Source of the DNA: an uncultured Lachnospiraceae bacterium
GTDB lineage: Bacteria; Bacillota; Clostridia; Lachnospirales; Lachnospiraceae
DNA: 36,697 bases
Reading direction: 5' to 3'
Assembly: GCA_947384285.1 (NCBI GenBank)
Contig: CANDGI010000030.1
Coordinates: forward strand, 1 to 36,697
Below the pieces are notes generated by a model that had not been told where the DNA came from, did no database searches, and saw nothing but the letters and a program-made list of their open reading frames with translations. How positions within the stretch are numbered: the stretch's first letter is position 1; every line of letters begins with the position of its first letter. The position numbers were made by a program, and so were the translations under genes. This document shows positions 1-36,697 of this stretch, piece by piece.

Positions 1-213
1 CGCTCTCCAAATGCACCTTCCTGCTTCCCTCGGGTTCACTCTCCAAATACACCCTTATGCTTTCCTCAGGTCCGCTCTCCAAATGCACCTTCCTGCTTCC
101 CTCGGGTTCACTCTCCAAATACACCCTCATGCTTTCCTCAGGTCCGCTCTCCAAATACACCTTCCTGCTTCCCTCGGGTTTACTCTCCTGGTGCACTCGC
201 CTATTTTCAGCAA
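1..213 (-). repeat. In-frame 72-bp tandem repeat
   Basis: The DNA repeats with a 72-bp period (1-72, 73-144, 145 onward, the last copy decaying), and each unit is built from two related 36-bp halves. All copies stay in the frame of the large minus-strand gene, giving 24-residue units. The first two copies differ by one base, which suggests recent expansion. The array continues past the left edge, so copy number is unknown. Confidence 0.9.
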
Positions 214-2077
214 GTGGCAGCATCCCTTCCAGGAAATGGTTTCCTATACGAATATTCCCCTCCTTTGCCAAACGACCCTCCGGGAAGGTTTTTTCCTCCT
301 TTTCCAAACGGCCTTCCAGAAAAGTTTTTCCCTCTCCTACCAAATGTTTTCCCACGGGGACTTGGGGCATTGCACCTTGATTTTGAGCTTGATGCTCCTT
401 TTGTTCTGGATACTTTTTTTGTGCCGCATGAGTTAGCAATGCCTCTGCGCAATTCTGCAATTGGCGAATGGATATTTCTGATTCCGTAACCGGAAGGATA
501 TCTTGATAGCGCTCTACCATCTGCTTTTCCCTGAAAAAAATCTCCTGCCGCTGCTCTGCTAACAGCTGGGAAACCTCTTGCTCCAATTGGCTAAGGAGCG
601 TCCAAAAACTCTCCTTTTCCTCAGGAGATGGTTCATCCCTTTTCAAAGGCGCATCCAAAAAAAGCTTCTTTAGCAGCAGATGCACTTGAGGAACAGCCGC
701 TTCCCCTGGCACGGCTTGCTGGCTTGATTGCCGTTTTGCGTTCCCTAAGGGCTGGTTTGCTTTTCCTGGCGCTTCCCCTGGCACGGCTTGCTGTCCTGGC
801 AGCTGGACATCCACATCCGGCGCTTTTCCTGCTTCCTGGCTGGTTTCTTCTTTTTTTCCATCCAGCATATGCTCCCGGAAATAAAACCTTGCTCCCTCCA
901 AATATCTCTTCTGCACTTTATGGAACCTATTTTCAAATCTCCGGCACATCTCATAGCGGGACTGGTTTTGCTCCCCTGGCTCCAAATCCTGTACGCCCTC
1001 TTGCTTCTCACATATTTCCGCCACAATGGCAGGAAATTTTTCCCAAAAGGAACGCACCTCTTTTCCCTCCAGCTGCTCCAGCTGGCGCACCACTTCTTTT
1101 TTTGCATTTTTCCAAATGATGCCTGTCCGGAACCATCTTGTCTCCTCTTTTTCCAAATGCCGCTCTAAAAAAAGCACTCTCTGGTAAAATCTGCGAAATT
1201 CTTTCCGCCCAAAGCTTTCTGCCAGCAAAACCATACGCTGGCGAGAAAGGCGGGAATCCTGCCCTTTCTTCTGTTCCTCCAGGCGGCTTCCTTCCCAAGA
1301 GGCAGGAGCCTTATCCTGGAGCTGATGAATGGTTTCTCCCCGGCCTGGTTCCTTTCCGCCTTCCAACAGCATATTTTTTCCCATATCCTTTGGCGGGGCG
1401 GAAATCCACGTCTCTTTTTCCAGCCGCTTGCATATTTTTAAAAACTTTTCCTCCGTACAGTTTTGGATGTATTCTATGGCCCACTTCCGCTCCGACCAGA
1501 TTAAGACTTCCGACAAAAACTCATATTCCTTTTTCCCCGCAGATTGAAACAACATCTGCAAAAAATGCTTTCCCTCCTGCGCCAGCCATACGTTTGTAAA
1601 TTCCTCCAGCCCCAGGGAAAGCCCATGCGACGCCTGGTACCGCTCCTGCAGCTTTTGTATTTCCCCTTCCTCTTTTTCCCAGCTTTGATAACGCCGCTCC
1701 TGCTCTTTTGCCTGCTCTGTAACTGAAAGATACTGTTTCAAAGACCGGTACATTTGGAAATCCACCCTCTTTAACTGCTCCAGATAATAGTTGACCGTAT
1801 TGGAAACGCAATTGTTTACCACATGTCTGTCCACCAATATCTGGTTTCTCTCCAGATTGTTTTGCACAGTGGTATGGTTCAAGATAAGGCGTACCAAAAG
1901 CTGCACCTGCTTTGGCGGTTCCTGGGCTTCCCCGAAGGTGCCATTCAAGTAGGCCAGCGAAATGCGGTCGTAATTTTTCGAGGAAACCGGCACATACTTA
2001 TCCCATAAGCTTTGAAGGAATCCTGTCCTTATATGAAGCTGTATTTTTGGCCGAAACGGTTCAAACGTAGTTATCAT
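1..2077 (-). CDS. Large uncharacterised eCIS-cluster protein, 3' end outside window
   Basis: An uninterrupted minus-strand frame of about 692 codons runs from an ATG at 2077 off the left edge. The ATG lies one base after the stop of the second tube gene, so translation is probably coupled and the gene belongs to the injection-system operon. The N-terminus (MITTFEPFRPKIQLHIRTGF) resembles nothing I recognise. Residues about 100-450 are rich in E, K, Q and R with heptad-like stretches, suggesting coiled coils. A P/Q/G/A linker follows around residues 415-450 and contains the octamer QQAVPGEA twice. The last visible 70 residues are acidic tandem repeats alternating LES(E/G)PEGSRKV(H/Y) and LESGPEES(M/I)RVY. 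No LysM, PAAR or gp25 motif is visible. It might be a tape-measure, fibre, assembly or cargo-related protein, but position in the operon is the only evidence. Confidence 0.75.
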   Translation of the reverse strand, partial: MITTFEPFRPKIQLHIRTGFLQSLWDKYVPVSSKNYDRISLAYLNGTFGEAQEPPKQVQLLVRLILNHTTVQNNLERNQILVDRHVVNNCVSNTVNYYLEQLKRVDFQMYRSLKQYLSVTEQAKEQERRYQSWEKEEGEIQKLQERYQASHGLSLGLEEFTNVWLAQEGKHFLQMLFQSAGKKEYEFLSEVLIWSERKWAIEYIQNCTEEKFLKICKRLEKETWISAPPKDMGKNMLLEGGKEPGRGETIHQLQDKAPASWEGSRLEEQKKGQDSRLSRQRMVLLAESFGRKEFRRFYQRVLFLERHLEKEETRWFRTGIIWKNAKKEVVRQLEQLEGKEVRSFWEKFPAIVAEICEKQEGVQDLEPGEQNQSRYEMCRRFENRFHKVQKRYLEGARFYFREHMLDGKKEETSQEAGKAPDVDVQLPGQQAVPGEAPGKANQPLGNAKRQSSQQAVPGEAAVPQVHLLLKKLFLDAPLKRDEPSPEEKESFWTLLSQLEQEVSQLLAEQRQEIFFREKQMVERYQDILPVTESEISIRQLQNCAEALLTHAAQKKYPEQKEHQAQNQGAMPQVPVGKHLVGEGKTFLEGRLEKEEKTFPEGRLAKEGNIRIGNHFLEGMLPLAENRRVHQESKPEGSRKVYLESGPEESMRVYLESEPEGSRKVHLESGPEESIRVYLESEPEGSRKVHLES

Positions 2078-2078
2078 G

Positions 2079-2519
2079 TCACAATCCTATCTTATTGATG
2101 GTCTCATTTAATCCGGTATGGGAAATTTCCACCTTCTTAATCAGCAGGCCGCTGTCCAAGGCATCCAGCCCGTCAATCTCCCATTTGGTGACGATGCCCC
2201 AATCCGCCTCATAGGTGGCTGTAGGCACAAGGCCCTTTTCCGGCATAACCATAATCACGATCCCCATGCTCAGTTCGCTTCCTGCCGTCAATGTGGTTCG
2301 AAGAAGCTCTCCGCTGGCAATCCCATATTCCAGCACCAGCTTATCCATGGTCTGGCGGGGCTTGGGCAGATAATGGATTCTATCGTTGAGCCCTCCCTCC
2401 GCCACCGCCTCAAATTCCATAGTGGCAGAAATATTGGACACCTTGGAAAATCCCAAGGGCATTCCATTAAGTATCACTTTAAATTTTGCATGGGTTGCCA
2501 GATTGTCATGGATGTCCAT
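2079..2519 (-). CDS. eCIS inner tube protein (second copy, T4 gp19/Pvc1-like)
   Basis: This 146-residue protein belongs to the phage-tail tube family that builds the inner channel of contractile systems. Family-typical features are the start HDNLATHAKFKVILNGMPLG, an early FSKVSNIS segment, alternating beta strands, and the C-terminal KKVEISHTGLNETINKIGL. It is distinct in sequence from the other tube protein at 3233-3658. In known eCIS the second type usually forms the first ring on the baseplate or a hetero-oligomeric part of the tube; assigning it that role here is inference. The ATG is preceded by AAGGGGGAA at good spacing. Its stop is one base from the next gene's ATG. Confidence 0.85.
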   Translation of the reverse strand: MDIHDNLATHAKFKVILNGMPLGFSKVSNISATMEFEAVAEGGLNDRIHYLPKPRQTMDKLVLEYGIASGELLRTTLTAGSELSMGIVIMVMPEKGLVPTATYEADWGIVTKWEIDGLDALDSGLLIKKVEISHTGLNETINKIGL

Positions 2520-2590
2520 AATGCGTTCCCCCTTGTACCTTTCATGCCGCTGCTATCCTCAAATCATCCCGCATCGCCAGGCTCAGGATA

Positions 2591-2821
2591 TCATATGCGG
2601 AAAATATCATTTTCCGGCTCCTGATTTATTTTCCTGTTGATCCTGGATACCTCCTCACACCACAAAATCCGTTCCCTATGGCTCAGCTTCCAGATATTTT
2701 CCCGGCTCCAGTGCAGATAATACGCGATAAACGACGTCTCTTCGTATATTTTTTCCGCCGGATATACTTCTATGGCCCGGCTTCCATAAAATTTACCGGC
2801 ACTTCCACCTCTTCCCCGCAA
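2591..2821 (-). CDS. DUF6760-like small eCIS protein
   Basis: A basic protein of up to 76 residues whose core (YPAEKIYEETSFIAYYLHWS, then HRERILWCEEVSRIN) matches the short helical family I know as DUF6760, which occurs next to tube genes in eCIS clusters. Its function is unknown. The frame overlaps the upstream gene by 52 bp if the TTG at 2821 is used. No convincing Shine-Dalgarno precedes that TTG, and no ATG or GTG occurs before the conserved core, so the start is uncertain. Translation is probably coupled to the upstream gene, and the first ~18 residues may not be real. Confidence 0.7.
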   Translation of the reverse strand: MRGRGGSAGKFYGSRAIEVYPAEKIYEETSFIAYYLHWSRENIWKLSHRERILWCEEVSRINRKINQEPENDIFRI

Positions 2822-3138
2822 TGGGGGCAGACAGTGCGGTACACTGGAATCTCCACCTGGTTGATCCTCTGGTAAAAATCCTGCAGAAATGCCAGGTCGG
2901 TGGTATAAAGCCCTTCCACCACCCTGGTATCCACTGTGGGCATCTCCCCCAGGCTGGTAATCACCCGGGAGAGCAGGATGATTGTCAAATACCCTGGATT
3001 CTGCTGCACCCTGGGATCTCTCAATGGGATAATCTCATCCGCCGCAGTGGCCAGGCGCATCTTCCCCTCCCGGTGAAGGCTGCCGTTCCGATCCACATAC
3101 CCTTTGGGCAGTACAAATGAAAATTCTGTCTCAAACAT
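2770..3138 (-). CDS. T4_baseplate/gp26-like tail assembly protein
   Basis: A 122-residue protein with the segment IPLRDPRVQQNPGYLTIILL, then RVITSLGEMP and DLAFLQDFYQRIN. This is typical of the small tail-assembly/baseplate chaperone family (Pfam T4_baseplate) found between tube and baseplate genes in contractile systems. The C-terminus carries a single CPHCGE knuckle, which could bind metal if paired in an oligomer. The ATG at 3138 has the strong site AAGGAGGAGCGG just upstream. The gene lies between the first tube gene and the DUF6760-like gene, the order expected for eCIS. The family is recognised from memory of its motif, so the call is moderately sure. Confidence 0.7.
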   Translation of the reverse strand: MFETEFSFVLPKGYVDRNGSLHREGKMRLATAADEIIPLRDPRVQQNPGYLTIILLSRVITSLGEMPTVDTRVVEGLYTTDLAFLQDFYQRINQVEIPVYRTVCPHCGEEVEVPVNFMEAGP

Positions 3139-3233
3139 CCGCTCCTCCTTCTACTGGCACATACGGCCTATCCTGCGATGTCTGCCGCTGCAGCATTTTC
3201 CAGTGGAACGCACAGCCGCAGCGGCATTTTCAT
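3131..3233 (-). pseudogene. Possible small Cys-rich ORF with a 1-nt frameshift
   Basis: The gap between the first tube gene and the T4_baseplate-like gene contains an ATG that overlaps the tube stop (TGATG). After ATG-AAA, removing one A from the AAAA run (3227-3230) opens a 33-residue frame beginning MKCRCGCAFHWK and ending at a TGA that overlaps the next gene's ATG. Both ends are therefore perfectly coupled to neighbours and the product would have a CxCxC knuckle. As written, the ATG frame instead ends after 21 codons. This could be a sequencing error, a real mutation, programmed slippage or coincidence. Confidence 0.3.
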
Positions 3234-3658
3234 CAAGATACCCTGGTCATGCCCTCATGGGCGATTTCCATGGATTCAATGGCGATTTCGGAGGAGGTGG
3301 CGTTGAAATCCGGCGCAGTATATTTGGTAGGCCACGCGTTGATGACCTGCCAGGAAGCGGCAGCGGTTTCCGTCTCATCTAAAATGGTAATGGTGATGGT
3401 TTTCCGTTCCACTTCCCCCTCCACGCCTGCGATCATCCATTCATACATCACCATGGAATCCGCCACGCCCTGCTTCAAGGTAATGTTCCCATATTTTTTC
3501 AAGCCTGGAATTTTCATGGGCGTCTGCACCATATCCCCTTCCCGGTATTCGATTACATCAATGGATGCGTCAAACCCGGAAGCTTCCGAGAAGCCGCCAG
3601 CCTCCAGGCCATCAATCTCAACTTTATATCTAAACTTTCCATGTGGATAAGTAGCCAT
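3233..3658 (-). CDS. eCIS inner tube protein (first copy, T4 gp19/Pvc1-like)
   Basis: A 141-residue tail-tube family protein. The N-terminus YPHGKFRYKVEIDGLEAGGF followed by SEASGFDASIDVIEYREG is the signature of eCIS and phage-tail tube subunits, and the C-terminus (EIAIESMEIAHEGMTRV) closes the beta barrel. It would stack into the hexameric channel inside the sheath. The gene follows the sheath gene by 21 bp, with AAAGGAG upstream of its ATG, the canonical sheath-tube order. It is the likely main tube subunit because it is directly paired with the sheath. Confidence 0.9.
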   Translation of the reverse strand: MATYPHGKFRYKVEIDGLEAGGFSEASGFDASIDVIEYREGDMVQTPMKIPGLKKYGNITLKQGVADSMVMYEWMIAGVEGEVERKTITITILDETETAAASWQVINAWPTKYTAPDFNATSSEIAIESMEIAHEGMTRVS

Positions 3659-3679
3659 TTTTCCCTAAGCTCCTTTCTG

Positions 3680-5419
3680 TTATTCAATGGAATCACTTGT
3701 TTTCTGGGAAATTCTAAAGATTACAAATTCAGCCGGCTTTACTGGCGCGATGCCAATCACGCAGACCAGCCTGCCGTTATCGATGTCATCCTGGCTCATG
3801 GTATTGCGCCCCACATTTACAAAAAATGCCTCCGAGGGCGCAGATCCAGCCAGGGCCCCTGTCCGCCATAAACCAGTCAGAAATACGTCGATGGTACGCT
3901 TTACGCGAACCCAGAGCACCTCATCGTTGGGTTCAAATACCGCCCAGTTGGTATTCGCCTTAATACTCTCCTCAATAAAAATAAACAGCCTGCGGACGTT
4001 AATATATTTCCAGCTTGGGTCGCTGCTGGCTGTCCTTGCCCCCCAGACGCGGATTCCCTGTCCCGGAAAAGTGCGGATTAAATTCACTCCCTTTGGATTT
4101 AAGATATCCTGCTCCCCTTTGTTAAACTGGCAGTCAAGCCCCACGCAAGCCCGGACGGTCTCATTTGCCGGAGCCTTATGTACGCCTCTTGCAGTATCGC
4201 TTCTGGCATAGATTCCAATCATGGAGCCCGATGGGGGAATGGCAATATTCTTCTTATCCAATGGGTCGAACACCTCAAGCCAGGGATGGTACATGGCCGC
4301 GTAATTGCTGTCCACGATATCCCTGTGAGCTGCGATATCATCAATTTTCCTGGCGTCCCTGGGCATATCCAGCACTGCAAAACGGCTGGCTAAGTTTTCA
4401 CAATGAGCCACCAGCATCAACTGTACATTGGGATCCGTCACCCCGGGAACCGCCATAATCGACACATTGTCGTTATCAAGAAAAGACTGGATGCCTGTCC
4501 GTTTTCCAGCGCCGTTATCCGTGCCGATATAATCTGCCGCGCTGATATTGGACACGGAGCCGTTGCTGCCATGCTTTAAATGAATCACACAGAGCGCCTT
4601 ATTGGGATCCTCCCCAGCAATCTCATCGAAAGGCGCCGCAGCTTCGGCAGCAGGCCGGCCGATATAGCGCACAGAGACCAAATCTGATTTCGCCGTTTTC
4701 TTTTCCACATAATTGGGAATGGAAATGTTGAAGGACAGGTTCTCATAAAATTCCACAATATCGTCGTATTTCACTTCCAGGTTAAATTCACAGGTGGAAA
4801 TCACTTTGGTGGGGAGAAGGTTCTTATCCACCACATCCTCCTCAAATTCTTTTTCAAAGGTAATAATATTGTCCTGGCTTTTTACGACCCGGTTGTAAAC
4901 CACAGAGGTCATATCCTGGTACATGACCACATCCCCCGCATGAAAGCCTGCGGAATTCTTTACCGAATAGCGCTTTCCATCCGCCGTCTGCAGTTCCTCC
5001 AAAATCTGCGTTTTTGCCTTGCTGGAGGGGGTGGCCGCAATGCTCATATTGTCGCCCCACAGCCCCGGATTTTTCGCCTCAATCTTTAGCACCGGGTTCT
5101 CCGCCGGAGCCACTGCCCGGGAACATTTCGCATCGGATGGCGCTACCCTGGACACAAAGCAGCGGGCACCGCCGTTTACGAAGAAATGCTCCACCGCATA
5201 TGCCAGGAAACGGTATTCCCCATACTCATTTTCTGACAGGTATCCGCCGTATTTCCGCTTAAAGTCCGCAAAATTTGTTACAAGCTGGGGAACGCCCTCC
5301 GCAGGCCCCCGCTCTGCAAGGCCGATAAACCCTGCCGTGCTGGTTCCAACACCCTCCATGGGCTTTCCGCCCGAATCAAATTCTTCCACATATACTCCTG
5401 GTGATAAATATTCCGCCAT
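3680..5419 (-). CDS. Contractile tail sheath protein (Pvc2/Afp-like)
   Basis: This 579-residue protein starts with AEYLSPGVYVEEFDSGGKP and then TAGFIGLAERGP, the diagnostic N-terminal strand and first domain of eCIS and phage sheath subunits. The C-terminal third carries the conserved WGARTASSDPSWKYINVRRL and FIEESIK blocks and ends with VNVGRNTMSQDDIDNGRL and APVKPAEFVIFRISQ, the handshake strands that link neighbouring subunits. The middle portion (about residues 110-300) is the variable surface domain. The length is normal for a single-sheath system. It would contract to drive the tube through a target membrane. A candidate promoter and a hairpin-containing ribosome-binding region precede it, so it may start a separately expressed structural unit. 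Confidence 0.95.
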   Translation of the reverse strand: MAEYLSPGVYVEEFDSGGKPMEGVGTSTAGFIGLAERGPAEGVPQLVTNFADFKRKYGGYLSENEYGEYRFLAYAVEHFFVNGGARCFVSRVAPSDAKCSRAVAPAENPVLKIEAKNPGLWGDNMSIAATPSSKAKTQILEELQTADGKRYSVKNSAGFHAGDVVMYQDMTSVVYNRVVKSQDNIITFEKEFEEDVVDKNLLPTKVISTCEFNLEVKYDDIVEFYENLSFNISIPNYVEKKTAKSDLVSVRYIGRPAAEAAAPFDEIAGEDPNKALCVIHLKHGSNGSVSNISAADYIGTDNGAGKRTGIQSFLDNDNVSIMAVPGVTDPNVQLMLVAHCENLASRFAVLDMPRDARKIDDIAAHRDIVDSNYAAMYHPWLEVFDPLDKKNIAIPPSGSMIGIYARSDTARGVHKAPANETVRACVGLDCQFNKGEQDILNPKGVNLIRTFPGQGIRVWGARTASSDPSWKYINVRRLFIFIEESIKANTNWAVFEPNDEVLWVRVKRTIDVFLTGLWRTGALAGSAPSEAFFVNVGRNTMSQDDIDNGRLVCVIGIAPVKPAEFVIFRISQKTSDSIE

Positions 5420-5466
5420 ATTCTTCCGGCATCTATTCCTTGGTGCAGATGCCGGCTGCCTCCTTT
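5420..5466 (-). promoter_or_regulatory. Hairpin-bridged ribosome-binding site of the sheath gene
   Basis: On the minus strand a strong AAAGGAGG lies at 5466-5459, 39 bases before the ATG, too far for normal use. Between them is a perfect 9-bp stem (CCGGCATCT at 5455-5447 with AGATGCCGG at 5434-5426) closing a 12-base loop. When folded, only 3 + 6 = 9 unpaired bases separate the Shine-Dalgarno from the ATG, an ideal spacing. A weaker GGAAG 3 bases before the ATG is the alternative. Confidence 0.6.
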
Positions 5467-5502
5467 CCCGTCAGCTGTATTTTTCCTGCTACTGATAAAG
5501 TT

Positions 5503-5537
5503 ATTATAAAAGAAAGCACTAAACAGTTTTATAAACA
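5503..5537 (-). promoter_or_regulatory. Candidate activator-dependent promoter of the sheath operon
   Basis: The minus strand has a perfect -10 box, TATAAT (5508-5503), in an AT-rich stretch, but no acceptable -35 at normal spacing. Just upstream are two TGTTTA direct repeats (5525-5520 and 5537-5532) 12 bp apart. A good -10, a missing -35 and direct repeats about one helical turn apart is the layout used by SARP-type activators, one of which is encoded upstream. Assigning that regulator to this site is inference. Confidence 0.4.
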
Positions 5538-5607
5538 CAAAAGTTTTTTAGGAGAAATTCTTCTGAGCGGGGAACGGAAGTCCTCCTATTGCGCGGGTGG
5601 AAATTTC

Positions 5608-6462
5608 TTACTTTTTTGCGGCTTCTTCCTCTTCTCTACTTTCTTCTGCCAGCCTACCCTGCTTTCCTTTTCCTTCCTCCTCGCTATTCTGCTTTCCTTC
5701 CTCCGCACCATTCCGCTTTCCTTTTCCTTCCTCCTCGCTATTCTGCTTTCCTTTACTTTCCTCCTCGCTATTCTGCTTTCCTTCCTCCGCACCATTCTGC
5801 TTTCCTTTTCCTTCTGCTTCTTGCAGAAGAAAAGAATTGTGTCTGCCGGATATGGAATCAGATGTTTTTCTTTTTTTCCGTTGTTCTTTCTCCCTGTCAA
5901 TCATTAGCTGCAGTTCTCCGCACATTTGCCGCTCCTTGGCTTCTTTTTTTCGAATGCGGCTTTCTACTATTTCCAAATCGTGGTTTAAGGAGCAGAATTC
6001 TTCCAGGGAAAGCTGCCCTCTCTGCTCCTTCATAAGTTCCCGCTTTTCTCCACGCTCCGGCCCTTGGTCCAGAAAGCCAAAGGCTTCCTCCAAGGTACGG
6101 TGTCCATATTCTTTCATCATATCCTTGATGCACTGCAGAAATTCCTGGCTCCGCTCCCATTCCGTTACCTGGTAGAAAATAGCCTGGTTTCGAAAAGGCG
6201 CCCCGGAAGCATACAAAAAACGCTCCCGCTTCATTTTTACCTTCTTCACCTTATCCAGCTCCAGATGCTTTTCCTTTTCTCTGTGCAGCGGCGTCCCTGG
6301 GGATTCCTTGGCCTTCATCACAAACCCTTTCTTCTCCTTCCCCTTTCTTTCCTCCTTCACATATTCCATTTTTCCAAATACATTCTCCTGCCAGAAACCC
6401 TCCCTGCTCTCCTTGTGCAGCAATGACTGCCCCTTTTCCCATCTGGGCTGCTTTCTCTCCAT
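5608..6462 (-). CDS. Uncharacterised eCIS-cluster protein with charged C-terminal repeats
   Basis: A 284-residue hydrophilic protein lying between the AAA+ ATPase and the sheath genes. The first ~200 residues are Lys/Glu/Arg rich with helical, probably coiled-coil segments (for example around residues 90-200, with the stretch LYASGAPFRNQAIFYQVTEW). From about residue 215 it is low-complexity, built from short variants of NSEEEGKGKQ and NGAEEGKQ, ending in an acidic tail. I recognise no domain, signal peptide or membrane segment. The ATG at 6462 is preceded by GGAGG at 7-base spacing. Its place in the cluster suggests a role in assembly, in cargo, or as a partner of the ATPase, but nothing in the sequence decides this. 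Confidence 0.75.
   Translation of the reverse strand: MERKQPRWEKGQSLLHKESREGFWQENVFGKMEYVKEERKGKEKKGFVMKAKESPGTPLHREKEKHLELDKVKKVKMKRERFLYASGAPFRNQAIFYQVTEWERSQEFLQCIKDMMKEYGHRTLEEAFGFLDQGPERGEKRELMKEQRGQLSLEEFCSLNHDLEIVESRIRKKEAKERQMCGELQLMIDREKEQRKKRKTSDSISGRHNSFLLQEAEGKGKQNGAEEGKQNSEEESKGKQNSEEEGKGKRNGAEEGKQNSEEEGKGKQGRLAEESREEEEAAKK
5655..5816 (-). repeat. Short in-frame repeats in the charged tail
   Basis: The + strand reads as imperfect repeats of cttcctcctcgctattctg, ctttcc and cttcctccgcaccatt modules of about 24-30 bp. They keep the minus-strand coding frame and encode the alternating EEGKQNSEEE and GKGKQNG units. Two modules recur in almost identical order, suggesting duplication by slippage. 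Confidence 0.8.
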
Positions 6463-6544
6463 CCCTCTGCCTCCACTGTCCCGTCTACATCCCTCTTCCT
6501 AAAATCCTTCCCCCATCTACATTAAGAAACATGAATGCACCGAC

Positions 6545-8497
6545 TTAACCCAAAGACTGGTTCACTCTAGGCCAATATTCCCCATAGTCTTCCCGCCCAA
6601 GCTTCCGCCCGCTTTTTTCCATCTCGTGGGCAAGCCCCAAAAGCGCCATATCCATCGTCAATATCTGCTCCTGGGATTCCGCTGCAAGAAAGCTCCCATA
6701 GAGCAGCGCATTCTTGATTACGCTCCCAGTCACCTCAAACTGCTTTCCCAAAAAATGGTAATCCATATCCTCCGACACTGGCAGACGGGGCGGAACCATG
6801 GTGCGCCACATCCTTTCCCGGGACTGGGCATCCGGCATGGGAAAATCTACAATATCGCTGATTCTCCTGCGGAAGGCTTCATCAAAATTCTGGAGGTAAT
6901 TGGTGGCAAGGATGCTGGCTCCTTCGTATTCCTCCATTTTCTGCAGCAAAAAGGCCACCTCCATATTGCTGTACCTGTCATTGGATTCCTTAATCTCTGT
7001 GCGCTTGCCAAACAGCACGTCCGCTTCGTCAAAAAACAGAATTGCCATGCTCTTTTGCGCTTCTTCAAAAATACGGTTCAGCTTTTTTTCCATCTCCCCA
7101 ATGTATTTGTCCACTACCGACGGAAGTTCCACCCGGTACAGCTCCATCCCCAGAGCCGATGCCATGGCCTGGGCCGCCATAGTTTTCCCTGTTCCCGGCG
7201 GGCCTGCAAAAACCATCGATACTCCGTTTCCGTAAGGCGACTTTGCCAGAAATCCCCACTCCTCATAGACATGCTTATGGTTTTTTACCCTGTTTATGAT
7301 ATGGAACAGCTTTTCCTTCTGCACCGCTGGAAGAATCAAATCCTCCATGGTATAAACCCCCTCAACCTTTTTTGCATATTTTTGCAGGGAATGGCCGCCC
7401 CACTGGAGCACCGCCCGTCTCAAATCCTGCCCCAGGATGCCTTCTCGCCCATCGCTTCTGGCATAAGCTTTTCCCAGCTCCAGCATGCCCCGCAGCTTCC
7501 CAGGCAGAAAGGCATAGCGGTTCAAAAATTCCACCCTGTCCTCCTGGCTCTCCCAGAGATACTCCCCCGTCATCTCCCAATACATCTTTTTATCCTTTAA
7601 CACTTCCTGAAACGGGATGGCAAAGGACAAATATTGCCGCTCTTTTCCTGCAAAAAAAGCATATTCTTCCTCTTCCCCTAGAAAAAATACCGTCTCCTCC
7701 CCCTCCATCCAATCCAAAAGTTCCAGCGCCCCTTCCGCCCCCTCCTTTGGCAGCTCTATCGCCAAAAGGCCGTGGCGCAGCAGACGCTCCAGCATAATCT
7801 CCTGCAAATGCCCGGGGGACTCCAACGCTTCATACCGGGCAACGATAAGCCCTTTTCCCTGCTCTGCCGCCAAATAGGCATAATTCAGCTTTCGCCCGCT
7901 CCCCTTCCTGCCATGCAGGCAGCATACCTTCTTTCCCTGCGCCTGCCGGATGCACTGGCTGATCCTTGGATGCACTTTTGCCCGGTCTCCCAGATAAGGC
8001 AGCTGACCGCCGCTATGGGAATACCAATACATCCCCGGTATCTTTTGCTCCAAAAGGATGCCCTTGGATAAAAAGAGAAACACTCTCTCCTTCATCCGTA
8101 CAAAGGTTTTTCCTATTTCTCTGCCCTGCTCCCACTGGAATAGCAGCGGATTTGCCTGGTAAAAGAGTTCATCAGCGAAATCCCCCCTTCCGTTCCAAAA
8201 CCCTTCCCAGAAAGAAAGGGAAAACCCTTCCCCCTGTTTCAGGCCTGATTGGGCGGCGCGGATTTCCCAGTAAAGAACCGCCGCCAAAAACAAGGCTTCC
8301 CCCCGTCCAAGCCCTGCCCCCAAAACAACATAAAGGAATGGGGAAAACACTCCTCGCCCCACTCCTTCTTCCCCTCGCTTCCACAAAGCGTCAAAGGCTT
8401 TCTGCAAATCCCATCCTTCCGTTTTCCCCAAGACAGCTTTATCGCCCCAGGCTGCCAGCTCCTTCAAAAAGGCCTGGTAGCTTTTATATCCTTCCAT
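6545..8497 (-). CDS. eCIS-type AAA+ ATPase (Pvc15/Afp15-like)
   Basis: A 650-residue protein with a long N-terminal region and a single C-terminal AAA+ module. Walker A is GPPGTGKT near residue 430, Walker B is ILFFDEADVLFGKR near 490, sensor 1 is ILATNYLQNFD followed by the arginine finger segment AFRRRISD near 535, and sensor 2 lies in the C-terminal helices. This layout matches the ATPase present in nearly all eCIS clusters, which is thought to help assemble or load the particle. A TTG four codons upstream (8509) is also possible, but the ATG at 8497 begins the conserved part, with GGGGTGG close before it. The start overlaps a duplicated 22-bp sequence and a short upstream ORF. Confidence 0.9.
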   Translation of the reverse strand: MEGYKSYQAFLKELAAWGDKAVLGKTEGWDLQKAFDALWKRGEEGVGRGVFSPFLYVVLGAGLGRGEALFLAAVLYWEIRAAQSGLKQGEGFSLSFWEGFWNGRGDFADELFYQANPLLFQWEQGREIGKTFVRMKERVFLFLSKGILLEQKIPGMYWYSHSGGQLPYLGDRAKVHPRISQCIRQAQGKKVCCLHGRKGSGRKLNYAYLAAEQGKGLIVARYEALESPGHLQEIMLERLLRHGLLAIELPKEGAEGALELLDWMEGEETVFFLGEEEEYAFFAGKERQYLSFAIPFQEVLKDKKMYWEMTGEYLWESQEDRVEFLNRYAFLPGKLRGMLELGKAYARSDGREGILGQDLRRAVLQWGGHSLQKYAKKVEGVYTMEDLILPAVQKEKLFHIINRVKNHKHVYEEWGFLAKSPYGNGVSMVFAGPPGTGKTMAAQAMASALGMELYRVELPSVVDKYIGEMEKKLNRIFEEAQKSMAILFFDEADVLFGKRTEIKESNDRYSNMEVAFLLQKMEEYEGASILATNYLQNFDEAFRRRISDIVDFPMPDAQSRERMWRTMVPPRLPVSEDMDYHFLGKQFEVTGSVIKNALLYGSFLAAESQEQILTMDMALLGLAHEMEKSGRKLGREDYGEYWPRVNQSLG

Positions 8498-8570
8498 TTT
8501 CCACCCCAAAAAGCTGCCTTATGGCAAGCGTGTTCATACGCCATCTCCTATATCCTTCCATTTTCCACCC
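8485..8570 (-). repeat. 22-bp direct repeat duplicating the ATPase start region
   Basis: The same 22 bp (ending, on the minus strand, in GGTGGAAAATGGAAGG then ATATA) occurs at 8485-8506, over the ATPase start codon, and at 8549-8570, just after the SARP-like gene's stop. The upstream copy supplies an ATG with the same context. From it a 25-codon ORF (8561-8484) runs through the true start and stops 11 bases after it begins. It could act as a translational decoy or coupler. Confidence 0.8.
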
Positions 8571-8577
8571 TCCGAAA

Positions 8578-11283
8578 TCAGCACACCAGCTCCTGAAACG
8601 ATTTTCCAAAATCCAATTCCAAATCTTCTTTGTATAATTTTACCATACGGTCATACTGCTCTCTGGCCTCCTTCTGCTTTCCGCTATGGTAAAGGCAGGC
8701 AATCAAGTTCCTCACCGTCTCCTCGTCATACGGATCCACCTCCTGCATCCTCTGCAAGAAGGGAATCGCCCGCTCCCCCTTATTTTCCTGCATCTGTTTT
8801 TCCGCTTCTGCCTTACAGGCCAAAAGATACTCCTCCTCCAGCTTCCGGGCTGTCCCATACGCCCACAGATATCCCATCTCTTCCATATACCCGCCCTGGT
8901 AGAGCTGCATCATACGGCCCGGATCCCCCTTTTTTTCTTTGCACTCCCCGATGCATCTTTCCAGCTCCTCCAGCTCGGAAGAAACCATCCCCATATTTAA
9001 CGAATATTTTTTCTTCTCATAGACAATCAGATTTTCCCACCCCTCCTGGGTAAAAATCTGGCGGATGCTGTAGAGGGTAGTGTGGAACAAAGCTGTCGCG
9101 CTTTTGGCTCCGGTTTCCGGCCACAGGAGAGCAATCAGCTCTTCCCTGGCAACGCCCTCCCCCTGCAGATGGAACAGATAGGCAAACAGCTCCTGAGCCT
9201 TTTTCGTCCGCCACATCACTTCCTCTTTTTCCTTTAGGAGCACGCGAAAACGCTTCATACACCGAATCTGTATCTGTTTTCCATTTTCCAGCTTCAGCGC
9301 GGCAGCTTCCCGTTCTGCCGCTAGAGGCGCGATCGGCTCCTGTACATGCTTGTGGAGAAAATCAATCTCCTCAAAAATATGCTGATGCTTCCTGGCAAAG
9401 TCCTTGAGCTGAATCTGGTTTTTATGTAAAAACCGATCTCCCACGCCGGCCTGGTCCACTGCTTTCCGATAATTTTTCCGGTTCCAGGACAAGACCGCCA
9501 GCATTTTCCAGGCCACCGCCGTATGCAGCGTCTCATACTCCGCATTCTGGATAATCTGCTGCGCGCATTGATACACCTCTGCAAAATCTGCCGCCTGGTA
9601 CGCCGCTGCGAGCTGCTCCGACAGCATACAGTTTTGAAGCAAAAATCCATCCTCCATCTCATAAAAGCTGGTTTTTTCTTCCAAAAGCCCTCCTGAAAAA
9701 AGCACCCGGTCCGCCGCAGACAAGAACGTGCCCTCCCGAAAATAAGCGCCCGCTCTCTTCCAGCCGGCAAGGCTTTCCTTGGCCTCCTGCACCTTTTGAA
9801 GGCAGCAATCATATTTAATGCGCTCCGTGCAGGCCTCCTCAGCCAGAGCGCCCCATTCCTTTTCGGAGATTTGCTCCGCCTGCTCCAAACACTGCCCCGA
9901 ACGCTTTAGATTCCCCTCCTTCCTCTCTGCCACTGCCGCAAACAAAAGCGCCTTCTTATACTCCTTCTTTTTTCCCGCTTTCCAGAAAGCATTTGCCGCC
10001 TCCATCAGTTCTTTCCTGGCCTTTTCCTTCTCTCCGCAGATCCACAGATATTTCCCATAGACAAACTTAGATTTGGGGGTTAAGCTGCAATCCTGGCTGT
10101 GCAGAAATCCAAACCACCGTTCTAAGGTATCATACAGCCTTTCCTTTAGGATTCCCTCGCCAGCCACCTCAAGAACAGCCTGCACCACTTCCGGGGCGCA
10201 TCCTCTGCACCCATATTCTGCCGCCTGCACCTTATCCTCTGTTTTCAAAAAATAATATGCCGCTTTCCTCAAGGATTCCATCTGTTCCTCCCTGGACAGC
10301 CTGGATAAAAGGAAGCGCTGGAAAATGGAGTGGTAGCGGTAGATGCCGCTCCCCTCCCCCAGGCTCTGCACAAACAATTTTTCCCTGGAGAGATATTTCA
10401 GCATGCTTTTTGACTGGTAGTTCCCCAGGATATAATTGCATGCCGGCGCCGTCATATAATCCAAAACAGCTGTTTTTTCCAAAAATGTCTGGATATCATA
10501 AGGAAGCATTTTATAAACCCTTGTGGTTAGATAGTCCGATACCTCCAGCTTTTCGCAGATTCCACGCACTGCCTTAAGCGTCATCTTCCCTCGCTGCCTG
10601 CGCATCTGCTGAATAATCTGAACGACTCCCACCGGCCATCCTTCCGTATAAAAATAAATCAACTCCGCAGCCTGCAGAAAAAGCCGGCCATCCTCCATTT
10701 CCCCCAAAAGCAGTCCGATCTCCGTAAGGCCGAATTTCAAATCTTCCATCCCAATGCAGGACGCGCGCCCCTGCGCTGCATATTCTTCCAGCATATCCGG
10801 CAAAGACCGCATTTCCACAATAAAAAAACGGAGTTTTTCACTCATGGTTTCAATCAGAACGTCCAAAAGATTGAAAATATCTGGATTGTGGATTTCTTGA
10901 AAATCATCCAGGATAATATTCATCCTCTCCACCTGCTCATCCAGCCATACCACCAAACGCTCCACCAGAACATCCAAATTCTCCGAAAGCGGTGCAAAAT
11001 CCTGGAAGCTTAGCTTCTCCTTCCCCAGCGCTTTTTCCACCGCTCTTGTCAGATTCCTTACAAACGACATCAGTTCATTATCCGTCTCGCTTAAGCTGTA
11101 CCACGCGCTTCTTTCCTTGCAGCTGCTTACATAATGCGCCAATATCTGGGTTTTTCCATAACCTGCCCCTGCGTTTAGCAATACGACCCGTTCCTCTAAG
11201 GAGTGCAAAAGCTGGTCTGCCCTCCGTTCCACGTATTCCCGCTCCACGTCAGGTATCTGTATTTTATCGTTTTTGTTCCTCAT
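8578..11283 (-). CDS. Giant ATPase regulator with SARP/BTAD-like C-terminus
   Basis: This 901-residue protein combines three parts. Residues 1-300 form a MalT-like NTPase with Walker A GAGYGKTQ near residue 40 and Walker B IILDDFQEI near 140. Residues 330-640 look like TPR/helical repeats, a typical sensing region. Residues 665-900 are a winged-helix DNA-binding unit (KRFRVLLKEKEEVMWRTKKA, then FHTTLYSIRQIF) followed by a BTAD-type helical domain ending in YDEETVRNLIACLYHSGKQ and YDRMVKLYKEDLELDFG. Proteins of this design activate transcription after ligand and ATP binding. It sits directly between the small PqqD-like gene (14 bp away) and the ATPase gene, so it is probably the pathway activator of the injection system. 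The signal sensed is unknown. Confidence 0.85.
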   Translation of the reverse strand: MRNKNDKIQIPDVEREYVERRADQLLHSLEERVVLLNAGAGYGKTQILAHYVSSCKERSAWYSLSETDNELMSFVRNLTRAVEKALGKEKLSFQDFAPLSENLDVLVERLVVWLDEQVERMNIILDDFQEIHNPDIFNLLDVLIETMSEKLRFFIVEMRSLPDMLEEYAAQGRASCIGMEDLKFGLTEIGLLLGEMEDGRLFLQAAELIYFYTEGWPVGVVQIIQQMRRQRGKMTLKAVRGICEKLEVSDYLTTRVYKMLPYDIQTFLEKTAVLDYMTAPACNYILGNYQSKSMLKYLSREKLFVQSLGEGSGIYRYHSIFQRFLLSRLSREEQMESLRKAAYYFLKTEDKVQAAEYGCRGCAPEVVQAVLEVAGEGILKERLYDTLERWFGFLHSQDCSLTPKSKFVYGKYLWICGEKEKARKELMEAANAFWKAGKKKEYKKALLFAAVAERKEGNLKRSGQCLEQAEQISEKEWGALAEEACTERIKYDCCLQKVQEAKESLAGWKRAGAYFREGTFLSAADRVLFSGGLLEEKTSFYEMEDGFLLQNCMLSEQLAAAYQAADFAEVYQCAQQIIQNAEYETLHTAVAWKMLAVLSWNRKNYRKAVDQAGVGDRFLHKNQIQLKDFARKHQHIFEEIDFLHKHVQEPIAPLAAEREAAALKLENGKQIQIRCMKRFRVLLKEKEEVMWRTKKAQELFAYLFHLQGEGVAREELIALLWPETGAKSATALFHTTLYSIRQIFTQEGWENLIVYEKKKYSLNMGMVSSELEELERCIGECKEKKGDPGRMMQLYQGGYMEEMGYLWAYGTARKLEEEYLLACKAEAEKQMQENKGERAIPFLQRMQEVDPYDEETVRNLIACLYHSGKQKEAREQYDRMVKLYKEDLELDFGKSFQELVC

Positions 11284-11297
11284 AGCATCACTGCCCC

Positions 11298-11567
11298 CTA
11301 CGGATCTATCAGGGAGTTTTCCTGGGACACGCCAATAAAATCCATATAATCCACCATAAATTGTGCCAGCAGAAAGCCTGCCACAACCTCATCCGTCCCA
11401 TTTCTTTCCACCAGGCAGCGTATCATCTCATTATTCTCACAGATTCCTTGTTCCATGATTTCCATAATCCGGCAATCTTCCTTTGCCACATACATGCTTT
11501 CCTCCTGGTTTCTCAAAATCCATTCCCCGTTCTCTTTTTTGACTGTCACGCCTTCCCTCCACCGCAT
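11298..11567 (-). CDS. Small PqqD-like protein between the two regulators
   Basis: An 89-residue protein whose pattern (hydrophobic strands, then RIMEIMEQGICENNEMIRCL and an amphipathic helix FLLAQFMVDYMDFIG) resembles the winged-helix fold of PqqD-type peptide-binding proteins. No PQQ or radical-SAM gene is nearby, so it is more likely a small regulator or adaptor for one of its neighbours. It begins 15 bp after the LuxR-type regulator gene and ends 14 bp before the SARP-like gene, with AAAGGGG upstream of its ATG, so the three genes form one transcription unit. The family call is tentative; the coding call is firm because of spacing and frame. Confidence 0.5.
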   Translation of the reverse strand: MRWREGVTVKKENGEWILRNQEESMYVAKEDCRIMEIMEQGICENNEMIRCLVERNGTDEVVAGFLLAQFMVDYMDFIGVSQENSLIDP

Positions 11568-11582
11568 AATCCCCGTCCCCTT

Positions 11583-13964
11583 TCACAACTCCAGCAGAGA
11601 GGCTTTCCGCTCAGCATCCTGCCTGTTTTTTACGCCTAGTTTCTTATAGATGTTTTTTTTGTGGAATTTCAAGCTGTTGTAAGTAATCCCACATCTTTCG
11701 CAAATCTCCTTTGTGGAAATCCCCTGACAGAGGAGCTTTAATATTCCTAACTCTTTTTCCGTAAAGATTTCCGTCCGCACAAGCTCTGTTTTTAAATAAT
11801 CTGGATAAAAATGCGCCATGCGGGCCGTCTCTTCTTTTACTTCCTTCAAAAAATCCGGGGAAATATTCCTGCTATCCTTCCCATCCCCTGCACCTGCAGC
11901 CCGCTGTTTTTCCCACAGGTCCAGCAGCGGCAGAACCGCCCCGCCTTCCTGCGCCACTACCCTTGTAAAATGAAAATATTCCGCTTTTTTCAATGCTCCC
12001 TCAAAGGCTTCCTCCCACAGCCTGCTTCCGGTGCGGTACAAAAACACCGCTTTCAAAAGCTGGTTTTCCATCCAATGGTAATGCCGCTCATATTCCGTAA
12101 AATACAGGTTCATCCGCTCAATCAGCCCTGCCGCCTCCTCATAGCGCGCCAATGCCAAAAGGCAGCGTATTTTCTGGATATAGCGGTAACGGTCCAGGGT
12201 GCAGAAAGCTTCTTTTTCATCCGGCGCAGTAAGAAGGTATTTTTCCGCCGCCTCCTGATCGCCCTGCAGCAGGGACAGCCACACAGCCAGGGCGTCCATG
12301 TTCTGGAACAGCTGCACCGCGCCTTCGTTCTCCGCTTTCCGCCGGATGCTGGCCAGTGTGCTCTTGGCCACCCCAAGCTGCCCACGGAACAGATGATATT
12401 TCACCAAAACCCCGGAGGCCGCAAAACTCATCTCGATTTTTCCTCCTGCATCCGCCATCATGGAGCCTGTATTCAACCTGGTCTGCACCTCGTAATCACT
12501 CATAGTATTCTTTTCAAATCCGCTTTCTGCCAGGGCGATATTCACAAGGCCTTTCCCGTGCGCCCCCAAAACAGCCTCCACCGGCTTTTTCATAACAGCC
12601 GCCAGCTCCTTATCGATCCTGCTCCATTCGCAAAAATCCAGCCCACCGTTCATAATGGAAGGAAGGTTGCTGGTCACAGAAAATTCCGGCATTTTCATTT
12701 CCCTGTTCATCACCATAACCGCGGCATTTTTCAAAATGCCAATAATGCCGTGGATTCCCCGGTGGGGAATGGCGATATCCAGGTAGCACAGCCAGGTCCT
12801 GGCTCTTTTGCGCTGGGCGTTTGACAGGTGCTTTTTCTTGCTGTACTGCAATAACTCCTGATACCACTCCTCCGATTCCTCTTTCTGCAGCATAATGGAA
12901 TAAAGCATGCACATGCCGTACATCAGCTCCGGGCTGCTCAAAATTTCCTCCCGGGGAAGGGAAAGGTAAAAACGCCTGGTCTCAAAAAAATGGGCGACTC
13001 CCGCATGCTTTTGTGCATTTTTCAAAAGCATCTGGGAAATCTTATGAGCGTCCCCTACCTTTTCATAATATTCCAACGCCAGGTCAATCTGCCCCTGCCT
13101 TTCATAATACCGGGCCGCCTCCCTGTAATTTGACAGGCAATCTTCTTTACTGTACAAAAAAGACTGTTTCCACAGCAAGAAGCTTCTCAAAAAAGGCCGC
13201 ATGACCCAGGTTCCATCCTCATTTAGAAAAAGAAAATCCCCGACATTACGGGCATCCTCCAAAATCTGGACAATATTTTCTTTTAAGGTAAGCATCCCAG
13301 CCATCTCTATGGTAAAAGACGGAAATGCACACAGGGCAAGCATCACTTCCTGGATATCACTGTCCCAGTGTTCCCAAAAGGCCGTCTCGGAATAAAAAAA
13401 CAGTTCCAAACGAACAACCTCCCACAGCTTCCCGTCCAGGGGATCTCCGCTTTCCATGTGCCGAAGCATAAATTTTAATGCCACCACATGGCCTTTTGCA
13501 TGTTTTTTTAGAAATTCTACCTCTCCCCTGGTCAGGGTAAATCCAGACTGGGAAAACAACGTCCTGATTTCCCGTTCGCCAAACTGGAAATCACGCACTC
13601 CGCACCGAAAGAAATTCAGTTTCAGATCCACCTCGATCAGCCAGCTAGGCATAGGCCCCCGGCTGATTAAAATAATCTGCCTGCCCCCCTGCAGGCACAG
13701 CTGCCGGACATATTCCCTGGCGTCTTCTTCTGATGCCCATTGCAGGTCGTCTACCACCACCACGTCATCCTTTAATTCCTCCAGCGGAGGTAAATCCCTG
13801 TGCATTTCTGGATGACAGTGAATCGTAAGGTGCTTCTTCCTGCGCAAAAAGTATTCTACCGCCGCTGTCTTTCCACATCCTGCCACACCATACATATATA
13901 AATTTCTATCTTCTGACAGCTTCAGCTTTGACTGAACCGCTGGAACCTTCACGTATTCTGACAT
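11583..13964 (-). CDS. MalT/LuxR-type ATPase transcription regulator
   Basis: A 793-residue regulator. Walker A (GVAGCGKT, residues 26-33) and Walker B (VVVVDDLQWA, about 67-76) define the N-terminal NTPase. The middle holds helical repeats, and residues about 732-793 form a LuxR helix-turn-helix (FTEKELGILKLLCQGISTKE, then YNSLKFHKKNIYKKLGVKNR). The start at 13964 is chosen because GGGAGGAAG precedes it by 5 bases; an extension to a GTG at 14117 has no such site and encodes an unlike, non-conserved N-terminus. It is the first gene of the minus-strand cluster and probably senses a signal and drives the downstream regulators and injection-system genes. Confidence 0.85.
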   Translation of the reverse strand: MSEYVKVPAVQSKLKLSEDRNLYMYGVAGCGKTAAVEYFLRRKKHLTIHCHPEMHRDLPPLEELKDDVVVVDDLQWASEEDAREYVRQLCLQGGRQIILISRGPMPSWLIEVDLKLNFFRCGVRDFQFGEREIRTLFSQSGFTLTRGEVEFLKKHAKGHVVALKFMLRHMESGDPLDGKLWEVVRLELFFYSETAFWEHWDSDIQEVMLALCAFPSFTIEMAGMLTLKENIVQILEDARNVGDFLFLNEDGTWVMRPFLRSFLLWKQSFLYSKEDCLSNYREAARYYERQGQIDLALEYYEKVGDAHKISQMLLKNAQKHAGVAHFFETRRFYLSLPREEILSSPELMYGMCMLYSIMLQKEESEEWYQELLQYSKKKHLSNAQRKRARTWLCYLDIAIPHRGIHGIIGILKNAAVMVMNREMKMPEFSVTSNLPSIMNGGLDFCEWSRIDKELAAVMKKPVEAVLGAHGKGLVNIALAESGFEKNTMSDYEVQTRLNTGSMMADAGGKIEMSFAASGVLVKYHLFRGQLGVAKSTLASIRRKAENEGAVQLFQNMDALAVWLSLLQGDQEAAEKYLLTAPDEKEAFCTLDRYRYIQKIRCLLALARYEEAAGLIERMNLYFTEYERHYHWMENQLLKAVFLYRTGSRLWEEAFEGALKKAEYFHFTRVVAQEGGAVLPLLDLWEKQRAAGAGDGKDSRNISPDFLKEVKEETARMAHFYPDYLKTELVRTEIFTEKELGILKLLCQGISTKEICERCGITYNSLKFHKKNIYKKLGVKNRQDAERKASLLEL

Positions 13965-14138
13965 GCTCTTCCTCCCTGTACTCTCTTTTGTAGATTTTAC
14001 CTCAAAACAATGATTTTGTGACCTACCCTTGGGGGTAGTTTGCCTGTTTTTTTCTTCCAGCAGGGATACCAGGCGCCTGTTGTCTGTATGGATATGATAT
14101 TTAACCGCCTTGTACACTGCAAAAGCTGCTATAATAAA

Positions 14139-14170
14139 TTATTGACATATGTCAATAATCGGGTTATACT
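14139..14170 (+). promoter_or_regulatory. Promoter and palindromic operator of the DUF134-NifX gene
   Basis: TTGACA (14142-14147), a 17-bp spacer and TATACT (14165-14170) make a near-consensus sigma-70/A promoter. The -35 lies inside a perfect 20-bp palindrome (14139-14158, half-site TTATTGACAT), so a dimeric repressor bound there would block polymerase. The encoded DUF134 protein has its own helix-turn-helix and could be the regulator; this is inference. Confidence 0.8.
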
Positions 14171-14204
14171 GTCTGTATCAGATAAAATTCAGGAGGAAAA
14201 CCTT

Positions 14205-14939
14205 ATGGCACGTCCCAATAAGCCGCGGCGGGTATGCCGTATGCCTATCTACACCCACTTTTATGCCAAAAAGCCAGAAAATCCTGTATGCCAGCAGGGA
14301 TTGGAGCTTAGCATTGAAGAATACGAGGCCATCCGTCTGTTGGATTACCAGGGGCTCACCCAGCAGGAAGCCGCTGCCCTGATGGGCGCTGGCCGTACCA
14401 CCATTCAGGCATTGTATACCCAGGCCCGGCGGAAGCTGGCACGTTTTTTAGTAGAAGGCTTCCCCCTTACCATCCAGGGCGGAAATTATGAACTCTGCCC
14501 TGGGCAAAAGAATCTGAATCAAAACATGGAAAAAGGAGAACATCGTATGAAAATTGCAGTTACCTATGAAGATGGACAGGTATTCCAGCATTTTGGGCAT
14601 ACCAGCCAATTTAAAGTTTATGAAGTGGAAAATGGAACTATTGTTTCTTCTGAAATTGTCGACACCAATGGGCAGGGACATGGCGCGCTGGCAGGATTTC
14701 TGCTGGGCGGCGGCGTGGATGTGTTGATTTGCGGCGGAATCGGCGGCGGTGCAAGAAATGCACTGGCAGAAGCCGGAATTGAGCTTTATCCTGGCGCAAC
14801 TGGGGACGCTGACGCACAGGTGGAATCCTTTTTGAAGGGGCAGCTGGTCTATGACCCGGATACTATGTGCAGCCATCACTCTCATGAGGAGGGGCATGAC
14901 TGTGGGAATCATGGGTGCGGAGCCGGGAAGTGCCATTAA
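14205..14939 (+). CDS. DUF134 - NifX/dinitrogenase-cofactor-like fusion protein
   Basis: A 244-residue protein. Residues 1-100 are a DUF134 domain (ARPNKPRRVCRMPIYTHFYA, then a helix-turn-helix in LTQQEAAALMGAGRTTIQAL). Residues about 120-215 form a NifX/NifB-type cofactor-binding fold (MKIAVTYEDGQVFQHFGHTS, VDVLICGGIGGGARNALAEA). The last 25 residues are rich in His and Cys (SHHSHEEGHDCGNHGCGAG), which suggests metal binding. In many anaerobes such proteins occur without nitrogenase and are thought to handle or sense metals or iron-sulfur carriers. The ATG at 14205 follows AGGAGG. An upstream extension to 14040 would cross the promoter and is rejected. Confidence 0.85.
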   Translation: MARPNKPRRVCRMPIYTHFYAKKPENPVCQQGLELSIEEYEAIRLLDYQGLTQQEAAALMGAGRTTIQALYTQARRKLARFLVEGFPLTIQGGNYELCPGQKNLNQNMEKGEHRMKIAVTYEDGQVFQHFGHTSQFKVYEVENGTIVSSEIVDTNGQGHGALAGFLLGGGVDVLICGGIGGGARNALAEAGIELYPGATGDADAQVESFLKGQLVYDPDTMCSHHSHEEGHDCGNHGCGAGKCH

Positions 14940-14948
14940 AAATCATAT

Positions 14949-15058
14949 GATACGGAGGTCAAGGCAGGACTTCCCTTCCTCACACAAACTGGGCAACGTT
15001 CCGACCCATGAATCGTTTGCTTAGAGGAAGGGAAATCCTGCCTTTCCTGTGTATCAAA
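14949..15058. repeat. Palindromic intergenic element, copy 1
   Basis: A ~33-bp imperfect stem (arms 14949-14981 and 15025-15057, from GATAC through AAGGCAGGA(C/T)TTCCCTTCCTC) encloses a ~43-base head containing GGGCAACGTTCCGACCCATG and CGTTTGCTTA. It fills the gap between two convergent genes and could end transcription from both sides. A second, rearranged member lies at 33609-33806 with the same ends and head but a different stem sequence. Confidence 0.75.
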
Positions 15059-15083
15059 ATATAAAAAGCATGTATATCTGCTG

Positions 15084-16583
15084 CTAGTTCAGGCTTGCCA
15101 CAAATTTATCGAATGCTTTCTGGCCTTCTTCGTCGCGCTTGTAGACTCCTGCATGTTCCAGCACTTTGCTGAATACCAGTGCGATTTCTTTATGTAGGAT
15201 TTCTACCACGTTTTCTTTGGTTACTTCCTGGTATTTGGGAAGGAATTCCTCGGTCCAGTCTGCATGCTTGGCAATGGTTTCATCTGCCCGGATATCTTTT
15301 TTATTTACAATGGCGTCTGCAAGGGTTTCCATTTCATCCTTCAAGCGGGCAGGAAGCACTGCAAGACCCATCACTTCGATTAAGCCGATATTTTCTTTTT
15401 TGATGTGGTGCAGCTCGGCATGGGGATGGTATACGCCCAGGGGGTGCTCTTCTGTGGTGATATTATTGCGCAGCACCAAATCCAGCTCGTACAAATCCCC
15501 GCGTTTTCTGGCGATGGGGGTAATGGTATTGTGAGGCTCTCCCTCTGTCTCGGCTAAAATAAATGCATCCTCATCTGTGTATCCTCTCCAGGCCGACAGG
15601 ATTTTATCTGCCAGGGCAATCAGAGGCTTTGTGTCTTCGCTGGCAATCCGAATCACTGACATGGGCCATTTTACAATGCCTGCTTTCACGTCCTCGAATC
15701 CTTTTACCGAAAATTCCCGTTCTACCGGAGCTTTTGCCATGGCAAATTCATAGCTTCCGCCCTGGAAATGGTCATGGCTTAAAATAGAGCCGCCTACAAT
15801 CGGAAGGTCTGCATTGGAGCCTACAATATAATGAGGGAACTGCTTGACAAAATCAAACAATTTGCAGAAGGTTCCGTGTTCAATTTTCATTGGGATATGC
15901 TGGGAGTTAAACACAATGCAGTGCTCATTGTAGTACACATAAGGGGAATACTGGAATCCCCAGCGGCTGCCCTGGATTGTTACCGGGATAATCCGGTGGT
16001 TCTGCCTTGCCGGATGGTTGATGCGCCCGGCGTACCCTTCGTTTTCCACACACAGCAGGCATTTGGGATAGCCGCTCTGCTTTGCATTTTTGGCCGCTGC
16101 AATGGCCTTTGGGTCTTTCTCCGGCTTGGAAAGGTTGATGGTAATGTCCATTTCCCCATAGGGGGTCTGGGCTTTCCATTTGACATCCTTTGCAATCCGG
16201 TAACGGCGGATGTAGTCGCTGTCCTGGCTTAATTTGTAGTAGAAATCCGTGGCTGCTTTCGCGCCCTTTTCTTTGTAAATGCCCCAGAATTTCTCAATAA
16301 TTCCGCTGGGGCGGGGCATCAGCTTTGCCATCAGCTTTGTATCAAACAAGTCCCGGTATACTACCCCGTTTTCTTCCAGAACGCCGTGCTCATAGGCATA
16401 ATCTAGAAGCTCTTTCAGCACTGGCTCTAACTCTACATTCTCATAAGTTTCTTCTGGCTCCTCGTATTCGTCGATGTGCAGCGTCTCCAACAGCTGGTTG
16501 GTGGTGAAGATTATATCCTCTTCTGTAATCAAGCCGCACTCCAGGCCGTAACAAACTAACTTTTTGATTGCTTTATTTATCAT
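15084..16583 (-). CDS. galT: UDP-glucose--hexose-1-phosphate uridylyltransferase (GalT, Firmicute type)
   Basis: A 499-residue enzyme of the class-II GalT family, which swaps UMP between UDP-glucose and galactose-1-phosphate in the Leloir pathway. Family features are the segment YPKCLLCVENEGYAGRINHP, the region PHYIVGSNADLPIVGGSILS with the catalytic-area HDHFQGGSYEF, and a C-terminal HAELHHIKKENIGLIEVMGL. The length matches Firmicute GalT (about 490-510) rather than the 350-residue enterobacterial type. The start codon follows GGGAGG. It lies 31 bp downstream of galK on the same strand, so both are probably co-transcribed from the promoter upstream of galK and repressed by the divergent LacI-type regulator. 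Confidence 0.93.
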   Translation of the reverse strand: MINKAIKKLVCYGLECGLITEEDIIFTTNQLLETLHIDEYEEPEETYENVELEPVLKELLDYAYEHGVLEENGVVYRDLFDTKLMAKLMPRPSGIIEKFWGIYKEKGAKAATDFYYKLSQDSDYIRRYRIAKDVKWKAQTPYGEMDITINLSKPEKDPKAIAAAKNAKQSGYPKCLLCVENEGYAGRINHPARQNHRIIPVTIQGSRWGFQYSPYVYYNEHCIVFNSQHIPMKIEHGTFCKLFDFVKQFPHYIVGSNADLPIVGGSILSHDHFQGGSYEFAMAKAPVEREFSVKGFEDVKAGIVKWPMSVIRIASEDTKPLIALADKILSAWRGYTDEDAFILAETEGEPHNTITPIARKRGDLYELDLVLRNNITTEEHPLGVYHPHAELHHIKKENIGLIEVMGLAVLPARLKDEMETLADAIVNKKDIRADETIAKHADWTEEFLPKYQEVTKENVVEILHKEIALVFSKVLEHAGVYKRDEEGQKAFDKFVASLN

Positions 16584-16614
16584 GAGAAACTCCTCCCTTG
16601 TGATTGATATTTTT

Positions 16615-17904
16615 TCAAATGTGCTCTAATACTTTAATTCCGCCAAAGGGCCTTACTTTTAATACATGGCAGGAGCCCTCGCCGTAGAGATTATCCAGGG
16701 CTCTGCGGTATTCTTCTACAAAATCATCTGCTACAAATGCCTGGATGGTTCCGGCAAATCCGCCGCCATGAACCCGGCTGGCACCATGGCCGGGAAGGAT
16801 GCTGTCACTGAGTGCAAGCCCCATGGAAACACTTTGGTTTTGTACATCTTTATTTGTGTAAATATTCTGGAGATACTTGAAGGAGGAATCGCCGGATTCC
16901 TTTACGGTATCTAAAAATCCCTGGAAATCCCCTGCCTGCAGGGCTGCCACCTCTCGTTCCACCCGCTTATCTTCTTCAAAGAAATGAAGGGCGCGCAGTA
17001 CTGGACGGTCCCCGCATTTTTTACGGATTTCAGGAATTTTTTTATAAAATTCTTTTTCATCCACTTCCCGCAGAAATCCTTTTCCAAAGAAATCTGCTGC
17101 TTTTTTCATTTCTTCTGGAATCAAGGCATAGTCATCTGTTAAATCTGCATGGGAGCCCTTGGTATCCGTAATGCAAAGGCTATGGTGGTATGCGCTAAAA
17201 TCCACCTCTACCTTTTCCACCACAGGTTCACCTGGATCTGCAAAATCAATGTGAATCAAACCGCCTACCGAACATGCCATCTGATCCATCAGGCCGCAGG
17301 GCTTGCCAAAATAAACGTTTTCCGCATATTGGGCCACCTGGGCAATTTCCACAGAGCTGATGGACATGTCGTTATACAGGCCGGAAAGTATCGTGCCCAC
17401 AAGCACCTCAAAGGCTGCTGAGCTTGACATGCCTGCACCGTTTAATACATCGCTGGTGACAAATGCCTGGAATCCGCCTATTTTATGGCCGTTCTTTTTC
17501 AGCCCGTACGCCATTCCCCGGATCAGCCCTGCAGAAGTCCCTTCTTCTGCATCCTTTTTCTCCAGGCTGGAAAGGTCTACGTGAATCATGGGATAGCCGT
17601 CCGACAAAAGCTTAATCACAGGCTTCTCCAATTTTCCTGCTACTGCAATGGCGTCCAGGTTGATGGATGCAGCCAGCACCTCCCCGTGCTGATGGTCTGT
17701 GTGGTTGCCGCCCACCTCGCTTCTTCCTGCCGCGCTGTATAGTTCCACCTGGCCCGGCCCATACAATTCTTCATATTTCTCAATTGCTGCCTGGTAACGC
17801 TTGTTTTGATATTCAAGAGTCCCTGCGTCCACATAAATCTCCTGCAAACGCTCCTGATGTTTTTTTGCTGCAAATTCTTCCAATAATACTTTCGTGTCTT
17901 TCAT
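16615..17904 (-). CDS. galK: Galactokinase
   Basis: A 429-residue GHMP kinase that phosphorylates galactose to galactose-1-phosphate. It shows the galactokinase signature (GRSEVGGNHTDHQHGEVLAA, here with SEVGG where many homologues have INLIG), the ATP-binding loop LNGAGMSSSAAFEVL, the PCGLMDQMACSVGG segment, and the C-terminal GASRVHGGGFAGT. The start at 17904 is chosen over an ATA/ATG region 36 codons upstream because AAGGAAAGGCGG precedes it and family similarity begins just after it. The gene is the first of the galK-galT unit. Confidence 0.93.
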   Translation of the reverse strand: MKDTKVLLEEFAAKKHQERLQEIYVDAGTLEYQNKRYQAAIEKYEELYGPGQVELYSAAGRSEVGGNHTDHQHGEVLAASINLDAIAVAGKLEKPVIKLLSDGYPMIHVDLSSLEKKDAEEGTSAGLIRGMAYGLKKNGHKIGGFQAFVTSDVLNGAGMSSSAAFEVLVGTILSGLYNDMSISSVEIAQVAQYAENVYFGKPCGLMDQMACSVGGLIHIDFADPGEPVVEKVEVDFSAYHHSLCITDTKGSHADLTDDYALIPEEMKKAADFFGKGFLREVDEKEFYKKIPEIRKKCGDRPVLRALHFFEEDKRVEREVAALQAGDFQGFLDTVKESGDSSFKYLQNIYTNKDVQNQSVSMGLALSDSILPGHGASRVHGGGFAGTIQAFVADDFVEEYRRALDNLYGEGSCHVLKVRPFGGIKVLEHI

Positions 17905-18012
17905 GCCATTGCCGCCTTTCCTTTTTATTTTATGCCTTTTGGCTTGGTTACAATATGCTTCGGCGCCTTCTCTTAACCGTCCTAAAATATCCTTTTTACT
18001 TTTCTGTATCAT

Positions 18013-18054
18013 ATTATATATGTTCTTTAGTAAACGGTCAATATATTTAGTAAA
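18013..18054 (-). promoter_or_regulatory. galK promoter with operator half-sites
   Basis: On the minus strand TTGACC (18041-18036), a 17-bp spacer and TATAAT (18018-18013) form a strong promoter. The motif TTTAGTAAA occurs in the spacer (18026-18034) and again just upstream of the -35 (18046-18054), 20 bp apart. The same motif forms the palindrome before the divergent LacI-type gene, so both sites are probably bound by that repressor. Confidence 0.8.
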
Positions 18055-18060
18055 TTTTTA

Positions 18061-18582
18061 TGTAAAAATACGGCTCCTTTCTCAGTGGCAACTCCATGGG
18101 TTATCGGGACTGCCGCCATTAGCCCGAAATACGGCGGCGCATTGATTGAGGAAAAGCAATATGCTGCTGTATTGGCTGCCAAAGGGATTCTGCAAAACCG
18201 TATCCAGGCATACTTATGCATTCCAATGGAAAGAGGCTTTGATTGGATAAAAATACTTAACTGCCAGAGGCGCGAACAACAGATAGTGAGAAAAACGCCC
18301 AGGCAGAGATACCCTGCCGGACGCTTTTTCTGGTAATATTATTTTTTCATCTCTGCCTATGGAATGTAATCCCTTTTCGGAGATTTTTTATTTTAAAGAT
18401 ATCAGTTTTTCCCTGCACTTATGGGATTCACAGGTAACATCCTGTACCTTATTTGGAAATATCTGGCGGCTGCCGTCTTGCTCCTTCCGCTTTCAGCGGG
18501 TACTTTCCTACGCTGTAATTGTATTTCCTTGTCTTTCCACTTTTAAACTTTACCGCTATGGAAGCGGAAATCTGCCACAAAT
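18061..18582. other. Intergenic stretch without a supportable gene
   Basis: About 520 bp between the two galactose promoters. Short frames here (18085-18336 plus, 18027-18221 minus) lack ribosome-binding sites and known motifs. One hairpin-forming pair, AGGCAGAGAT (18302-18311) with ATCTCTGCCT (18349-18358), encloses about 37 bases and could be a terminator or a relic of the GGCAG-type palindromic elements. The minus strand near 18470-18560 has a short frame reading like an eroded basic protein (FKSGKTRKYNYSVGKYPLK), with no recognisable family. Confidence 0.5.
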
Positions 18583-19682
<1,100 letters not shown>

Positions 19683-19732
19683 AATGCCCCGGCTGGAACA
19701 GATTCTTGATATTTGGATGGGAAGGGAGACCC

Positions 19733-19923
19733 TAATATCCGTCCGTTTCCCGTCCCGTGTCTGTGCTTCGATCTAATAATTCCCTGTTCCATTGATCATC
19801 GGACGCAGATACAGAAGAAAATACTGCCTTCCATTTTCTTCCAGAAAACGCTCGTACAATCTCCCTGCACTTCTTGGAAATGTTCTGTAAATTTCTCCAT
19901 AACCAGTTCCATGTTAAGGCGTC
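19733..19923 (-). pseudogene. Remnant of an AAA-ATPase-like/PD-(D/E)XK (DUF1703-type) protein
   Basis: Minus-strand fragments spell pieces of this common gut-bacterial family: RLNMELVMEKFTEHFQEVQG in one frame, then, after a shift near 19820, YFLLYLRPMINGTGN and IEAQTRDGKRTDI in another. A TAG at 19773-19775 replaces the usual Tyr in GNYY. The start, the ATPase part and the nuclease active site are missing. It is a decayed C-terminal piece, and the rest of the 19683-20038 interval shows nothing else. Confidence 0.65.
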
Positions 19924-20038
19924 CATTCTGCAGGAAAATTTAACAATAATAGAAGACTACGTTTCTTTTGGAAAACATTTACAAAATATGCATCAGCTGT
20001 TCATCTGGCGAAAACATCTATGCCGCAAAGCCCTTCCT

Positions 20039-21028
20039 TCACCTTGTCTGCAAAAACACATACTCTCTTTGGGCTTCTTCATCTTCGGGATAATCCTTCA
20101 GGTAGGATACCATCTTTTCCCTGGCCTTCTCGAAATCCAGCATCTGCTCACAGGCAATAATCTCATTGCGCCGAAGCTGCTGTTCATTGGGTGGGTTCTC
20201 TACCGATAACGCCTGCTCATAAAATCCCAAGGCCTGGCTGTAATTTCCCTCTGCCATCTGCATGTCCCCCATGGCCACCAAGGTTGACACATCCGAGTTA
20301 TTCTGGGAAATATAGCTTTCGTACAAGGCGTTGGCCTGGCTGGCGTCCCCCTGGGCTTCATAGACCTGAGCCAGGTAAAGCAGCGCTTTTACATCCTTCT
20401 GGTTAATTGCCCGGTCCAGCTCCTTCTTTGCATTCTCATAATCCTCCTGCAAAAGATAAATATGCCCCCGCTCCCGGTATTCCTCCGGCTTATCGGCTTT
20501 CAGCTTCAGGGCTGCCTTCAATACTTCTTCGGCTTCTGGGCTGCACCCGGAATTTTTCAGGTTCTCATATGCCGCAACATACAATTCATAATCATTTCCG
20601 CTGGTCTCAAATGCCTTCCGGTAATCCTTCATGGCATGTTCCCTGTCCTCATCCTTCAGGTAGATACATCCCCGCAGAAAATAGGCCTTGTAATTTTTCT
20701 TATCATAATCAATCAAGGCCTTGCAGGTGGTAAGGGCTCCTTTCACGTCCCCGCTCTTATACTGGGCCGTTGCCTTATAATAGCAGATATCAATTTCCAT
20801 ATCCCCTACCACCGCCTGGGACTGGTCCAGCGCTTTCTGGAAGGCCTCTGCGGCCTCCTCATAGCTGCCTTCCCCAAGCTTATTGATTCCCAGCTGCCGG
20901 TATGCCTGCTGGTTTTCCAGGGCTTCTTTATTCTGGCATCCTGCCAGCCCGGCGCTTCCAAGCAAAAAGGCCGCCAGCAGCAGGGAAATTCTCTTGTTAC
21001 ATAAATTTTTCACTCTTTTTAATTTCAT
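20039..21028 (-). CDS. TPR-repeat lipoprotein
   Basis: A 329-residue secreted protein. The N-terminus has a basic start, a hydrophobic run (LLLAAFLLGSAGLAGC) and a lipobox LAGC, so it should be lipid-anchored on the outer face of the membrane. The remainder is tetratricopeptide repeats, for example KLGEGSYEEAAEAFQKALDQ, YFLRGCIYLKDEDREHAMKD, YLAQVYEAQGDASQANALYE and MAEGNYSQALGFYEQAL, a protein-protein interaction scaffold. The start at 21028 gives the signal peptide directly; an upstream extension to 21094 enters the glycogen phosphorylase gene and is not needed. It begins 13 bp after that gene and may be co-expressed, though no functional link is evident. Confidence 0.82.
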   Translation of the reverse strand: MKLKRVKNLCNKRISLLLAAFLLGSAGLAGCQNKEALENQQAYRQLGINKLGEGSYEEAAEAFQKALDQSQAVVGDMEIDICYYKATAQYKSGDVKGALTTCKALIDYDKKNYKAYFLRGCIYLKDEDREHAMKDYRKAFETSGNDYELYVAAYENLKNSGCSPEAEEVLKAALKLKADKPEEYRERGHIYLLQEDYENAKKELDRAINQKDVKALLYLAQVYEAQGDASQANALYESYISQNNSDVSTLVAMGDMQMAEGNYSQALGFYEQALSVENPPNEQQLRRNEIIACEQMLDFEKAREKMVSYLKDYPEDEEAQREYVFLQTR

Positions 21029-21041
21029 AGATTTATGCCTT

Positions 21042-23507
21042 TTATTCTGGCATGACAACTTTAATTTTATCCAGATGCCAGATGTCGTCCACATACTGCT
21101 GGATGGTGCGGTCCGATGTAAACTTGCCGGAATGTGCCGTATTCAAAAGAGCCATCTTCGCCCATCTCTTTTCATCCCGGTAGGCCTGTTCCACTTTCTC
21201 CTGCGCCTGGGCATAAGAGCGGAAATCCTTCAGGATGAAATAGGTGTCCGCATACTGGGTATCCTGGGTATTCAGCAGGGAATTGTACAATGGACGGAAC
21301 AATTCGGAATCATTCTTGGAATACATTCCATTAATCAACTGCATCAATACCTGGCGGATATCCTGGTCACTGTTGAAAATCTGCATGGGGTCGTAGTCAC
21401 GTTTCTGCTCGTGGTCAATGACCTCCTGGGAGCTCATTCCGAAGATAAAGGCGTTTTCCTGTCCTACTTCCTCTACGATTTCCACATTTGCGCCGTCCAT
21501 CGTCCCAAGGGTTACAGCGCCATTTAACATAAATTTCATATTTCCAGTTCCAGACGCTTCCTTGCTGGCAGTAGAAATCTGCTCGGATACATCTGCTGCT
21601 GCAAAAATCCATTCTGCGGTAGACACCTTATAGTCCTCAATGAACACAACCTTAATCTTGCCATTGATGGAAGCGTCATTGTTAACCACATCTGCCACGC
21701 TGTTAATCAGCTTAATCGTAAGCTTCGCAATCCGGTAGCCTGCTGCTGCCTTTGCACCGAAAATAAATGTCCTTGGATAGAAATCCATCTCTGGATGCTC
21801 TTTAATCTTATTATACAGGTACATGACATGGAGGATATTCAACAGCTGGCGTTTGTACTCATGGAGACGCTTCACCTGCACGTCAAAAATGGAGCGCGGG
21901 TTCACTTCAATTCCATTGTGCTTCTTGATATATTCTGCCAGGCGCAGCTTATTCTGGTATTTGATATTCATAAACTCCTGCTGTGCCTTCGCATCATCTG
22001 CATAGACTGCCAGCTTGGATAAATGGGGCAGGTCTGTTACCCAGTCGTCTCCGATATACTTATTGACCCATTCTGCCAGCAGCGGATTGCCATGGTACAG
22101 GAACCTTCTCTGGGTAATTCCATTTGTCTTGTTATTAAATTTCTCCGGGAACATCTGATAGAACTCGTGAAGCTCCTGGTTTTTCAAAATTTCCGTGTGC
22201 AGCCTTGCCACGCCGTTGACAGAACAGCCTGCTGCAATGGCAAGGTGCGCCATCTTCACCTGTCCGTCAAAGATAATTGCCATCTTCTTGATTTTATTGT
22301 AATCTCCTGGGAATTTCTTCTCAATATCCAGGACAAAACGGCGGTTAATCTCTTCAATAATCTGATAAATCCTCGGAAGCAGCCTGGAGAAAATCTCGAT
22401 GGGCCATTTTTCCAATGCTTCAGACATAATGGTGTGGTTGGTGTAGGCACAGGTCTTGGTGGTGATTGCCCATGCCTCATCCCATTCCATATTTTCCTCA
22501 TCCAAAAGAATGCGCATCAGCTCTGCCACTGCCACGGTCGGATGGGTATCATTCAGCTGGATTGCCACCTTCTCTGGAAGTTTATGCAAATCTGTATGGT
22601 ATTTCTTATAACGTGCCACTGCCCGCTGTACGCTGGCAGACACAAAGAAATACTGCTGTTTTAAGCGCAGCTCTTTTCCCTGGATATGGTTGTCGTTGGG
22701 GTACAGCACCTCAACCAGGTTCCTTGCAAGGTTTTCCTGCTCTACCGCCTTCTTGTAATCTCCTTTGTCGAAGGCGTCCAGCTCAAAATATTTTTCCGGC
22801 TCTGCATCCCATGCAATCAAAACATTTACCATGTTGTTATTATATCCGACTACCGGCATATCATAGGGAACCGCGCGGACAGACTGATAGCCCTCGTGGA
22901 TAAATCTTATTTTTCCAAATGCATCTCCTTCGGAACGGACATATCCGCCGAATTTTACCTGGAAGGTATGCTCCGGCCGGCGCATTTCAAAGGGATATCC
23001 ATCTTTGAGCCAATTGTCCGGCTCCTCAATCTGGAACCCGTTTTCAATTTTCTGGCGGAACAGCCCGTAACGGTAACGGATGCCGCAGCCGTAAGCGGGA
23101 TAGCCCAAGGTAGCAAGGGACTCCATAAAGCATGCTGCAAGCCTTCCCAAACCGCCGTTTCCTAAGGCTGGGTCTGGCTCCTGATCCTCAATCACATTCA
23201 AGTCAAACCCAATCTCTTCCAACGCTTCCTTCACTTCTTTGTATGCGGTCAGGTTAATCAGGTTATTCCCCAGCGCTCTTCCCATAAGGAATTCCATGGA
23301 CATGTAATAAACCATCTTGGGATCTTCCTTCTCCATGGTCTTCTGGGTTGCAAGCCACTGGTCAATCACCACTTCCTTCACCGCCTGGGATACTGCCTGG
23401 TATACTTCCTGCTGGGAAGCCTCTTCCAGCGTTTTCCGGTAAAGGTTTTTTACATTGTCCTTAATCTCCTGGATAAACTTTTCTTTCTCAAACATTTTGC
23501 TCTTCAT
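21042..23507 (-). CDS. glgP: Glycogen/maltodextrin phosphorylase
   Basis: An 821-residue glycosyltransferase family 35 enzyme that releases glucose-1-phosphate from alpha-1,4-glucans with pyridoxal phosphate. The PLP site is EASGTGNMKFMLNGA, with lysine in the GTGNMK motif, followed by TLGTMDGANVEI. Other family blocks are GNGGLGRLAACFMESLATLG near residue 115, LNDTHPTVAVAELMR, and DVQVKRLHEYKRQLLN. The length is standard. The ATG follows AAGGAAGGAGACAG. It lies 79 bp after ileS on the same strand, separated by a structured spacer, and precedes the TPR lipoprotein. Confidence 0.95.
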   Translation of the reverse strand: MKSKMFEKEKFIQEIKDNVKNLYRKTLEEASQQEVYQAVSQAVKEVVIDQWLATQKTMEKEDPKMVYYMSMEFLMGRALGNNLINLTAYKEVKEALEEIGFDLNVIEDQEPDPALGNGGLGRLAACFMESLATLGYPAYGCGIRYRYGLFRQKIENGFQIEEPDNWLKDGYPFEMRRPEHTFQVKFGGYVRSEGDAFGKIRFIHEGYQSVRAVPYDMPVVGYNNNMVNVLIAWDAEPEKYFELDAFDKGDYKKAVEQENLARNLVEVLYPNDNHIQGKELRLKQQYFFVSASVQRAVARYKKYHTDLHKLPEKVAIQLNDTHPTVAVAELMRILLDEENMEWDEAWAITTKTCAYTNHTIMSEALEKWPIEIFSRLLPRIYQIIEEINRRFVLDIEKKFPGDYNKIKKMAIIFDGQVKMAHLAIAAGCSVNGVARLHTEILKNQELHEFYQMFPEKFNNKTNGITQRRFLYHGNPLLAEWVNKYIGDDWVTDLPHLSKLAVYADDAKAQQEFMNIKYQNKLRLAEYIKKHNGIEVNPRSIFDVQVKRLHEYKRQLLNILHVMYLYNKIKEHPEMDFYPRTFIFGAKAAAGYRIAKLTIKLINSVADVVNNDASINGKIKVVFIEDYKVSTAEWIFAAADVSEQISTASKEASGTGNMKFMLNGAVTLGTMDGANVEIVEEVGQENAFIFGMSSQEVIDHEQKRDYDPMQIFNSDQDIRQVLMQLINGMYSKNDSELFRPLYNSLLNTQDTQYADTYFILKDFRSYAQAQEKVEQAYRDEKRWAKMALLNTAHSGKFTSDRTIQQYVDDIWHLDKIKVVMPE

Positions 23508-23525
23508 AACTGTCTCCTTCCTCTC

Positions 23526-23573
23526 TGGTTCCGCGTTTACGGTATGCCGTCACGCTTCGCGGGCGGAACATAC
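23526..23573 (-). other. Interleaved inverted repeats between ileS and glgP
   Basis: Four 7-base arms are arranged A-B-A'-B': GTTCCGC (23526-23532), CGGTATG (23538-23544), GCGGAAC (23561-23567) and CATACCG (23567-23573). A pairs with A' and B with B', so the RNA could fold into either of two exclusive hairpins or a pseudoknot-like form. It may be a terminator for ileS or a small repeat element. Confidence 0.45.
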
Positions 23574-23586
23574 CGCTTTTTTTACC

Positions 23587-26500
23587 CTACGCTTTTTCCA
23601 CACCAAGCGTTACTTTTTCCCCGTTGATATTCCATTCTTTTTCATACCCGTTTCCTGTCTGGCCTGCGATATCCACCGCCAGCACCTCCGATTGAATCTG
23701 TGCGCCATGCTCTTTGAAAATCCTGTCTATCGTCTCTCCTGCCTGATAGGAAATATGGATTTTATCCATCACTTCAAACCCTGCTTCCTTGCGCATGGTC
23801 TGAATCTTGCTTATCAACTCTCTTACAAAACCTTCTGCAATCAACTCTGGTGTCAAATTAGTATCAAGTACAACGGTTGTCTCATTATCGCCTTCTGTCA
23901 CATAGCCTTCCTGCTGTGTCATTGTGATAAGAAGATCCTCCTCACATAATACAACGTCTGCATTTACGCTGTCAAGGGTAATGCTTCCTTTGGATTTCAA
24001 TTCCGCCATAGCTTCATTCCCATCAAGCTCTGACAGCGCCTGCTGGATCTGCTTTAAATATTTCCCATATTTTGGGCCTACGGTGCGAAGCTGGGGCTTA
24101 AAGGTATAATCTGTGAAGCTGCTGACATCCTCTGTAAAAACCACCTTTTTGATATTCAGCTCATCTTCTATAATATGCAAAAACAGCTCTGGAAGCTCAC
24201 AGGAGGCTTTCACAAACATGGCGCCGATGGGCTGGCGGTTCTTGATGTTGGCAGAATTCCTGCATGCTCTTCCCATCACCACGATTTTTAATACCGCATC
24301 CATGTTTTTCTCAAGCTCCTGGTCAATGAAATCCTTCTGGACCTCTGGAAAATCACACAGGTGCACGCTCTCAGGTGCAGAATGGTCAACGCTGCACACC
24401 AGGTTCCGGTAAATATCTTCCGCCATAAAGGGAATCATTGGAGCCGCCGCTTTGCTGACCGTTACCAGCGCCGTATACAAGGTCATATAAGCATTAATCT
24501 TATCATTTTCCATGCCTTTGGCCCAGAAACGCTCCCGGCTCCTGCGCACATACCAGTTGCTCATATCCTCCACAAACTCCTGCAATGCCCTGGCTGCCTC
24601 CGGGATACGGTAATTGCCAAGATTATCATCCACCTGGGCAGTCATAGTATTCAGTTTGGACAAAAGCCACTGATCCATCACAGATAATTTATCATATTCC
24701 AATGTATATTTTGCAGCATCAAAATTGTCAATATTCGCATACAGAACAAAAAATGCATAGGTATTCCACAACGTCCCCATGAATTTGCGCTGGCCCTCCT
24801 GGACTGCTTTCCCATGGAAACGGTTGGGAAGCCATGGTGCGGAATTCACATAGAAATACCAGCGGATGGCGTCTGCCCCGTAGGTTTCCAACGCCTCAAA
24901 GGGGTCTACGGCATTTCCTTTGGACTTACTCATTTTCTGCCCGTTCTCATCCTGTACATGGCCCAGGACAATGACATTTTCATAAGGCGCTTTGTTGAAC
25001 AGCAGCGTAGATTCTGCCAGCAGGGAATAAAACCACCCTCTGGTCTGGTCAACCGCTTCGGAAATAAATTTTGCAGGGAACTGCTGCTCAAATACGTCTT
25101 TATTTTCAAATGGATAGTGGTGCTGGGCAAAAGGCATAGCGCCGGAATCAAACCAGCAGTCAATCACCTCCGGCACACGGTGCATTTCTTTGCCGCATTT
25201 CGGGCACCGGATGGTCACTGCGTCAATGTAGGGACGGTGCAGCTCAATTTCCTCCGGGCAATTATCGGACATCTCTTTCAGCTCCTCAATGCTTCCGATG
25301 GAATGCATATGGCCGCACTGGCATTCCCAGATATTGAGAGGCGTTCCCCAGTAACGGTTTCTGGAAATGCCCCAATCCTGCACATTTTCCAGCCAATCTC
25401 CGAACCGGCCTTTTCCAATGCTCTCCGGTATCCAGTTGATGGTATTGTTGTTGCGGATTAAGTCTTCCTTTACCTCTGTCATTTTGATAAACCAGGACTC
25501 CCTTGCATAGTAAATCAGCGGAGTGTCGCAGCGCCAGCAGTGGGGATACTCATGCTCAAATTTCGGCGCATCAAACAGTAATTTCTGATCCTCCAAATCC
25601 TGTAAAATCATGGGGTCTGCTTTTTTACAGAAAACCCCTGCATAAGGAGTCCCCTCCGTCAGCTCTCCTTTTCCATTGACAAACTGTACGAAGGGCAGAT
25701 CATATTTCCTTCCCACCTTGGAGTCGTCTTCCCCGAAGGCTGGGGCAATATGGACGATTCCTGTACCATCCGTCATGGTAACGTAATCGTCGCAGGTAAC
25801 AAAATGCGCTTTTTTGTGCTGCTTTTCGGCTGCTTCCCCGGCACAGGCAAACAGCGGCTCATATTCCCGGTATTCCAAATCGGTTCCTTTGCAGGTTTCC
25901 AAAACCTCATAGGCTTTTTCCCCTGCCGCCTGCTGTTCTTTATCCAGCAGGGAGCCCATCACCTGATCCAGCAAGGCTTCTGCCATATAGTAGGTGTATC
26001 CGTCCATTGCCTTGATTTTGCAGTAAGTCTCTCCCGGGTTTACGCAAAGAGCCAGGTTGGAAGGCAAGGTCCAGGGCGTGGTGGTCCATGCCAGGAAATA
26101 AGCGTCCTCCCCTTTTACCTTAAAGCGCACAATGGCAGAGCGTTCCTTTACCGTCTTATATCCCTGCGCCACCTCCTGGGCAGAGAGGGGTGTTCCGCAC
26201 CGTGGACAGTAAGGCACGATCTTAAAGCCTTTGTACAGTAATTTCTTGTTCCAGATTTCCTTTAGCGCCCACCATTCAGACTCAATAAAATCATTGTGGT
26301 AGGTCACATACGGATCATCCATATCCGCCCAGAATCCTACGGTGCTGGAGAAATCCTCCCACATGCCCTTATATTTCCAGACGCTTTCCTTGCATTTATC
26401 AATAAACGGCTCCAGGCCGTATTCTTCAATCTGCTCTTTCCCGTCAAGCCCTAATAGCTTCTCCACTTCCAGCTCCACAGGAAGCCCATGGGTATCCCAT

Positions 26501-26751
26501 CCTGCCTTCCTGGGCACCATCCTGCCCTTCATGGTCTGATATCTAGGAATCATGTCCTTGATGACACGGGTCAGCACATGGCCGATATGGGGCTTGCCAT
26601 TGGCTGTGGGCGGCCCGTCATAGAAGGTGTAAGTCTCTCCTTCTTTCCGGTTTTCCATGCTTTTTTTGAAAATATCATTGTCTTTCCAGAATTTTTCTGT
26701 CTGTTTCTCCCTTTCCACAAAGTTTAAGTTGGTTTCAACTTTGTTGTACAT
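23587..26751 (-). CDS. ileS: Isoleucyl-tRNA synthetase (large, IleS2-like)
   Basis: A 1054-residue class-I synthetase charging tRNA-Ile. The HIGH motif is in PTANGKPHIGHVLTRVIKDM near residue 50, the editing domain contains GWDTHGLPVE and TGIVHIAPAFGEDD, the KMSKS loop is GQKMSKSKGNAV near 600, and the C-terminus has the anticodon-binding and tail domains without the four-Cys zinc tail of the short bacterial type. The length and FYDGPPTANG opening fit the eukaryote-like IleS class, known in some members for low mupirocin sensitivity; that property is not shown here. The gene is controlled by the T-box leader upstream. The ATG follows AAAGGAG. Confidence 0.94.
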   Translation of the reverse strand: MYNKVETNLNFVEREKQTEKFWKDNDIFKKSMENRKEGETYTFYDGPPTANGKPHIGHVLTRVIKDMIPRYQTMKGRMVPRKAGWDTHGLPVELEVEKLLGLDGKEQIEEYGLEPFIDKCKESVWKYKGMWEDFSSTVGFWADMDDPYVTYHNDFIESEWWALKEIWNKKLLYKGFKIVPYCPRCGTPLSAQEVAQGYKTVKERSAIVRFKVKGEDAYFLAWTTTPWTLPSNLALCVNPGETYCKIKAMDGYTYYMAEALLDQVMGSLLDKEQQAAGEKAYEVLETCKGTDLEYREYEPLFACAGEAAEKQHKKAHFVTCDDYVTMTDGTGIVHIAPAFGEDDSKVGRKYDLPFVQFVNGKGELTEGTPYAGVFCKKADPMILQDLEDQKLLFDAPKFEHEYPHCWRCDTPLIYYARESWFIKMTEVKEDLIRNNNTINWIPESIGKGRFGDWLENVQDWGISRNRYWGTPLNIWECQCGHMHSIGSIEELKEMSDNCPEEIELHRPYIDAVTIRCPKCGKEMHRVPEVIDCWFDSGAMPFAQHHYPFENKDVFEQQFPAKFISEAVDQTRGWFYSLLAESTLLFNKAPYENVIVLGHVQDENGQKMSKSKGNAVDPFEALETYGADAIRWYFYVNSAPWLPNRFHGKAVQEGQRKFMGTLWNTYAFFVLYANIDNFDAAKYTLEYDKLSVMDQWLLSKLNTMTAQVDDNLGNYRIPEAARALQEFVEDMSNWYVRRSRERFWAKGMENDKINAYMTLYTALVTVSKAAAPMIPFMAEDIYRNLVCSVDHSAPESVHLCDFPEVQKDFIDQELEKNMDAVLKIVVMGRACRNSANIKNRQPIGAMFVKASCELPELFLHIIEDELNIKKVVFTEDVSSFTDYTFKPQLRTVGPKYGKYLKQIQQALSELDGNEAMAELKSKGSITLDSVNADVVLCEEDLLITMTQQEGYVTEGDNETTVVLDTNLTPELIAEGFVRELISKIQTMRKEAGFEVMDKIHISYQAGETIDRIFKEHGAQIQSEVLAVDIAGQTGNGYEKEWNINGEKVTLGVEKA

Positions 26752-26825
26752 GAGTCATTTCTCCTTTCGAAACTAAAATAGAATCCCGCTTGTAAGATTC
26801 CTGCGCCATGCCCAATTGCGAAGCA

Positions 26826-26922
26826 ATCCTTCCTCACGCGCATGTGCGATAAGAAAGACGATACCATGCAGTATGCTGCTCCACGCGGAGATCCTTCCTC
26901 ATGCGCATGTGCGATAAGAAAG
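26826..26922 (-). repeat. Duplicated 32-bp hairpin unit after the T-box terminator
   Basis: Two 32-bp copies (26826-26857 and 26891-26922) differ at one base and lie 65 bp apart. On the minus strand each can fold with CTTTCTTATCGCA against TGCGCATGAGGAAGG. The first copy read by polymerase supplies the U-rich end of the T-box terminator, so the second looks like a tandem copy of that terminator tail within the ileS leader. Confidence 0.75.
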
Positions 26923-27301
26923 GCTCCGCCCTCTGTAAAAGGACGAAGCCATAAAAGTACATCGTTTACCACCTGTTACATGGTACTTTGGCGAAAACTG
27001 CAGCCGCACCGCCAGCATACCCGGTTCCCATAACGGAGGAACGGCCCGTCCCGGCCTACTGCTTCTTAAAAAGCTGTGCAAAGTCCTGGCTGTCATTGCA
27101 GAACCAGCCATAGGCAGCCGCCAGACGGCAGCAAGCCATGCCAGGGATTCACTCTTTTAAGAAAGTTCAGCGGGCAACTTAGAAGTGATATTCAGGCAGC
27201 TTCTACTAATACCGGCTTACACCCTCCCGGCTCGCTGTGACTTTGGAACACTGCTTTACTGTCTTCGTCATTGTCTTTCCATATCCTAGTTCTTAAAACT
27301 G
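26912..27301 (-). promoter_or_regulatory. Isoleucine T-box riboswitch of ileS
   Basis: The ileS leader has T-box hallmarks on the minus strand: an early AAUGACGAAGA segment, stem-I loops GAGCCGGG and AAGCCGGU, and the specifier loop GAAUAUCACUUCU with AUC (27189-27187), an Ile codon. A degenerate T-box ACAGGUGGUAAACG (around 26976-26962) keeps UGGU to pair with the tRNA end. A GC-rich terminator stem (GGCUUCGUCC with GGGCGGAGCC, 26950-26922) is followed by UUUCUU. Uncharged tRNA-Ile should stabilise the antiterminator and allow ileS transcription. Confidence 0.88.
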
Positions 27302-27307
27302 TAATTC

Positions 27308-27336
27308 ATTATAAAGGCTGTTTTTCCTCTTGTCAA
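27308..27336 (-). promoter_or_regulatory. ileS leader promoter
   Basis: A consensus promoter on the minus strand: TTGACA (27336-27331), a 17-bp spacer and TATAAT (27313-27308). Transcription would begin near 27301, giving a leader of about 550 bases that carries the T-box. The remaining interval to the Uma2 gene (27337-27451) shows nothing notable. Confidence 0.9.
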
Positions 27337-27451
27337 GGAAAGATTTTCTTTTCCGAATGGATACAGCAGAGAAAAATCAGGAACTGCAGAAAATAAATCA
27401 TTCATCCTGACCTGGCTGTTTCTCCGACTGCGCAAGCCAAAAAACCTCGGC

Positions 27452-27985
27452 TTATCCTATTTTTATAGAAAAACCATCGAAAATTCCAACTGGAATATCT
27501 TCTCCAAAAGAATATTCCTCCATGATTCCTTGTTCAAACCTGTACACTGCTGTCATCTGCTTGGCAGAATCCACAATCCAATATTCCCGGACTTCTGCGG
27601 CGCGGTATTGAAACAGCTTTGTAAAATAATCCATCGTTTTATTTCCTGGCGAAACAATTTCTACAATCCAGTCTGGCGCGCCATAGCATCCCTTTTCATC
27701 CAGCTTGGATGCATCGCAGATAACGGAAATGTCTGGTTCCACATAATTACTGTTGTCCTTGTTTAGAAATACTGCAAATGGAGCCGGAAAAACCTCGCAT
27801 TTCCCATGATTTTTTCTAATGTACATGTTGATTTCTGTATTGATAAAATTTAACAATCGTTGATGCTTTGTACTTGGCGGCGCCATATAATAAATCTGTC
27901 CGTCAACCAGCTCGGCGCGCATTCCATCTGGCAATGCGTAAATATCCTCAACTGTATAGGATTCTAATTCTCTTGCTGCATTCAT
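27452..27985 (-). CDS. Uma2-family (DUF820) restriction-endonuclease-fold protein
   Basis: A 177-residue protein of the Uma2 family. Diagnostic segments are YTVEDIYALPDGMRAELVDG with IYYMAPPSTKHQR, YVEPDISVICD near residue 85, and APDWIVEIVSPGNKTMDYFT, with Asp, Glu and Lys side chains corresponding to the PD-(D/E)XK active site, then YRAAEVREYWIVDS. Members are common in cyanobacteria and gut Firmicutes; their role is unclear, with suggested ties to mobile elements. The ATG follows AAGGAAGGAGGCGG. It is on the same strand as the upstream DUF4190-like gene, 89 bp away, with a hairpin between. Confidence 0.88.
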   Translation of the reverse strand: MNAARELESYTVEDIYALPDGMRAELVDGQIYYMAPPSTKHQRLLNFINTEINMYIRKNHGKCEVFPAPFAVFLNKDNSNYVEPDISVICDASKLDEKGCYGAPDWIVEIVSPGNKTMDYFTKLFQYRAAEVREYWIVDSAKQMTAVYRFEQGIMEEYSFGEDIPVGIFDGFSIKIG

Positions 27986-28011
27986 TTTACCGCCTCCTTC
28001 CTTTTAAATCA

Positions 28012-28045
28012 GGCTGCCAGGTAAAAATCCATTTTCCGGCAGCCT
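28012..28045. terminator. Hairpin between the DUF4190-like and Uma2 genes
   Basis: AGGCTGCC (28012-28019) and GGCAGCCT (28038-28045) form a perfect 8-bp stem with an 18-base loop. On the minus strand it follows the DUF4190-like stop and is succeeded by an A/T-rich run without a long T tract, so a terminator role is only probable. Confidence 0.5.
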
Positions 28046-28074
28046 AACTAAAAAACATCCTATCTTTTTAAATA

Positions 28075-28629
28075 TTACTCTAACTGCTGCATCTGATGCA
28101 TATATTCCTGCATGATTTCATGATATAACCCAGAACTCTGGAGGTAATTGCCCCATACGGTAAGTACAAGCAGCAGAATCAGCGCAATAGCGGAACATAC
28201 AATCCCTGCAATTGCCATGCCCTTTGCATTTCCCTTCTGAATCTGCAGAATGCCAAGGACAATAGATACCACAGCCAAGGGAACGCAGGCGCACCAGACA
28301 CAGCAGGTTATCAAAGCAATGATGCCGCAGACCATAGACGCAATCCCGAACCCTGAACTGGGCTGGGCATAATCCGGGCCGTTATGCTGGTAGTTCTGGT
28401 AATTCTGCTGCCCATAGCCTTGCTGCTGATTATAATTCTGCTGGCTGTATTCCGGCTGCTGGCCATAGCTTTGGCTGTATTCTGGCTGCTGGCCATAATT
28501 CTGCTGCTGGCTGTATTCCGGCTGCTGGCCATAGCTTTGTTGTGAATCATTTCCTGGCTGCTGGCCATAGCCTTGCTGCGGCCCCTTTTCCTGTGAATTG
28601 TTTTCAAACATATTGTTTTCGTCACTCAT
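28075..28629 (-). CDS. Q/Y/G-rich DUF4190-like membrane protein
   Basis: A 184-residue protein. The N-terminal ~95 residues are low-complexity repeats of YGQQPEYSQQ, YNQQ and QQGYGQ, likely disordered and cytoplasmic. The C-terminal part has two membrane segments (GIASMVCGIIALITCCVWCA with CVPLAVVSIVLGILQI, and GMAIAGIVCSAIALILLLVL), the pattern of DUF4190-type small membrane proteins. The function is unknown. The start at 28629 is chosen because AAAAAAGGAGG precedes it; a longer form would overlap a 22-codon ORF that has its own ribosome-binding site. It is probably co-transcribed with the large fibronectin-III surface protein upstream. Confidence 0.82.
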   Translation of the reverse strand: MSDENNMFENNSQEKGPQQGYGQQPGNDSQQSYGQQPEYSQQQNYGQQPEYSQSYGQQPEYSQQNYNQQQGYGQQNYQNYQHNGPDYAQPSSGFGIASMVCGIIALITCCVWCACVPLAVVSIVLGILQIQKGNAKGMAIAGIVCSAIALILLLVLTVWGNYLQSSGLYHEIMQEYMHQMQQLE

Positions 28630-28645
28630 GTGAAATCCTCCTTTT

Positions 28646-28714
28646 TTAATGAAATGCCCCTCCCTCTGATCCGGGGGCAAATCGCCGGAAGGCATTCCGA
28701 ATAATGCTTTGCAT
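28646..28714 (-). CDS. 22-residue ORF before the DUF4190-like gene
   Basis: ATG at 28714 is preceded by GATAGGAGGAAGGCTG, one of the best ribosome-binding sites in the region, and opens a 22-codon frame (begins MQSIIRNAFRRFAPG) that stops at 28646, directly before the next gene's AAGGAGG. The product is basic and has no known relative. It may be a real micropeptide or a device coupling translation of the two larger genes. Confidence 0.45.
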   Translation of the reverse strand: MQSIIRNAFRRFAPGSEGGAFH

Positions 28715-28746
28715 CAGCCTTCCTCCTATCAAACTAAGTCATTCTT

Positions 28747-31700
28747 CTATTGTTCCAGCATCAAATCCAACACGGATATATTTTCTTTTTTTATGGTTAT
28801 CTTAGCTGCCGCTGTTTTCGGGGAATATACCCTTGCCCCGCTTTCATTGGTGCAATAAGAAACAATCTTATAATAATACGTTTTGCCGGACTTTGTGGTG
28901 GTATCCCGGTAAATTGTCTTGGAAGTGGTGGCAATCAAATGGTAACCGCTGTTCTTTTTCTCAGAACGGTATATCATATGCCCCTCTGCATTTTTTTGCG
29001 CCTGGAAAGAAATCACTGCATATTCCTCTGCCGTATTCCTTGCCTTTAGCTTTGCAGCCGCTTTTACGCTGGCAGAAGTATACACTGCGCTTGCTGGTTT
29101 GGAAAATCCAAAGCTATAAGCGTTATCTGCGCCATTTTTCCCTTTGGCAGCCGCCCGGACGACATAATAGTAAACGGTTCCTTTCTTGGGTCCTTCATGC
29201 AGCACAGCCGATGTGGTTTCCAACACGCCCGCCGTATCCTTGGCATATTGATGGAAGGCGCCTGTGTCCTTGCTCAATGACAATTGCTCCTCTGTCTTTG
29301 GCACCAGCCCTTTGACCGTTACGGTCTTATCCACCACATTTGTCCCTGTGATTCTTGCACTGACCTTCGTGCTTTTTGGATGGTAAAGCGCCGGAACCAC
29401 CTGCCCAAAAGCATCCACCGCATATCCATACACATCCTCATTGTCATATTCATAGCTTATGGTTCCATTTGAGGCCACATTTGTATCCAATGGCTTTACC
29501 GCCAATGCGCCATCTGTTTTTAAAGTTACCTTTTCTACCAAAACAGCCTTTGACAAATCCACGCTGTAGGTCTTGTTGGCGGAATCATAGCTGTAATCAT
29601 TTCCGCTGCAGCGGTATACCTCATAGTAATCTGCTCCACTGACTTTGCTCCAGGATACCTTTATCCCGCCAGAAGCCGCCTGCGCCTTTACTTTTTTTAC
29701 CAGCCCAAGGGTAGGCTCTACGGTGAATTCCCCTCCCTTTGAAGTAAGATCCTTCTTTTTCGTATAAGGGAATATCCGGTAAGTGACTGCCTTTCTACCT
29801 GCCTTCACCTTTGGCAAGGTGATTTTTGCGGCCTTTGCGCTCAATTTCTTATAGGATTTGAATTTTCCTGTGGCAGCATCCTTTTTCTGCACCTTATATC
29901 CGCTGATTCCCGTCATTTTGTTCCAGGAAACGGTATATTTCCCTGCAGATGTGTAATAACTTCCGGTAAATTCCATCTTTTCATTTGCAGAGAGACGCAC
30001 GCTGACGCTTTCCTGAAGATAACTGGTCTGCCCATCCTTTTCCCAAAAACCGCAGACTACATAGATATACTGTTTTCCTGCTGTCAGCTTTTTATCAGTA
30101 TAACTTGTCTGGGATTTGTTCTTTATGGTTGCCGCCAGTGTAAAATTGGCAAAATTTTCAATATAATTATCTTCTGTTTTGGTATAGCCGCTGCTCAACG
30201 TATCACAGCGGTAAATCTTATAGCCGTCAACATCCTTGACCTTCTTCCAGGACAGCTTCACGGAATCTGTTCCCTTCGGCTCTGCCTTTAACCGCAATGC
30301 GCTGCCCCATGTGTATGCACTGGCCTTCTGCCAGCTTGTATAAGCTGTCTTCTTTTTGAAACGGTTATAGGCATATCCCCGCACCCGGTAGGAATATGAA
30401 ACGCCAGCCGAAAGCCCGCTGTCTGTATAAGAAGCGCTTCCTGTCTGCTTGGCAAGCTTCACCCATGATCCATTGACCTTTTTCTGAAACTCATACCCGG
30501 TCGCCCATCCAGATTCAAGGGATGGCCGGAGGGTAATGCTGTCTGACGTGACAACCGTGTCCACCGTACCCATCTCAATCTCCGGGAGCTTATAGGTAAA
30601 GGTTTTATAGGAAGAAAACTTTCTTTCTGCCGGCTCTGATTCCTCTAAGCGGTAAGCGCTGTTGTAAATCCTGGCTCTGATGTAAATGGTATCTCCCGGC
30701 AGAAAGAAGCTGATATCTGCGTGGTAAACCTGCTCCGGCGCCTGATACCGGTGATATCCTTTTGTGGCATGGCCGTCTCCTGCACGTACTGACTGCAAAA
30801 TAGCATTTCCTGCCGCCTTGGCTTCATATGCAAAATTTGTCCCGCTGTTTTTAAAGCTTCTATTATTGGAATATTCTACCCGGATATATTCTGTCTCCTG
30901 CATTTTCACCGGCAAAACCTGGAATTCATAATATCCGTCCGCCAGCTGCCTGGTGGAAATCTCCGTAACTGCCGTCACATCTGTGGTATAAGCCGGGCTC
31001 ATAACTACAGATATGCCAGCCGTCTTGGAAGAGGCAAATTTATAGTAGTAATAATATTCCTGTTCATCGTCCATAAAAAAACCGTCGCTCTTTGCAGCCA
31101 GAGACGGATCCTGCCCTTTGGCGGTTCCCACCAGGCTGATTCTACGTTCTGAATAGGCTGTTACCTGTACCAGATATCCCTTGTCAATAGCATAATCATA
31201 CTGTTCCAGGGATGCCTCCGCTGTCTTGGAATCAACGCTTAGCACCTCTTTATGAGTTGTGCTGTCAATCACGTCAACCTGGTAGCTTTCTGCAAAATCT
31301 ACCGCCTGCCAGGCCAATACGCCTGTGGCTGCGTCATAGCGGATATCCTCTACATCATCCAGCTCCGCTTCCGCTCCGCGTACCAATGTCATTCCCTCCG
31401 GCACAAATTTTTCTGCGGGTTCTGACTGCCCTTCCTGTCCGACGTCCTCTGGCCCATCTTCCTGCCCCTGAATCTTTCCTTCTGTCTCGGAGGATTCCGC
31501 TGGCTGCTGCATCTTCAGCGCCCCCTGGTTTCCTGACTCGGGCTGTTCCCCTGGATTTCCAGATTCCTGCGCTGGCCCGGGCTGTCCACTTGGATTTCCG
31601 GCTTCCTGCACTTCCTCTGCCTGGCTTCCCGGATTTCCAGTTTCCTGCACTTCCCCAGGCTGTCCACTTGGATTTCCTGTCTCCTGCACTTCCCCAGGCT

Positions 31701-32058
31701 GTCCTCCTGGATTTCCTTCCTGCACTTCCCCAGGCTGTCCACTTGGATTTCCCGTCTCCTGCACTTCCCCAGGCTGTCCTCCTGGATTTCCTTCCTGCAC
31801 TTTCCCGGGCTGTCCACTTGGATTTCCTGTCTCCTGCACTTCCCCAGGCTGTCCTCCCGGATTTCCTGTCTCTTGCACTTCCTTGGACTGCCCAACTGGA
31901 CTTCCAGATTCCTGCATTCCCCCTGTTAAATTTCCTGGCTCTGCAATATCCTGCTGCGCCTGTGCCTGGCTCCCTGCTGCCTGCGCAAACCCTGGTTCCA
32001 CTAAACACAAGGACGCTGCAAGAACAATGCTTATCATTCTCTTCATTCTCTTCTTCAA
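28747..32058 (-). CDS. Large secreted fibronectin type III-like repeat protein
   Basis: A ~1103-residue surface protein. A basic N-terminus and hydrophobic run ending AQAAG is a signal peptide. Residues about 35-180 are G/N/P/Q/E-rich tandem repeats. The rest is a chain of Fn3-like beta modules of about 90 residues, for instance SVKLSWKKVKDVDGYKIYRC, YTVSWNKMTGISGYKVQKKD and GIKVSWSKVSGADYYEVYRC. No LPXTG anchor or catalytic motif is seen, so it is either released or held non-covalently. The TTG at 32058 is chosen because GGGAGG precedes it by 7 bases; the adjacent GTG (32061) is an alternative and the ATG at 32073 overlaps the ribosome-binding site. Likely an adhesin or matrix protein. Confidence 0.85.
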   Translation of the reverse strand: MKKRMKRMISIVLAASLCLVEPGFAQAAGSQAQAQQDIAEPGNLTGGMQESGSPVGQSKEVQETGNPGGQPGEVQETGNPSGQPGKVQEGNPGGQPGEVQETGNPSGQPGEVQEGNPGGQPGEVQETGNPSGQPGEVQETGNPGSQAEEVQEAGNPSGQPGPAQESGNPGEQPESGNQGALKMQQPAESSETEGKIQGQEDGPEDVGQEGQSEPAEKFVPEGMTLVRGAEAELDDVEDIRYDAATGVLAWQAVDFAESYQVDVIDSTTHKEVLSVDSKTAEASLEQYDYAIDKGYLVQVTAYSERRISLVGTAKGQDPSLAAKSDGFFMDDEQEYYYYYKFASSKTAGISVVMSPAYTTDVTAVTEISTRQLADGYYEFQVLPVKMQETEYIRVEYSNNRSFKNSGTNFAYEAKAAGNAILQSVRAGDGHATKGYHRYQAPEQVYHADISFFLPGDTIYIRARIYNSAYRLEESEPAERKFSSYKTFTYKLPEIEMGTVDTVVTSDSITLRPSLESGWATGYEFQKKVNGSWVKLAKQTGSASYTDSGLSAGVSYSYRVRGYAYNRFKKKTAYTSWQKASAYTWGSALRLKAEPKGTDSVKLSWKKVKDVDGYKIYRCDTLSSGYTKTEDNYIENFANFTLAATIKNKSQTSYTDKKLTAGKQYIYVVCGFWEKDGQTSYLQESVSVRLSANEKMEFTGSYYTSAGKYTVSWNKMTGISGYKVQKKDAATGKFKSYKKLSAKAAKITLPKVKAGRKAVTYRIFPYTKKKDLTSKGGEFTVEPTLGLVKKVKAQAASGGIKVSWSKVSGADYYEVYRCSGNDYSYDSANKTYSVDLSKAVLVEKVTLKTDGALAVKPLDTNVASNGTISYEYDNEDVYGYAVDAFGQVVPALYHPKSTKVSARITGTNVVDKTVTVKGLVPKTEEQLSLSKDTGAFHQYAKDTAGVLETTSAVLHEGPKKGTVYYYVVRAAAKGKNGADNAYSFGFSKPASAVYTSASVKAAAKLKARNTAEEYAVISFQAQKNAEGHMIYRSEKKNSGYHLIATTSKTIYRDTTTKSGKTYYYKIVSYCTNESGARVYSPKTAAAKITIKKENISVLDLMLEQ
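31535..31915 (-). repeat. In-frame 36/39-bp tandem repeats in the surface protein
   Basis: About ten head-to-tail copies of QETGNPSGQPGEV or the shorter QEGNPGGQPGEV. The 39-bp and 36-bp forms alternate regularly in the middle, so a 75-bp higher-order unit has duplicated. The frame is preserved throughout. The repeat probably forms a flexible stalk that holds the Fn3 modules away from the cell wall. Confidence 0.88.
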
Positions 32059-32106
32059 CACTTTACCTCCCATCTTCCATTCCTAATTCGTTTACTGCCT
32101 TCCTCC

Positions 32107-32135
32107 ATTATAGCAAACCTGTTTTTGTAACACAA
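32107..32135 (-). promoter_or_regulatory. Promoter of the Fn3 surface protein
   Basis: Minus strand TTGTGT (32135-32130), a 17-bp spacer and TATAAT (32112-32107) with an upstream TG (extended -10: TGCTATAAT). It lies about 50 bases before the chosen start, giving a short leader. Confidence 0.75.
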
Positions 32136-32164
32136 TGAAAATCTTAAGGCTCTCCAAAGGATTG

Positions 32165-33439
32165 TTACCGGCAGCCTGCAGCAAATGATTGCATATCAAT
32201 GCCTGCGCAGTGCCAAATCAGCTGGCAGAAATCCTCAATACCGCGGAATTCTTCCGCATGCTCCAGCGTATACTCTGCAATTTCCAGCGCACGCTTTTGC
32301 ACAAGCCCCAAATCATCTCCCCTTTTGATACGGGCAATCTCACAAGGCCTGGTCCAGTCGGCAGGCGTCCTGCATGCAGCCGTCAACGCTGCACAGCGCA
32401 CGCTGTCGCAAAAGAAAGATTGAAAATATGCCTCCGGCTCGATTTTTCTCAAAGCAGGCCGTGTGGGACGATATTTTTTGAATAAGCGTTTCAGCATTTC
32501 CAGGCATCCATCAAACAGGCCGCAAATCATAGCCAGGTCATACTGCTGCATTCTAAGGCGCGGCTCATAGGCGGTTTCCGGCATGCCCAGCCAGGAAACA
32601 TAATTGACAATAAAGCTTCCTGCTATCCGCCCCAAATCTCCGAAAAATGCAGAATATCCGCCATATTCACAGTCAATCAAACGCACCTCGCCAGGCGCAA
32701 TCATAATATTTCCAGTATGCAGATCCGTATGGCAGATGCATTGCTTTCCCTCATAAAACCGCGTTCCCATATCGTAAACCAATGATTTTAATTTTCGATT
32801 CCCGGCAATGCGCTGATGTATCTTCTGTGCAGCTTTTTCAAATGTACGGCTGGTATCAAATAGTGCACAGCTTTCCTGGAAAAGCAGATCCAACAGCAGC
32901 TTTTTCGCTTCCTGGGCATCAAAAAGCTGCTCCCACTGCCACTTCGTCTGGGCATCCAGATACAAATCCGAGGTAAAAAACAACATTTCCGCTAAAAATG
33001 CCCCCATGCGTATTCCGAAATCTGGAAACTGCTGCATATCCGCCAGCTGAAACCTCATATTTTTCAGATGGCTCACATCTTCCATGCAGATAATGCCCTG
33101 TTTGAAATCCTGGAAATATACCTTTGGCGTAATGCCCTGGTAAATCACATCCATAAGAACCATTGCCTGCACTTCTTTTGCCGTGCGCCCCTTTCCTGTG
33201 GGGCGCATCACGCCCTCATGCTTCAAAAGCGCAAGCACATAGGGCATAACCTGTTTGAATATCAGCGTTTTTCTGGTATCGGCATCTTCCACCTGATAAA
33301 CCAAATTGACCAGTCCTTCTGTGTCATCCCTTCCGGAAGCAATGTTCCTGATGTTCAGTCTGGCATCCGCCGAAAACAAGCCGTGCTTTTTCACATAATG
33401 TTCCACTTCCTGTTCTGTAAATTCTCTCACTTTATCCAT
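32165..33439 (-). CDS. S-methyl-5-thioribose kinase-like phosphotransferase
   Basis: A 424-residue protein of the aminoglycoside/choline-kinase-like fold. The catalytic loop is CHTDLHTGNIMIA with the catalytic Asp, followed by the metal-binding LIDCEYGGYSAFFGDLGRIA; NLVYQVEDADTRKTLIFKQV holds the ATP-binding Lys. The sequence SFIVNYVSW after the metal site and the opening HYVKKHGL fit methylthioribose kinase (MtnK), which salvages methionine, better than antibiotic kinases. No other mtn gene lies here, so the substrate is not confirmed. The start at 33439 has AGGAGG 8 bases upstream; the longer frame to 33529 covers the leader. Confidence 0.72.
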   Translation of the reverse strand: MDKVREFTEQEVEHYVKKHGLFSADARLNIRNIASGRDDTEGLVNLVYQVEDADTRKTLIFKQVMPYVLALLKHEGVMRPTGKGRTAKEVQAMVLMDVIYQGITPKVYFQDFKQGIICMEDVSHLKNMRFQLADMQQFPDFGIRMGAFLAEMLFFTSDLYLDAQTKWQWEQLFDAQEAKKLLLDLLFQESCALFDTSRTFEKAAQKIHQRIAGNRKLKSLVYDMGTRFYEGKQCICHTDLHTGNIMIAPGEVRLIDCEYGGYSAFFGDLGRIAGSFIVNYVSWLGMPETAYEPRLRMQQYDLAMICGLFDGCLEMLKRLFKKYRPTRPALRKIEPEAYFQSFFCDSVRCAALTAACRTPADWTRPCEIARIKRGDDLGLVQKRALEIAEYTLEHAEEFRGIEDFCQLIWHCAGIDMQSFAAGCR

Positions 33440-33524
33440 GAAAATACCTCCTGCTGAGGACTCCGTTTCAACCGTCCGTCTTCTGCTTATCGAAAAGCCT
33501 CGGAATCTTTTTCTACTGCTTCTT

Positions 33525-33533
33525 ATCATATCA
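33525..33533 (-). promoter_or_regulatory. Extended -10 promoter of the kinase-like gene
   Basis: TGATATGAT on the minus strand (33533-33525) is an extended -10 element. The -35 region (TGGAAA at 17 bp) is weak, as is usual for this type. The leader is about 80 bases. Confidence 0.55.
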
Positions 33534-33608
33534 CAATTGTCTGCTCATTTCCATGAAACTTTTCTTATTTTCCGCCTGACCTTTTTTCTTTAGGAATTCC
33601 AAACACGA

Positions 33609-33806
33609 CTTATATCTTTCGATATACAAAAAAAGCAGAATGGCCCTTTGGATAAGCAAACCATTCATGGGCGTTCCTAGCACTGCAGCGGAACGTTTTA
33701 TATTTGGATGCAGACGGAAAGGCAGAATGGCCCTTTGCCGCGCAAACCGGGCAACGTTTGCTTAGCCAAAGAGCCATTCTGCCTTTCCTGTATATCGAAA
33801 TATGGA
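33609..33806. repeat. Palindromic intergenic element, compound copy 2
   Basis: GCAGAATGGCCCTTTG occurs directly twice (33635-33650 and 33722-33737) and once, nearly, in inverse (33766-33782). The outer ends TTTCGATATACA and TGTATATCGAAA are inverted repeats. Head motifs GGGCAACG, CCCATGAAT (inverted here) and GTTTGCTTA are shared with the element at 14949-15058. The arrangement suggests two elements head-to-head, one partly deleted. It fills the interval between the MATE gene and the kinase-like gene together with the hairpin at 33824-33894. Confidence 0.7.
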
Positions 33807-33823
33807 TTGAGCGCTGTGGTGTT

Positions 33824-33894
33824 ATTACTCCGGCGGTTAAATATCGACGTTTTTACTTGCTTAAATTTCGTCAACATTTAACCGCCGGAGTAAT
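33824..33894. repeat. 19-bp perfect inverted repeat
   Basis: ATTACTCCGGCGGTTAAAT (33824-33842) and its exact complement (33876-33894); with two mismatches the arms reach 26 bp around a 19-base T-rich loop. It begins just after the MATE stop codon on the minus strand, so it may terminate that transcript, although there is no U tract. Confidence 0.8.
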
Positions 33895-33905
33895 AGTATT
33901 AAATA

Positions 33906-35237
33906 TTAATAGCCATACCGCTTTCTATATTTCAAAAACATGAATGCAGATAAGGCAAGCGCCATCAATTCTGCTGCTGGCGTGGCAAGCCAGATACCGG
34001 TTACGCCAAAGAGCAAAGGCAGCACGAGCATCGTAACCAGCATAAATACAAATGACCTGGAAAATGCAAGGACAGCTGAAATCATCCCATTGGACAATGC
34101 GGTAAACATTCCGCTGGCAAAAATATTAAATCCAATAAACAGCAGCGCTATGGTGCATATCCGGTTCCCTGCCACTGCCAAATCGTACACCGGGTTATCT
34201 GGACGGGCAAATACAGAAACCAGCGGCCTGGTCAATAGGAAGGATGCCCCGACCGTAAGCACAGAGATAGCTGCAATCACTTTCAAGCTCATTCCCACCA
34301 GCCTTTTCAATTTTTCATGGTTCTGCTCCCCATGGTAGAAGCTCAGCATGGGCGCGACCCCATAGGAATACCCGGTATACAAAGAGCTGGCAAACATCAG
34401 CACATACATAATGATTGTAACCGCTGCCACGCCGTTTTCCCCAATGTAATGGAGCATTGTCCAGTTGAACATCATGGTAATAATTCCGGTAACAAGAGCT
34501 GTAGCCATCTCCGAGCATCCGTTTGCTGCTGCACTCACAAGAACCCCCACCCTAACGCATGGCTTTTTAAAATGCAGCAGACTTTTTTTCTGGCTGAACA
34601 CAAACAAGCCCGCAACCGCTGTCACAGAATATCCAAGCCCTGTTGCAATGGCTGCTCCGCTGATGCCCATATCAAACCAGGCAATAAATACATAGTCAAG
34701 CACCATGTTCAAAACACCGCCGGACACCGAGCATATCAGGGAGAGGTTTGCTTTTTCACTGGCAATCATATAAAGGGTAAAGTTGTTCATCAAAAGAATC
34801 GGCACGGTAAATACCAGATAGCGGCTCAAATACTCCACACAGTACCCTTCTACATCAGCGGATAGATTCATTCCTGCAAAAATGTGGTCCATTGCCAGAT
34901 ACCCAGCTCCGCACATCACAATCCCCACAAGTACATTCACGAAAATCAGGAAGGTAAAATCTTCCTTTGCCTCATCCTGTTTCTGCTCTCCCATCTTTTT
35001 CATGATAACCGCGCTGCCTCCGGTGGCAAGCATGGTGGAAACCGCCGTAACCAGCTGAATCACCGGCGCAGTCAGATTGATGGCGGAAAGTGCGTCTGTA
35101 CTAATCAGATTCGACACAAACAAGCCGTCCACCATAGTGTAAAAAGACATGAATACCGTCATGGCAATGGTTGGCACAGCAAACTTCAGAATATTTTTCA
35201 GTGTTACAGGTTTTTCATATACATTTTGGTTTTCCAT
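33906..35237 (-). CDS. MATE-family multidrug/metabolite antiporter
   Basis: A 443-residue inner-membrane transporter with about 12 hydrophobic segments. The opening LKNILKFAVPTIAMTVFMSF, then YTMVDGLFVSNLISTDALSA and ATGGSAVIMKKMGEQ, are MATE family features of Clostridia; the second half repeats the pattern (MSFYHGEQNHEKLKRLVGMS). Such pumps export cationic drugs or metabolites using a sodium or proton gradient. The start at 35237 follows TTGGAGGAAAAACTT. Its promoter has the geometry used by MerR-type regulators, suggesting drug- or stress-induced expression. Confidence 0.9.
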   Translation of the reverse strand: MENQNVYEKPVTLKNILKFAVPTIAMTVFMSFYTMVDGLFVSNLISTDALSAINLTAPVIQLVTAVSTMLATGGSAVIMKKMGEQKQDEAKEDFTFLIFVNVLVGIVMCGAGYLAMDHIFAGMNLSADVEGYCVEYLSRYLVFTVPILLMNNFTLYMIASEKANLSLICSVSGGVLNMVLDYVFIAWFDMGISGAAIATGLGYSVTAVAGLFVFSQKKSLLHFKKPCVRVGVLVSAAANGCSEMATALVTGIITMMFNWTMLHYIGENGVAAVTIIMYVLMFASSLYTGYSYGVAPMLSFYHGEQNHEKLKRLVGMSLKVIAAISVLTVGASFLLTRPLVSVFARPDNPVYDLAVAGNRICTIALLFIGFNIFASGMFTALSNGMISAVLAFSRSFVFMLVTMLVLPLLFGVTGIWLATPAAELMALALSAFMFLKYRKRYGY

Positions 35238-35281
35238 AAGTTTTTCCTCCAATCACCTTGCATTTTCTTCCTGTATCAAGC

Positions 35282-35312
35282 ATCATAAACCGTACAGTAA
35301 CAGTACAGTCAA
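35282..35312 (-). promoter_or_regulatory. MerR-type promoter of the MATE gene
   Basis: Minus strand TTGACT (35312-35307) and TATGAT (35287-35282) are separated by 19 bp rather than 17, and the spacer region contains the dyad ACTGTAC-N7-GTACGGT. An over-long spacer filled by a dyad is the hallmark of promoters twisted open by MerR-family activators. No merR gene is adjacent in this window. Confidence 0.7.
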
Positions 35313-35387
35313 GGCAATTACAAAAATTTATGAAAAATAGTGTGAAGAATGATATTTTACACCGCTGTCTGCGCTTGAGCAATAGGA

Positions 35388-36326
35388 AAGAAACGAGTGA
35401 TTAATGTGCCAGCGGCACAAACTGTAAGGAAGATTTTTGCCCTGTGCCTTGCCGGGAAAGGCACGATGCAGATTGCAAGGCAGCGTGAAGAAGAACAGAT
35501 ACTCTCCCCCCCACCGCCTATTTTGAATCCATTGGCAGGAAACATGCACAGAAAGTCCCCAAAAACATTTGCGGGTGGAAACAGGCGGACCATTGGCTAT
35601 ATCCTTGAAAACAAGCAGTACACCGGCTGCGCCGTCAATTTCAAAAGCACTACCGTCAGTTACTAAGTCCATAAGAGAATCCAGCACAGCGAGGAAGATT
35701 ACCAAATCATCCCCGATATGCAGGAAGCCATCATCTCCGAGGAACAATGGCTGAGGGTGCAGGAGCTCCAGAAACACAAGCGCAGACCGACAAAAACAGG
35801 CAGGACAAGCCTTTTTCCAGGACTGCTCTACTGCTGCGGCTGCAAATCGAAAATGCACTTTGTCGCTGCCAAGAGCATGAAACGGAAACAGGAGCATTTC
35901 CACTGTTCCCAATATAAATCCGGCAGAGGGGAATGCGCCACACACTATATCCGTGACATTGTCCTTGAGCAGCTTGTGCTGGAAGCTGCCAGCGACTTAT
36001 CCGATTTCGTCCGCTGTTATGAGCCGGTATTCCTATATTCGCTGGCAAAGAAAAACAACGCCATGCGGCAGGAAGAATACCAACAGCTTCAGAAAGCGGT
36101 AGAGAATGGCACAAAGCGGATAGCAGAAATCGACAGGCTGATCGAAAAGGTATTTGAGCAGAACACAGGCGGCATACTCTCTGATGAACAGTTTGCTAAA
36201 ATGCTTCAGAACTACGAAAAGGAACAGAAATCATTGACGCAGGGAATGGAAGAAAACCGCCAGACCTTGCAGGACGCCGAACAGCGGGTAGTGGATTTAT
36301 GGCTTGTCTTACGCACTTTGCGGGAG
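35388..36326 (+). pseudogene. Truncated large serine recombinase
   Basis: One plus-strand frame encodes the middle and C-terminal parts of a large serine recombinase: the Recombinase domain (VRKIFALCLAGKGTMQIARQ, RRTIGYILENKQYTGCAVNF), the zinc-ribbon domain (GRTSLFPGLLYCCGCKSKMH, then HCSQYKSGRGECATHYIRD) and the coiled-coil (KKNNAMRQEEYQQLQKAVEN). It lacks the N-terminal catalytic resolvase domain with its active-site Ser, has an in-frame TAA at 35664-35666, and is cut off after RTLRE. The segment between about 35480 and 35580 is also degraded. It is a remnant of an integrative or conjugative element. Confidence 0.85.
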
Positions 36327-36600
36327 AATTCTTCTACTGCATTTGGCGCGTCATACATTGTCAGACCTAATGATCTCTTTACCTCCGCAATATATGCAGT
36401 ATGTACTTTTAATCCATATTTCTTTTCAACATACTCTTGTATCATTTTATATGTTATTTTCGGTTTCGGCTGATATTTCTTTGCCCGTTCTGCTATTGCA
36501 TCTAAAGGCACTTTCCCTTCACCATCTCCAAACTCCACCGTAACATTAATGACACTATCTGGTGATTTGTGGGACATAAGTACAATGGTTTCCACATGAG
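36327..36600 (-). pseudogene. RlmD/RumA-tail-like fragment
   Basis: A minus-strand frame begins THVETIVLMSHKSPD and continues VTVEFGDGEGKVPL, ITYKMIQEYVEKKYGLKVHT and AYIAEVKRSLGL, ending at YDAPNAVEE where the recombinase remnant begins. From memory, this resembles the C-terminal extension of 23S rRNA uracil methyltransferases (RlmD/RumA) of Lachnospiraceae, which in intact proteins continues about 30 residues further. A stop codon precedes it, so the enzyme body is absent. The last 97 bases of the window show nothing else. Confidence 0.6.
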
Positions 36601-36697
36601 TACCAAATTAGAACATATCCCCACAAAATCACGGAAATGTGGGCAATATTTATACAGTACTAATACTGCTCGTGCGTCCCTTTTCCCACAAAATGTC

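Follow-up and report, generated by a model that had tools for sequence, protein, structure and literature searches.

A candidate serial switch of a MalT/LuxR-type and a SARP-type regulator at the head of an eCIS locus in a Lachnospiraceae genome

An eCIS locus headed by two large regulators of different types raises the question of whether they act in series, jointly or separately. We examined this question in a 36,697-nt stretch of DNA (the window), which is the complete contig C30 of a 3.23 Mb genome that is 83% complete and lies in 74 contigs. The genome falls in the same genus as Petralouisia muris, and Petralouisia belongs to the Lachnospiraceae, in agreement with the Lachnospiraceae-like host proposed in a sequence-only reading of this DNA. 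On the minus strand, from position 13964 to 1, the gene order was MalT/LuxR-type regulator, 89 aa protein, SARP-type regulator, AAA+ ATPase, 284 aa protein, sheath, tube, 122 aa protein, DUF6760 protein, second tube and a large gene cut by the contig end. Pfam matches confirmed that the sheath, two tubes, AAA+ ATPase, SARP/BTAD and MalT/LuxR genes lie on one strand, as that reading had stated. Since a DUF134/Nitro_FeMo-Co gene upstream of the MalT/LuxR-type gene is on the plus strand and points away, the latter is the first gene of the cluster. The intergenic gaps in the regulatory head were 15 and 14 bp.

We consider it fairly probable that this eCIS locus carries a serial two-regulator switch, in which the MalT/LuxR-type protein acts on the SARP-type gene and the SARP-type protein acts on the sheath operon. 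In the first tier, the MalT/LuxR-type protein would bind a palindrome at its own promoter, at about the classical position of a LuxR-type activator site, and would drive an operon of the MalT, small protein, SARP, ATPase and 284 aa genes, with autoregulation. In the second tier, the target would be a direct repeat of two copies that covers the -35 region of the sheath promoter; by binding it, the SARP-type protein would switch on the structural operon. Both regulators are presumed to be activators, a direction taken from their families. The pairing of each protein with its site is likewise presumed, as are the signals and what the small partner does. A LuxR-type regulator over a SARP-type one had been suggested before, and two candidate operators and comparative genomics now lend this order support.

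The MalT/LuxR-type protein, a MalT/LAL-type LuxR regulator (793 aa, 11583..13964, minus strand), has a P-loop N-terminus, a TPR_MalT region and a C-terminal GerE HTH, in common with MalT of Escherichia coli (NTPase, TPR, LuxR-type HTH). GerE was matched at E about 1.5e-14 to 1.6e-14 and TPR_MalT at E about 6.4e-12 to 7.1e-12. The Walker A motif reads GVAGCGKT, and an AAA_16 match was below its cut-off. The MalT model was matched chiefly in the C-terminal half, and in contrast to the E. coli protein, the window protein scored far under the MalT equivalog cut-off (92 bits versus 537 bits). Its start is likely the ATG at 13964 (MSEYVK...); a longer GTG ORF to 14117 would run across the promoter proposed for this gene. 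The SARP-type regulator (901 aa, 8578..11283, minus strand) is a MalT-like NTPase N-terminus fused to a C-terminal wHTH and BTAD. BTAD was matched over residues 793-899 at E 1.6e-15, and profile alignment placed the N-terminus on a MalT structure (8bob) and the C-terminus on AfsR (8hvr) and EmbR (2fez). Since the C-terminus aligned with AfsR and EmbR, the output part is C-terminal, the reverse of AfsR and PimR, in which the DNA-binding part is N-terminal. Trans_reg_C gave no match in the window protein at E 0.01 and was present in the homologues L070 and L237. The eCIS-type AAA+ ATPase (654 aa, TTG start as listed, 6545..8509, minus strand) matched PF00004 at E 5.7e-29, and many of the 80 named eCIS loci carry a homologue close to the sheath. 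The ATPase gene is followed by that of the 284 aa protein (5608..6462, minus strand), which had no match in a Pfam search and has relatives in the G336 locus, in G056 and in six close loci of the genus.

The candidate MalT-type operator (13994..14038, minus strand) consists of the palindrome CTACCC-CCAA-GGGTAG, 23 nt and the -10 box TAAAAT. A palindrome was present ahead of MalT homologues in 11 of 22 loci, scoring at a level that no more than 1 in 200 shuffles attained, and the other 11 loci had no significant palindrome. The distance from the palindrome to the -10 box was 23 nt in 10 of the 11 loci and 24 nt in L163, and it was also 23 nt in the borderline loci L271 and L272. By arithmetic the centre of the palindrome lies near -43, which we take to be the place of class II LuxR-type activators. 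When 21 of the 22 loci (G135 left out) were grouped by eye and after the fact according to the DNA-reading helix, the palindrome accompanied 11 of 15 homologues with K/R-[FY] and none of 6 with K-K. When up to 3 mismatches were tolerated, the window contained only the site at 13994-14038 and the reverse reading of that site. In 10 of 10 genomes searched with up to 2 mismatches, the pattern was rarer than a reversed control, which was not split by mismatches, and therefore we claim no wider regulon.

The link from the MalT-type gene to the SARP gene is in cis, by gene order, in the window and in the genome G336. Two near twins, G175 and G174, have the MalT homologue at another place (in G174 it is interrupted by another ORF), and between their SARP and sheath genes a MalT box is oriented toward SARP (G175 C5:59768-59812). 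None of 5000 shuffles matched this box, and because the two genomes are near-identical here, the trans link counts as one independent case. Among 32 SARP upstream regions scanned, the box was found only in G174 and G175. Of six close eCIS loci in the genus, two have the box, and their genomes encode a full-length MalT homologue; the other four have no box, and their genomes encode no such homologue. The lack of both a full-length homologue and the palindrome suggests that the first tier is dispensable in these four loci.

The whole head recurs, co-directional, in G336, which belongs to a different genus. Identity to the window was 73% over 793 aa for MalT, 63% over 89 aa for the small protein, 65% for SARP, 58% for the ATPase and 92% for the sheath. 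The window and G336 formed one clade for SARP (98/99; this tree flags the letter make-up of the window sequence), the ATPase (93/96) and the sheath (88/86). A single clade despite different genera suggests that loci with the head make up a single lineage, which may have moved between genera. The recurrence beside eCIS of the trio of regulator, small protein and regulator, a point raised in the sequence-only reading, was therefore borne out in G336, but in that one other genome only.

We found MalT homologues at E<=1e-100 in 40 of 397 genomes of the family (G000 included), and full-length homologues in 8 of 28 other genomes of the genus, the G174 copy being interrupted. A MalT match and a sheath were on one contig in 2 of the 397 family genomes, the window genome and G336, and a close MalT copy was present in none of the 80 named eCIS loci. 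Seven more MalT-bearing genomes of the family have a sheath match on a different contig (G080, G129, G202, G235, G304, G358 and G407), and fragmented assemblies could conceal a linkage in these. Apart from G336, no sheath was found in the regions read around MalT homologues, which comprised 10 stretches from the genus and 20 loci. Neighbours of MalT and the small protein elsewhere included a clostripain-family protein (G080), a protein with a weak, below-cut-off match to an adhesive domain (G380) and others that look secreted as judged by eye. Among the genomes examined, the MalT-type gene appears to head an eCIS only in the window genome and G336 and otherwise to be found away from eCIS. A role for MalT as a general eCIS regulator was rejected, as its links to a sheath were confined to these two genomes among the regions read. 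Distant LuxR-type genes were seen near the sheath in L102 and L129.

That MalT, often with its small partner, occurs without eCIS in many genomes fits an alternative in which the two are a hitch-hiking module with other targets, and in which SARP is transcribed from a promoter of its own and controls the eCIS unaided. Moreover, six close genomes of the genus have no MalT gene beside the SARP-ATPase-284 aa operon, which there runs divergently from the sheath. However, the gaps of 14-15 bp in the head, the same co-directional head in a second genus and the MalT box ahead of SARP in G174 and G175 argue against this alternative, and we regard it as unlikely while leaving it an appreciable chance.

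In the serial switch that we favor, the gene between the two regulators encodes a small partner (89 aa, 11298..11567, minus strand). A relative lies directly after MalT homologues in 8 of 20 other loci, G336 counted; 7 were found by tblastn and that of G275 by position and alignment. The protein had been called PqqD-like, a label that was not confirmed. It had no Pfam match at E<=1, no NCBIfam match and no relevant PDB match. In Pfam at E<=1, PqqD was matched by none of the 9 family members scanned, and a profile of the 89 aa family against the PDB found only a chaperonin, at E 0.24. The PqqD/RRE fold consists of three strands and then three helices. An AlphaFold2 single-sequence model of the 89 aa protein gave the order E-E-E-H-H-H at a mean pLDDT of 53.5, a low-confidence fold that leaves the label unconfirmed as well. 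A tentative idea, to which we give a small chance, is that the MalT-type regulator and its partner form a portable signal-sensing plug-in of the Lachnospiraceae, the partner being a PqqD/RRE-like peptide- or ligand-binding subunit that would gate the regulator. Placed ahead of a SARP with a single genomic target, such a pair would tie eCIS deployment in the gut to an extracellular or peptide signal, one that governs surface proteins and proteases elsewhere in the family.

As for the second tier, the SARP gene appears to belong to this eCIS type. In four of the best five non-self SARP genomes of 150 in the family (G056, G106, G054 and G076), SARP adjoins the sheath or lies one gene off, and in the other of the best five, G016, it is on the same contig about 6.4 kb from the sheath. 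The SARP output profile was matched by an ORF in 17 of the 80 named loci fetched with a sheath, and all 17 were among the 29 best-ranked (L057-L085). When loci with at least 4 kb upstream were considered, SARP was near the sheath in 17 of 24 of L057-L085 and in 0 of 41 from the remaining 51 loci. The latter group is mostly, not wholly, more distant, with a sheath identity of 72% in L133 and 69% in L089. Between SARP and the sheath there were zero to two genes where measured (16 of the 17 loci). The co-occurrence of the regulators with eCIS, whose absence would have counted against the sequence-only reading, was thus upheld for SARP (17/24) but not for MalT, which is not generally eCIS-bound (0/80 named loci, 2/397 family genomes).

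The candidate SARP operator and -10 box (5503..5537, minus strand) lie upstream of the sheath gene and read TGTTTATAAAACTGTTTAGTGCTTTCTTTTATAAT, that is, TGTTTAT-N5-TGTTTAG, ten nucleotides and TATAAT. Across genera the element is TTGTTNAG, ten nucleotides ahead of the -10 box, with a period of 11 bp in some genera and 12 bp in the window clade. A looser repeat search had found other repeats in some non-SARP loci (for example L074, L078 and L080), and the strict form was then adopted. The strict repeat was present in 20 of 33 SARP loci versus 1 of 61 loci without a SARP ORF, or 20 of 33 versus 0 of 49 with at least 4 kb upstream, a contrast that is descriptive because the bases of the strict form were chosen after viewing the sequences, and from which relatedness was not removed, the repeat-bearing loci being Lachnospiraceae or Clostridia. 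In this contrast, a locus with SARP is one with a SARP ORF anywhere in the stretch, upstream stretches of less than 150 bases were dropped, and duplicates were kept (L057/L238, L065/L248 and L082/L251, with L237/L240 near-identical). Shuffled sequences gave no match in 30 x 94. The strict repeat was absent from 13 of the 33 SARP loci. Neither the window nor G336 has the strict form; both match a relaxed genus pattern. When 9 genomes were searched with up to 2 mismatches allowed, each contained this pattern exactly once, in every case with 0 mismatches, and the reversed control gave 0 matches. All nine sites lie 84-125 bp ahead of the sheath match. The lone non-SARP locus with the strict repeat, L249 (G393), is cut short by a contig end 1.5 kb upstream of the sheath, and a SARP match lies on another contig of G393.

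Since both regulators are MalT-like with an NTPase part, they might co-assemble and act jointly at the sheath promoter, as partners or as a heteromer, and not serially. However, the conserved element at this promoter is a direct repeat, and no palindrome was found ahead of the window sheath, where the best match to the consensus was 9/12 with 3/6 complementary. Joint action is therefore improbable in our judgment. The direct repeat could also be a feature of the sheath promoter that is read by another factor and kept by common descent, instead of a SARP site. The restriction of the repeat to loci of Lachnospiraceae or Clostridia, with kinship not removed from the contrast, is in keeping with this view. 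On the other hand, the repeat, its spacing and its gap to the -10 box were kept while the flanks diverged, as seen by eye, and the strict repeat was absent in 8 related non-SARP loci with at least 4 kb upstream (L061, L064, L072, L073, L075, L081, L082 and L251, of which L082 and L251 are one contig). According to the available text of two papers, the sites described for SARP proteins consist of heptamers with a classical period of 11 bp and in most cases cover the -35 region (PMC5930380, PMC10972967), with reported spacers of 4-15 nt (PMC10972967). The window-clade repeat differs from the classical site in its 12 bp period, and its geometry is near that of the published sites (PMC5930380). 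We consider a reader other than SARP highly improbable.

Under the serial switch, the SARP-type protein would act on structural genes that begin with the contractile sheath (579 aa, 3680..5419; these genes are all on the minus strand), which matched Phage_sheath_1C at E 3.2e-20 and Phage_sheath_1 at E 1.8e-18. Inner tube protein 1 (3233..3658) matched Phage_T4_gp19 (PF06841) at E 6.8e-44 and is CIS5/CIS1-like, below the curated cut-off. Inner tube protein 2 (2079..2519) matched the same family at E 5.4e-11. The 122 aa protein (2770..3138) has a CxxC pair, and many of the 80 named loci carry a relative of it after the sheath; it had been labeled T4_baseplate-like, for which there was no Pfam match at E 0.01, and it resembles a tail assembly chaperone instead (phrog_508, E 2.3e-5). 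The DUF6760-like label proved correct for the 76 aa ORF at 2591..2821 (E 4.9e-14). The N-terminal part of a large charged, repeat-rich protein (2..2077) is cut by the contig end and probably goes on at the end of contig C20.

The end of C20 was 98% identical over 59 aa to this cut gene, inside a repeat stretch. Read downwards from that end, C20 carries CIS_tube, a YqbQ/GPD-like hub, Phage_base_V, gp25, two Baseplate_J, a tail I-like gene, a 585 aa protein without a match, a kinase-like protein of 286 aa, a MORN-repeat protein and Pvc16_N. The genes from CIS_tube to Pvc16 have 56-84% identical relatives in stretches of a single G336 contig. The rest of the eCIS is most likely on C20, adjoining the window, an adjacency drawn from the 59 aa overlap and the homologues of the whole set on one G336 contig. 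Because C20 carries the CIS_tube, hub, spike, gp25, Baseplate_J, tail I and Pvc16 genes, the locus is an eCIS, and the sheath, inner tube and AAA+ ATPase genes are present in the window. The most probable product of the locus is a contractile injection particle. The eCIS identity given in the sequence-only reading was thereby corroborated, and the gp25, Baseplate_J, tail I and spike genes that it expected further left were found, their position resting on the inferred adjacency of C20. A second AAA+ ATPase lies at C20:24844-27084. In PADLOC, the ATPases resemble IetA-type profiles, which we regard as usual for proteins of the AAA family.

Mu-like protease, major head and Mor genes were found at C20:29206-30961, about 23 kb beyond the window edge if C20 adjoins. 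Capsid, portal or terminase genes just left of position 1 had been named as a sign against eCIS; no portal or terminase was present among the scanned ORFs, which cover part of C20, but the Mu-like genes lie at the distance given. No Mu-like genes lay beside other eCIS in the stretches examined, most of which end about 10 kb past the sheath. In spite of the Mu-like genes, a prophage part or a phage-tail bacteriocin of ordinary prophage origin is almost certainly the wrong reading, given CIS_tube, Pvc16_N, DUF6760 and the AAA ATPase in one cluster and homologous clusters in many Lachnospiraceae. Protein P0004 had no relative among viral contigs, and P0003 matched 244 plasmid records, none of which reached 60% identity or covered 80% of the query. 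A general promoter and terminator scan gave hits at about the frequency of shuffles and was left unused.

In the available text of Geller et al. 2021 (PMC8213781), BTAD and GerE are eCIS shell domains and likely regulators, with GerE next to 25.8% of loci, and no operator or cascade is described for eCIS regulators. An eCIS operon with adjacent LuxR-type (GerE) or BTAD regulator genes is common to that account and to our locus. Here, however, a single operon contains both regulators together with a third, small protein, and the candidate operators suggest action in series. The earlier suggestion that the regulatory head may be undescribed can thus stand for the combination and the cascade, but not for GerE and BTAD regulators beside eCIS, which Geller et al. 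already reported. Among the titles and abstract openings listed from the open PMC literature, there was neither an eCIS SARP operator nor a LuxR-over-SARP cascade for eCIS. The nearest published hierarchy that we met has the opposite order: in the pimaricin cluster of Streptomyces natalensis, as described in the available text of PMC5930380, the SARP-LAL protein PimR stands over the PAS-LuxR protein PimM. A hierarchy of SARP-type and LuxR-type regulators, direct repeats as the SARP site and a unique target gene are common to both systems. In our locus, in contrast, the LuxR-type protein would stand above SARP, the SARP output part is C-terminal, the target is an injection machine and the host belongs to the Bacillota.

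In the available text of Geller et al. 2021 (PMC8213781), the signals that switch eCIS on are called unknown. For a gut eCIS type, two short candidate operators of fixed geometry now allow regulation to be tested directly by ordinary reporters and footprints. A 2025 metagenome survey (PMC12210884) describes human-gut CIS as predominantly Bacteroidota, and by word counts its main text does not contain Lachnospir-, Firmicutes, Bacillota or Clostridi-. Beside this picture, as far as the available text of the survey conveys it, we found a matching sheath (E<=1e-20) in 44 of 397 Lachnospiraceae genomes.

The eCIS genes downstream of those in the window most likely lie on contig C20 of the same genome, which is inferred to adjoin the window through a large cut gene. 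By eye, tandem repeats of approximately a dozen residues each were seen in this gene at the contig end, both in window 1-500 and at the end of C20. These repeats may have caused the assembly break between the two contigs.

Within the C20 eCIS cluster, proteins with membrane parts, as judged by eye, are encoded at C20:33565-42707 (loci L051 and L054). Among them are a MORN-repeat protein, one that resembles a kinase, and one of the HAMP type, with relatives in the related genomes G056, G106, or G336. Such proteins could point to an envelope-linked or signalling eCIS. A Mor-family activator, a Mu-like protease (PF10123), and a Mu-like major head protein (PF10124) were found at C20:29206-30961 (L051), flanked by the 3' eCIS genes on one side and a second eCIS-type AAA ATPase on the other. 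The head protein and protease had no relatives among the compared loci, most of which end short of that distance.

A second contractile system is present in this genome at C2:59639-87697 (L003 and L004). It contains sheath, tube, Baseplate_J, and MORN-like genes, and its sheath shares 53-55% identity with that of the window eCIS. Two response regulators, one OmpR-type and one LytTR-type, adjoin it. No SARP homologue was found across the genome outside the window.

A fragment at C25:3118-3683 of the same genome resembles part of MalT (59% over ~71 aa), and a one-mismatch MalT box, the candidate operator, lies immediately upstream. Large LuxR-type (GerE) regulators were also located close to the sheath, both without SARP, in an Oscillospiraceae locus (L102:7-2382) and a Clostridia MAG locus (L129:2-2218).

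Elsewhere in the window, a GA-cis RNA (RF02987) was detected on the minus strand at 28646-28730 (47.3 bits), and 32165-36473 encodes a MatE transporter together with a protein of APH-family phosphotransferase fold and a recombinase zinc-ribbon fragment.
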